From assembly GCA_003670925.1 (NCBI GenBank), contig QWQG01000040.1, positions 1 to 50,296 on the forward strand: a DNA stretch of 50,296 nt, read 5' to 3'. A program made the translations under genes and the position numbers. Source of the stretch: Planctomycetota bacterium. GTDB lineage: Bacteria; Planctomycetota; Planctomycetia; Planctomycetales; Planctomycetaceae. Every line of letters begins with the position of its first letter. Within the stretch, counting starts at the first letter, position 1. The notes below the pieces were generated by a model. The model did not search any database. It was given only the letters and a program-made list of their open reading frames with translations, and had not been told where the DNA came from. Shown here one piece after another: positions 1 through 50,296 of the stretch.

Positions 1-130
1 AGAGCCCCGAACTGCCAAATCTTACAAAGCATTGCTTGAGAACACTTTGCGACGGCGAAAAGACAACGACAAAACTCAGCTTGTCACGAAGGGAGTTCCT
101 TTCGGGGAGGGGCAGCTAATCATGCATGAA

Positions 131-172
131 TCAGCGGGAAAGCAGCACATGCGTATCAATGAGCAATTTCAT
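131..172 (-). pseudogene. 5' stub of a PIN-domain (VapC-type) toxin
   Basis: The minus strand reads M-K-L-L-I-D-T-H-V-L-L-S-R and then TGA. This is the usual opening of a PIN-domain ribonuclease toxin, whose first acidic metal ligand is the Asp in the L-L-I-D-T-H signature. The ATG overlaps the TGA of the upstream antitoxin as ATGA, the normal arrangement of a translationally coupled toxin-antitoxin operon. A PIN toxin is normally about 120-140 residues; here only 13 codons remain. Reading the other minus-strand frames down to base 1, I could not find the missing body, so this is a truncation rather than a simple frameshift. Assignment rests on one short motif plus the gene arrangement. Confidence 0.6.
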
Positions 173-384
173 TCGATGCCGACTCCGAAGGCATCAGCCA
201 ACTCAGGTGGCAGAGTGTCAAAGTCGTCAGCGATCACTACTCGCCCTTTCCACATACCACCGCGCCGTTTCAACTTCTTCGGTTCAATATCGACTACCTC
301 AATTCTGACTGTTGTTCCTTCCGGAAGACTGACCGGTTCATCAGGAACAATCACACCGTTTTGAAAATGTCCGCGAATCACCAT
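169..384 (-). CDS. AF2212/DUF104-type antitoxin (orphan)
   Basis: A 71-residue protein starting M-V-I-R-G-H-F-Q-N-G-V-I-V. The N-terminal pattern (short beta strand, N-G-V, then a P-x-x-L-P-E-G-T segment) is that of the AF2212-like/DUF104 small antitoxins that pair with PIN toxins. The start at 384 is preferred over an in-frame upstream ATG at 498 because an AGGGAG-like ribosome binding site lies just upstream and the family begins here. Its stop codon overlaps the ATG of a PIN toxin reduced to 13 codons, so it appears to have lost its partner. By family it would bind and neutralise the toxin and possibly autoregulate its operon. Moderately sure of the family, less of any remaining function. 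Confidence 0.65.
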   Translation of the reverse strand: MVIRGHFQNGVIVPDEPVSLPEGTTVRIEVVDIEPKKLKRRGGMWKGRVVIADDFDTLPPELADAFGVGIE

Positions 385-576
385 TCTTTTCTCCCTGGAT
401 TTCACTTCGGACCATAACCAAATCAATTTCGATGTCGAAGCCCACGCAATTCGATGGCTGCGGAGAGAAAGTCGTGATGGAATGTGGCCTCCAAACACAG
501 GGGATGGGGCGACGGATGGCTATTTTTCGCCGGTTCGTTCTTTCTCTCCGGCTCCGCTTTGGCGTATAATCGCGGT
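385..576. other. Intergenic region between divergent antitoxin genes
   Basis: This gap separates the minus-strand DUF104 antitoxin from the plus-strand antitoxin pseudogene and must hold the promoters of both. I do not see a convincing -35/-10 pair or a clear operator. Confidence 0.3.
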
Positions 577-846
577 ATGACCGCGAAACTGACGAAAGAA
601 CTTGCCGCCGCTCTGCACGCGACCGGGGATCACGAACTCGAAGTCGTCGATCCCGATACGTTGCGAGTTTATTTCATTGTCGAGAGTGAAGTGCACCGGC
701 AGGCGATGGATGCTCTTCGCCGCCAGCAGGATCGCGATGCAATCGCCTAGGGAATTGCGGAGATGGAAACCGGTCAGGGGATTCCACTTGCGGAAGCATT
801 CGATGACATTCGAGCAGCCCTCAGCCTGCGGCAACGGCAGCAGTGA
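577..846 (+). pseudogene. Antitoxin-like gene with an internal TAG
   Basis: The frame starts M-T-A-K-L-T-K-E-L and encodes a short acidic protein with a V-V-D-P-x-T-x-x-x-Y segment, resembling small antitoxins seen in planctomycetes ahead of ParE/RelE toxins. Codon 58 is TAG (748-750). The same frame then stays open for 31 sense codons, including G-I-A-E-M-E-T-G-Q-G and A-F-D-D-I-R, and ends at TGA 844-846. The composition after the TAG is as gene-like as before it, so the ancestral protein was probably 89 residues, with a Gln codon (CAG) at the broken position. The final TGA overlaps the GTG of the next gene. A 57-residue truncated product is possible. Confidence 0.6.
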
Positions 847-1184
847 GCTCTCGTCTGATTATTCTGCCGCAGGCCAAGGCGGACGTGCTGCGTAACGCGG
901 AGTGATGGGCGCTCCATCACTCATCAGAGCAAGCCGCGCGTTGGTTGGACACGATCCAGTCTCAATTGGAATCGGTCGCTGATTTCCCACAAAGCCATTC
1001 GCTCTCAGCCGAGAACGACGAGTTCCCGTACGAAATCCGCGACAAGCTCCTTGGACTCGGTTCGCGGCCCGGTTAGAGAGCCGTCTTCACGATCAAGGAC
1101 GACACGGTCTATGTCCTGACCGTACAGCGGGCCGCTCAGGATACTCTGAGGCCGGATCAGGTCGATCCTCCGCCCTCAAGGTAA
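843..1184 (+). pseudogene. ParE/RelE-type toxin with two in-frame stops
   Basis: From GTG 843, overlapping the antitoxin stop, one frame of 113 codons reads like a ParE/RelE toxin: S-S-R-L-I-I-L-P-Q-A, then A-A-R-W-L-D-T-I, then a C-terminal R-A-V-F-T-I-K-D-D-T-V-Y-V-L-T-V. It is interrupted by TGA at 903-905 (codon 21, where family members usually have Trp) and TAG at 1074-1076 (codon 78, probably Tyr). No frameshift is needed; restoring those two codons gives a full toxin. Toxins of this family act as ribosome-dependent mRNA nucleases (RelE) or gyrase poisons (ParE); the sequence here does not decide which. As it stands it should be inactive. Confidence 0.65.
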
Positions 1185-1242
1185 CGCGCCCGTTGGAACG
1201 GATGGCAGAAGAGTGGATCGGCAAGGGAAAGTGAAACACGAA

Positions 1243-2367
1243 ATGAGCAAGAAGCATATTCAACCCGACGACAGGATTGGCCTCAAACTGACGCAGGCTG
1301 AGCGTTCGTTGTTGCTCGAAGGTCTCACCCTCCTGCCCTCCAAATTCGAGGACGCCGTCAAGGGTACGCCGGCCAAAGAGCCAGTCATGCTGACGCTTGA
1401 CGATCTGGGAGAACTCGGCGGCTACATTGCCGCCGATGCCAACCACACACAAGACAAGAAGAAGGGCAAAAAGCTCGACGCTATCTTCCAGAAGATCCAG
1501 AAGTTGCTCGGTACGCACACCGACGAAGAGCCACCCCAGACAATCACCTTCGACGACGCCATGAAATCCAAGGCGTTCAGCGACAATGCGGTGCAAGTGG
1601 CGGAGTTTGCAGCGACGGCGCTGATGGCTGCTGAGTCGATGGGCATCAAGACAAAGCCGCTCGAACATTTCTACCTGTCGCCGGCCCAGCGGGAGGTGCT
1701 GCTGGGCGTGCCTGACATCTCAAAGTCGATCAAGGCGAAGCTAAAGAAAGTCAACGCATCCTTCACCATCGCCGAAGTCGCCAGCATGACCATGTCACTG
1801 GTTGAAACTTCAATCGAAGGTACACCCCGGCAGCAGGTTGCCGCTCTGATGGTCGTCAATCATCTCACAGAGCGGCTCCAGGCGGGGATCCCTGGATTCG
1901 GCGAATCGAAACCTCGAACGGCGAAAGAGCCAAAGACCAAAGCGGATTCCCACACCATCTACCAGTTCAGGATCACGCTCCGTCGTTCAAAGCCGCCGAT
2001 CTGGCGAAGAATTCAGGTCGCAGACTGCACTCTCGATAAACTCCACGAGCATATCCAAACGGCGATGGGCTGGACCAACTCTCATCTGCACCAGTTCGAA
2101 ATCAAAGGCAAACGCTACGGTGATCCCGAGTTAATCGTCGATGGATTCGACGATTCCAACTGCGTCGATTCGACCCGTACTCGAATCAGCAAGATCCTGC
2201 CAAAAACCGGCAAGCGATTCAGCTTCACCTACGAGTACGATTTCGGCGACGGCTGGGACCATGAAATTCTGTTTGAGGGCTGCCCGCAGAAAGAACCTCG
2301 TAAGAAATATCCGCTGTGCATTGAAGGTGAGCGAGCCTGTCCGCCGGACTGGAGACTGATGCGATGA
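1243..2367 (+). CDS. pRiA4b ORF-3-like protein, C-terminally truncated
   Basis: About 374 residues from ATG 1243; a GTG at 1213 is an alternative. Residues ~1-220 are a hydrophilic, Lys-rich region I do not recognise. Residues ~235 to the end match the pRiA4b ORF-3-like domain, with Y-Q-F-R-I-T-L, P-P-I-W-R-R-I-Q-V, a G-W-x-x-x-H-L-H-Q-F motif, Y-D-F-G-D-G-W-D-H and C-I-E-G-E-R-A-C-P-P. In the family this last motif is followed by a Gly-rich stretch and several dozen more residues. Here the frame stops seven residues later, so the C-terminus has been lost. The domain is common on plasmids and as a passenger in mobile elements; its function is unknown. Location beside decayed toxin-antitoxin genes fits an accessory island. 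Confidence 0.6.
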   Translation: MSKKHIQPDDRIGLKLTQAERSLLLEGLTLLPSKFEDAVKGTPAKEPVMLTLDDLGELGGYIAADANHTQDKKKGKKLDAIFQKIQKLLGTHTDEEPPQTITFDDAMKSKAFSDNAVQVAEFAATALMAAESMGIKTKPLEHFYLSPAQREVLLGVPDISKSIKAKLKKVNASFTIAEVASMTMSLVETSIEGTPRQQVAALMVVNHLTERLQAGIPGFGESKPRTAKEPKTKADSHTIYQFRITLRRSKPPIWRRIQVADCTLDKLHEHIQTAMGWTNSHLHQFEIKGKRYGDPELIVDGFDDSNCVDSTRTRISKILPKTGKRFSFTYEYDFGDGWDHEILFEGCPQKEPRKKYPLCIEGERACPPDWRLMR

Positions 2368-2383
2368 GCAGGCGGCATTGCTG

Positions 2384-2545
2384 ATGGTCGATCCTCCGAT
2401 TCGGAAGTTGTTGCTTCCGGAAATCGCCATTGAAAAATTTGCGATGGACTCAACTCTCACGGAGTACGCGATGTTTGGTGAGGACAAGAACGAGTTATTC
2501 GGCCACGTGTGCGAAGTTGATCTGGCAGCGAAGTTTTCACTTTGA
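2384..2545 (+). pseudogene. Coding-like remnant downstream of the truncated gene
   Basis: A frame with 53 sense codons from ATG 2384 has normal codon composition and reads M-V-D-P-P-I-R-K-L-L-L-P-E-I-A and so on. In the same frame coding-like codons continue upstream to a stop at 2357-2359. I do not recognise it. The simplest reading is the 3' end of an unidentified gene joined to the pRiA4b-like gene by a deletion near 2345. It overlaps the 3' end of mogA by 9 bases on the opposite strand. Confidence 0.3.
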
Positions 2546-3073
2546 TTTTGGGCGGAATGCGACGATTTGGGCAGGGTTAGTTTCCAAGCGTGGCCCACCG
2601 ATCAGATCAATGCAGTAGGGGATGGCGGGCATCACGGCGTCAAGGCATTCGCTGATGGCTTTTGGTTGGCCGGGTAGATTGACGATCAGGCAAGAACCAC
2701 GAATTCCGGCGGTCTGGCGACTCAAAATGGCGGTAGGGACTTTTTCTAGGGACACTTTTCGCATAAGTTCCCCGAAGCCGGGCATCATTTTTTCGCAGAC
2801 GTCGGCTGTCGCATCGGGAGTCACATCGCGGAGCGCCGGGCCCGTTCCTCCAGTGGTAATAATCAGGCAGCAGTGCAATTCGTCCGTCATTTTTCGCAGG
2901 CTGGATGCGATCAACTGACGGTCGTCGGAAATCACGAGATACTCTTCGAACCACTCTGAAACCAGCGTTTTTTGCAGGTATTGGCTGATTGCGGGACCGC
3001 CCAAATCTTCGTATTCACCTCGACTGGCTCGGTCTGATACGGTGAGCACACCAATTCGGGTCGTTGTTTGCAT
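2537..3073 (-). CDS. mogA: Molybdopterin adenylyltransferase (MogA-like)
   Basis: A 178-residue MoCF-fold protein that by family adenylates molybdopterin with ATP before molybdate insertion. Visible motifs: I-G-V-L-T-V-S-D-R at 7-15, the nucleotide/pterin signature T-T-G-G-T-G-P-A-L-R-D at 73-83, P-G-F-G-E-L-M-R at 98-105 and N-L-P-G-Q-P-K-A-I at 132-140. The length fits the MogA family. The frame extends upstream to 3409, but that extension is non-homologous and antisense to the start of sucA; M-Q-T-T-T-R at 3073 matches the family start. It is divergent from sucA, with 236 bases between the two. No other molybdenum cofactor genes are in the window. Confidence 0.88.
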   Translation of the reverse strand: MQTTTRIGVLTVSDRASRGEYEDLGGPAISQYLQKTLVSEWFEEYLVISDDRQLIASSLRKMTDELHCCLIITTGGTGPALRDVTPDATADVCEKMMPGFGELMRKVSLEKVPTAILSRQTAGIRGSCLIVNLPGQPKAISECLDAVMPAIPYCIDLIGGPRLETNPAQIVAFRPKSK

Positions 3074-3309
3074 CGCGAGGAACTTAAACGGACATGTCGG
3101 GTGACTCAACCGGCGGAGATTTGTGCCACCTAGAAATCCGGATGAGTCCGCTTCGGAAAGCTTCCCAATCATGGCAGTCTGTCTATCATGCAGCAACTCG
3201 GTGCAGCAAAACATCCCGAAAACGGTCATGAGATTCTGCTGATTTTTTGTTACACTTCGGCCGCTCGTTCTAACCTCCAGCAAAGTTGCTCTCACAGAGC
3301 TGACTGAAA

Positions 3310-6198
3310 ATGCCAAACACAACTTCAATTCCGTCTTCGGCTCCTGCGTTTTTGGAGTCGTTGGATTCAGATACCGCGTTAAGTCCCGCGGCCGGAACTC
3401 AACCCGCAAAAATCCAGATTCAGTTGGGCGCTCAGAACCTTGAGTTTGCCGAATCGCAACTGGAAAACTTTCTCAGTGATCGCAACTCTGTGTCACCGGA
3501 CTGGCGGGAGTATTTCGACGACCTGAAGGTTGTCGATTCTGGCATGACAGCGGAAAATCTGCAGGTACCGTTTCAGGCTCATAGTATTTTTCGCCGATCG
3601 ACCGAAGTGCGGGTTGATCCGTCAACGTCGGACGCCGTCATCCTTCAGGAGCGTCTCGACCAGTTAATCCGTAGCTACCGCGTGCGTGGCCACATTATTG
3701 CGAAGATCGATCCGCTGAACGCCGAGCGTCCGCAACCAGCTGAACTGGATCCTGCGTTCTACGGATTCACCGACGAGCATATGAGTCGCAAATTTTCGAC
3801 TCAATGGTCTGGCGGTCCGGATACGCGGACGTTGCGGGAAATGTTGACGTGGTTGCAGACGACGTACTGTCGATCGATAGGTGTTCAGTTCATGCACATC
3901 GACAGCATGCAGGTGCGTCAATGGCTTCAGGATCGGATGGAGCGCACGGCAAATCGCTTGAAGCTATCGCGTTCGGAGCAGATCCGGATTCTGGAACGAC
4001 TGAGTGATTCGGTGGTTTTTGAAGAGTTTGTGCAGAAGAAATATGTCGGTGCCAAGAGTTTTTCGCTGGAAGGTGCAGAGAGTCTAGTTCCGCTGTTGGA
4101 CATGGCGATTGAGCGGGCAGGAAGTCAGGGCACGGAGTTGATCGTGTTGGGCATGGCGCATCGTGGTCGACTCAACATTCTGGCCAATATCATGGGCAAG
4201 AAGCCGTCAAAAATCTTTCGTGAGTTTGATGACGTCGATCCGCAACTCAAAATGGGTCGTGGAGACGTGAAGTATCATCTTGGATACAGTACGGATCGGA
4301 TGACTTCGTCCGGTCAGAAAGTTCATCTAACGCTGTGCTTCAATCCGAGTCATCTGGAGTTTGTGAATCCCGTGGCGATGGGACGACTGCGTGCCAAGCA
4401 GGATCGGAGCGGCGATAGTGACCGTCGCAAAAGCTGCGTCATTCTGATTCACGGCGACGCGGCGTTTGCGGGCGAAGGCGTCAGTCAGGAAACGTTGAAT
4501 CTGAGTGAACTACCTGGTTATCAGACGGGCGGCACGGTCCACATCATTGTGAACAATCAGATTGGTTTCACGACGTCACCCTCTGATGCCCGTTCGTGCA
4601 CTTACGCGACCGATGTCGCCCGGATGCTGCAGATCCCGATCTTCCATGTGAATGGAGAAGATCCGGAAGCCGTTGCTCAGGTGGTGCATCTCGCGATGGA
4701 CTTCCGCGCGAAGTTTCATCGTGACGTAATTATTGACATGTACTGTTTCCGGAGGCGTGGCCATAACGAAGGCGATGAGCCTGCGTTCACACAGCCCGTC
4801 ATGTACAAACTGATCCGCAGTCGCCAGACAGTATTCAACAGCTTCTTGGATTCACTCGTGTCACTTCGCGAAGTGTCGAAAGAAGAAGGTGCAGAGATCG
4901 TTGCACGGCGTGGCCAGATGCTGGAGGAAGAGTTACTCGAAGCCCGCACGGACGGTTTTAGGTATCTAGAAGAAAGTGGCGGCGGCATGTGGAAAGGTTA
5001 CTTCGGCGGAGATTGGCGTGAAGCTGATTCCCCTGCAACCGCCGTGGCAACAGATCTGATCCAACGCGTCATGAGCAGTTTGACGACGCCACCGGAAGGT
5101 TTCACACCACACGCCAAAGTGGAGTTGGTTTTGAAGTCGCGCCGTGAGATGGCCGCTGGTGACAAACCATTCGACTGGGGTGGTGCTGAAATCGCCGCTC
5201 TGGGAACTCTTGTGGCTGAAGGCACGCGCTTGCGTTTCAGTGGTCAGGACGTCCGACGCGGTACGTTCAGTCATCGCCATGCGGTCCTCTACGATGCCAA
5301 TGATGGTCAGGCTTGGATGGGTTTGCAAGATCTGACTGCGTGTCCTGAGCGTGTCGAGATTTTCAATAGTCCGCTTTCCGAAGTCGGCGTTCTGGGTTTT
5401 GAATATGGCTACAGCTTGGACTGTCCTGACGGCCTCGTCATGTGGGAGGCGCAGTTCGGCGACTTCGTCAATGTGGCTCAGGTAATCATTGATCAGTTTA
5501 TTGCCAGTGGCGAAGACAAGTGGAAACGTCTGAGCGGCATCGTGCTGCTGCTGCCGCACGGAATGGAAGGGCAGGGGCCCGAGCATTCGAGTGCGCGGCT
5601 AGAGCGATTTTTGGCGATGGCGGCTGAGGACAATATTCAGGTTGTCAATCCAACGACGCCGGCGCAGTATTTTCACATGCTCCGGCGTCAGGCGCTTCGC
5701 CGCTGGAAAAAGCCGCTGATCGTAATGACGCCCAAAAGCCTACTGCGGCACAAAGATGCCGTATCTTCGTGTTCCGAACTGTCACATGGGGAGTTTCACG
5801 AAGTCCTGCCGGATGTTGCGAAATCTCCGGAAGATGTGCAGCGAATCCTCCTGTGTTCGGGCAAGGTTTATTACGATCTGGCCGCTTATCGGGACGAAGC
5901 CAAACGTGATGACGTGGCGATCATTCGGCTGGAACAGCTCTATCCATTTCCGGCAAAGACACTGGAAGAAGTGTTATCGAAATATCCCAAGAGCGCTGCT
6001 TTGTTCTGGGTTCAGGAAGAACCTCGCAACATGGGAGCATGGGGTTACTTAAGAACTCGTTTCGGCGAACGTCTGCTGGAACAGTATCCTTATCGTGGAA
6101 TCTGTCGTCCGGAATCCGCCAGCCCGGCTACGGGTTCCGCGACAAGTCATAAGATCGAACAGCAAAACATTCTGAAGCAGGCATTTGAACTGTTATGA
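3310..6198 (+). CDS. sucA: 2-oxoglutarate dehydrogenase E1 component
   Basis: A 962-residue thiamine diphosphate enzyme that decarboxylates 2-oxoglutarate and transfers the succinyl group to the E2 lipoyl domain (TCA cycle, cytoplasm). Residues ~41-70 are the short E1 N-terminal helix that docks to E2. G-M-A-H-R-G-R-L-N is at 281-289. The ThDP/Mg motif runs from G-D-A-A-F-A-G-E-G (382-390) to N-N-Q-I-G-F-T-T (415-422). The C-terminal half carries the transketolase-like pyrimidine-binding domain. Length is close to E. coli SucA (933). The stop codon overlaps the sucB start (ATGA), implying coupled translation of E1 and E2. Only a weak ribosome binding site precedes the ATG. Confidence 0.96.
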
Positions 6199-7385
6199 GC
6201 ACGCAGGACATTGAAATCAAAGTTCCTCAACTGGGTGAATCCATTTCTGAAGCCATGGTCGGCGAATGGTACGTCAAAGAAGGTGCGTACGTCGCCGTGG
6301 ATGCCAGAGTTGTGGGACTGGAAACCGACAAGGCGACGTTTGATATCCCTGCGCAGGCGGGTGGTATCGTCACTAAAATTCTGAAACACGCAGGCGAGAC
6401 GGCTACAATTGGCGAAGTCATCGGCTTTTTGCGCCGGGCTGAAACGCCAGTGGCCAGTGCGGCTCCCACAATCGCTCCGGCCGGGTCATCTGCAGTCGCG
6501 TCTGGCGTGAAGTCGGCGGATGTTCACGTTGGCGGGCATGTAATGCCGGCGGCGGAGCGGATGCTGGCAGAGCACAAACTTCCGGCCGGTTCAGTCCAAG
6601 GCACCGGGCCAAGTGGCCGTGTGTTGAAGGAAGACGTTATGCGGACGGTCCAAACGGCAGCAGCGCCGGTACGCGTCGGTGGGATTCGTGAAACTCGCAA
6701 AATGCCGCTCAGCCCGATTCGGCAAACGATCGCCAAGCGTCTGGTTGAAGCACAGCAGACCGCAGCATTGTTGACGACGTTCAATGAAGTCGACATGTCG
6801 GCGATCAAAAAATTGCGGGAATCGTACAAGGACGTGTTTGAAAAGAAATACGGAGCGAAACTCGGCTTCATGTCGTTTTTCGTTCGCGCGGTCGTATCAG
6901 GACTGCAGCAGTTTCCGCAAGTGAATGCGCAGATGCATGGTCGCGAACTTACGTATTTCAACTATTGTGATATCGGGATCGCAATAGGCGGTGGCAAAGG
7001 ACTTGTTGTCCCCGTGTTGCGGAACGCCGAAAACATGAGTTTTGCGGACATTGAACTGGCCATCATTGAGCTGGCGGGTCGAGCCAAGAATAACAAGATC
7101 ACGCTCGAAGAACTGGAGGGCGGCACGTTCACGATTACGAACGGCGGTGTCTACGGTTCGTTGCTCTCCACACCGATCGTGAATCCTCCTCAAAGCGGCG
7201 TCCTTGGTATGCATGGCATCTTTGACCGACCTGTCGCTGTGAATGGTGAAGTGGTGATTCGGCCGATGATGTATCTGGCGTTGACTTACGATCATCGTGT
7301 CGTCGATGGCCGCGAAGCCGTATCGTTTCTGAAGGTCGTGAAGGATTTGATTGAAGATCCAACACGCTTGATTCTGGAAGTTTGA
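6195..7385 (+). CDS. sucB: Dihydrolipoamide succinyltransferase (E2)
   Basis: 396 residues with the E2 layout: one lipoyl domain (1-~80; lipoylated Lys is K46 in E-T-D-K-A-T-F), an Ala/Pro/Ser-rich linker, a peripheral subunit-binding domain (~115-150, P-A-A-E-R-M-L-A and [13 protein letters not shown]), another linker and a catalytic acyltransferase domain ending T-Y-D-H-R-V-V-D-G with H367 and D371. It forms the core of the 2-oxoglutarate dehydrogenase complex and passes succinyl from lipoamide to CoA. A succinyl rather than acetyl substrate is inferred mainly from fusion to sucA by a 4-base overlap. lpdA follows after 187 bases. Confidence 0.95.
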
Positions 7386-7421
7386 CGGAGTTCTGCAAGC
7401 TGTCCGGCGCCGCGCTGGAGT

Positions 7422-7475
7422 GCAGCCTTCGGGCTGCCCGCGAATGAACGCGAATTGTTTCTCAAGCTCATTCGC
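7422..7475. repeat. Tandem stem-loops between sucB and lpdA
   Basis: Two adjacent inverted repeats are visible. The first is a perfect 6-bp stem GCAGCC/GGCTGC closed by a TTCG tetraloop (7422-7437), a very stable RNA hairpin. The second is a 10-bp stem with one mismatch, 7440-7449 against 7466-7475 (GCGAATGA / TCATTCGC arms). There is no T-run, so this is not a classical terminator; mRNA processing or stability, or a dispersed palindromic repeat, are alternatives. Confidence 0.5.
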
Positions 7476-7572
7476 GCACATGAGCGAGATTTGCGGGCAA
7501 ACTCTTCGTGACTTTTTTACCTAACCGCAAGCAGGTTGAAGCCTGTGCTCCCACAAATTCAGGTTTGCAAAA

Positions 7573-8958
7573 ATGTCTGAAGCGTTTGATCTGATCGTTG
7601 TTGGTGCTGGTCCTGGTGGCTATGTGGCGGCAATTCGTGCGTCACAACTCGGGATGAAAGTCGCCGTTGTGGAACGCGAAAAACAGCTTGGAGGAACGTG
7701 TCTGCGGGTTGGTTGTATCCCCAGCAAGGCATTGTTGGAAACCAGTGAGTTGTATGAGCAATCGCAGAAGCACTTCGCGGAGCGGGGGCTTGTTGTGCAG
7801 GGCGTGTCGGTGGATATTGCCCAGATGATGAAGCACAAAGACGGCGTCGTGAGCACGCTGGATGGGGGAATTCAGGGGCTCTTGAAAAAGCATAAGATTG
7901 CGAGGTTCTTCGGCCACGGAAAGCTGAAAGGCGCGGGTCTTGTGGAAGTGGTCGGCGAAGCGCCGGCAACGCTGACAGGGAAAAAAATTCTGATCGCCAC
8001 AGGCAGTGTTTCAGCGACATTACCAGGGATGCAGCCGGACGGTGATCGAATCGGCACGAGTACTGAAGCGCTTGCTTGGCCAGAAGTGCCACAGCACTTG
8101 GTTGTGATCGGTGCGGGCGTGATCGGGCTGGAACTAGGAACTGTCTGGCGTCGATTAGGGTCGCAGGTCACGGTGCTGGAATACCTGCCTCGTATTTTGC
8201 CGGGTGTCGACGAACAGGTGGCAACCGAAGCCAAGAAGATCTTTGAAAAGCAGGGACTCACATTTAAGCTGGGAACCAAGGTGACATCCGTCACGGCAGG
8301 CGGACAGATCTGTACGATTCAGATGGAAGGTGCGGATTCGATCACCTGTGATCGCGTCCTCATCGCAGTGGGGCGCAAGCCTTGTACTGACAGTTTGGGA
8401 CTTGAAGACGCGGGCGTGCGGACGGACAAGCGCGGCTTTATTCAGGTCAACGCGGGTTACCAGACGAGTGCGACTGGCGTCTACGCGGTGGGCGATGTGA
8501 TTGGGGGAGCCATGCTGGCCCACAAGGCAGAAGAAGAAGGCATCGCGTGTATTGAGAAGATGGCGACGGGTCACTGTCATATCAATTATGGCACGATCCC
8601 CGCGGTCATATACACCCAACCCGAGATTGCGTCCACCGGGGCCAATGAGGACGCATTGAAAGCAGCTGGCGTCAAATACAAATCTGGGCGGTTCAGTTTC
8701 GCAGCGAACGGTCGCGCGCGTGCAGCGGGACACACTGATGGCTTCGTTAAGATCCTCGCCGACGAAGTCACGGATCGCGTTCTGGGAGTCCACATCATTG
8801 GAGCGCATGCGGGAGAACTGATCCACGAAGCCGCTGTTGCCATGGAATTCGGTGCCAGCAGTGAAGACATCGCTCGTTGCTGCCACGCACATCCGACGTT
8901 ATCCGAAGCGATTAAAGAAGCAGCCCTAGCCGTGGACAAACGGGCCATTCATGCCTAA
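7573..8958 (+). CDS. lpdA: Dihydrolipoyl dehydrogenase (E3)
   Basis: A 461-residue FAD/NAD disulfide oxidoreductase that reoxidises dihydrolipoamide on E2. It shows the FAD-binding G-A-G-P-G-G at 11-16, the redox-active pair C43 and C48 in G-G-T-C-L-R-V-G-C-I-P-S-K, the NAD-binding G-A-G-V-I-G-L-E-L-G, the second FAD motif V-Y-A-V-G-D-V and the C-terminal dimer-interface H-A-H-P-T-L-S-E (H438, H440, E445). Length and motif order are typical. It completes the E1-E2-E3 set with sucA and sucB; the hairpin-rich 187-base gap may uncouple its expression, as E3 can also serve pyruvate dehydrogenase and glycine cleavage. Confidence 0.96.
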   Translation: MSEAFDLIVVGAGPGGYVAAIRASQLGMKVAVVEREKQLGGTCLRVGCIPSKALLETSELYEQSQKHFAERGLVVQGVSVDIAQMMKHKDGVVSTLDGGIQGLLKKHKIARFFGHGKLKGAGLVEVVGEAPATLTGKKILIATGSVSATLPGMQPDGDRIGTSTEALAWPEVPQHLVVIGAGVIGLELGTVWRRLGSQVTVLEYLPRILPGVDEQVATEAKKIFEKQGLTFKLGTKVTSVTAGGQICTIQMEGADSITCDRVLIAVGRKPCTDSLGLEDAGVRTDKRGFIQVNAGYQTSATGVYAVGDVIGGAMLAHKAEEEGIACIEKMATGHCHINYGTIPAVIYTQPEIASTGANEDALKAAGVKYKSGRFSFAANGRARAAGHTDGFVKILADEVTDRVLGVHIIGAHAGELIHEAAVAMEFGASSEDIARCCHAHPTLSEAIKEAALAVDKRAIHA

Positions 8959-9094
8959 ACGAATCTCCGTTTGGTTGATCGGGTGCGCGACGGGGAATGG
9001 CCTCGCCAAAGTATGTTTGTTTCGTCACACTTCGCGCCTCGGGTGGCATACCGCATGGGTGATGCCGAGATTTTTGAGCGAATGAAAGTGTGTG

Positions 9095-9904
9095 ATGGAA
9101 CGAGAATATGTGTATGCGGCGATTCTGGGAGTCGTGCAGGGGATTGCGGAGTTCTTGCCGATCAGTTCCTCAGGACATCTGGTGATCGTGGAAGCATTGC
9201 TGCGCGAGTTTTCGTCGGCACCGATGCCGTCATGGCTGAAGGGCATGACGATGAATGTGGCCCTGCATTTCGGAACTCTGCTGTCGATTGCGGTGGTCTA
9301 TTGCAAAGACCTGCTGGAACTGCGGAAGAATGAGCGACTCCTCATGATGATTGTGTTGGCCTCGGTGCCGGTCGGAGTGGTTGGTTTGATGTTCAAGGAT
9401 CAAATCGAAGCGATGTTCGACAGTACGTTGGCGGCAGGATGCTGTCTGTTGGTAACAGCCGCATTTCTGTTGATGGCCAAAAAATGGCAAAGTGGAACGA
9501 CGGATCTGGACCGGCTCTCGGTATGGGCGGCGTGGGTCATCGGGATCTTCCAGGCGATCGCCATCCTTCCCGGAGTTTCCCGCGCGGGGAGTACCGTGGC
9601 AGCGGGGCTTGTTTGCGGATTGAAGCGACCTGACGCAGCTCGATTTTCGTTTTTCATTGCGATTCCGGCGATTGGCGGGGCGACGCTGTTGGAACTGCTC
9701 AAGATTCTGGAAGGCAAAGTTGCCGTGGATATTGCATGGCAGCCGATGCTGCTGGGCGCGGTGATCAGTTTTGTGGTGGGGGTAGTGTGTCTGCGTTGGC
9801 TGATTCGGCTGCTGGTGGCCGACCGCCTGCACTGGTTTGCGATTTACTGTCTGATCGTTGGGAGTCTGACAATTTTGTGGCAATCCGGGTTATTGGTGCG
9901 GTAA
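9095..9904 (+). CDS. uppP: Undecaprenyl-diphosphate phosphatase (BacA/UppP)
   Basis: A ~269-residue polytopic membrane protein that dephosphorylates undecaprenyl diphosphate, recycling the lipid carrier for cell-wall and glycan synthesis. Family motifs are clear: G-V-V-Q-G-I-A-E-F-L-P-I-S-S-S-G-H-L near the N-terminus and P-G-V-S-R-A-G-S-T in the middle. A GTG at 9092 directly precedes the ATG at 9095; either could be used. The last 140 bases overlap, antisense, the 3' end of the giant minus-strand gene. The C-terminus (W-F-A-I-Y-C-L-I-V-G-S-L) is normal membrane sequence, so uppP is the older occupant of the overlap. Confidence 0.94.
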   Translation: MEREYVYAAILGVVQGIAEFLPISSSGHLVIVEALLREFSSAPMPSWLKGMTMNVALHFGTLLSIAVVYCKDLLELRKNERLLMMIVLASVPVGVVGLMFKDQIEAMFDSTLAAGCCLLVTAAFLLMAKKWQSGTTDLDRLSVWAAWVIGIFQAIAILPGVSRAGSTVAAGLVCGLKRPDAARFSFFIAIPAIGGATLLELLKILEGKVAVDIAWQPMLLGAVISFVVGVVCLRWLIRLLVADRLHWFAIYCLIVGSLTILWQSGLLVR

Positions 9905-12900
9905 CATCTGCACGGATGGTTTGTCCGAAAGCGGCCCCGGCGATCGCCAGAAATCCAGCGGCAATTGAGACGACGGTTGGCCACTGCAAGCGTTTGCGGC
10001 TGAAGACTTGAACCTGTGAACCATCGCTCGGGCGGCAACTGGCGATCGCGACGGTTGGCTGCGACTGGCCAGTGAACCCCTGCAGGAAATCCGTGCGAGC
10101 GGTATTCAAGAGTTTTTCCATTTCGTCGGACGTGGGGAGTGGATTGGGCGCACCAACCATCGGCGAATCTTCTGGCTGTGAGTGTGTTAAACCGGCGATC
10201 AGGTCGGCCCGCAGCACGGTCTCGAGTTCGCCGCTCAGAACGTTGCGGACGTCTCCTAAAAACTGGGGCAATTCGCCTTCGGAGCTAGCCACCGTCACGC
10301 TGCGGCGTGTTTCGCAGTCCGCGGGGAAAGGCGCGGCAAATTGGAGTGTCGTGGATGCAAAACCATTTTTGGCATGTTCGCTCAGCCAACGAATCTGAAT
10401 CACGGTCACTAATTTCGTGATGTTCACCGTCACTTTTTCGCGTGCAGCGCCTTCCCATCTAAGCAATTCTGTGGTCTCCAATTCAGTGACGACCGTTCCC
10501 TTGGGGATAATTAACGAGCAGCGTGCAGGTGTGCGGGTTGCAAAAATAATGAGTGTCGTCTGACCAACTGCCGACTGATTTGGATTGGACCACAGCATCG
10601 AATCTGACACCGCAAATAAGGCGCGTACCGGTTCGGTTTTTGGAACATCGGCCACCGTATTCAAGGGAACGATCAATTGCAGGCTCGCCCCAGACAGTTC
10701 CACCGCGTCTTCGAAAATACGTACTTTCAAGGCAGCCAAATCTTTGCCGAAAGCCAGCGCGCTAAAATCCTTCAGCCATGCCGGAATCACTGTGTTTCCG
10801 TCCGCGACGTTGCTTGCGTTCAGTTTGCTGTCGAGTGGAATCAGCCAGCGTGTTGTCCATTGAATGCGGTCGGAAATCTCGGGCCATGGAAAGGTTACGG
10901 ATGTTGCGCTGCGTTGAGCTTCCGGAATCGGTAGGCTCCAGACAATTGCGAAATCCGGCTGATCAAAGAGTTCTCGAATGACTTCTTGGCTCGCGATGAA
11001 CTCATTGCCTTCGCGAATCAAGGGGAATTGTCGGCCAGCGACGAGAACAGCAGGTTCTGTCAGAAACTCCGGATCGCCGGCAAACTTCATTTCCAGCGGG
11101 CCAAGACTGCCCGACCATTGAGACAGATGGACGATAAAAGCAGCCTGATCGACAGCCCGCATGACGGCAATTGAGCCGAATGGTTCCACAGGCCGCAGAC
11201 GTTGGAGCACAATGGGGTCGGATTCATCGAGAATCTGCATTCTGACGGGAATGCGCGGCAGGAGCAGATCATTGATCACGATGCGTTCATTTGGGACAGC
11301 GGTCCCCAGTTTTTCAAACGCCAACCCAAGGCCTTCCTGATCGGTCAGCTCGAGACGCGATTCCAGAATCTGAGCGTCGTGGACATGCGGACTACGGAGC
11401 GAGATTCGAGTATCGTCCGGACGTAAAAGTTGTCGTCCGGATATCTTGAGAACGTGCAAACCGGTGGTACCTTCCTTCAACTGCACGACCAGTCGATCAC
11501 CACGGCGGTGCCACGTCGCAAGGCGATTCGCTTCACCGGCCGTGACCTGCACATCGGTGATTTCAATGTCGGAGCTGATCGTCAAGCGATGGCGAAATAC
11601 GGGCAGCACCGAAGTGTCAATATCGACCTGACACTTCCAGTCAATCCGTTGATTTTGCAGGACAAAACTTTGATTGATTTGCACTTCGTTCAGGCTATTG
11701 CGTGCTGCGAGGCGGACCATGCATTCGTGAATTCCGCTGGGGACGCTGAAGACGCTGTCGGAACGCTGCAGCCATTGTCCCCATGCAGGTTGGGCGTCGG
11801 CAAAAGCGAGGGTCGTGATCTGATCGTCGTCAATCGGCAAGACTGAGAAGACGGGATTGACGCGCACAGCCAGCAATAAATTCGGGGAGACCACACAGTC
11901 TGCGAATTGAATCAATTCGGCGATTGGAATTCGCCGCTGCTGGAGTGGTGATGCTGCAAGCGACATGAGTTGCAACGACAGTACAAACTCGTTTCCAATG
12001 GCGTTTGGCAGCAGAATTGTGGCGATCTTACCCTGCGTGGACCACAATATGTCTCCTCCGTTGACACTCTCGACAGAAACCAATTGATAACCCTGAGGCA
12101 CAGCATAACGCACTTCAGGGGCGAGCGGATTCCAAGCGGAAAAGCGGCAGAAGCAGGAGAGGATAGGTTGTTCGGAGACGACTTCGGCAATGGTCAGGAT
12201 ATCAACATGGGCTAGTTGTGGACTGCCTTTCTCGATCCCCGCCTGAAACAATCGAATGTCGATGCCTTCCGACATTGCGAGGCTGTTCAGGCGAATTGCC
12301 CCAGCAGTCGGTACCCATTGGACGACACCCGCTGGAGTCTGGGCACGGACGCCGGTAAACAGTCCATCTGGCGCGGAGACTTTGATGTCAGCGATCGGAC
12401 AGGGCAGAGCGGGCAGGCGAAACTGCAAACCGGAAGCTTGGCGTGTCGTCACGGGCCGCAAGCGACATTCGATCTGATGCACCGTGAAGGCGGCGCGTGG
12501 TCCCGCATCGACAGCAGTGGACGTCACGGCGGCGTTGGAGAGTTCGTCGCCAAATGGATCGTCTGCAAAATGTGCCAGCGCGCGGGGCGGCAGGAGTGAT
12601 GAAGCAGGGACGGGGATCAGGATGATATTTGGTCCCTCAGGTTCGGGCAGCACTTTGTTACCATCGATTGTGCATTGCACCAGTCGGGAACCCTGCAACG
12701 GAATTCGGAGATAGCATAGTTCGTCGCCGCTCACGGCAGCCACCTCCAGTCTGAGCAGCAATTCGACAGATTCCGCTGATTCCGCAACGATCTCCGTATG
12801 CAGCGACGTCACAACGGCAGCGGGCAACGCAGATTGTTCCGCACCAATTTTGTTTTGCCATTTGTCGAGGACCGTTTTTCTGACATATGCGACGTCACTA

Positions 12901-15900
12901 TCCGGCAGTGGGATCTCCGGCAACAGCACATCCGGCAGAATTTCAGGGCCTTGCCGAACGGCCAAATTGCTTACGGATGCTCCTGCATCCGCGGGCTGTT
13001 GTCCGCAGGATGGGTGGCTGATGGCCAGCAGCAAAATTGCCACCGAAGTCGATTGCACAAAACTGCGTCGACTGCCCAATTGCCACCATTGACAGTGTCC
13101 AACCGTGATGACGGCGAGGCCGATCAGCAGCCCCCAGAATGTTCCCGTGAGGATTGCTGCAATTGAAGCGGTCGCGAGGAAGCGGAGTCCTAGGAAGGTG
13201 AACGCCGTGAATGCATACGCCACGCGATACTCGAGGACCTTTCTCCGCAACGTGATGCTAAACGCTACCATCAGTAACGCCATGCCGACGGCAATCGCAA
13301 TTCGACGACGCACCAGCGTGACCTGTATCGTAATTGGTATTTCCGACTGTGCCGGATCGATGAGTGTGCGCTGCTGCCAGTCCTGGGCAGCTGCGAGTCG
13401 CCAGTGTGCGATAAAACTGCGAATTTCCGCCGGCGCGTTGGTGCCTAGAATTGGCGGCAAATTACCTTGTGCTGATTCAGTAACAGCCAACATGCGATCC
13501 AGAATATGCAGGACCTCGGGCGAATCGGAAGCGGCAAACTTGGTCGCGGCGGCCCGGAGTTCAAGTTTGGGGCTTACGAGGAGATGATGTGTACATTGTG
13601 GCACAGAAAGTTCGCGCAGAAAGAGGCGGGGAAGTTCGCGAGTCCCGGTACCTAGTCGTTCTGCCGATTCAGTCCATGTCAACAGAACCTGGCAGGCAAC
13701 CGCAGAAGTAGGCAGGGGGATGGAAAACCGGCTGTCTGTTTCTTGTAACTGCACTCGATGGCCGTTCACAAGAACTAATGGTCGAACGCCTAGAGGCAAA
13801 GCGAGCGGCAAGGAGTTCTGGGCCGCATTGCGGCTGACGTTGGCGATGGCGAGAATTTGCAGATTCAGACCATCTCGGCGTTCATCAATCAAGTGCAGCA
13901 TGTGCATGTCGATCGTCTGACTGTCCTGCAGGCTTGGGTTCTGTCCCAGTACCAGCCGCACGACTGCAGGCACAGAAGAAAGCTCCCACGCGGTCGCTTG
14001 ATCGTCAGGACTTGCAGTTGTTGAATTCTCGGCCGCCGCCGGCTTCAATCCCGGCGATGTGAGTTGTCCTTCATGCGACGAGAACAGTTGCAGCGTTCCG
14101 TGAATCGGCAGATCCATGTCGGGCATCGGAATCGTCGCGATGATATCGAGGCCGGCAGGTTGTCTGGATTCGCAGCGAATGACGGTGGCGACACCTGATG
14201 GGCGTCCTGCTAGGTTCAGCGACCATCGCCGCCATTCCTGCGATTCGCCAGTCACGTCGTCGCGTCGTGCCAGAATTGGTTCACCGTCCATGGACCACCG
14301 CAATTCATGTGCGGCGCGAAACGGGGTCAACAGCGTCAGAGATTCACCAAACTGCTGATCGGTACGCAACACAATTCGCGATGTTTCGACGATTGTTCCC
14401 TCCACAATCCGCACGGCGTGTTCCAGTTCAATGGCGTCACCGTGTGGCGTGTCGGCAGCGATCAGATTCGTTGATTGGGAAGCTCCGATTGCGTAGAACT
14501 GTCCGCCGCTGGTCAGTTTCGATTCAGGGAGCCATGGCATTGAACGGCGGACTTCCTCTGTTGTGCGCAAAGGTCGTCCGGCGCTCCAGTGACGTTGCAA
14601 TTCGGTACTAAGCGTGAACGCGGGCGGAAACACCACGACAGCATTAAGTCGTTCGATGCGGCGATTTTCTGCGAGCGGCAGATTAATCGTGCGTGTGTCT
14701 GAGATATCAGATTGGCGAAACTGAATCTCGATGACGCGAGACGCTCCGGGCTCCAGAGACTCTGGTAAATGCAGAGTTAATGGCGAGGTCACTGCTTCAG
14801 GATCACGCTGCGGAAATTCAAAGAAAATCGCGCGAGAATCAGACGCATATCGCGCGGCAATTACCTGCCAGTCCCGCGCGACAGGCCACTGCAGTTCTAC
14901 CACCGAGGCTCCTTCGCATTGCACGTTGACCAAACAGCGAACAGTCGCGAGGCGTCCGGCAGATTCGACGAGCGTGACCACTGAATCTGTCAATCGCGCT
15001 TCACTTGTGGACGTGCGCGCGATAGCTGACGCTTCTGGCAAAAACTGCGTGAGCTGATACTCCCGACTTTGATCGGGGCCAGTCACAAGATCGCGTTCCT
15101 GAATGCCGACGAGCGTCCATTCGTCAAGCTGTACGGTTTTCGGCATTAAGACGCTGATCTGACCGATGGGTGACTGGATCGGACCTCGCTGTTCGTCGTT
15201 ACGACTGAACCATTGAGCCAGCGACAGCATGGGCAGTTCCCACGATTCCGTCTGAGGCAAGACGGAGGCTGCCGAGACGTTTAGGATTGTGGATTCTGAT
15301 CCTTCTGGCAACACCATACTCAGTATCTGTTGCTGGTTCTCTTCAGTCACCTGCCATTCGACCAGACGATTATCTTCGAGCGTGACGTCAGCCACGCGCA
15401 CTTCGCTGGAAATTCGCGCAGTCAGTCGAACGCGGCCATTGAGTTCCAGTGGTAGGCCAATCTTCCAGCGGGACTTCAAGATGTCACCCACCAACTCATG
15501 CGCCGCATTGAACGATGCCAGGGGCAGAGGATCCAACGCCTGCAAGGGGCGTTGTTCGCGGCAACTGAAGGTGAGCCGCGCAGCATCGCTAGGTAGGATT
15601 GTCCATTTCTGCAGCTCACCATTTTCGCTAGTGGCCGGCACATGTTCGGGATCGAGCACCAAACTGCCGACACTTGTCAGGAGAATGTTTGGATTCGCCA
15701 GCAGTTCAAACCGCGAGATTGTCGCTGCTGGCAGTTCAAGTCGAAACGTGACAACGTCACCGGTGACGAGACCATCCGATGTCCATGCCCCCGTCAGATT
15801 TCCGAGAAACCCGGGTTTGAGCAGAAACAGGCGTCGCGCAGAATCGGAAGCTAGCTCGATAGCGCCCTGTTGATCAGTGATTTTGAGCTGTTGTAAGTTC

Positions 15901-16262
15901 GTTTGTCCAATCAGCAAGGGACGGGTATTGGATGAGCGTGAATCGGGATAGATGTCAAACTCCAGATGTCCCTGCTCCAGATGTGTGCCATTCAGGCGAG
16001 CCACATAACGTGCTTCGCGAATCCGAGGCAGGGGCGCAGTGATTGGTGCGGCGTTGCGGTCGTTTTTGAGCAGAGCCTCAAGCTGACTGCGTGGCACGGG
16101 CACGTAGTCTTTGCCGGCAACTCGCTGTCGCAGTTCATTCAGGGGCACACGTTCCACGAGCACGCCAGGCATTTCTGTGTCGCGCGCAGCAACTGCGTCG
16201 CGCGACACATCGGTCGGGCCTTGCAGGACTGCGAACAGCAACAGATGCAAAAACGTCGTCAA
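9765..16262 (-). CDS. Giant exported membrane-anchored protein of unknown function
   Basis: About 2165 residues; I do not recognise a named family. I place the start at TTG 16262: it gives a signal-peptide-like N-terminus (M-T-T-F-L-H-L-L-L-F-A-V-L), has GGGGA a few bases upstream, and sequence upstream of it in this frame is only a shadow of the preceding gene. Layout: signal peptide; beta-rich ectodomain to ~980; a block of about three to four membrane helices at ~980-1090 that ends in a second signal-like segment before C-G-Q-Q-P; a second beta-rich ectodomain; one helix (S-I-A-A-G-F-L-A-I-A-G) near 2100; and a polar tail. This looks like two exported proteins fused in frame. The last ~45 residues lie antisense to uppP. 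It lies 55 bases downstream of the 1121-residue gene, which has a related plan. Role unknown; cell-envelope location is inferred. Confidence 0.7.
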   Translation of the reverse strand: MTTFLHLLLFAVLQGPTDVSRDAVAARDTEMPGVLVERVPLNELRQRVAGKDYVPVPRSQLEALLKNDRNAAPITAPLPRIREARYVARLNGTHLEQGHLEFDIYPDSRSSNTRPLLIGQTNLQQLKITDQQGAIELASDSARRLFLLKPGFLGNLTGAWTSDGLVTGDVVTFRLELPAATISRFELLANPNILLTSVGSLVLDPEHVPATSENGELQKWTILPSDAARLTFSCREQRPLQALDPLPLASFNAAHELVGDILKSRWKIGLPLELNGRVRLTARISSEVRVADVTLEDNRLVEWQVTEENQQQILSMVLPEGSESTILNVSAASVLPQTESWELPMLSLAQWFSRNDEQRGPIQSPIGQISVLMPKTVQLDEWTLVGIQERDLVTGPDQSREYQLTQFLPEASAIARTSTSEARLTDSVVTLVESAGRLATVRCLVNVQCEGASVVELQWPVARDWQVIAARYASDSRAIFFEFPQRDPEAVTSPLTLHLPESLEPGASRVIEIQFRQSDISDTRTINLPLAENRRIERLNAVVVFPPAFTLSTELQRHWSAGRPLRTTEEVRRSMPWLPESKLTSGGQFYAIGASQSTNLIAADTPHGDAIELEHAVRIVEGTIVETSRIVLRTDQQFGESLTLLTPFRAAHELRWSMDGEPILARRDDVTGESQEWRRWSLNLAGRPSGVATVIRCESRQPAGLDIIATIPMPDMDLPIHGTLQLFSSHEGQLTSPGLKPAAAENSTTASPDDQATAWELSSVPAVVRLVLGQNPSLQDSQTIDMHMLHLIDERRDGLNLQILAIANVSRNAAQNSLPLALPLGVRPLVLVNGHRVQLQETDSRFSIPLPTSAVACQVLLTWTESAERLGTGTRELPRLFLRELSVPQCTHHLLVSPKLELRAAATKFAASDSPEVLHILDRMLAVTESAQGNLPPILGTNAPAEIRSFIAHWRLAAAQDWQQRTLIDPAQSEIPITIQVTLVRRRIAIAVGMALLMVAFSITLRRKVLEYRVAYAFTAFTFLGLRFLATASIAAILTGTFWGLLIGLAVITVGHCQWWQLGSRRSFVQSTSVAILLLAISHPSCGQQPADAGASVSNLAVRQGPEILPDVLLPEIPLPDSDVAYVRKTVLDKWQNKIGAEQSALPAAVVTSLHTEIVAESAESVELLLRLEVAAVSGDELCYLRIPLQGSRLVQCTIDGNKVLPEPEGPNIILIPVPASSLLPPRALAHFADDPFGDELSNAAVTSTAVDAGPRAAFTVHQIECRLRPVTTRQASGLQFRLPALPCPIADIKVSAPDGLFTGVRAQTPAGVVQWVPTAGAIRLNSLAMSEGIDIRLFQAGIEKGSPQLAHVDILTIAEVVSEQPILSCFCRFSAWNPLAPEVRYAVPQGYQLVSVESVNGGDILWSTQGKIATILLPNAIGNEFVLSLQLMSLAASPLQQRRIPIAELIQFADCVVSPNLLLAVRVNPVFSVLPIDDDQITTLAFADAQPAWGQWLQRSDSVFSVPSGIHECMVRLAARNSLNEVQINQSFVLQNQRIDWKCQVDIDTSVLPVFRHRLTISSDIEITDVQVTAGEANRLATWHRRGDRLVVQLKEGTTGLHVLKISGRQLLRPDDTRISLRSPHVHDAQILESRLELTDQEGLGLAFEKLGTAVPNERIVINDLLLPRIPVRMQILDESDPIVLQRLRPVEPFGSIAVMRAVDQAAFIVHLSQWSGSLGPLEMKFAGDPEFLTEPAVLVAGRQFPLIREGNEFIASQEVIRELFDQPDFAIVWSLPIPEAQRSATSVTFPWPEISDRIQWTTRWLIPLDSKLNASNVADGNTVIPAWLKDFSALAFGKDLAALKVRIFEDAVELSGASLQLIVPLNTVADVPKTEPVRALFAVSDSMLWSNPNQSAVGQTTLIIFATRTPARCSLIIPKGTVVTELETTELLRWEGAAREKVTVNITKLVTVIQIRWLSEHAKNGFASTTLQFAAPFPADCETRRSVTVASSEGELPQFLGDVRNVLSGELETVLRADLIAGLTHSQPEDSPMVGAPNPLPTSDEMEKLLNTARTDFLQGFTGQSQPTVAIASCRPSDGSQVQVFSRKRLQWPTVVSIAAGFLAIAGAAFGQTIRADVTAPITRIATKLSDSQRSDSKSQTSAGGRPPAAESANADTLPPPQN

Positions 16263-16317
16263 GTTAATCCCCAGCTTGGCTCTCCACGTCGAGGATTGAC
16301 GCGGAGAACATGTGACG

Positions 16318-19300
16318 TCAGACCATGGAACTGACGTTGAAATCAGATCTCGCTCCGGACGGAGTTGCTGTAGGTTCGGGCAGTTCCATGTTTGCCTGAG
16401 ACAGCATTCCCGAATAACCGAAGACCGTTGGATACTCGCCCACATGTGCCGATTTCGGGAACCTCATCCGCCGATCAGAAATCAGCCGCTGAAACGTGAC
16501 CGATACCACACCAAATACGCTGCCCATGACTAAATACGGTGCCAAAAGGGATATCCATTCAGGCACAAACAGCCACGCAACAAGTCCTCCGCATCCGCTC
16601 AGTAACAGCGGCACGACGATCGGAATCCGCCGCTGCACGGACAACACGACAAAGAATATGACGCATACCGCTGCACTGATCAGGAGGAGCGAAACGAAGG
16701 GAATCAGATGCAAACCCAAGGCTTTGGATTGTGCCGAGCCGAAGAATAAGTCGTGGTCGTCCGACGAGGAAATCCATTTATCCAGATTTTGCGTCGCCGC
16801 CACCTGCATGTCAACTGGATACGGCGACAGAATGGCTGTCAGTTGTTGATCCGCCAAGAACCGGGAACTTTCGCCCCACGGGAGCAGAGTCGCGCCGGGA
16901 TGCGTGAGTGAAATAAAGTCGGGCGAGACACTGGCTGTTTGAAATTCGCCCTGCGATCCTGTGCACCAAATCACAGGCACATCCGGTGATTCGCCGGTAA
17001 TCGTCGCACGCTCTAAGGTGGCAGTCAGCCAGAGTGAGGATTGCGGCGGAATGCGGTCACGGATTCGGAATTCCACGATGCGGGGCCCGACCTGCGGATG
17101 CGTGGGGGTTGTCGGCAACGCCGCGGTGAGCGTCCGAATCGTCCAGCGACTAATGCCGCGTTCGATGATTTTCTCCCGCTGGACGTTTCCACGCAGGAGG
17201 GCATCATGAGATGTTAACGATTGCTGATCAATCAGAATTGCGTCCACGCTGGCATTGAGCGGTGTCTCTACGGTGAGTAAGTTGGGAAGCGTGTCGTAGA
17301 CCGCTAGGGTAGTTGTGAGAAGCTGATTTCCAAGGATTTGAGTCCGCGCGAGGATCAAATCTGGGCTGTCGCTAGAGACCAACGCCATGCCATTTTGCCG
17401 GCCGAGAGGCACGGTCGTTACGCGTTGGCTAGTATGCCATGCCGCATCGAATTTTTCGGAATACACGGGTTGCCAGTTTGCAGCATCCTGTACGGTTAAT
17501 CCGCTGCCAGCTTCAGTTCCCACTTCGATACTGAGAACTTCTGCCAGTTCCGGCAAGATCAGCGGCATGGGGTCCGTTTTGCCTGCTGCTGTCCAGAGGT
17601 AATTGACTTCGAATGTCAGACTTCCACGTCGCGCTTGCGGCAGACGGAAACTCCAGTGCGTTTCAGAATCAATCGTCGCTCGTAGAATTTCACTCTGTCC
17701 GGAAATCCGCACAGTCGGACGAATTCCGGCGGGCACGAGCAGCGATAGACTGGCTAGATCACGGTGTTCGATTTCAAAATTGATAGTCTCTTGGACTTGA
17801 ATCCACGAATCGCGAGGCTGCATTCCGAGCTGAATGTTTGCCCGCACGGAAGGTGCTTGGGCCGGAAGTTCTAGGCGAATCGGAATCGACGCATCATCGT
17901 GCAGCCAACTTTCTGATTTGAGTCCTGATTTATCGGCAACTGCAGCCGCGGGCGTCGGCACCGTCGGCAGCGGTTCCCCGGTTCCCATGCTGATCGGACG
18001 AATTGAGAATTCATCAGATTCGATCGTTGTCAATACAAACGGCTGACCAATTCGTGCGCGAATTTCGGGACAACGCAACTGGATTGCTCCGGAACGCACG
18101 GCCTCCAGCGGAGCATACGCTTGAAACTCCACAATGAATTCCCCCGACTGCCGTTCGGGAAATGTCATTTGCAGCACGTCCGTTTCGCTGTCTGACTGCT
18201 GCAGTGAAAGCGGCACACTGATCTTTCCGGAAATCAGCCGCGTCGTGCTTGGCAAAATTTGCCATTCACCACTTGAATAACCAGGCCAGTAAATAGCCAG
18301 ATCCAGCAACGAGCCAGTCAAAACGTTAATCGGATAACGCGCGACGAGGATGACGTTTTGGGGATCAGGTTTTAGCGTAATTTCCGGCGAAACTGCAAAC
18401 TGCGAATTTGTTTCTTCGACATGCAGCACGATGTGGGATTCTCTCGAACGCATCCGAAACGCCGTCGCGGCAACACTCAGATCCGTCTCAGAAGCCACGC
18501 GTTTTCGCTGAGCGCCTTCCACGACGGTCTGCTGCACTAGCAGGCCAGTCGGAAATAAAATGTCCAGATCTCCCGACTGCACGTTAGCATCCAGAATCGC
18601 AGGCAACGCCACAAAAATGTCTTGGGGAAAGGTCCGATTCACAAGTTCCAAATCAAACGAGAGCGTTAACGCGCCTGCAGTAGGGGTCGTTAGCCGAATC
18701 ATGGTGGTCACGGGACCAGATGTTGACGTTCGTTCAAAATTGTTGAGGACAGAGATCCCGCTGGAGTTTCGCGCATCGACTTCTTGAAGTTGAAATCCTT
18801 CGGGAAATGTGACGCAAACTTCACTGATCGAACTGCCGCTAATCTGCAATTGCTGAGTCGCGGTAAGGTTCACAGGAATCGTTGTCAAATCCAGTTTCAT
18901 GCGATTCTGGACTTGAATGACAGGCTTCTGGGCCACGCGTTGGACAACGTCCGACCACGACAGATTGAACGCCTCCGCTAACCCCCAGAATTCTACGGAA
19001 CGAACACCTTTGTCGTCACGCGTGGGCTTATCGACGGAACCCGCAGGCAAATTCTGAAGTTCCACTGGTCCGGCAAACTTGATCTCAGCGTGCGATGCCG
19101 TAGCGGTTAGCAGATTCAGACTCAACTGCCGGACACCAGGCACCAGCGATCGGGCCTTACCCATTAATTCCAAGGTGATGGTATGCAAACCAGCGCCGAA
19201 AAGATGCAACTGCCGCGCGTTCTGTTCACCAAATGTGGGCACTGCCTCTGCCTGTGACACGTCTGAATGGTGGTCGAAACGTTTGACAAACACGTCGCCA

Positions 19301-19683
19301 AATGACATCGGGATCGTTACCCACTCCTCTGCCGGGTGGACCTGAATCTGCAACTCTAGTTTGAGCGTGATTGCATCGCGCTCGACAGTCGCTGAAAGTT
19401 CCTGCTGCGCCAGCGTATAACGGGGCACCGTTCGCTGCTCCAAGCCGCGCAGAAGCAGTTCGTCAATGAGTCGATCACCCAGCAGTTCTCGGAGTGGAAT
19501 GAGATCGCCCGAGTCTGTTCGCAGCAGCACATCTGATTTTCCGGGCGGCGGAACGGACCCAGGCAAATTCTCTGCAGGTGCCACTGGCGGTGTCGTTGCT
19601 GCATCCTGAGCGCGCAGCATCTCAGTCCCGGTGAACCCGGACGACGAAAACAAGACGAGCAGTAGAAATCGGACAATTGGCAT
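16318..19683 (-). CDS. Large exported membrane protein of unknown function
   Basis: 1121 residues. N-terminal signal peptide (P-I-V-R-F-L-L-L-V-L-F-S-S-S-G-F), then a Pro-rich linker and a long, mostly beta-predicted ectodomain with no motif I can name. The C-terminus has three hydrophobic helices (I-P-F-V-S-L-L-L-I-S, I-V-V-P-L-L-L-S-G-C-G and L-V-M-G-S-V-F-G-V-V) and a ~50-residue polar tail. Most of the protein should therefore lie outside the cytoplasmic membrane, anchored at its C-terminus. It sits between suhB (49 bases upstream) and the ~2165-residue gene (55 bases downstream) on the same strand. The two large proteins share the signal peptide - beta ectodomain - C-terminal helix cluster plan, so they may form one assembly; that is inference. 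No Shine-Dalgarno sequence is obvious. Confidence 0.7.
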   Translation of the reverse strand: MPIVRFLLLVLFSSSGFTGTEMLRAQDAATTPPVAPAENLPGSVPPPGKSDVLLRTDSGDLIPLRELLGDRLIDELLLRGLEQRTVPRYTLAQQELSATVERDAITLKLELQIQVHPAEEWVTIPMSFGDVFVKRFDHHSDVSQAEAVPTFGEQNARQLHLFGAGLHTITLELMGKARSLVPGVRQLSLNLLTATASHAEIKFAGPVELQNLPAGSVDKPTRDDKGVRSVEFWGLAEAFNLSWSDVVQRVAQKPVIQVQNRMKLDLTTIPVNLTATQQLQISGSSISEVCVTFPEGFQLQEVDARNSSGISVLNNFERTSTSGPVTTMIRLTTPTAGALTLSFDLELVNRTFPQDIFVALPAILDANVQSGDLDILFPTGLLVQQTVVEGAQRKRVASETDLSVAATAFRMRSRESHIVLHVEETNSQFAVSPEITLKPDPQNVILVARYPINVLTGSLLDLAIYWPGYSSGEWQILPSTTRLISGKISVPLSLQQSDSETDVLQMTFPERQSGEFIVEFQAYAPLEAVRSGAIQLRCPEIRARIGQPFVLTTIESDEFSIRPISMGTGEPLPTVPTPAAAVADKSGLKSESWLHDDASIPIRLELPAQAPSVRANIQLGMQPRDSWIQVQETINFEIEHRDLASLSLLVPAGIRPTVRISGQSEILRATIDSETHWSFRLPQARRGSLTFEVNYLWTAAGKTDPMPLILPELAEVLSIEVGTEAGSGLTVQDAANWQPVYSEKFDAAWHTSQRVTTVPLGRQNGMALVSSDSPDLILARTQILGNQLLTTTLAVYDTLPNLLTVETPLNASVDAILIDQQSLTSHDALLRGNVQREKIIERGISRWTIRTLTAALPTTPTHPQVGPRIVEFRIRDRIPPQSSLWLTATLERATITGESPDVPVIWCTGSQGEFQTASVSPDFISLTHPGATLLPWGESSRFLADQQLTAILSPYPVDMQVAATQNLDKWISSSDDHDLFFGSAQSKALGLHLIPFVSLLLISAAVCVIFFVVLSVQRRIPIVVPLLLSGCGGLVAWLFVPEWISLLAPYLVMGSVFGVVSVTFQRLISDRRMRFPKSAHVGEYPTVFGYSGMLSQANMELPEPTATPSGARSDFNVSSMV

Positions 19684-19732
19684 GCCACTAGTCTACGCGG
19701 GATTTCGCGGTTGGAGAAGACGTTACGGGAAA

Positions 19733-20530
19733 TCAGCCTAAGGCGGTGACGAGTTGTTGACCGAGGAGCGTAGTGGCGGCAGACAGCAGGTCTGGAACGA
19801 AAATGTCGAATGTGCTGCCGTCTAGCTTTGTGATGGTTCCACCGGATTCAGCAACTAGCAGGGCGCCTGCGGCGACGTCCCAAGGATGCAGGCTACTGGA
19901 CCAGAAGCAGTCAATCCGACCGCTGGCCACATACGCCAGATTCAATGCCGCTGAGCCACTCCGCTGCACGGTTTGCAGTTTTGGGAGTGCATTCAGAAAA
20001 CGTTTAACGGCGGGATTCTCGCGGTCGGTTGCGACCGGCAGGCTGGCCATCCCCATGGCTGACGTGAGCTTATTTTCGCCAGAAGTTCTAATCGGCTGAC
20101 CGTTCAGCGTTGCGCCTTTACCAAAGGTGGCTGCGAATGTTTCGTTTCGCGTCGGGTCAAAAATAACACCGACTTCAATGTGATCACGAACCCAAAGTCC
20201 GATTGAAACGGCGTAATACGGAAAACCATGAACGTAATTGGACGTGCCGTCAAGTGGATCGATAATCCAAAAGACTTCAGTCGTTGCGTCACGCTCATTG
20301 AGATTTTCTTCGCCTAGAAAACCGTGTTGCGGAAACCGATTCTTCAGAGTTTGCACAATCGCCGTCTGTGACGCTTCATCAGCTTCTGTCACCAGATTGG
20401 CTCGACTCTTTTCGCGGACGGAAAAACGACCGATCCAGTCCTGAAGCACGCGACCTCCGACATGCGCCGCGTCGATGGCTGCTGAGAGGTATGCGTCTTG
20501 CGTTGAGGAGTCCGGATTTGTGCAGCTCAT
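19733..20530 (-). CDS. suhB: Inositol monophosphatase family protein
   Basis: A 265-residue Mg-dependent sugar-phosphate phosphatase. Metal-binding residues are visible: G-E-E-N at 73-76, the W-I-I-D-P-L-D-G-T-S-N signature with D91, D94, G95 and T96, and the C-terminal P-W-D-V-A-A-G with D218. Length fits the family (~260-270). The frame continues upstream to 20716, but M-S-C-T-N-P at 20530 matches the family start. Members hydrolyse inositol-1-phosphate and related substrates; SuhB in E. coli also acts in rRNA antitermination. The substrate cannot be read from the sequence. It is first in a minus-strand run with the two giant genes and divergent from cpaA. Confidence 0.88.
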   Translation of the reverse strand: MSCTNPDSSTQDAYLSAAIDAAHVGGRVLQDWIGRFSVREKSRANLVTEADEASQTAIVQTLKNRFPQHGFLGEENLNERDATTEVFWIIDPLDGTSNYVHGFPYYAVSIGLWVRDHIEVGVIFDPTRNETFAATFGKGATLNGQPIRTSGENKLTSAMGMASLPVATDRENPAVKRFLNALPKLQTVQRSGSAALNLAYVASGRIDCFWSSSLHPWDVAAGALLVAESGGTITKLDGSTFDIFVPDLLSAATTLLGQQLVTALG

Positions 20531-20747
20531 CGTTGAATTTTCATCGAGAGGGTGGGTTGAGTGGCCTTGACTGGTTGTCGTGCTTGTTCTGATTGTAGCG
20601 ATTGCGACGCCTGCGTCCTTGGTGTCGACAGATCTGCAGATGGTTTCGGCAGAAAACCAGTGAGTCGGGAAGCTTCGGAAACAACAATTGAAAAGGCGTG
20701 GTGGCAAATGAGTCACTTCGCCTTACATTCAACTGAAATGACGTGCA

Positions 20748-21287
20748 ATGTCTGAACTTACCAATGCTGAAGTCGTGTTGTTACTGTGTGTCGGCGTGTT
20801 TACGCTGGTCGCGGCGATTTCTGACCTGCGGATTCGCAAGATCCCGAACAAGATGACGGTGCCGATGTGTGTGGCAGGCATCGTCTATCAGATCGGATTC
20901 TACGGCATCGACGGTCTGTGGGCATCGCTGCTGGGATTTGCGACCGGATTCGGGATTCTGTTCGTCCTGTGGATGATCGCGACGGCAGGCGGCGGCGACG
21001 TAAAACTTATGGCCGCTCTCGGAACATGGCTGGGCTGGTTCGCGACACTCAAGGTTTTGCTGTGTAGCCTTATTTTTGTAACGACGGGCACAGTCGGGAT
21101 CGTACTCATAGGCGTGCTGTCTCAGGGCATGCGTCGGACAAAGAATCAATATCTGACAAAAAATCAAACAGGCAAAGGAGAAACGACCGAACAGCGTCAG
21201 AAGCGCCGCGTCATGGCATTTGCCGTTCCAGTCGCCTGTGCCACTTGGTGTGTCTTGGTGTTGCAATTATTCGGAAACCGAGGGTAA
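20748..21287 (+). CDS. cpaA: Prepilin peptidase, CpaA/TadV type
   Basis: A 179-residue membrane aspartic peptidase of family A24 without the cysteine domain, as in Tad/Flp systems. The two catalytic aspartates sit in the expected places: D26 in A-A-I-S-D-L-R-I-R-K-I-P-N and D84 in the G-G-G-D-V-K-L motif. About five hydrophobic segments surround them, followed by a basic hydrophilic insert and a last helix. It would cleave prepilin leaders of Flp and TadE/TadG-type pseudopilins. It is the first gene of the Tad cluster; no clear ribosome binding site is seen. Confidence 0.88.
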   Translation: MSELTNAEVVLLLCVGVFTLVAAISDLRIRKIPNKMTVPMCVAGIVYQIGFYGIDGLWASLLGFATGFGILFVLWMIATAGGGDVKLMAALGTWLGWFATLKVLLCSLIFVTTGTVGIVLIGVLSQGMRRTKNQYLTKNQTGKGETTEQRQKRRVMAFAVPVACATWCVLVLQLFGNRG

Positions 21288-21407
21288 TGACGCCTTAGCC
21301 CATCACACTCAGATTGCACGGCAGATTCTGCCGATCAACCAGAAACGCGGGCTTCGTGGTGTTGTGAGCCCCTTCGTTCAGGAACATTTTTCCAGCGAGT
21401 TCGGACC

Positions 21408-21866
21408 ATGCAAGTTTATTGCTCCAAGTCATCAAATCGCAAAGGTGCGATCTTGTCGCTGGAGTTGGTTTTGGTTTTGCCGATCTTTCTGCTGCTTATT
21501 TTTGCGATTGTCGAATTTTCCCTGCTCATGTCGGCTCAGACCCGAGTGGCCAATGCCGCGCAGAACGGCGCTCGCTTGTTAAGTGTCTGTGGCATGCCGT
21601 CGGCAGCGGCAGAAACCGAGGTTAAAGCTCGGGTCGAACAACTGCTTGGCCCGTCGTTAGCCCGGCAATGTGTGATTACAATCGAGGCGGGTAAATACGC
21701 GTCGGATCTGGGCCGTGTTTACGTTCAGGTTCCGATGCGAAATGCGTGTCCGAATTTGTTGTGGATGATCGGATTCAGCGTGGCTGATCGTTCAATCAAC
21801 TGCGACGCCGCAATGGCAATGGAACGCATCGCTTCGGTGATTGATGTTGAGATTCAGTTGCAATAA
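21408..21866 (+). CDS. tadE: TadE-like pseudopilin
   Basis: 152 residues. A short polar head (S-S-N-R-K-G-A) leads into one hydrophobic segment beginning L-S-L-E-L-V-L-V-L-P-I-F-L-L-L-I-F, with the conserved Glu inside the helix and the E-F that follows, as in TadE proteins. The remainder is a small extracytoplasmic domain (R-V-A-N-A-A-Q-N-G-A-R) with several cysteines. TadE-type minor pilins are cleaved by the CpaA/TadV peptidase and are needed for Flp pilus assembly. It sits between cpaA and cpaB in the order expected for planctomycete Tad loci. Confidence 0.82.
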   Translation: MQVYCSKSSNRKGAILSLELVLVLPIFLLLIFAIVEFSLLMSAQTRVANAAQNGARLLSVCGMPSAAAETEVKARVEQLLGPSLARQCVITIEAGKYASDLGRVYVQVPMRNACPNLLWMIGFSVADRSINCDAAMAMERIASVIDVEIQLQ

Positions 21867-22057
21867 TTTTGAGTATTGAAGCACGTGGCTTTTCGTACTG
21901 AGTATTCGGATTAACTGAGCGTAGGGATTGTGTGCTCTTCACAGCATTCGGGAAGCTGGGGTCTGACTGTCGCGTTGAAGTCTGACTGTTGCGACGACCA
22001 AATTTTATGACTCTCGAACTCCCCGTGTGTTGAACAGACTTTGACTGGAGAATCGTC

Positions 22058-23056
22058 GTGAAGCTGACACCTTGGATGCTGACTGTAGCTGCCTTTTCGA
22101 TCATTTGTCTGTTAGCAGTGACTTTTTTTGTAAAGAAACTCTGGGCGCAGGAATTGCCTCCGGCTCCGGAGGAGCCTGCTGTTCGAGCATTCCCGATGGC
22201 GATTACTGAAATTGCTCCTGGGACCGTGATCACGTTGAAGCATATTGGAAAAGGTCCGATAGGTGCGGATGTAAAGTTGGCACCGGATACAATGACCAGT
22301 CTAGATGCGATTGTGGGCCGGATTGCCAAAGAAGAGATCAAGCCGGCCGTTCCCCTCGAAGGCAAGATGTTCTACTCGGTTGGCGACTATCCAGGCTTGA
22401 AGATCGAAGATGGTAAACGCGGTGTTACGATAGACGTTGATAACGCCACTGCGGCGATTCTGAGTAACATGATCAAGATCGGAGAATATGTGGACGTGCA
22501 CATGACGAGCGATGATATCGCTGCGGCTCGGCTGCAGTCGACTAGCCGATCTACTGTGAGACGACAAACAAGTATGACTCGTACGCTTCTCAAGGGCGTC
22601 AAAGTCGTGGCCATGAATACAGGTGGTGCGGGTTCCAGCGGAACGCCTCGCAATGTCACGCTTGAATTAGATGAAAAGCAGGCACTCTACATGCTCCTTG
22701 CGCAGGAGAAGGGTCAGATCTCGTTAACCTCCAATCCTGACGGTGCTGGACCTGGTGGGGTCATCGTGGACACGGAAACTGACCGCGTCACATTGGATCA
22801 ACTGTTGGGGCTGATTGACGAACCTTCGCCAACGAATCCGTTCAAGACGGAACATTATCGTGCGGCAGGAAGGACTACGTCGTACTGGCGTGACGGCGAA
22901 CTCATTGAAGCGCCAAGCGGCAACGACGAGCCTGTGGATCCAAGTGGGCAGGGCACCGGTGGTTCTGGTGACGACATTGAGCCCAACGCAGCGCCTGCAA
23001 AGACAGTGCAAGACGTGACACAGCAACAGTTGCCTGCGGTGAGTGGCACGTTGTGA
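22058..23056 (+). CDS. cpaB: Flp pilus assembly protein CpaB/RcpC
   Basis: 332 residues from a GTG start with GGAG seven bases upstream. One N-terminal membrane helix (L-T-V-A-A-F-S-I-I-C-L-L-A-V) is followed by an SAF-type domain (~45-115, I-A-P-G-T-V-I-T and an A-V-P-L-E-G-K-M-like segment) and the RcpC domain (R-G-V-T-I-D-V-D and Y-V-D-V-H). RcpC/CpaB proteins work in the outer part of the pilus machine with the secretin. The C-terminal ~80 residues are polar and low in structure. In many Tad operons the secretin gene follows; here a TadG-like gene does. Confidence 0.87.
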   Translation: MKLTPWMLTVAAFSIICLLAVTFFVKKLWAQELPPAPEEPAVRAFPMAITEIAPGTVITLKHIGKGPIGADVKLAPDTMTSLDAIVGRIAKEEIKPAVPLEGKMFYSVGDYPGLKIEDGKRGVTIDVDNATAAILSNMIKIGEYVDVHMTSDDIAAARLQSTSRSTVRRQTSMTRTLLKGVKVVAMNTGGAGSSGTPRNVTLELDEKQALYMLLAQEKGQISLTSNPDGAGPGGVIVDTETDRVTLDQLLGLIDEPSPTNPFKTEHYRAAGRTTSYWRDGELIEAPSGNDEPVDPSGQGTGGSGDDIEPNAAPAKTVQDVTQQQLPAVSGTL

Positions 23057-23218
23057 TGGTTTTTCTTCTGCGGGGGGATGATAACTGGCAATGGCGTGAG
23101 TACGGGGCCCGGATGATCTAGACAAGCGAATGTGATGACAAACAAATGATTCGAGACGGAGCCTCGTTTCTTTGAAAGACCAATAGCTCCCTGCAAGCGG
23201 AATGCTTCAAGGTTCTAA

Positions 23219-24484
23219 ATGAAACTCATCCGATTACAAGAATTGCAACGTCGTGTGCAGGACTCACAACCTCCAGACTTTCGTTCCCGTCGCGGGACGA
23301 TGATGTTCTGGAGCGGCGGGGTATTTCTTGCGATGTTGATGATCGTGGGCTGCTTCTTAAATGTGATGTGGTTATCGTCTGTGCGATCCGAAGCGCGGCG
23401 TCATGCGGAATCAGCCGTGGTCGTGGGATGTCATGCGTATCTGTCGGATGACATCCTGCGACTATCGCAACAGCAGTTTGAGCATGATGGACGAGTCGTG
23501 CGGTCTCGGAATGCCGCAGTGGACTATATTCGTCAGTCAGGCGATCGGACTCTGAGCCGGATGATTACCGAGAACGACGTGGAGCTCAGTTCACCCGGCG
23601 CAGCAGACCACACTGGCGACAGTGGACTGACTCAATTAGCTGCCGATGTGCCTGAAGAAATTCGTGTCACATTTGGCAAAGGCGCGTCAAACGATCAGCT
23701 GCAAATGTTCTTCAGTGGCTTGCACGGTGTGCATCATGCGCGTGTGGGCGTTTCGGCAGCGGCAAAGATCGAACATGCGCCTCTCGCTTTTCTGCCGGGT
23801 GGAAATATTTCAATTCCTATGCTGCCATTCAGCATCGTCGATGAAAGCGATGGTTCGATGCAGGATGCCAGTGGACCTTGGTCAGAGCAGATTGAGTCTG
23901 GGAAAGGGGCCGACAATCTGAGCTGGAATTCGGAGCAACACACGGTGGAAAACGGTGCGGATGGACTCACGGAAATCACGCTCAAGCTTTCGCCGAATTC
24001 CCCCAATCCCAAACCTGACAGCTTTGTTTCATTGAAGTTTGCCGCAACATCTGCCACGGGTGATTCGTGCCAAACCGTGAACTGGATGCAGCACGGCGTG
24101 ACAGCGGCCGATCTCAAGACTCTAGGATTGAACCAACTGGACTTTCCGTGCACGATGTCGGTATCCCGGCTGTCCAAACCGGAATGTATTGAGATTGCGA
24201 GATGGTTACATTCACATGCAGGGCAAGCGTTTATCGTGTGTTTGTGCCGTCCGCAAGTTAGTCCAGCAGGCAGATCGAAGGAATCGGCTGTCGGCTCTGT
24301 GTCGTCGACAGTGGAGTTGAATCGTGCCGTCGCCGCCAGAGTTATGTGTTCGGGAATTTCTGCAACTGGTGAAGTTCGAATTTGTCTCCAAGCGTGTGTG
24401 CTGATTACTTCGACCGCGTTGACGTCTTGTTCGTCGCAGGTGCGATTGAATCGTTATGTTTACAGTGTTCGACTGTGTGAATGA
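23219..24484 (+). CDS. TadE/TadG-like pilus-associated protein
   Basis: 421 residues. A basic N-terminus (S-R-R-G-T-M-M-F-W) leads into one long hydrophobic segment (G-V-F-L-A-M-L-M-I-V-G-C-F-L-N-V-M-W-L), followed by an A-R-R-H-A-E-S-A-V-V-V-G segment typical of TadE/TadG pseudopilins. The large extracytoplasmic part is poorly conserved; its last ~150 residues are unusually rich in cysteine. Position between cpaB and cpaF supports a structural role in the Tad machine. No von Willebrand A domain, which full TadG proteins carry, is visible, so I call it TadG-like only. The start has only a weak AAGG upstream. Confidence 0.7.
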   Translation: MKLIRLQELQRRVQDSQPPDFRSRRGTMMFWSGGVFLAMLMIVGCFLNVMWLSSVRSEARRHAESAVVVGCHAYLSDDILRLSQQQFEHDGRVVRSRNAAVDYIRQSGDRTLSRMITENDVELSSPGAADHTGDSGLTQLAADVPEEIRVTFGKGASNDQLQMFFSGLHGVHHARVGVSAAAKIEHAPLAFLPGGNISIPMLPFSIVDESDGSMQDASGPWSEQIESGKGADNLSWNSEQHTVENGADGLTEITLKLSPNSPNPKPDSFVSLKFAATSATGDSCQTVNWMQHGVTAADLKTLGLNQLDFPCTMSVSRLSKPECIEIARWLHSHAGQAFIVCLCRPQVSPAGRSKESAVGSVSSTVELNRAVAARVMCSGISATGEVRICLQACVLITSTALTSCSSQVRLNRYVYSVRLCE

Positions 24485-24671
24485 GCATCATGCAGGTCTT
24501 GCCGTTGTTGTCTGATTATCGGAACAGGCGGCCATCAACGGCTTTCGTGTTTATTCTAGATTTTTCTGGACTGATCTTTCGATAATCGACTTAGATCGAT
24601 CGCGCTCCGTCTCCACACCAGTGGTTTTGTTGACGGCATGGCAGCCATTCATTCTGACTTGAGGACGCTTT

Positions 24672-25994
24672 ATGGCCGCTGCAAATGAAGCAATGGACAA
24701 TACGGTTCGCGATTTTCAAAAGCTGAAAACGTCGCTCCATCGTCAGATGGTTGATGTGATCGATTTCCACAAAGCAGAGGAACTGACCGAAAGCGAACTC
24801 CGCGGACAGTTGCGTTCACTGGCCGATTATCTGTGTACTCAGCAGTCGTTGAGCCTCGACACGCAGCAGCGTGAGACGATGGTGTCGGAGATTATGGATG
24901 AGATCTACGGCTTCGGCCCGATCGAGTCTCTGATGGTCGATCCGCAGGTTACCGATATTCTGATCAATGGTCCGGACAGGGTTCTGGTTGAACGTAAGGG
25001 CTTACTGGAATCAACCAACATTCGGTTTGCGGATGCAGATCATCTGATGCGGTTTATTCATCGCCTCGTCGGCCGAGCCGGCCGTCGTATCGACGAATCC
25101 AGTCCCATTGTTGACGCGCGTCTGCCGGACGGTTCACGATTCAACGCGGTGATTCCACCGCTCGCGCTCTGTGGTCCGACTGTTTCCATTCGTCGGTTCG
25201 GCCATCGCCGACTGCAGATGGAAGATATGATCAACCATGGATCCTTGGCGCCGGCCATGGCCGACTTTTTGATTCTGGCGATTCGGGGGCGCATGAATAT
25301 GATCGTCAGTGGTGGTACAGGTGCTGGCAAGACGACTTTGCTGAACTGTATGAGCCGCTTTATTCCCGATTCGCAGCGTGTGGTGACGATCGAAGAAACT
25401 GCGGAACTTAGTCTGCAGCAGACGGATGTGATTCCGTTAGAGACTCGTTTGCCCAATCTGGAAGGCAAAGGTGCTGTCACGCAACGCGATCTATTGCGAA
25501 ACGCGTTACGGATGCGACCTGACCGCATCATCGTCGGCGAATCCCGTGGCGGTGAAGTGCTGGACATGCTGCAGGCGATGAACACCGGCCATGATGGTTC
25601 GATGAGTACCGTGCACGCCAATGACACACGCGAAACTCTCGACCGACTGGAACTGATGATCGCCTTGGCTGGTGTCGATTTGCCTCCCCGCATCTCGCGA
25701 CAGTACATTGCCAATGCGATCGACATTGTGATTCACGTTGCTCGTCTGCACACGGGTGAACGCCGCGTCACGCGCATCTCGGAAGTGTCTGGACTCAAAG
25801 ACGGCGAGTACCGCATGGACGACATCTTTGTGTATCGCATGAACGGAGAAGACAAAGACGGTCGCCCCACCGGCAGTTTCTTTGCCACCGGTTATCAGCC
25901 GGTTGCGCTGCGACGCCTCGCACTGACCGGTGCGAATATCGAACAATATCTCCCGCTGTTCGAAGCCCGCGAACTGAAAATGACGGCGACCTGA
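24672..25994 (+). CDS. cpaF: Tad pilus assembly ATPase CpaF/TadA
   Basis: A 440-residue secretion ATPase of the VirB11/TadA group that powers pilus assembly from the cytoplasm. Motifs: Walker A G-G-T-G-A-G-K-T-T at 214-222, Asp box around V-T-I-E-E-T-A-E-L at 238-246, Walker B R-I-I-V-G-E at 285-290 and His box G-H-D-G-S-M-S-T-V-H-A-N at 306-317. The N-terminal domain (F-G-P-I-E-S-L, D-I-L-I-N-G-P) is also typical. A GAGG ribosome binding site precedes the ATG. Directly followed by tadB and tadC, its membrane partners. Confidence 0.95.
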   Translation: MAAANEAMDNTVRDFQKLKTSLHRQMVDVIDFHKAEELTESELRGQLRSLADYLCTQQSLSLDTQQRETMVSEIMDEIYGFGPIESLMVDPQVTDILINGPDRVLVERKGLLESTNIRFADADHLMRFIHRLVGRAGRRIDESSPIVDARLPDGSRFNAVIPPLALCGPTVSIRRFGHRRLQMEDMINHGSLAPAMADFLILAIRGRMNMIVSGGTGAGKTTLLNCMSRFIPDSQRVVTIEETAELSLQQTDVIPLETRLPNLEGKGAVTQRDLLRNALRMRPDRIIVGESRGGEVLDMLQAMNTGHDGSMSTVHANDTRETLDRLELMIALAGVDLPPRISRQYIANAIDIVIHVARLHTGERRVTRISEVSGLKDGEYRMDDIFVYRMNGEDKDGRPTGSFFATGYQPVALRRLALTGANIEQYLPLFEARELKMTAT

Positions 25995-26061
25995 CCACAG
26001 CAGTCCGCTCACTGTCGCTGCGATGTTGAACATAGTTTTAGCTACCTCGGAAACAGACGTC

Positions 26062-26925
26062 ATGATCGCACCCCATCATCCTTTATCGAGTCTGGAACGA
26101 CGGCCTGAGTTTGCAGGTCTGCTCCGCGAGAATCAACAGTTCGCAACTGGTTCCGGAAAGGGGATCGGCGAATCCATTAACGGCTGGTTCGATCGTCTTA
26201 TGCTGCAGTCGGGAATTCACACGTCCCCGATGCTCTGGCTGGGATTTTGTCTGTTATCAGCGTTGACATTCGGTGGCATGTCACTCGTGCTCCTTGAGAA
26301 TCCTGTCCCAGTTATGTTCCTCAGTGCTTTTGGTTTGCTGTTGCCGGTCGGCATCGCGATCGTCCTGCGAACCCGCCGACAAAGTGCCATCGTGACGCAA
26401 TTGCCTGGCATGACTGATGAACTGGCCCGTAGCGCGCGAGCAGGGCGTAATCTGGAGCAGTCTTTAATGCTTGTGGCGGGCGACACGCCGGCTCCTCTGG
26501 GAAATGAACTCAAGATCAGCGCCCGCCGGATGGAGATGGGGCTGGATGTTGCAAGTTCTGTACGTGACCTTGCTGACCGCACCGGGGTGTCAACCCTGAC
26601 AATGTTCTCATCGGCCTTAGCATTGCACCAAGACACCGGTGGTGACCTGATCGTAGTCTTGGAGCGACTGGGAGCGTCTGTACGCGATCGGCAGCACTTT
26701 ATCGCCCGGCAACAAGCTGCCACTGTGAGCAGTCGCTGGGCCGCGCTCATGATGATCAGCATCCCGTTTATCGTATTGACGATTTATTCAGCGTGGTATC
26801 CAAGTTATTTCGAAACACTTACAAGTTCCAAGGCGGGCCAGATATCCTTTTGGGGTGGCGTCACGGGGCTCCTCACCGGCAGTTTAATCGTGCAGCGGAT
26901 TTTGGGGCGAACTACAAGGTTCTGA
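26062..26925 (+). CDS. tadB: Tad inner-membrane platform protein TadB
   Basis: About 287 residues from ATG 26062; an ATG at 26023 in the same frame lacks a ribosome binding site, while GGAAA lies upstream of 26062. Two hydrophobic helices (L-W-L-G-F-C-L-L-S-A-L and V-M-F-L-S-A-F-G-L-L-L) precede a type II secretion F domain (L-P-G-M-T-D-E-L-A-R-S-A-R-A-G, then the T-G-G-D-L motif) and a C-terminal helix pair. TadB and TadC together form the platform that couples the ATPase to pilin insertion. The opening of the gene is less conserved, so the exact start is uncertain. Confidence 0.87.
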   Translation: MIAPHHPLSSLERRPEFAGLLRENQQFATGSGKGIGESINGWFDRLMLQSGIHTSPMLWLGFCLLSALTFGGMSLVLLENPVPVMFLSAFGLLLPVGIAIVLRTRRQSAIVTQLPGMTDELARSARAGRNLEQSLMLVAGDTPAPLGNELKISARRMEMGLDVASSVRDLADRTGVSTLTMFSSALALHQDTGGDLIVVLERLGASVRDRQHFIARQQAATVSSRWAALMMISIPFIVLTIYSAWYPSYFETLTSSKAGQISFWGGVTGLLTGSLIVQRILGRTTRF

Positions 26926-26956
26926 TGCCGCTTCAGGCGGTTTCAGAATTTGACAG

Positions 26957-26977
26957 ACAGACATCCTTCGTGTCTGT
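26957..26977. repeat. Perfect stem-loop between tadB and tadC
   Basis: ACAGACA and TGTCTGT form a perfect 7-bp stem around a 7-base loop (TCCTTCG) in the 131-base gap between the two genes. No T-run follows, so an mRNA-stability or attenuating hairpin is more likely than a terminator. Function is inferred only from position. Confidence 0.3.
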
Positions 26978-27056
26978 TGAATCCCTCGTCTTGAGGAAAT
27001 TTTAGACCTGCTCGCATCGGAACGACTGAGGCGGCAGGGCGTGTGGAGCAAAGCAT

Positions 27057-28196
27057 ATGTACTTTTACTGGTTTCTTGCAGCGACTGCTGTTCTGACTTG
27101 CGGCTTTGCGCTAAAGAAACGGTTCTTTCCTGCCAAAAAACAAATCCTAAGCCCGGTTCAGCCGTCACCGACGATTTCCGATTGGCAGCCTGCAGCGAAT
27201 CTTGAGACGCAGGGTGAGAACCGCATTTCGACATGGGGTGATCGCCGTCTATTTTCGGAATTTCGTGGCATTCTTTCCGATGCCACCGATCCCAAAAACC
27301 AGATCGTGCCGGAAGATCTTCCGATGCACGACGGTGAAATGTTTTTCGGAAGTATCACGCCAGCTGTGGCGCAATTGCTCCCCGAATCTGCTGCCCGACG
27401 TGCCACGCAGAGGAAAAATCTGATGGCTGCCGGATATCAGTCCCGCGCCTCGTGGATCAATTTGACCGCTATCCGATTTGTCCTTGCGTTTCTGTCCCTC
27501 GTGCTCATCGGTTATTTTCTAATCGTGCTCCCGCCCGCGGCGGAACTGTGGCTGTTTGCGATGCTGATCATTGCGCCTCTGATGGCGTGGGCCATTCCAC
27601 CACTGGTTGTGTCTTTCAAAGCATCGGAACGCAAGACCGATATAGAGCGCGGACTGCCAGACGTGCTGGATATGATGAACATGGGTGTCAGTCAGGGGCT
27701 TACCGTCCCGCAGTCGCTCAAACGCATCAGTCGGGAAATTGGCCGCGTTCATCCGGCGCTCGCTGAAGAGTTGCAACTCGTCAATCAGCAGGCGGATGTC
27801 GGCAGCATGCCTCAGGCACTCCGTAATTTCAGCCAGCGTATTGATTCTCCCGAAGTAAATTCGTTTACGTCGTTACTCATTCAGTGTGAAGTCACGGGCA
27901 CGAGCATTTCTCGATCACTGACGGAATACAGTGACAGCATCCGCAGTTCGTTGAAAGAACGCGCCGATGCACGCGCGAATTTGGCATCGTTTCAACTCCT
28001 GTTCCCAGTTGCGATGTTGCTCATGCCGTCCGTGTTCCTGATCCTCGTGGGACCCGCCATTGTGAGGTTTTCAGAATTCTACGAGACGCAGCAAGGGGCA
28101 TTGTTTAAACGCCCAACAGACGCTGTCGATCTTCTAAACCAAAGGCAAATCCGTCCCACTCCCAACCTCGGTAACCCCGGGTTGAACCCGCAGTAA
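27057..28196 (+). CDS. tadC: Tad inner-membrane platform protein TadC
   Basis: 379 residues with GGAG eight bases before the ATG. N-terminal helix, a long cytoplasmic linker, a helix pair (F-V-L-A-F-L-S-L-V-L and L-W-L-F-A-M-L-I-I-A), then the F domain (G-L-P-D-V-L-D-M-M-N-M-G-V-S-Q-G-L-T-V-P-Q-S-L) with the E-V-T-G-T-S-I segment, and a final hydrophobic helix. This is the usual TadC pattern. It ends the recognisable Tad cluster; the expected secretin, TadZ/CpaE, Flp pilin and TadD genes are not found nearby. Confidence 0.88.
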   Translation: MYFYWFLAATAVLTCGFALKKRFFPAKKQILSPVQPSPTISDWQPAANLETQGENRISTWGDRRLFSEFRGILSDATDPKNQIVPEDLPMHDGEMFFGSITPAVAQLLPESAARRATQRKNLMAAGYQSRASWINLTAIRFVLAFLSLVLIGYFLIVLPPAAELWLFAMLIIAPLMAWAIPPLVVSFKASERKTDIERGLPDVLDMMNMGVSQGLTVPQSLKRISREIGRVHPALAEELQLVNQQADVGSMPQALRNFSQRIDSPEVNSFTSLLIQCEVTGTSISRSLTEYSDSIRSSLKERADARANLASFQLLFPVAMLLMPSVFLILVGPAIVRFSEFYETQQGALFKRPTDAVDLLNQRQIRPTPNLGNPGLNPQ

Positions 28197-28615
28197 GCCT
28201 ACGTCATCACGCAGGTTAACTTTCACCTAAACTCCGCGCGGGCGCAATTGGATGATAGCCGGGTTCGTAAGAATTCGGAGATCTGCATGATTTGGGGACA
28301 CTGATGGTCTCAGCAGTTCAGATCTGCGCTGAGAAAAGCCGCCTGCCGGCGTCCCAAAGTTCCGTCTATTTCCCCGCATGATCATGACCTTGGGTGACGT
28401 CCCAGATGGACACAGGTTCACGCCAGAAATATTGACTGAAACACTGAAGTTGTGGGCAATTTTTGGTATCTAAATCTTGCGGAGATAACACAAAACATAC
28501 ATAATCTTCATGAATTATTAATAAAGACGGCACGGTGGCTGTCTAATTTCGCCGCAAAATCTGGCCGCTGCAACACCTGTATCAGCTGGATTTACGTCAT
28601 TGAGGAGACCAATGA
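28197..28615. other. 419-base intergenic region with an inverted repeat
   Basis: No convincing gene on either strand. A perfect 7-bp inverted repeat, TCTCAGC (28308-28314) and GCTGAGA (28328-28334), with a 13-base loop is followed by AAAA rather than T; it may end Tad-operon transcription weakly or be an operator. The stretch 28475-28530 is AT-rich and could hold the promoter of the next gene, but no clear -35/-10 pair with good spacing is seen. Confidence 0.35.
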
Positions 28616-29545
28616 ATGGTCGACCTGTATTTGAGTCTTGGAGTTATGCTGGCACTGAGTGGCTTGGCGCTTTGCGCCGGTGCGGCGCTTCAAAATCACG
28701 CGGGACGCGTGGTGGTGGTGAGTGTCGAAGTCTTGGTGTGTCTCGCCACGGTTGCTTACATGAACTTTGTTTGGGACCGCCCAAGTCTTAGTCGGCTGTT
28801 GCCGTTTTCCAGCACCATTATTCTGGGCAACTGGTTGCCCATAGTGGGCTCGTTTTTGCTTGGTGTCTTCCTTAAGACGAATCGCATTACGTCATGGCGA
28901 CGAATCTTGCTCGGCATTTGCATGGTTGCCACGTCTGGGTATTCGCTTGCCAAGCCGATGCTAGGAAAACCGCCGGCCTGTGTGCCAGTGATGTTCGATC
29001 GCATTTTAGATTTTCAGACGACTGACCAGACCTGTTCAGCTGCATGTGCAGCTAGCTTGCTCAGACTGCATGGTGTTTCTGCCAACGAAAAAGAACTTGC
29101 CAATCTGTGCCTTACGCGGCACGGTACGCATTGGCTTGGCGTTTATCGTGGACTCAAGTTAAAGACGGCAGGCACGAACTGGGATGTTGTGGCGGAAGAA
29201 GTTAGTCAGGAGGATCTGCTGAGTGGCAAGCTTGGCTTAGGAATTTTGGCGTTGTCGTTTCATGTGGCAGAATCGGGACTGACATGTGATCCCGAGTGGG
29301 GTTTTGAATCCGCTGTAGGGCATTCCGTTCTGATCTTGAAATCGCATCATCCGGGAGTCCTTGAAGTATTCGATCCAGCACCGGACTATGGCTTTGAAAT
29401 TTGGAATGAAGAGTTGCTGGCGAGCGTTCGAAACGGGATCATGCTGCGACTGGTGCCGCGCGATGGCACGCAGGCAGTCGTGCAGTTCGATCTGAATGCC
29501 CTCAAACTGGACAGCAGCGCCTATCCGCCAATCGTGCGCCGCTGA
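28616..29545 (+). CDS. Membrane protein with a C39-like cysteine peptidase domain
   Basis: 309 residues. Four hydrophobic segments in the first ~118 residues (L-S-L-G-V-M-L-A-L-S, V-V-V-S-V-E-V-L-V-C, L-P-I-V-G-S-F-L-L-G-V and I-L-L-G-I-C-M-V) precede a soluble domain like peptidase family C39: Q-T-T-D-Q-T-C-S-A-A-C with C140, G-H-S-V-L with H236 and F-D-P-A-P with D253. C39 domains remove double-glycine leaders from peptides, usually fused to ABC transporters. Here there is a membrane anchor and no ABC domain. A GAGGAG ribosome binding site sets the start at 28616 rather than the out-of-frame ATG at 28612. Substrate unknown. Confidence 0.72.
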   Translation: MVDLYLSLGVMLALSGLALCAGAALQNHAGRVVVVSVEVLVCLATVAYMNFVWDRPSLSRLLPFSSTIILGNWLPIVGSFLLGVFLKTNRITSWRRILLGICMVATSGYSLAKPMLGKPPACVPVMFDRILDFQTTDQTCSAACAASLLRLHGVSANEKELANLCLTRHGTHWLGVYRGLKLKTAGTNWDVVAEEVSQEDLLSGKLGLGILALSFHVAESGLTCDPEWGFESAVGHSVLILKSHHPGVLEVFDPAPDYGFEIWNEELLASVRNGIMLRLVPRDGTQAVVQFDLNALKLDSSAYPPIVRR

Positions 29546-29619
29546 GGTCCGTGCATTTGATTTTGATGATAGACTCCGTGTGGCCTGCATTGAATCAATG
29601 AGCCCTGCTTGGAATAAGT

Positions 29620-30153
29620 TTGACGCCACCACAACAAGAACTTGATCGTCTTGCCACACAACTTTTCCTCGCGTTGGAACGGACCGGAGACGTCCTCGTC
29701 CTCGCCGAAAGTTGCACAGCAGGCTTGATTGCAGCAACACTGGCTCGTATCCCCGGCATGTCTCGCCGACTTGCTGGATCGTTTGTCGTCTATCAGATCG
29801 ACAGTAAAGTCGCGTGGCTTGGAATTTCCGCCGATACGATTCAGGCGCACGACGTTGTAAGTCCAGAAGTGGCCGCATCAATGGCCATCCAAGCCCTGAG
29901 TCGAACCCCGCACGCTACCATTGCGATGTCGATCACTGGCCATCTTGGGCCAGCCGCACCCACCGTCCTCGACGGCGTCGCTTGGTTAGGCATCGCCCGG
30001 AGCGGTGTTACGACGATGACCGTGCAACTGCAACTGAAGGCGGACACGGCGTCGGGGACCAGCCTGATTGAAGATCCCAGCCTGATCCGGCACGCACGCC
30101 AGACCGATGCTGTTCAGCAGGCTCTGAGCAGGTTATTGGAGGAGATCTGTTAG
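29620..30153 (+). CDS. pncC: CinA C-terminal domain / nicotinamide-nucleotide amidase (PncC-like)
   Basis: A 177-residue stand-alone CinA-C domain. The family signature A-E-S-C-T-A-G-L is at 29-36; G-S-F-V-V-Y at 53-58 and K63 follow; the later glycine loop reads S-I-T-G-H-L-G-P at 104-111, where most members have T-G-I-A-G-P. By family it deamidates nicotinamide mononucleotide to nicotinate mononucleotide, recycling pyridine nucleotides. The start is TTG 29620, with GGA six bases upstream. The altered glycine loop is a mild reason for caution about activity. Confidence 0.8.
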   Translation: MTPPQQELDRLATQLFLALERTGDVLVLAESCTAGLIAATLARIPGMSRRLAGSFVVYQIDSKVAWLGISADTIQAHDVVSPEVAASMAIQALSRTPHATIAMSITGHLGPAAPTVLDGVAWLGIARSGVTTMTVQLQLKADTASGTSLIEDPSLIRHARQTDAVQQALSRLLEEIC

Positions 30154-30219
30154 GTTGCAACGTGGGGTCTCGCCGTTCGCCTTGGGTTTGGGCTTAATAA
30201 CCAATTTGGGTGGATAATC

Positions 30220-30237
30220 TCACAATACCTGTTGTGA
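30220..30237. promoter_or_regulatory. Small palindrome upstream of the kinase gene
   Basis: TCACAA and TTGTGA arms with a 6-base spacer form an 18-base dyad about 120 bases before the kinase start. The spacing suits a dimeric regulator, but no regulator or promoter elements can be tied to it, so it is only a candidate operator. Confidence 0.2.
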
Positions 30238-30356
30238 TCCCATGCCGCTGGCTGGAATCAATACATTTGGCGGCGGAACCAGCGAGTTATTAAGGTACAC
30301 CTGAGAAAACAGTTGTTCAGGCAAAAATAAACGTTACGCTGTGGGATCTCTTGACC

Positions 30357-31928
30357 ATGAGATTCAGATGCGGAATTACACCCTTGGCAGAACAAAACAA
30401 TCAACAGAAATCATCGGATCCAAGTCGTGTGCAGCGTCTTGGCGATTTTGAGTTGAAGAAAAGGCTTGGCAAAGGTGGCATGGGCGAAGTGTTTCTGGCC
30501 CGTCAGATCAGTCTCGATCGCATGGTTGCGCTGAAGACATTATCGAAAGAGTTGGCCAAGAAAGGTGACTTTGTTGCGAGGTTTGAGCGTGAAGCGAAGT
30601 CGATGGCGAAGATTGACCATCCAAACGTCGTGAAAATTTATGCGGTCGATTCATTTAAGGGCATTCATTTCGCCGCGATCGAATACATTGATGGTCAAAG
30701 CATTCAAAGATGGCTTGATCAGCTTGGGCGATTTAGCGTGGCCGATGCTATTTATGTCGCCATCGTGAGTGCGGAAGCCCTCAAGCACGCGCATTCACAG
30801 AACATGGTGCATCGTGACATTAAGCCGGACAATATTCTGGTCACACAGAAGGGCATTGTTAAAGTTGCTGACTTCGGACTTGCGAAGGCGATGGACGAAG
30901 AAGTCTCGATGACGCAAAGCGGCACGGGACTTGGGACTCCGCTGTACATGGCCCCGGAACAGGCCCGCAATGCCAAACATGTTGATGAACGTGTCGACAT
31001 CTATGCACTTGGGGCAACGCTCTATCATCTACTCACGGGCAAGTTGCCGTACATGGGGAACACCGCGTTGGAGTTAATCCTTGCCAAAGAGAAAGGAACC
31101 TATCCGACGGCCCGCAGCTTGCGGCCGGAGATTCCGGAGCGACTGGACCTGATCATCGATAAGATGATGGCGAAAGATCCCAACCATCGTTACAAGAGTT
31201 GCGAGGAAGTTGTCCGTGACCTTGCCGCTTTGGGAATTCATGGAGAGACCTTGAGTTTCATCAACGGCGCGGAGCCCAACGGTTCGGGGCGGGGTGGTGC
31301 GGCGAGTTCGTCAATGTCGGGAGGAGCACCGGGATTTCGCAAGGGGATGGCCGCGACGCAGTTGCCGGGTTCATCGACGTATGGCTCAATGAACGATGCT
31401 GCCATGGGAGCGACGCGCATCTGGTATGTGCAGTTCGAAGACGAACGTGGCAAAATGGTGGTGGAAAAGCATTCGACAGGTCGTCTGTTGAAGATGCTAG
31501 CCAGCGCGAAAATAACGGCGAAAGCCCGCGCCAAGGTCTCCGCCGACGGCACCTACTATCCACTGGCACAGTTCCCGGAATTCGCCAATGCTGTCGAAGA
31601 CTCCTTGGCACGAAAGACGGTCGCGATTCGCAAGGAAGACATGCAGAGCCTCTACAAGAATGTGGATAAGGCTCAGAAAATGTTTTACCTCAAGCGGAAA
31701 ATCAAGGACATGGGCCGCAATGTTGTCAGCATCTTCGGTCTGCTGATTCTGTTGGCGGCAATTGGGGTAGTGATTTGGTTTGCGACAGCACTCGTGGAGG
31801 GTGTTCCGCAAAAAATCCTCGATATGATCGGCTGGGGTGAAAAGCCGATTGCCGAGAGGTCCGCAACTCCGGAGGGTCAAGTTTCACCTGAAAATCTTCC
31901 TGGTGGTGGACAAATCCCGGGGCAATGA
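30357..31928 (+). CDS. Transmembrane Ser/Thr protein kinase
   Basis: About 523 residues from ATG 30357 (TTG 30351 is an alternative). Hanks-type kinase domain ~29-295: glycine loop G-K-G-G-M-G-E-V at 38-45, ATP-binding K60, catalytic H-R-D at 152-154, D-F-G at 172-174 and A-P-E at 199-201. A Gly/Ser linker (~305-350) leads to a small domain, W-Y-V-Q-F at ~356 to Y-Y-P-L-A-Q-F at ~406, that resembles GYF_2-type domains. One membrane helix (~457-480) and a short Pro/Gly-rich extracytoplasmic tail follow. It lacks PASTA repeats. Planctomycetes carry many such kinases; the target and signal are not evident. Confidence 0.92.
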   Translation: MRFRCGITPLAEQNNQQKSSDPSRVQRLGDFELKKRLGKGGMGEVFLARQISLDRMVALKTLSKELAKKGDFVARFEREAKSMAKIDHPNVVKIYAVDSFKGIHFAAIEYIDGQSIQRWLDQLGRFSVADAIYVAIVSAEALKHAHSQNMVHRDIKPDNILVTQKGIVKVADFGLAKAMDEEVSMTQSGTGLGTPLYMAPEQARNAKHVDERVDIYALGATLYHLLTGKLPYMGNTALELILAKEKGTYPTARSLRPEIPERLDLIIDKMMAKDPNHRYKSCEEVVRDLAALGIHGETLSFINGAEPNGSGRGGAASSSMSGGAPGFRKGMAATQLPGSSTYGSMNDAAMGATRIWYVQFEDERGKMVVEKHSTGRLLKMLASAKITAKARAKVSADGTYYPLAQFPEFANAVEDSLARKTVAIRKEDMQSLYKNVDKAQKMFYLKRKIKDMGRNVVSIFGLLILLAAIGVVIWFATALVEGVPQKILDMIGWGEKPIAERSATPEGQVSPENLPGGGQIPGQ

Positions 31929-31964
31929 TTCGGCGGTTGAAGTCTGCCGCGTTCATCCAGCAGG

Positions 31965-32774
31965 ATGATCTACCTCTCTGAAACTCGGGTACAAGCACTT
32001 CCAATGCCTCGGCTTAACTTTACCAGTCGGCGACGGATCTCGAAAAATCATGTGACGATCAGTGTCACCGGCATTGGCGGGATTGAGACGTTCAGTGCGG
32101 AACTTGAACTGGGAAGTTACGGCTTTCCGGACTCGGCAACCGTAATTATTGAAGCATTTCGGCAACTAGAACTCGTCCGCTTTGAATTCGGCACGGTCGG
32201 CAGTCTTACTCCTCCAGCAAGTTGTCGACTCTCTGAATTTGGCACGCTCGCCGGACTGCGGTTCCGGATCAAGGTTGTGTCCACAGCAGAACCGCGCGGG
32301 CAGCTTTTGGCAGTTGGCGATCGCATCACGCCGCACAATGCAGAACAGCAATCGTTGAGTCGCGTTCCACTGTTGGCCGTCCGCGCTCAAGATCTAGGGC
32401 GAGAAGTCTGGCGTTTGGATTTTGCCGATGAACCTTTGCTGTTAGTGAATCCACGTGTGGTTGCGAAAAAAAAACTCGTACAGTCCGTTGAATTTCAGTC
32501 ACTCGTTCTGCCCGAGATCCTGCGGAGTATTTTGAGTCGGATTCTGCTGGTCGAACAGATGCGAATCTCGGACGATTCTGATGAGTGGACCTCGCGGTGG
32601 CTGAAGTTTGCTGAATCCATGCCTGGTGTAGGTACCGTACCGGATGAGGCTGATCCGGAGAGTGACCTAGACTGGATCGATGCTGCCATTAGTTCTTTCT
32701 GCCGCTGGCGGAGCGTGGATCAACAATTTTCCGGCTTCTGGAATGCTCGGAGCGTTCCGGAAGCACCTATGTAG
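31965..32774 (+). CDS. Hypothetical protein
   Basis: 269 residues (256 if the ATG at 32004 is used; neither has a good ribosome binding site). No signal peptide, membrane helix or motif I recognise. The N-terminal half is beta-rich (H-V-T-I-S-V-T-G-I-G-G), and the C-terminal half is helical and acidic. It follows the kinase on the same strand at a short distance and may be cotranscribed. Its stop codon TAG is bases 2-4 of a 25-bp palindromic repeat, so the present C-terminus may have been set by that repeat. Confidence 0.6.
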   Translation: MIYLSETRVQALPMPRLNFTSRRRISKNHVTISVTGIGGIETFSAELELGSYGFPDSATVIIEAFRQLELVRFEFGTVGSLTPPASCRLSEFGTLAGLRFRIKVVSTAEPRGQLLAVGDRITPHNAEQQSLSRVPLLAVRAQDLGREVWRLDFADEPLLLVNPRVVAKKKLVQSVEFQSLVLPEILRSILSRILLVEQMRISDDSDEWTSRWLKFAESMPGVGTVPDEADPESDLDWIDAAISSFCRWRSVDQQFSGFWNARSVPEAPM

Positions 32775-32795
32775 GATGGACATTCATGTCCGTCG
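32771..32795 (+). repeat. 25-bp palindromic repeat, copy 1
   Basis: Begins GTAGGATGG and contains the palindromic core GGACATTCATGTCC, ending CGTCG. The TAG at 32772-32774 is the stop codon of the preceding gene. Identical copies are at 39708-39732 (reverse) and 48067-48091, and a variant is at 50160-50184 (reverse). Confidence 0.85.
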
Positions 32796-33027
32796 CCCGG
32801 CCAAGGTGCCTTTGAGGAATTTTCCAGCGTGCAGGCCTCGGGTGACGATTCTCATGGTTGGGCTTTCCTTTTCAATCCTCTAATTTCGGTTTGAAGATGG
32901 ACGTCTGGTGCCATTTTTCCGTAAAGTAGTGGAGTCCGACGGATTCGACCTGCCGGATTCCCACCACACCTGTGCGACAAATTCCTGCCGTCGCATCCTT
33001 GCCACATGGCCTAAAATCGGTTGACGT

Positions 33028-35274
33028 ATGGCCTTAGTAAAACACAACCTGATCCTGCGTCACAAACTGTGTAAGCTGTGGTTTTCTGTTGTTGTGCTCC
33101 TGATTCTGTTTGGAAGCGCAGCGTTTGGAGAAGAAGATCGTGCCGTCAGCTTTGTCAACGACGTCATGCCGGTGCTAACAAAGGCGGGTTGTAACGCGGG
33201 TGTCTGTCATGCGAAGGCCGGTGGCGGACAAAACGGATTTCAGCTTTCGTTGCTTGGTTTTGAGTTTCAGGAAGACTACGAACATCTGGTCAAAGAGGGT
33301 CGCGGTCGCAGATTATTTCCGGCTGCTCCGGAACGCAGTCTGCTTCTGATGAAGGCTGTCGGCACGATGCCTCATGGTGGGGGTGTGCGTCTGCAGCGTG
33401 ATTCCGAGGGATATGAACTGATTTTAAATTGGATTCGACAAGGGGCTGCTTACGATGGGGGCTCAGCACTGCAATTGACAAGCATTGAGGTTCAGCCGAA
33501 GCGTGGGACCGTGATGCGGAACGCGGCACAGCAGCTCAAGGCCGTCGCAAAGTATGCGGACGGCAGCGAACGAGACGTCACGAGATTCGCTCTGTTTGAA
33601 TCCAACGACAAGAGCATGGCCGATGTTGCCGCTGGCGGGCTTGTGCAGATTTCAGACATTCCTGGCAAAGTTGCCATCATGGTTCGGTATCAGGGCAGGG
33701 TGGCGGTCTTCAATGCATCCGTCCCGTTGGGTGCTCCGGTGGACAGCGTGCCCGCATCAAAGAACTTTGTGGATGATTTTGTCTTCGCCAATCTGCGGGA
33801 AATCGGAGTTCCACCGTCGCCAGTTTGTGACGATGCGACTTTTCTGCGCCGCGTCTCCCTTGACATCTCGGGTCGGCTTCCCACGGACGCAGAAGCAATG
33901 GCATTCCTGACCAGCCAGGACGCAGACAAACGCGAGCAGGTCATCGACCGCCTGCTGCGAAGTCCAGAGTATGCGGACTACTTCGCAAACAAATGGACGG
34001 CGATGCTGAAGAATCGGCGTGATGACGCCAGCGACATGACATCGAACTTTGCATTCTATGCATGGGTCCGAGACAGTCTGCTCGCGAATAAGTCATATGA
34101 TCAGTTGGTCCGCGAACTCTTGGCGGCGACCGGCACGGTGATCGCCAATCCGCCGGTAGCGTGGTACAAACGTGTGAAGGAGCCGAAACAGCAGTTGGAA
34201 GATGTGGCTCAGTTGTTCCTCGGTGTGCGCATGCAGTGTGCGCAGTGTCATCACCATCCGTTTGAACGCTGGAGTCAAGACGACTACTACAGCTTTTCCG
34301 CCTTCTTCACTCAGGTCGGAAGAAAGCCGTCAGCGACGCGCGGTGAAGATCTTATTTTCCATAAACGCGGGGTCGCCGGGGCGGCAAATATCAAGACCGG
34401 AATGACGCTGAAACCTGCGGCGCTGGGCGATGTGATTCCTGCTATTGCTGCCGACGAAGATCCACGACTGAAACTGGCGGACTGGATGAGTTCTCCGAAG
34501 AATCCGTTCTTCGCGAAGGCCGTTGTCAACCGTTATTGGAAGCATTTCTTTCGACGAGGCTTGATTGAACCGGAAGACGATATTCGTGACACGAACCCGC
34601 CGACGAATCCTGAATTGCTGGCTGGGCTGGAACAACATTTCCATGCCAGCGACTTTGACCTGAAGGAGCTTGTCCGCGTCATCACGCGGTCAAACGCGTA
34701 CCAACTGAGTTCTGTCCCGAACCAGTACAACGTTGCAGATCAGCAGAACTACTCTCGCTATTATCCTCGCCGATTGCAGGCCGAGGTGATGCTGGATGCC
34801 ATTGATGATTTGACGGGGGCTCAGACGGATTTCCCGAATCTCCCGACCGGTACGCGCGCGATCGCTCTGCCGGACAACAGCTACAATAACGCCTCACCGT
34901 TTCTGAAAGTCTTCGGGCGGCCGGAGAACGAAAGTGTTTGCGAATGCGAACGAGTTCAGTCTTCGAGTCTGGCGCAGAGTTTGCATTTAATGAACGCCGG
35001 GGACATCAAGGCCAAACTCGCCACGGGCAGCGGTCGCGCAGACCGATTGGCGAAATCAGAACAACCTCCGGACCAAAAAATTCGCGAATTGTACATGGTG
35101 GCATTCGCGCGTGAGCCGCGCGCCGATGAATGGAAGGTCGCGTTGGATTATCTTGCAGAACCACGCATCGATGCGGCGGGGAATCCGATTGATCCTCAAA
35201 AGGCAAATACCGAAAACTTCCAAGATCTGATCTGGGCGTTGATCAATACGAAAGAGTTTTTGTTTAATCATTAG
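33028..35274 (+). CDS. DUF1549/DUF1553 exported cytochrome-type protein
   Basis: 748 residues with an N-terminal signal peptide (V-V-V-L-L-I-L-F-G-S-A-A-F-G). Order: cytochrome-like region with an unusual C-x4-C-H motif (C55, C60, H61); an Ig-like segment (~150-235, I-E-V-Q-P-K-R-G); DUF1549 (F-V-D-D-F-V-F onward, L-D-I-S-G-R-L-P); a canonical C-A-Q-C-H at 404-408 followed by H-H-P-F-E-R-W; then DUF1553 (N-R-Y-W-K-H-F-F-R-R-G). These proteins are a planctomycete hallmark, normally paired with DUF1501 proteins, and are thought to act in the periplasm; their biochemical role is not established. It is the first gene of the operon interrupted by the IS200-like element. Confidence 0.88.
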   Translation: MALVKHNLILRHKLCKLWFSVVVLLILFGSAAFGEEDRAVSFVNDVMPVLTKAGCNAGVCHAKAGGGQNGFQLSLLGFEFQEDYEHLVKEGRGRRLFPAAPERSLLLMKAVGTMPHGGGVRLQRDSEGYELILNWIRQGAAYDGGSALQLTSIEVQPKRGTVMRNAAQQLKAVAKYADGSERDVTRFALFESNDKSMADVAAGGLVQISDIPGKVAIMVRYQGRVAVFNASVPLGAPVDSVPASKNFVDDFVFANLREIGVPPSPVCDDATFLRRVSLDISGRLPTDAEAMAFLTSQDADKREQVIDRLLRSPEYADYFANKWTAMLKNRRDDASDMTSNFAFYAWVRDSLLANKSYDQLVRELLAATGTVIANPPVAWYKRVKEPKQQLEDVAQLFLGVRMQCAQCHHHPFERWSQDDYYSFSAFFTQVGRKPSATRGEDLIFHKRGVAGAANIKTGMTLKPAALGDVIPAIAADEDPRLKLADWMSSPKNPFFAKAVVNRYWKHFFRRGLIEPEDDIRDTNPPTNPELLAGLEQHFHASDFDLKELVRVITRSNAYQLSSVPNQYNVADQQNYSRYYPRRLQAEVMLDAIDDLTGAQTDFPNLPTGTRAIALPDNSYNNASPFLKVFGRPENESVCECERVQSSSLAQSLHLMNAGDIKAKLATGSGRADRLAKSEQPPDQKIRELYMVAFAREPRADEWKVALDYLAEPRIDAAGNPIDPQKANTENFQDLIWALINTKEFLFNH

Positions 35275-35285
35275 ATTTGCGTTTA

Positions 35286-35374
35286 GGCCCGGAGGGCTGG
35301 GACAACGAATGCCGGGGCTGTGAGGCCCCGGAAAAATATCCACTATGAGCTTACAGGCCTGAAAGGCCGACACA
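35286..35374 (+). repeat. Left arm of the element: hairpin blocks A, B, C
   Basis: Three palindromic blocks: A 35286-35299 (GGCCCGGAGGGCTG), B 35312-35331 (CCGGGG...CCCCGG, self-complementary) and C 35354-35374 (CAGGCCTGAAAGGCC..., self-complementary core). Each recurs as its reverse complement on the other side of the transposase gene. Confidence 0.85.
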
Positions 35375-35392
35375 ATTTTGGATGTTCGGACA

Positions 35393-35842
35393 ATGAGCAC
35401 ACATCAGCAGTTGCTGTATCACATTGTCTTCAGCACAAAGAATCGGCAGCGTTGGCTAACAGACGGTTTTCGGGAGAGTGTTTTTTCGTATCTGGCAGGT
35501 ACTGTGAACAAACTCAAAGGTACAACGATTATCGTCGGTGGCTACTATGACCATGTGAATTTGTTAGTCAAAATTCCGGCTAAGTTTGCAGTTTCAGATT
35601 TTGTTGGTTCATTGAAGTGCAATACCAGTAAGCACATCAACGAAACAGGTCAACGAATTGAGAAGTTTGCATGGCAGGACGGGTTTGGTGCGTTTTCGGT
35701 GAGCGTTTCTCAGAAGGCCAGAGTGTATTCGTACGTTGAACGACAAATGGAGCATCATGCTGGCGAGTCGTTTGAAGACGAATACCTGAATCTACTGAAG
35801 AAGCACGAAGTGGAATATGATCCGAAGTATGTATGGGATTGA
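35393..35842 (+). CDS. IS200-like (Y1/RAYT) transposase with an altered HUH motif
   Basis: 149 residues from ATG 35393; a TTG at 35378 is possible but lies next to block C. Y1_Tnp features: L-L-Y-H-I-V-F-S-T-K-N-R near the start, D-H-V-N-L-L-V-K-I-P at 53-62, S-L-K-C-N-T-S-K, F-A-W-Q-D-G-F-G-A-F-S-V-S and Y-S-Y-V-E-R-Q around the probable nucleophile Y114. In active relatives the metal-binding HUH motif reads H-V-H; here N56 replaces the second His, so catalytic activity is doubtful. Otherwise it is full length with no frameshift. Function by family: cuts and rejoins single-stranded DNA at hairpins. Confidence 0.85.
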   Translation: MSTHQQLLYHIVFSTKNRQRWLTDGFRESVFSYLAGTVNKLKGTTIIVGGYYDHVNLLVKIPAKFAVSDFVGSLKCNTSKHINETGQRIEKFAWQDGFGAFSVSVSQKARVYSYVERQMEHHAGESFEDEYLNLLKKHEVEYDPKYVWD

Positions 35843-35843
35843 T

Positions 35844-35931
35844 TGTGTCGGCCTTTCAGGCCTATAGAAGATTTAGGTTTCGCTTCCGGGGCCTTACGGC
35901 CCCGGCAGTGGTTGTGACAGCCCTCCGGGCC
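35844..35931 (-). repeat. Right arm of the element: hairpin blocks C', B', A'
   Basis: C' 35844-35863, B' 35886-35905 and A' 35918-35931 (CAGCCCTCCGGGCC) are the reverse complements of blocks C, B and A in mirrored order. Spacing between blocks differs from the left arm, so the arms are not one simple inverted repeat. Confidence 0.85.
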
Positions 35932-35957
35932 TGAAAAATGTGGGTAGAGACATCAAT

Positions 35958-38204
35958 ATGAAGATTTACCGAATTGCATCTCGATTATTTCTATCGGCTG
36001 CTGTTCTGATTGCGGCAATCACAACAGTCTTCGCACAATCTGTTTGTCTTCCTCTCCCGCGACTGTTGACCACCATGCCGATGGGCGGAACTGTGGGCAC
36101 GCAGGTTGAAATCACGATCAGCGGTGAAAACATCGAAGACGTCAGCGAGTTGATGTTTACGCATCCAGGCCTGACAGCCACACCGAAGCTCGATGCAAAC
36201 GGTCAGCCGGAAGCGAACAAGTACATGCTGACGATTGCGGCGGATTGCCCGCCGGGAATCCACGAAGCTCGTTTAATGACGCGTTTGGGGATTTCGTCCG
36301 CCCGTGTGTTTTGTGTTGATACATTGCCGGAAGTCACCCAGACCGCACCGAACACGACGCTGGCCACCGCGATGGCGCTGAAAGTCAACTCGATCTGCAA
36401 CGCCGTGATGACAACCAAGGCTGTCGATCATTACTGGTTCGATGCCGTGAAGGGGCATCGATACATCGTCAACTGTGCGTCGCGCGGCATTGACTCGAAA
36501 CTCGACGCGGTGCTGATTATCGGCGACTCGGCCGGTCGCGATTTGGTCGTCGAACGCCGTGGTGGCACGCTGGATTTCACCGCCCCCGAAGACGGCCGGC
36601 ATGTGATCAAGGTGCATGAGCTGACATTTAAAGGTGGTCCTGCGTTTTACTACCGTCTGGCGTTGCAGGAACTTGCTCCGGATGCGGCGATTCCGGAATT
36701 TGCATCGACAAAGACCGTCAATTCATGCTCATGGCCACCGGCAGGACTTGCAGCCAGCGCCGCATTAGCGGAAACAGAGCCGAACAACGAGCAGGCTCAG
36801 GCGCAGAAGATTTCTCTGCCGTGCGACATTGCCGGGAATTTCTTCCCGGCGGCTGACGTCGATCGATTTGAATTCACAGCGACAAAGGGCGATGTGTGGT
36901 GGGTGGAAGTCGCGTCTGAGCGATTGGGACGTCCGACCGATCCGGCAGTTCTTGTGCAGCATGTGAGCGGCGAAGGGACCGATGAGAAACTGACCGATGT
37001 GGTAGAATTCACAGACATCGCCAGTCCGATGAAACCATCCAGCAATGGCTATGCGTACGACGGTCCTCCTTACGACGGCGGTTCAGCCGATATCATCGGA
37101 AAGCTGGAGATCAAAGAAGACGGCGTGCATCGTCTGCAGTTGACGGATCTGTTCGGCGGGACGCGCAACGACGCGCGCAACGTGTATCGGCTGGTGATTC
37201 GCAAGGCGGCACCCGATTTCGCTGTGGCCGCTTGGGGTCTGCATATGGAACTCCGCAACGGCGACCGGAACGCACTTTCCAAACCGCTCGCACTGCGTGC
37301 CGGTGTGACAACGGCACTGGAAGTTATGGCTGTCCGGCGAGATGGCTTTGATGGTGCCATTGAACTGGTGATGGAGGGGTTACCCGAGGGCGTGACGGCT
37401 CAGGGACTGAAAATTCCGGCTGGCCAGACACGCGGCATCATGCTCATCACGGCCGATCAGAACGCACCTCGCTCGCTTGCGAATGTGACGTTTTACGGCA
37501 GAGCGACCCTTGGCGAAGCCCCAACGACGCGACCGGTGCACATGGCGGCGATGGCATGGCCGATCGTGGATTCCTGGGGTGAGATTCCCAGTCCTCGTCT
37601 GGTAACAGGGTTGCCAGTATCGGTCACCACATCTGAGTATGCACCAATCACGATCGCGGCGAATGAGAAGAAAGTTTGGGAAGTTGCGGCTGGTGAAAAG
37701 CTGACGATTCCACTCGTGCATACTCGTCGCGGTGAGTTTTCCGGATCGACATTGCAGCTCAGAACATTCGGGGCGGGGTTCGAACAGGTGCCGCGTTTTG
37801 ATGTCTCGCTGGACGCAGATCAATCGGAAGTCGTGCTGGATCTGGCGGCATTGAAAACTCCGCCGGGCGATTATCTGATCGCATTCTATGGCAGCGCGGT
37901 GGTGAAATACCGATACAATCCAGAGGCTGTTGCAGTCGCCGAAGCAGCTCAGAAAAAAGCGACAGAAGAAGCGGCCGTGGCAACTGCAGAAGTTGAGCGA
38001 TTGACGGCTGAAGCAGCAGCGGCAGCTTCCGAAACCAAAGCCGCCGCAGACGCCGGTGTGGCCGAAGCGACAGCAAAGAAACAAACAGCCGATGCTGCGG
38101 TGGCTGCCGCTGTAGCGAAACTCAAAGCGGCAACGGATCGGGCGACGCCAACAGATACGGCAGATATTGTGTTGTCAGAACCAATTGCAATTCGTGTGAA
38201 GTAG
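35958..38204 (+). CDS. Exported PPC-domain protein with an Ala-rich coiled coil
   Basis: About 748 residues from ATG 35958 (GTG 35940 possible). Signal peptide (L-F-L-S-A-A-V-L-I-A-A-I-T-T-V-F-A-Q), then beta-sandwich repeats of the bacterial pre-peptidase C-terminal (PPC) type: V-D-H-Y-W-F-D-A-V-K-G-H near 160 and a second E-P-N-N-E-Q-A-Q / D-V-D-R-F-E-F near 280-300. Residues ~653-730 are Ala/Glu/Lys-rich and should form a long coiled coil, inserted before a final beta strand (D-I-V-L-S-E-P-I-A-I-R-V-K). In planctomycetes this family sits between DUF1549/1553 and DUF1501 genes, as here. Envelope location is inferred; activity unknown. Confidence 0.8.
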   Translation: MKIYRIASRLFLSAAVLIAAITTVFAQSVCLPLPRLLTTMPMGGTVGTQVEITISGENIEDVSELMFTHPGLTATPKLDANGQPEANKYMLTIAADCPPGIHEARLMTRLGISSARVFCVDTLPEVTQTAPNTTLATAMALKVNSICNAVMTTKAVDHYWFDAVKGHRYIVNCASRGIDSKLDAVLIIGDSAGRDLVVERRGGTLDFTAPEDGRHVIKVHELTFKGGPAFYYRLALQELAPDAAIPEFASTKTVNSCSWPPAGLAASAALAETEPNNEQAQAQKISLPCDIAGNFFPAADVDRFEFTATKGDVWWVEVASERLGRPTDPAVLVQHVSGEGTDEKLTDVVEFTDIASPMKPSSNGYAYDGPPYDGGSADIIGKLEIKEDGVHRLQLTDLFGGTRNDARNVYRLVIRKAAPDFAVAAWGLHMELRNGDRNALSKPLALRAGVTTALEVMAVRRDGFDGAIELVMEGLPEGVTAQGLKIPAGQTRGIMLITADQNAPRSLANVTFYGRATLGEAPTTRPVHMAAMAWPIVDSWGEIPSPRLVTGLPVSVTTSEYAPITIAANEKKVWEVAAGEKLTIPLVHTRRGEFSGSTLQLRTFGAGFEQVPRFDVSLDADQSEVVLDLAALKTPPGDYLIAFYGSAVVKYRYNPEAVAVAEAAQKKATEEAAVATAEVERLTAEAAAAASETKAAADAGVAEATAKKQTADAAVAAAVAKLKAATDRATPTDTADIVLSEPIAIRVK

Positions 38205-38210
38205 GAGGTG
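38203..38210 (+). promoter_or_regulatory. Perfect ribosome binding site overlapping the upstream stop
   Basis: AGGAGGTG starts within the TAG stop of the PPC gene (38202-38204) and lies five bases before the DUF1501 ATG. It is the strongest Shine-Dalgarno sequence I noticed and implies tight translational coupling of the two genes. Confidence 0.75.
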
Positions 38211-38215
38211 TCACC

Positions 38216-39670
38216 ATGAGCGATCCATTCTATGCATCATCTGTCGTCCGCTGTCCTGGACCATACGCCTTTGGTTCTGCCGGGCGTCGTGGTTTTATCC
38301 GCATGGGACTGGCCGGGTTTGCCAGTATGAGTTTGCCTGGGCTCCTGCGGTTGCAGGCGGCAAATGCTCAGGCAAACGAGACCAGGGGAAAACCGGCCAG
38401 CGAAAAGACGGCCGTCATCATGGTCTGGAAGCCGGGCGGATGTTCGCACATCGATACGTACGACCCAAAGCCTGACTCCGGCAGTGAATATCGCGGTCCG
38501 TTCTCTACGATTGACACGAAAGTCCCCGGATTGCAGTTCACAGAACTGCTTCCGATGCAGGCGGCGATCGCTGACAAGTTCACGGTTCTGCGATCAATGC
38601 GTCAGACAGCCGGCGGGCATCCGGCCGGGTCAATGCAGATGCTGTCTGGAGATCCCGATACGCGCGACAAACCCAAACCAAAATTTCCTGACTGGATGAC
38701 CGTTACAAATTATTTGCGTTCGCAGAGTAGTCTTCGGACGAATCCATTGCCGCTGTATGTGGGCATTAAACCGCCGTTGGAATACAATGGGCCGGCGTAT
38801 CTGGGCGATGCGTATTCGCCGTTCACCGTGAATGGCGATCCAAACTTGCCGACATTTTCCGTGCCGAACATCGGGCTGTCAGATCAAAGTGAAATCCAAC
38901 GCATCGACCGACGTTCATCGCTGCGGCAAAACCTAGACACTCTCGAACGCGCCTTTGATCGGCAGGGTGAACTTGGCGCACTTGACCAGTTCGAAGAGCA
39001 GGCCATGACGTTGCTCACGAATCCGCAAACGCGCGATGCGTTTGATCTGACCAAAGAAGATGATCGCACCCGAGACCGCTACGGTCGCAATTCGTGGGGT
39101 CAGCAGTTGCTGATGTCGCGTCGATTGATCGAAGCGGGTGTCGAAGTTCTGACAACCAGTCTGAACGGGCCGCTGTGTGGTCGTGTTCAGAACTGGGACG
39201 ACCATGCCGTCAATCACCACGTCTTCGATGCGCTGCGATTCCGCGCACAAGCCTATGATCAGGCCGTTTCGGCACTGATTGAAGATATCTATGAACGCGG
39301 TCTCGACAAGCGAGTTCTCGTCGTGGTCACAGGAGAATTCGGTCGCACACCAAAGATCGAACATTCCCCCAGCACGGGTGCCGGCGATGCCAGCGCGCCG
39401 GCAGGCACAATGCAGCCGGGTCGAGATCACTGGCCTCGGGCATTTTCAAACATCTGGGCCGGTGGTGGAATTGAAACGGGTCGGGTGATCGGTGCCACCG
39501 ACAAACGTGGCGAAGATTCCATCGAACGAATTTGTTCAGCCGGGGACTTCCTTGCGACGATCTACCATCATCTTGGCATCGACGCAGCTCATACGCTCAT
39601 TAATGATTTCAACGGTCGCCCGACGCCGATCGTGGATCACGGCAAGCCGATTCCGGAATTGATGGGATGA
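38216..39670 (+). CDS. DUF1501 family protein, Tat-exported
   Basis: 484 residues. The N-terminus has a twin-arginine signal (G-R-R-G-F-I-R-M-G-L-A-G-F-A, R24-R25), so it should be exported folded. The body is the DUF1501 domain of the alkaline-phosphatase/sulfatase superfamily: V-W-K-P-G-G-C-S-H-I-D-T-Y-D-P-K-P, H-P-A-G-S-M-Q-M-L-S-G, W-D-D-H and G-E-F-G-R-T-P near the C-terminus. The enzyme activity of the family is not established. It pairs with the DUF1549/1553 protein in the usual planctomycete arrangement, with the PPC gene between them. Confidence 0.88.
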   Translation: MSDPFYASSVVRCPGPYAFGSAGRRGFIRMGLAGFASMSLPGLLRLQAANAQANETRGKPASEKTAVIMVWKPGGCSHIDTYDPKPDSGSEYRGPFSTIDTKVPGLQFTELLPMQAAIADKFTVLRSMRQTAGGHPAGSMQMLSGDPDTRDKPKPKFPDWMTVTNYLRSQSSLRTNPLPLYVGIKPPLEYNGPAYLGDAYSPFTVNGDPNLPTFSVPNIGLSDQSEIQRIDRRSSLRQNLDTLERAFDRQGELGALDQFEEQAMTLLTNPQTRDAFDLTKEDDRTRDRYGRNSWGQQLLMSRRLIEAGVEVLTTSLNGPLCGRVQNWDDHAVNHHVFDALRFRAQAYDQAVSALIEDIYERGLDKRVLVVVTGEFGRTPKIEHSPSTGAGDASAPAGTMQPGRDHWPRAFSNIWAGGGIETGRVIGATDKRGEDSIERICSAGDFLATIYHHLGIDAAHTLINDFNGRPTPIVDHGKPIPELMG

Positions 39671-39707
39671 TCGTCAATCTCCCCAACGACAATATTGGCT
39701 GGTAATG

Positions 39708-39732
39708 CGACGGACATGAATGTCCATCCTAC
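39708..39732 (-). repeat. 25-bp palindromic repeat, copy 2
   Basis: On the minus strand it reads GTAGGATGG with core GGACATTCATGTCC, identical to copies 1 and 3. The TAG (39731-39729) is the stop codon of the minus-strand SGNH-DUF1080 gene. Confidence 0.85.
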
Positions 39733-41090
39733 TTCTGAGTGATTCGAATTCGGCGGTATTCCATCTGGCCTCGGTCGCCTTCCAGGCCGATCGGGCCGGT
39801 GGCGGGAACCTTCATCGCCTCTTCGATCACTTCGCCGTTGCAGGTGCAGTGAGCGATACCGCCTTTTACGACCACGACCAGCTCGTTCCAGTCACCGGAC
39901 TGGAAGTTCTTCAACTCCTTGTACGGTCCAGCGAGGGGGAAGTCGCGGCACTGCAATTGAGGCTCGCGAATAAAGACGCCGCTGTCGGCGTTCGGCGTCG
40001 CTCGGAATTCCAGCTTGAGTGTGAAGTCTCCGCTGAACTCACGAGTCGTATACAATTGCTGAATCTTGCGGCCCTCCGGTGGCGTGGTCACCACAAGGCG
40101 GCCGTTCTTTGCCAGATAACGACCTTCGGGCGTGACAACCTTGCCTTCGAAGCTGACAGGCTCGTCCACAAACGGCCATGAAACGCCTGGATCACTCGCC
40201 ATCCATTTCAGAGCCCCGGCCCGTGATTTTTCCGGAGTCACGCGATAGCCCCAGCCGGTCAGGTCTTTGCCATTGAACAGACTTTCGAAACCTGGCTCCG
40301 ACGAAAAGTCATCGGCTTCTGTTTCGATGAATCCCAAAGTGGCGAGCACAGGCCGCAGCCCACCGGCCCATTTGGCGTAACCGACTTCGTTGGGATGCAG
40401 CAGGTCGGGCATTTCTTCGGCTTTGGCATCACCCTTTTCGTTGGCAAACAGCGTCCATGTTTCCAGCACCGTGATCTGCGGATCGCCCTGGACAGCCTTG
40501 GCACACAGCTTGTTGATTTCTTTGATCTTGTCAGCGGGTCGGCTCTTCGATTCGGAGCTCGGAAAGACCTGACACAGCACGATCGGCATTTCGGGATTGT
40601 GTTTCTTCAATGCGTCAATGATGAGTTTGACGTTGTCTGCGATGACTTGCGGCTCAGCCTTCTCTTCGAGGTCGTTCGTCCCCATGAGCATCACAACGCC
40701 CGACGGATTGAGGTCCAGCACGTCTCCGTTCAGGCGAATGAGCATCCCGCGGGTCGTATCGCCGCTGATGCCTCGATTGGCAACTTTCAAGCCTGGAAAT
40801 GCGCCGTGCAGATCATCGCCCCAGCCCTGGGTGATCGAGTCTCCCAGAAACACGACGGCCTTTTGATCCTGTTCGACCTGCTTCGCCCATGCTGAACGCC
40901 GCTCGGTCCAGAGACTCTTGAACCAATCGTATCGCCGAATCGGTCCGGCACCGGGAAGTCCATCGTCGGTGGCTGGCAGAGCGAGCGCGATCGAATCGTC
41001 CGCATGGACCGTGTGCAGACCAGATATCAGACACGACACCATGAACACTATCAGAAGAAGAACGTTGCATGGAAAGTGCGAGAGCTTCAT
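39729..41090 (-). CDS. SGNH hydrolase fused to a DUF1080 domain
   Basis: About 453 residues with a signal peptide (V-L-L-L-I-V-F-M-V-S-C-L-I-S-G). The SGNH/GDSL esterase domain (~75-255) shows block I G-D-S-I-T-Q-G-W with nucleophile S85, block II N-R-G-I-S-G-D-T at 105-112, block III G-T-N-D with N139 and block V D-L-L-H with D229 and H232. A DUF1080 (3-keto-disaccharide hydrolase-type, jelly-roll) domain follows from ~265 (F-N-G-K-D-L-T-G-W) to the end. Such fusions suggest secreted deacylation and cleavage of polysaccharides, but the substrate is unknown. An ATG at 41105 is less likely than 41090. Its stop lies in palindromic repeat copy 2. Confidence 0.85.
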   Translation of the reverse strand: MKLSHFPCNVLLLIVFMVSCLISGLHTVHADDSIALALPATDDGLPGAGPIRRYDWFKSLWTERRSAWAKQVEQDQKAVVFLGDSITQGWGDDLHGAFPGLKVANRGISGDTTRGMLIRLNGDVLDLNPSGVVMLMGTNDLEEKAEPQVIADNVKLIIDALKKHNPEMPIVLCQVFPSSESKSRPADKIKEINKLCAKAVQGDPQITVLETWTLFANEKGDAKAEEMPDLLHPNEVGYAKWAGGLRPVLATLGFIETEADDFSSEPGFESLFNGKDLTGWGYRVTPEKSRAGALKWMASDPGVSWPFVDEPVSFEGKVVTPEGRYLAKNGRLVVTTPPEGRKIQQLYTTREFSGDFTLKLEFRATPNADSGVFIREPQLQCRDFPLAGPYKELKNFQSGDWNELVVVVKGGIAHCTCNGEVIEEAMKVPATGPIGLEGDRGQMEYRRIRITQK

Positions 41091-41503
41091 GGTGACTTCT
41101 TTCAAAGGCAGGGAAGGTGAAGCAGGAATTGCGAAAGTCTAGCGGCTCGATGAATGAATGCGTAGTGAATAGGCAGGCAGCGATTCGGCGAGCGGTGCGG
41201 CGTCAGCCCGCCGGTACAACTGCGATTCATGGCGCGATCGGGAACCATGAATCACGGGCAGTCAAGAGACGGTACTCCATCGAATCCAATTGTATCGGCA
41301 AGCTGACGCATGCCGCTCGCTGAAGTCTCGGACAAGAATCTCCAAGGTACATTCTTCGGCCGCTTGCTCTGAATCCTGTCGTCCGCCACACTATGATTTA
41401 TCTTTGATTCCATCTCTAATGCAACCAAACTCCAACCGGAGCATCTCTCCTGCATTCGCCTTCATCTGACGATCACTGTTGTTCCGTTACCGACGGCTCC
41501 GCC
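41091..41503. other. 413-base divergent intergenic region with palindromes
   Basis: No gene found. It must carry promoters for the SGNH-DUF1080 gene and for tcdA. It holds a GC-rich palindrome-like stretch around 41190-41217 (GGCGAGCGG...CGTCAGCCCGCCGG) and, next to it, a perfect 9-bp inverted repeat, GATTCATGG (41224-41232) and CCATGAATC (41245-41253), with a 12-base loop. The arrangement resembles dispersed intergenic palindromes rather than a single operator. Confidence 0.4.
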
Positions 41504-42412
41504 ATGCCGGAACTGGATGCTGCCTTGCCAAAGCAGACGCGAATTCGCGCTTGGGAATCGGCACCGGATCTGACAGCGCGGCCGAATCGTGAGGATCTGC
41601 CGCCAGTTCCGGATCGGATTCATCGTCGTTGGGATCGCTTTGTGCGACTGATGGGACATGAAGGAGTGCTTCGTCTGCTGAGTTCGCATGTGACCATCTT
41701 TGGATTGGGCGGCGTCGGCAGTTACGTCGCTGAAGCGTTGGCACGATCGGCGGTGGGACGCATGACGCTGGTCGATTTCGACGATGTCTGCCTGACCAAC
41801 GTGAACCGTCAGTTGCAGGCATTCCCGGGAACCGTGGGACAGTCGAAAGCGGCGCTGTTGGCAGAACGAGTCCGGGCGATTCATCCGGAAGCTTGGGTTG
41901 ATCCCGTGCAGGCATTTTATGACGCATCCACTTCCGCCGCATTGCTGACACCGCGACCAGATTTTGTGGTGGATGCGATCGATAACGTCACGTCAAAAAT
42001 ACTGTTGCTCGAAACGTGTCTGACGCAGGGCATTCCTGTGATCAGCATCACCGGTGCGGGTGCGCGACTTGATCCAACTCAGATCCGTGTGGATGATCTG
42101 AGTCGCACGAAAGTTGATCCGCTCGCTCGCGTGTTGCGCAAGGAACTGGTTCGACGAGGCTATGGGAACGATGGCGAAATGGGTCTGCCGGTCGTCTATT
42201 CCGAAGAAGAAGTCCGGGCACCGGAAGTTCCGGAATGGGATCTCGACAAAGGATTTCAATGTATCTGCCCGCATCGTGAAGATTCGCCGCACGCATGCGA
42301 AAAGCGGCGAGTCATCTATGGCACCGCCACGTTTATGACCGCAGCGTTTGCCATGGCAGCGTCGTCGGTGGTGGTGCGAAGATTAAGTCAGTTGCCGACG
42401 GCGACAGGGTGA
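41504..42412 (+). CDS. tcdA: tRNA threonylcarbamoyladenosine dehydratase (TcdA/CsdL)
   Basis: 302 residues of the ThiF/E1-like family. F-G-L-G-G-V-G-S at 66-73 binds ATP; D-F-D-D at 91-94 and N-V-N-R-Q at 99-103 are the adenylation signature; V-D-A-I-D-N-V follows. The later F-Q-C-I-C-P-H and Y-G-T-A-T-F segments are found in TcdA proteins. It would cyclise t6A to ct6A at position 37 of ANN-decoding tRNAs. The N-terminus carries ~40 extra residues before the R-R-W-D-R-F-V-R-L segment where most members begin, so the true start may be internal. Confidence 0.87.
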   Translation: MPELDAALPKQTRIRAWESAPDLTARPNREDLPPVPDRIHRRWDRFVRLMGHEGVLRLLSSHVTIFGLGGVGSYVAEALARSAVGRMTLVDFDDVCLTNVNRQLQAFPGTVGQSKAALLAERVRAIHPEAWVDPVQAFYDASTSAALLTPRPDFVVDAIDNVTSKILLLETCLTQGIPVISITGAGARLDPTQIRVDDLSRTKVDPLARVLRKELVRRGYGNDGEMGLPVVYSEEEVRAPEVPEWDLDKGFQCICPHREDSPHACEKRRVIYGTATFMTAAFAMAASSVVVRRLSQLPTATG

Positions 42413-42477
42413 TCGCCGATAGAAACAAAAAACACGAATCGAACGTTCCTGCCTCAACTCAATTACGATGATTCTCA

Positions 42478-45291
42478 ATGAACAATTCTGCTCCGATCAG
42501 GTTTTTACTCCTGTGGGTCGCGTTAGGTGCACCCTCATTTGCCGCTGATGGCATTATCGTACCTGCATATCAGCGATTTCGTGCTGACCATTTGAATTCG
42601 GTGGATGCTGGGCGACTTCTGATTTCGGAACTCAATTGTCAGTCGTGTCACGGCACGTTTTCGGGTGAAGTACTGCCGCCTCGCCAAGCACCGATTCTGA
42701 CAAAGATCGGGGAACGAACGAATGCGGAATATTTGCAGAAATTCATTCACGATCCTCAGGCACTCAAGCCGGGAACAGCAATGCCGAGTATGGCGCGTCT
42801 GAAGTCCGAGATTGTGATGTCAGAGGCCATCGCTGCTTTTCTGACGCAGGGGACAACTTGGCGTCCGGCGGGAGTAAGCATTGGAGCCGTGCGACGTGGT
42901 GAGGCACTCTTTCATACGGTCGGCTGTGCTGCGTGTCATGGTGATCAGCGAGATGTCGCCGTGATCGAAGCGATTCGCAAGGGTCTCACCTCGCTGCCAG
43001 CACAGGCAGACGAAGAGGAAGACGAGCCTGCGAAGAAAGTGGCGTCCGATGCCAGCTATGCCACGCCTGACTTCGCGATGCCGCTAGGGAAACTGGACGA
43101 CAAGTACACGTTGTCCAGTCTGATCACTTTCCTGCAGGATCCGCACGCCGTGCGTCCGTCCGGAAGAATGCCATCGTTGAATCTAAAACCTGAAGAAGCA
43201 AGAGACATCGCCAGCTATTTGCTGAAGAACGTCAAGGTGAAGGCCAATATTCATTTTGAGCATTACGAAGGCGACTGGGGAAGCGTGCCCGATTTTTTAC
43301 AACTGACTCCGACAGACTCCGGCGAGGCGACGGACTTTTCGGTCAGTGCATCACCCAAAACTGACGCATTCGGGCTTCGGTTTACCGGCTTTCTGCAGAT
43401 CCCGACGGACGGAGACTTCAGGTTTTTCCTAAGCTCCGACGATGGTTCAAAACTACTGATCGACGGTACGGTTGTGGTCGACCATGATGGTGTGCACCCA
43501 CCCGGATTTCAAGACGGCGTGGCGACACTCAAATCGGGACCGCACGATGTGGTGGTGGAATACTTCGAGGCTGGTGGAGGCGAAGAGCTGCTTGTTGAAA
43601 TCGAAGGACCGAACATGCCTCGTCAACCAATGGCGGGGTTCGTTACGCTCACACAGGAAGTCGACACAGCGGCAGAAGATGTTGCAGCTGTTGCGTCACC
43701 AGAATTGATCGAACAAGGCCGTCAACTATTCGCCTCGTTGGGTTGTGCTGCCTGCCATCAGTTTGGCGATGGCGAACAGAGGATTGCGTGGACCGGCAAG
43801 GCACCGCAGTTCGCCAACCTGAAAACCAGCGGCGGTTGCCTCGCGGAACAACCTGCAGTCAATGTCCCGCACTTTGTCCTGAGCCCTCGTCAACGAGACG
43901 ATATCACGGCGGCGATCTTGGCGTTGCGCGGCGTGAATGCCACGTCGAAAGTAGCATCTGCAAAGAGTGAGATCAACCAAATCTTGCTCACGATGAATTG
44001 CTACGCCTGTCATGCGCGGGGCAGCATTGGCGGTGTGTCCGAACCGATGACGCATGTTTTTGTCGGCAGCATTCCGGAAATGGGTGATGAAGGCCGCGTG
44101 CCGCCAGGACTGGATGGTGCCGGCGACAAACTCAACGAAGCCTGGCTCAAAACGATTCTGAACGAGGGTGCGAAAGATCGGCCCTACATGACGACGCGGA
44201 TGCCGAAGTTTGGCAACGCAGCAGCCGATGCTCTGGTACCGCGACTGATCGCCAGTGACCTGCAGGAATCTGTGGCTCCAATTGTGATGCCAGAAGCCGA
44301 TCACCGTGTCAAAGCCGATGCGCGATTGATGGTTGGTGACCAGGCATTGTCGTGCATCAAATGTCACACCTTTGAACAGTATGCGGCAACCGGAATTCAA
44401 TCGCTCGACATGACGACTATGACGCGGCGGCTGAGACGCGACTGGTTTCACCGTTATATGCGTGATCCGCAGCAGTATCGTCCGGGGACCCGAATGCCGG
44501 CCGCGTGGCCAAAAGGCCGGTCCGTGGTGCCCGACATTCTGGGGGGCGATGCGGGCGTGCAGATTGAAGCCATTTGGCAGTATCTGCTCGATGGCAATCG
44601 GGCGAGGATTCCGTCTGGATTGATGCGGGAATCCATTGAACTGATTCCTGCCGACAGGCCGCTGATCTATCGCAATTTCATTGAAGGACTGTCGCCGCGC
44701 GGGATCGCAGTCGGGTTTCGGGAGAAAGCTCATTTCGCCTGGGATGCTGAACACATGACCCCGCGTCTGATCTGGCACGGCGGGTTCATTGATGCATCAA
44801 AGCATTGGGTGGATCGCGGACCGGGGAATCAGACTCCGCTGGGGGACCATATCATGACACTGCCTGCGGGACCACCGCTCGCCACGCTGGTGTCGCTTGA
44901 TGAACCGTGGCCGGACAAGTCGCCTCGTGAAAACGGATTTCATTTCAGGGGCTACACGCTGGATGCGGCTGGCGTGCCGGCCTTCAAGTATCAATGGAAT
45001 GACGTCAGTGTTACGGATTCACTGCAGCCGTTTATGGCAAGTCCTGACAACGGTCTGCAGCGGACAGTGATGGTCAAGTCGTCAGCACGTTTGGAAAATG
45101 TGTATTTGCGAATCGCCGCTGGTCCGAAGATTGAAGCTGTCGATGGCGTGTTTGTGACAAATGGAATACAGCTGAAGTTTGACGAGTACGAACCGGTGAT
45201 TCGGACGATTGGTGGCCATCAGGAATTGCTGGTCCCGGTGCAACTCAACGCCGACGGCAGGGCAATCATTCGTTATTCGATCGTCTGGTGA
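42478..45291 (+). CDS. Exported penta-haem cytochrome c / PA14 protein
   Basis: 937 residues with a signal peptide (F-L-L-L-W-V-A-L-G-A-P-S-F-A-A). Five C-x-x-C-H haem-attachment sites: C54-Q-S-C-H, C150-A-A-C-H, C423-A-A-C-H, C508-Y-A-C-H and C626-I-K-C-H. A PA14-type carbohydrate-binding domain (~262-388, G-F-L-Q-I-P-T-D-G-D-F-R-F-F and S-D-D-G-S-K-L-L-I-D-G) is inserted after the second site. Met-containing G-T-A-M-P and G-R-M-P segments supply likely distal ligands. It should be a periplasmic electron carrier, perhaps serving sugar oxidation with the beta-propeller protein encoded downstream; the pairing is an inference from gene order. Confidence 0.88.
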   Translation: MNNSAPIRFLLLWVALGAPSFAADGIIVPAYQRFRADHLNSVDAGRLLISELNCQSCHGTFSGEVLPPRQAPILTKIGERTNAEYLQKFIHDPQALKPGTAMPSMARLKSEIVMSEAIAAFLTQGTTWRPAGVSIGAVRRGEALFHTVGCAACHGDQRDVAVIEAIRKGLTSLPAQADEEEDEPAKKVASDASYATPDFAMPLGKLDDKYTLSSLITFLQDPHAVRPSGRMPSLNLKPEEARDIASYLLKNVKVKANIHFEHYEGDWGSVPDFLQLTPTDSGEATDFSVSASPKTDAFGLRFTGFLQIPTDGDFRFFLSSDDGSKLLIDGTVVVDHDGVHPPGFQDGVATLKSGPHDVVVEYFEAGGGEELLVEIEGPNMPRQPMAGFVTLTQEVDTAAEDVAAVASPELIEQGRQLFASLGCAACHQFGDGEQRIAWTGKAPQFANLKTSGGCLAEQPAVNVPHFVLSPRQRDDITAAILALRGVNATSKVASAKSEINQILLTMNCYACHARGSIGGVSEPMTHVFVGSIPEMGDEGRVPPGLDGAGDKLNEAWLKTILNEGAKDRPYMTTRMPKFGNAAADALVPRLIASDLQESVAPIVMPEADHRVKADARLMVGDQALSCIKCHTFEQYAATGIQSLDMTTMTRRLRRDWFHRYMRDPQQYRPGTRMPAAWPKGRSVVPDILGGDAGVQIEAIWQYLLDGNRARIPSGLMRESIELIPADRPLIYRNFIEGLSPRGIAVGFREKAHFAWDAEHMTPRLIWHGGFIDASKHWVDRGPGNQTPLGDHIMTLPAGPPLATLVSLDEPWPDKSPRENGFHFRGYTLDAAGVPAFKYQWNDVSVTDSLQPFMASPDNGLQRTVMVKSSARLENVYLRIAAGPKIEAVDGVFVTNGIQLKFDEYEPVIRTIGGHQELLVPVQLNADGRAIIRYSIVW

Positions 45292-45302
45292 TGCGACTCC
45301 GT

Positions 45303-45337
45303 GTAGGGTGTGTTTCGCTTCGCTGCACACAGCCTAC
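45303..45337. repeat. 35-base imperfect palindrome between paired genes
   Basis: GTAGG...GTGTG pairs with CACAC...CCTAC around a central CGCTTCGC, forming a hairpin in the 87-base gap between the cytochrome and propeller genes. No T-run follows. It has no sequence in common with the 25-bp family beyond its GTAGG opening. Confidence 0.55.
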
Positions 45338-45378
45338 AGGTCTCTGGCGTCGAAAAAAAATCTTGTGAAAGTCTATTC

Positions 45379-46851
45379 ATGCGAATCACGTTAATTATCG
45401 CCAGCTTTCTCCTGCTAACGTCATCCAACTGTCTCCGCGCACAGGACTCCGCCGCGCCAACGGAAGAAGACTTCTATCCGCTCACCAAATTCCAGATTCC
45501 GAAGGGCATCGTGCTGGAAGCGGGAGCGATCGAGCCGCTGCCTGACGGCACACTGGCGATTGCCACACGACGGGGAGACATTTATCGGGTATCGAATGCT
45601 TGGGGCGATGATCCGGCAGCGGCGACGTTCGAACTGTATGCTCAGGGCATGCACGAAATTCTTGGCCTGAGTTACAGAGATGGCTGGCTCTATGCCACGC
45701 AGCGTTGTGAAGTGACACGATTGCGAGATACTGACAATGATGGACAAGCTGATGATTTCGAAACGTTCAACGACAGTTGGAGCATCAACGGCGACTATCA
45801 CGAGTACGCGTTTGGTTCGCCATTCGACAAGGATGGCAATATGTGGGTGGTGTTGTGCCTGACGGGTTCATTTAACAGTGATTGCCCATGGCGTGGCTGG
45901 GCGTTGCGGATCGATGCGTCCGGCAAAACGATCCCGACGTGCAGCGGAATTCGCTCACCTGGTGGGATGGGCTTCAATGCCGAAGGCGACGTCTTCTATA
46001 CCGACAATCAGGGCCCGTGGAACGGCACGTGTAGCCTGAAATGGCTGCGTCCAAATTCATTTCAGGGGCATCCGGGCGGCAATCGCTGGTTTTCACTGAC
46101 GGACGGCGGCAAGGATGCGGCACCGCAGGAACCACTGAGTGGCAGTCGGATTATGACCGAAGCGGACAAAATTCCGGAATACGAGCCCCCTGTAATTTTG
46201 TTTCCGTATCAGAAAATGGGGCAGAGCGCCAGCGGTATCGCGTGCGATGTGAGTCACGGGAAATTCGGCCCGTTTGAAAATCAATTGTTTGTGGGTGACG
46301 TGACGCACAGCACAGTCATGCGTTGCTTCGTCGAAAAAATTAACGGCCACTATCAGGGAGCCTGCTTTCCATTTCGTGAAGGGATCAGCTCAGGCACACT
46401 GGCACTGCGAATGACGGACGACGCCACGATGTTTGTGGGAGGCACGAACCGTGGCTGGGGCTCGCGGGGTACGAAACCATTCTCGCTGGAACGCCTCCGC
46501 TGGTCGGGGAAAATGCCATTTGAAATTCAGGAAATGCGGGCTCAGTCAGACGGGTTTGAACTCACGTTTACCGAACCTGTGGATCCTGAGATCGCGCGGA
46601 AGCCCGAAACATGGACGATGGAAACGTACTGTTACATTTTTCAGTCATCGTACGGCAGTCCGGAAGTTGATCATACCAAACCGCTCATCACGCAGATTGA
46701 TGTTGCTGCCGACGGCCGATCAGTGCGTCTGAAAATCGATGGCCTGCAACGCGGACACATTCACGAACTGCACGCCGATGGCTTGAGATCCACCACCGGC
46801 ATTCCTCTGCTGCACCCTGTCGCGTATTACACGTTGAACTACATACCGTAG
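45379..46851 (+). CDS. Exported beta-propeller (sorbosone dehydrogenase-like) protein
   Basis: About 490 residues from ATG 45379, chosen because it begins a signal peptide ([14 protein letters not shown]); the frame is open further upstream only through the palindrome region. Repeated [16 protein letters not shown] and [15 protein letters not shown] segments fit the soluble quinoprotein glucose/sorbosone dehydrogenase-like propellers common in planctomycetes. PQQ binding is not demonstrable by eye. With the penta-haem protein just upstream, it could be an oxidoreductase whose electrons pass to that cytochrome; this is inferred. Confidence 0.78.
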
Positions 46852-46864
46852 ATGGGAGCGAACA

Positions 46865-47206
46865 ATGGGACTTCTGGCCGGCACAAAATTCGATCGACCC
46901 CCGCATTGTGATCGCTGTGAAAAATTGGAAGCTGAGTGTACCTGTTCGCCGCTGGAACCAGTGCGAACGCCGCCCGGAAAACAGACCGCCCGGATTGCTG
47001 TGGAAAAGCGCAAGCACGGGCGCATGATAACAGTCATTCGCGGGTTGGCGGCGGAGGACACAGACCTACCATCGCTGCTCAAACGTCTGAAGAATGCCTG
47101 CGGAGCGGGCGGGACGATCACAGACGATAGTTTGGAAATTCAGGGGACTCAGGCAGATCGAGTGCGGACAGAATTGCAGACAATCGGGTATAAAGTGAGA
47201 GGGTGA
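46865..47206 (+). CDS. SUI1/YciH-family translation factor-like protein
   Basis: 113 residues with GGGAG upstream of the ATG. The C-terminal two-thirds match the eIF1/SUI1 fold of YciH proteins: V-E-K-R-K-H-G-R-M-I-T-V-I-R-G-L, L-P-S-L-L-K-R-L-K-N-A-C-G-A-G-G-T-I and E-I-Q-G-T-Q-A-D-R-V. The N-terminus has C15, C18, C25 and C27, a possible small metal-binding knuckle that I do not associate with YciH. YciH influences start-site fidelity in E. coli. Tightly spaced after the propeller gene, but the link is probably accidental. Confidence 0.85.
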   Translation: MGLLAGTKFDRPPHCDRCEKLEAECTCSPLEPVRTPPGKQTARIAVEKRKHGRMITVIRGLAAEDTDLPSLLKRLKNACGAGGTITDDSLEIQGTQADRVRTELQTIGYKVRG

Positions 47207-47290
47207 ATCGTAGCTCAGTTCTCCGCCGAAGGAGATTCCTGTCAGCGCACGATAAAAACAAGCGATCCAAGCTTATGGAGACAGCATGCT

Positions 47291-48070
47291 ATGAAAACAA
47301 TCACTCTTCCGATCTTCATCCTACTTCTCGCAGCGTTCTGCTCCCGATCAACGGCACTCGCAGTTGAAGAGCCGGACGACGCGACTAAGGCTCCGACGGT
47401 CGTCGATGAAAGCCGCTACGAAAACCGTCTGGATCACGATCCGAACGGTATCGGCAAGTTCTACATGGGCCGTGAGATTGCGCATGTGATGGGTTTCGGG
47501 CCGGGGGGGCAGGGGGCGGACTGGTTGGAACGATCCACGCGCGAAGAAGAGGAACGTCTGGTGTTGCTGGTGCGTTCGCTGCAGTTGAAGCCAGGTGAAG
47601 TAGTAGCCGACATTGGTTCTGGCAGTGGAGTGATCGCACTTCGCATGTCCGAACAGTTATTGCCGGATGGCAAAGTTTTCGCGGTGGATGTGCAGGATGA
47701 AATGCTGGAACGTCTGAAAGCCAACTGCGAACGCTTTGGTATCAAAAACATCGAACCGGTGAAGGGAACGCAGTACAAGACTGGATTAAAACCGGCAAGC
47801 GTGGATATGGCCATCATGGTGGATGTGTACCATGAGTTCGAATTTCCGCACGAAATGATGACTGATATAGCCAAGGCGATGAAACCCGGTGGACGCGTGG
47901 TGCTTGTAGAATACCGCAAGGAAGATCCGACGGTGCCCATCAAAGAAATTCACAAGTTGTCGCAGGGTCAGGCGAAGAAGGAAGTTGAGCAGGCGGAGTT
48001 CGGTCTGCGGTGGACAGAGACAATTCATGTTTTGCCGCGCCAGCATATTCTCATATTCACAAAACAGTAG
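47291..48070 (+). CDS. Class I SAM-dependent methyltransferase with a signal peptide
   Basis: 259 residues. A clear signal peptide (I-F-I-L-L-L-A-A-F-C-S-R-S-T-A-L-A) precedes a Rossmann methyltransferase: motif I V-V-A-D-I-G-S-G-S-G at 104-113, V-F-A-V-D-V-Q at the end of strand 2, a D-V-Y-H-E-F-E-F motif and M-K-P-G-G-R-V-V-L-V-E-Y. The family includes ubiquinone/menaquinone and small-molecule methyltransferases. Export is odd because SAM is cytoplasmic; such secreted methyltransferases recur in planctomycetes and their role is unclear. GGAG lies 10 bases before the ATG. The stop TAG is supplied by palindromic repeat copy 3. Confidence 0.85.
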   Translation: MKTITLPIFILLLAAFCSRSTALAVEEPDDATKAPTVVDESRYENRLDHDPNGIGKFYMGREIAHVMGFGPGGQGADWLERSTREEEERLVLLVRSLQLKPGEVVADIGSGSGVIALRMSEQLLPDGKVFAVDVQDEMLERLKANCERFGIKNIEPVKGTQYKTGLKPASVDMAIMVDVYHEFEFPHEMMTDIAKAMKPGGRVVLVEYRKEDPTVPIKEIHKLSQGQAKKEVEQAEFGLRWTETIHVLPRQHILIFTKQ

Positions 48071-48091
48071 GATGGACATTCATGTCCGTCG
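48067..48091 (+). repeat. 25-bp palindromic repeat, copy 3
   Basis: Same sequence as copy 1: GTAGGATGG, core GGACATTCATGTCC, then CGTCG. Its TAG (48068-48070) ends the methyltransferase gene, and its last base starts the GGAG ribosome binding site (48091-48094 region) of the next gene. Confidence 0.85.
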
Positions 48092-48102
48092 GAGTTTCAG
48101 CT

Positions 48103-48414
48103 ATGGACCGGACTACGCTGCGAGGCGTTGCGTTTTGGACGGCGGTGATCACCTCCCTGATCGGTTTGATGATTCGTGCTATGTATGCGTTAATACCGTT
48201 TGCGACTTTCGGCCTAGACCTTTCGAGTGTCTACAAATTGATGGGGGTCGTTAGTCTCTTCGTGGAAGGCCTGAGCAGCGGATCATTGTTGTTGTTCCTC
48301 GGCCTCGTCCACTACGACCTGATGACCGCCCAGCGACTTTCGGAACATGCCCGTGACTATCTGATCCGTGATCTGACGCAGTCGTCTCAGGAAAATAAAT
48401 CGAATCATGGTTGA
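48103..48414 (+). CDS. Small membrane protein, unknown
   Basis: 103 residues, two or three hydrophobic segments ([25 protein letters not shown] and S-L-L-L-F-L-G-L-V) and a polar C-terminus. The start at 48103 has GGAG eight bases upstream; an ATG at 48082 inside the repeat is less likely. It overlaps the next gene by 8 bases, so the two are probably translated together. No family recognised. Confidence 0.65.
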
Positions 48415-49282
48415 GAACCTGCCGTATGAGACCGTTCGTCACAAAGCGCTGACAATCGATGGCTACTCCCGCGCGGCCGTGCAGAGCTATTGGCGCGTCG
48501 CGGAACTGAAGATCGGATTTGAATTGGGAGCCAGTCCGTGGGCCTTCATGGGGACTCAGTACTTTCTGGTCACACACGCGCATCTCGACCATCTGGCCGC
48601 CTTGCCCGTGTATGTCGCACGGCGGCGCATGATGAAAATGGAACCGCCCACGATTTATCTGCCGGAAGAGGTCGTCGATCCCGTCTGGGCCATGCTCAAA
48701 GCATGGCAGAAACTGGATCGCGGTCGCATGAATTGCGAACTCGTCGGTGTCAAGAGCGGCGATGTGCTGACGTTGTCGCGCGAACATCGTGTGGCGGTGT
48801 ATTCGACGACGCATACCGTGCCGTCGGTCGGCTACATCGTGTACGACGTGCGGAAAAAGCTGAAGCCCGAGTTCCACGGTCTCAAAGGTGATCAGATTCG
48901 CGACCTGAAATTTCAGGGGATCGAAGTGGCCGCAGAATCCTTGACGCCGATTCTGGCCTTCACCGGAGACACGTCACCGGCTGGTCTTGATGAGCATCCC
49001 GACAATTTTACGGCAGAAGTGCTGATCACGGAGATGACGTTTTTTCGTCCCGAACATCGCAAAGAAAAGATCCACAAGTTCGGCCACATGCATCTGGATG
49101 ACATCATTGAACGTGCCGACAGGTTTCAGAATCAACTGATCATTCTGGCGCATCTGAGTACGAGGACACACGATGCAGAAGCGAAACGTCGTCTGGATCA
49201 GCAATTGCCGCCATCACTGCGAAATCGCGTGCTGCTGTGGAAGCAAGGTGATCGGCCACAATACGTGCCGCAGGAAAAGTGA
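48407..49282 (+). CDS. MBL-fold metallo-hydrolase (RNase Z-like)
   Basis: 291 residues. The metal-binding motif H-A-H-L-D-H-L is at 57-63 with T56 before it; later ligands are the His in [10 protein letters not shown], the Asp in F-T-G-D-T-S-P and the His in I-L-A-H-L-S-T-R. The order and the G-D-T segment resemble RNase Z and related cyclic-nucleotide or lactonase-type MBL enzymes. It lacks an obvious RNase Z exosite arm, so I call it RNase Z-like only. It overlaps the small membrane protein gene by 8 bases. Confidence 0.8.
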
Positions 49283-49855
49283 CCGCGCAACAAGAAACTC
49301 AGCAGGACGGCAGTAAGAATCTACCTGCACACCTCAGTTCCAGCCCTAGATTGGCCAACACCACCTCTGCCGGTGTTACTATCAGCTGCCGTTCGCTTTA
49401 CCGGCACCATATTCTGTTGTGTTTGTGCTTCCTGAGTTGTTTCGTGGCTAGAAAAGGCCCCTGTTTCATGCGTATTCGAATGGATGAAACGTTGTGGACC
49501 ACCCACGATCATGGCGCTCCTCCCTCGCCTTGAAGTCAAGCCCGGCGTCTCGCAAATCATTGTTGCCGTTGACGGCTCCACGGATCGAACTTCCGACGAA
49601 CTTGCACCGTGGCAAGTGCAAGCTGGTTTCAACACAGGAACTCGATGGTTGAATGTTGATTTGCCGTCTGTCGTGCAGTGTGTCAAGACTAAATGGTGGT
49701 GTTAAGGCTCCACCTCGAGATCTGGGCTATCCTGGAGCGTAGAGTTTTTGTGTTTACTGACAACAAATCAGTCTAGACTCGAAGAAGGAGAGATTAGACT
49801 GAATCGGGTTTTGTTACTTCTTTCATGAGGTGCGACATGCTTTTTGATTGCATGT
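49283..49855. other. Intergenic region without a convincing gene
   Basis: No frame on either strand shows both a plausible start and recognisable family features. A short frame at 49484-49705 contains V-A-V-D-G-S-T-D-R-T, reminiscent of family-2 glycosyltransferases, but is too short and isolated. GAAGGAGAG at 49782-49790 is a ribosome-binding-like sequence without a start at proper distance. A promoter for the Cys-rich ORF may lie here. Confidence 0.3.
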
Positions 49856-50107
49856 ATGAGTGTGGCGGGCGAATTGCCCGGCATGTTGATGGACCGCAAT
49901 GGGCAGACGGCGGTCACCGGAATGGCATGCGGGCAGTCCCCTTCAACTACAGGACAAGGACTTTGTGCCGTCGCGGCAGTCACCTGTGCTACAGTTCCGA
50001 CGACGAGACCGGGGCAAGGCCCTGATTGTGCTGTGCCCGGTGCTGCTTGCGCTGCATGTGCCGGAGCACATATAATCCTAGTGGAACACATTATTGCTTT
50101 CTTGTAA
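49856..50107 (+). CDS. Small cysteine-rich protein, unknown
   Basis: 83 residues from ATG 49856 (TTG 49844 is an alternative). Rich in Gly, Ala, Pro and Thr with seven cysteines spread from about residue 25 onward, including V-T-C-A-T-V-P-T-T, G-P-D-C-A-V-P-G-A-A-C-A-A-C-A-G and a hydrophobic tail I-I-L-V-E-H-I-I-A-F-L. No signal peptide. Codon choice looks gene-like, but no homologue comes to mind and an overlapping frame is also open, so it may not be real. Confidence 0.35.
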   Translation: MSVAGELPGMLMDRNGQTAVTGMACGQSPSTTGQGLCAVAAVTCATVPTTRPGQGPDCAVPGAACAACAGAHIILVEHIIAFL

Positions 50108-50159
50108 CTTCGCCCTATTGTTTGAGGTGCTGAAGACCAAGGGGAAGACTACGGTGGTG

Positions 50160-50184
50160 CGTCGGACAAGAATGTCCAACCTAC
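50160..50184 (-). repeat. 25-bp palindromic repeat, variant copy 4
   Basis: On the minus strand it reads GTAGGTTGG with core GGACATTCTTGTCC, differing from the other copies at a few positions. No minus-strand gene ends at its TAG; instead the ATG within the palindrome on the plus strand (50172) starts an open frame. Confidence 0.75.
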
Positions 50185-50296
50185 GAAAACGCCGACTCGC
50201 CTTCGAAGAAATCAGGCAACGTGTGGAAAAACTAAAAGCACGCGATCAAATTCGCCTTCATCATATTTTTGATGATGAGCAGATTCATCAGATGTG
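50172..50296 (+). CDS. Partial ORF running off the window
   Basis: 41 codons, open to the window end, beginning inside palindromic repeat copy 4. The peptide is strongly basic and helical (R-K-R-R-L-A-F-E-E-I-R, then V-E-K-L-K-A-R-D-Q-I-R-L-H). It could be the N-terminus of a DNA-binding protein or transposase, but nothing is decisive and the first codons may be repeat sequence rather than gene. Confidence 0.35.
   Translation, partial: MSNLRKRRLAFEEIRQRVEKLKARDQIRLHHIFDDEQIHQM

Follow-up and report, generated by a model that had tools for sequence, protein, structure and literature searches.

A GTAG-tagged REP element that supplies the stop codon of some preceding genes in a planctomycete genus

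The 25-bp palindromic repeat that ends three genes in the planctomycete DNA analysed here is a GTAG-tagged REP element, and the stop codon that it supplies is a side effect of an element whose kind is already known. Very probably, the repeat has been spread by a RAYT-type transposase, with the TAG of its tag becoming a stop incidentally, when the reading frame fits. Stop supply is not general: all three exact copies in the window (the whole stretch of 50,296 nucleotides) supply a stop, versus nine of the 115 evaluable copies in the same genome. In the part of the paper cited here, GTAG REPs are said to "often provide" a TAG stop to flanking ORFs (Di Nocera, De Gregorio, and Rocco, 2013; PMC3733652). 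The present analysis puts numbers on this one-sentence remark, both for the frequency of the tag-supplied stop and for the small change of the protein end. A planctomycete genus with large populations of GTAG REPs is an addition to the known superfamily, in which the family is apparently new and the kind is known.

Repeat copies in the window and their host genes

In the window, the word GTAGGATGGACATTCATGTCC is found with zero mismatches at 32,771–32,791 (+), 39,712–39,732 (−), and 48,067–48,087 (+), and no match was found in 100 shuffles of the window. All three copies reach 25 bp, ending GTCG, as GTAG REPs with an A-type arm (GTAG-GATGGACATTCATGTCCGTC-G) at 32,771–32,795 (+), 39,708–39,732 (−), and 48,067–48,091 (+), which bears out the preliminary description of three identical 25-bp copies at these positions. 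The same description held that each copy provides the in-frame TAG stop of an unrelated gene, and this is the case. The TAG (amber) codon at 32,772–32,774 ends an ORF at 31,965–32,774 (+) that encodes a hypothetical protein of 269 aa with no Pfam family. The TAG at 39,731–39,729 ends a GDSL-lipase/3-keto-disaccharide hydrolase gene (458 aa; 39,729–41,105, −), and the TAG at 48,068–48,070 ends a methyltransferase gene (259 aa; 47,291–48,070, +), the last two being named from their Pfam matches. The first G of the repeat closes the last codons ATG, AAG, and CAG, as had been stated. The 3-keto-disaccharide hydrolase family is the one formerly called DUF1080; proteins with DUF1549, DUF1553, and DUF1501 are also encoded in the window according to Pfam, and these families likewise indicate a planctomycete.

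A fourth copy, absent from the earlier account, is a GTT variant (GTAGGTTGGACATTCTTGTCCGACG) at 50,160–50,184 (−), recovered by the window search as the two-mismatch match GTAGGTTGGACATTCTTGTCC at 50,164–50,184 (−). Some 112 bp separate it from the contig end, and it belongs to the 8 of 123 sites in the genome whose relation to a host gene is not evaluable. A degenerate REP-like match (GTACCTTGGAGATTCTTGTCC; 41,330–41,350, −), with two substitutions relative to a loose pattern, may be due to chance. A role as intrinsic terminator was considered for the three exact copies and rejected on the combination of hairpin and U-run: they form none of the 12 terminator-like sites in 32,000–50,296, where shuffles give an expectation of 18.2. 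One terminator-like site begins 24 bp after the third exact copy.

A REP family and its candidate transposases

The genome of the window (G000; 5.78 Mb in 259 contigs) contains 184 copies of the repeat at three or fewer mismatches, and the reversed control pattern gives 0. Placement was studied at 123 G000 sites, 8 of them too near a contig end and 115 evaluable, with genes called by a home-made script based on codon usage. The repeat is a GTAG-tagged REP: its stem falls within 5–13 bp, its loop is short, and its GTAG is unpaired; its copies are dispersed in tens to hundreds and form regular head-to-head dimers; and it is mostly extragenic, with convergent and same-direction spacers favored over divergent ones. 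The hairpin has an 8-bp stem and a 4-nt loop with the GTAG just 5′ of it (−11.3 kcal/mol for all three exact window copies). The tag is GTAG at 61 of the evaluable sites, GTAC at 16, GGAG at 13, and ATAG at 6, with others making up the remainder. The main arms are GTAG-GATGGACATTC and GTAG-CTTGGACATTC, and the third arm is GTT. Outside called genes lie 109 of the 115 evaluable copies (six are inside), with 25 in convergent, 61 in same-direction, and 9 in divergent spacers and 14 at an edge; the spacers of the same DNA number 38, 169, and 53, respectively.

In a REPIN, two inverted REPs are regularly spaced. The present repeat also forms inverted pairs at regular spacing: 81 of the 123 sites are paired head to head, 5 tail to tail, and 37 are single, the commonest head-to-head spacing being 107–108 bp. 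The head-to-head pair is a REPIN-like unit of approximately 130 bp in which the repeat is often arranged. The three exact window copies depart from the REPIN arrangement (PMC3116915), as no REP partner was found for any of them. In the 12 bases upstream of the arm, an outer flank, GCTGCGATTCCT, is common to most arms of the B type (GTAGCTT; for example, at L056, positions ~5061–5095). The A-type arms as a group have no common outer flank, and the bases upstream of them vary. Thus, the borders appear to differ between one end of the dimer and the other.

The family resembles the GTAG REP superfamily in its unpaired GTAG at one end, its short palindrome with a loop, and its many copies, and also in its head-to-head dimers, its location after genes, its presence in the PVC superphylum, and its provision of TAG stops (PMC3733652). 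That paper describes 24 families. Among the article texts searched, on REPs and RAYTs and for words of the repeat itself, none describes this repeat family, and the words of the repeat gave a single unrelated paper.

At two or fewer mismatches, copies are present in 10 of the 18 genomes of the genus and absent from the other eight. Six genomes have many copies (G014, 175; G000, 132; G017, 121; G009, 70; G016, 61; G015, 50) and four have few (G003, 5; G001, 3; G005, 1; G011, 1). Because eight genomes lack copies at this threshold, the genus lends itself to use as a natural experiment on the effects of REPs at gene ends. Exact 24-bp copies were also found in two public MAGs, in 49 stretches, by a scan from which the record of the window itself may be left out. 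One of these MAG records is titled Planctomycetaceae bacterium, and the other (CAMAVB01) is titled Candidatus Kuenenia stuttgartiensis. Since L116 and other CAMAVB01 loci align with G000 at about 80–90%, this title looks wrong.

Matches to Y1_Tnp occur in all 10 copy-bearing genomes, and six of the eight copy-free genomes have none (18 genomes, kinship ignored); G006 and G013 have Y1_Tnp matches yet no copies at two or fewer mismatches. Of 101 Y1 places in the genus, 73 loci were examined (33 places plus 40 loci, some cut by contig ends), the 33 places corresponding to 37 loci of which 4 are repeats of a place. REPs of the same design lie on both sides of the Y1_Tnp gene at three of these 73 loci (0 of the 33 places and 3 of the 40 loci): L285 (G009:C54), L288 (G015:C421), and L291 (G016:C694). 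In all three, the stop codon of the RAYT gene itself is the TAG in the GTAG of the downstream REP. The RAYT gene of G009 is split over two frames, and the upstream REP overlaps the RAYT open frame at L288 and L291. A REP pair lies about 1.3 kb from Y1 locus L294. Six further Y1 loci (four plus two) have only two-mismatch matches without GTAG, which were taken as chance. None of the five Y1_Tnp genes of G000 has a REP beside it, in an assembly of 259 contigs where a copy may be missed, and the RAYT of L291 gave no match to these five loci at E 1e-3.

These loci resemble RAYT/REPtron systems, in which a Y1_Tnp gene lies between inverted REPs and REP abundance tracks the transposase (Nunvar et al., 2010, PMC2817692; PMC8266576). 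G000 differs from a REPtron in having no REP-flanked Y1_Tnp gene among its five, with the REPtron arrangement found elsewhere in the genus, in G009, G015, and G016. The passages of Nunvar et al. (2010; PMC2817692) that treat this point place REPs very near or directly downstream of the rayt stop codon, whereas in all three REP-flanked cases here the RAYT stop is inside the REP. In three other REPtrons, the transposase cuts single-stranded REP beside the hairpin using GTAG, and the tolerance of tag changes differs among them (PMC8266576). Given the REP-flanked RAYTs in sister genomes and the analogy to REPtrons, the TAG is best read as part of a tag that the transposase needs; by this analogy, the tag would be kept for the transposase and not for translation.

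The Y1_Tnp gene in the window (35,378–35,842, +) was rejected as the cognate RAYT, as no REP adjoins it and its flanks hold different inverted repeats. These are long and imperfect, of CCTGAAAGGCC type and GGGGCC type, and enclose the gene at 35,340–35,935. Of five inverted-repeat words tried in approximately 520 kb of G000 DNA, four were confined to the window and the fifth was not found. The gene is similar to the TIRYTs, the transposases with flanking TIRs that Di Nocera et al. describe (PMC3733652).

Frequency of supplied stop codons

The nine G000 copies that supply a stop comprise eight with GTAG and one with TTAG, and include the three in the window. The preliminary description named as a refutation that most other copies lie away from gene ends or out of frame; on this measure, most other copies do not provide a stop. 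All nine have A arms (9 of 47 versus 0 of 68 other arms; Fisher P 0.0002). Some gene has its 3′ end within 60 bp of 47 of the 115 evaluable copies, and the nearest same-sense stop lies 1–60 bp upstream in 31. With nine stops exactly on the TAG and 31 spread over 60 bp upstream, where the density is 0.52 per bp (Poisson P 4.5e-9), the coincidence of stop and TAG is enriched. The GTAG of a REP ends a called gene in 8 of 60 instances, compared with 52 of 1386 for non-REP GTAG words in the same DNA (Fisher P 0.0026). To judge from the sequence, every fresh copy has TAG in one frame, and the A arm has no stop in its two remaining frames; thus, a gene whose end meets a copy is either terminated immediately or read through. 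Same-sense genes meet a copy in 12 instances, 9 of them ending at the TAG and 3 reading through (one-third expected to end there by frame; P 0.0039), a test that mixes arm types because the three read-through copies have GTT or TTT arms and not A arms.

Among 50 exact copies of the two public MAGs, chosen for an intact GTAG, 9 supply a stop, 17 have a same-sense stop at 1–60 bp on the upstream side, and 3 fall within called genes, either strand being counted; 3 of the 9 suppliers are orthologous to stop-supplying sites of G000. It is hardly credible that the three of three in one window are a selected coincidence with no genome-wide excess. In its favor, no more than 5 of the 18 evaluable GTAG-GAT copies beyond the window, plus one TTAG copy, supply a stop, but nine stops at the exact position against the low density nearby, and the MAG copies with their three orthologous suppliers, speak against it. 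The idea of insertion or selection at gene ends is supported in part, as regards placement, by the excess at the exact stop and the 47 copies near a 3′ end, and falls short in that stop suppliers are a minority both in G000 and in the MAGs (9/115 and 9/50).

The preliminary description also proposed that a stop and a 3′ hairpin are provided together; this is so in that GTAG plus palindrome is the REP itself, which makes the two a single unit. Whether that unit is selected as a 3′-end module, the repeat being kept for the stop together with an mRNA-stabilizing or ribosome-stalling hairpin, is another matter, and we consider it quite unlikely. The strong excess exactly at stops would fit such a module, and two repeat-bearing orthologues keep the stop as TAA (the GDSL/DUF1080-type gene in G017 and the L078 gene in G014). 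In addition, earlier work in E. coli cited by the RepRanger authors reported downregulated translation where a REP lies within 15 nt of a stop (PMC12306157, in the part cited here). However, 106 of the 115 copies supply no stop, the scan did not identify the copies as intrinsic terminators, and the replacement of TAG by TAA shows that selection acts on the stop of the host gene and not on the repeat. Moreover, 8 of the 18 genomes are free of copies at two or fewer mismatches, and 7 of these 8 have a strong match to the methyltransferase.

Protein ends and the origin of the supplied stops

Orthologues within the genus were compared for six of the nine stop-supplying genes (all but those at L056, L072, and L111). 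In all six, the nearest repeat-free orthologue ends two or fewer residues from the same place. Truncation of proteins by the repeat was rejected on this comparison, although the G005 orthologue of the L096 gene, about 11 residues longer, does not fit so simple a view. Judging by these nearest relatives, the stop of the repeat comes into use at the previous end of the protein or close to it, without truncation.

For the methyltransferase gene, the REP is present at the same site in G017 and absent there in G014, where the protein is two residues longer (TGA), and in G005, where TAG stands at the same codon. The REP after the GDSL/3-keto-disaccharide hydrolase gene is also at the same site in G014 and in G017, the latter with TAA replacing TAG; the repeat-free G005 orthologue has TAG at the same codon without the preceding G. 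For the hypothetical gene, the repeat was seen only in G000 among the orthologues, those of G017 and G005 having the same length (TGA) and that of G014 ending one residue later. The L078 gene has the repeat in G017 and G014 (with TAA as the stop in G014) and ends one residue earlier in repeat-free G005. The L048 gene has it in G014 and ends two residues earlier in repeat-free G017 and one earlier in G005.

Our preferred reading is that the REP has become dispersed in several genomes of a single planctomycete genus, most likely via a RAYT-type Y1 transposase that uses GTAG, its mobilization being presumed by analogy with published RAYTs. Copies lie almost only in extragenic DNA, often just 3′ of a gene. 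Where a copy landed at a gene end and the frame fitted, the TAG in GTAG would become the stop codon; alternatively, a nearby native stop may have been lost later, leaving the TAG of the repeat as the stop. The protein would end near its old end, so that the copy would be tolerated, and selection on the stop of the host gene would presumably then hold it in place. Pairwise alignments of differing sites and multiple alignments for three genes yielded no clean unoccupied site at which the insertion borders could be read exactly, the intergenic DNA having diverged; we therefore infer the act of insertion.

A different order of events seems unlikely, in which GTAG is the target and the repeat is inserted by the transposase 3′ of a GTAG already in place; genes ending in G-TAG would then be preferred, and their stop would predate the repeat. 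In IS608, the left-end tetranucleotide is the target site, a precedent that counts in its support. Repeat-free ends with GTAG at the same codon are found in the G005 methyltransferase and in L311 (G017:C80), a second, partial copy of the L078 type at a contig start. A GTAG end with no repeat is seen, too, in the more distant G003 orthologues of the hypothetical gene and the L048 gene, and the G005 GDSL/DUF1080-type orthologue with its TAG, lacking the G, is a further case of this sort. On the other side, close repeat-free orthologues end in TGA or TAA for the hypothetical gene (G014, G017, G005), the L048 gene (G017, G005), the L096 gene (G017), the methyltransferase (G014), and the L078 gene (G005). 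Since TAG ends 106 of 312 called genes longer than 300 bp in the G000 DNA examined, some TAG is expected at the ends of repeat-free orthologues. The cleavage sites of published RAYTs are CT or CA next to the REP, and GTAG serves as recognition sequence or guide, according to the part of the study cited here (PMC8266576). The end of L311 reads GTAGGAT without a palindrome and may be either a REP remnant or a target-like site.

The L096 gene offers a possible instance of the later loss of a native stop allowed for in the preferred reading. In its G014 orthologue, L327 (G014:C449), the repeat is present but its tag has decayed to GTAC, and a native TGA lies five codons before it. Where G014 has this TGA, G000 has TCG, and its translation ends five codons on, at the TAG of the repeat. 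The repeat-free orthologues end two residues earlier in G017 and about 11 later in G005. Judged from these sequences, a stop was apparently lost (TGA to TCG), and the TAG of the repeat came to its rescue. The case invites a wider but doubtful proposal, that the GTAG tag acts as a portable back-up stop: since the TAG of each fresh copy stands in a single fixed frame, REPs downstream of genes would catch stop-loss mutations, the copy would thereby become fixed, and REPs would hitch-hike on needed stops. RAYT uses the same arrangement, with its own stop in its own REP, and L096 would be one apparent takeover.

An element with GTAG REPs at gene 3′ ends is also known from Coxiella burnetii, where QMITE2 overlaps gene ends by 1–10 bp and in one case extends the protein (PMC5896051, in the part cited here). 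QMITE2 is like the present repeat in its position and its GTAG REP, but is a longer MITE with other borders in a different phylum. Among the more distant comparisons, several repeat-free orthologues of the methyltransferase and L048 genes extend 11–15 residues past the end of the alignment, the methyltransferases of G012, G002, and G003 doing so by 14–15 residues.
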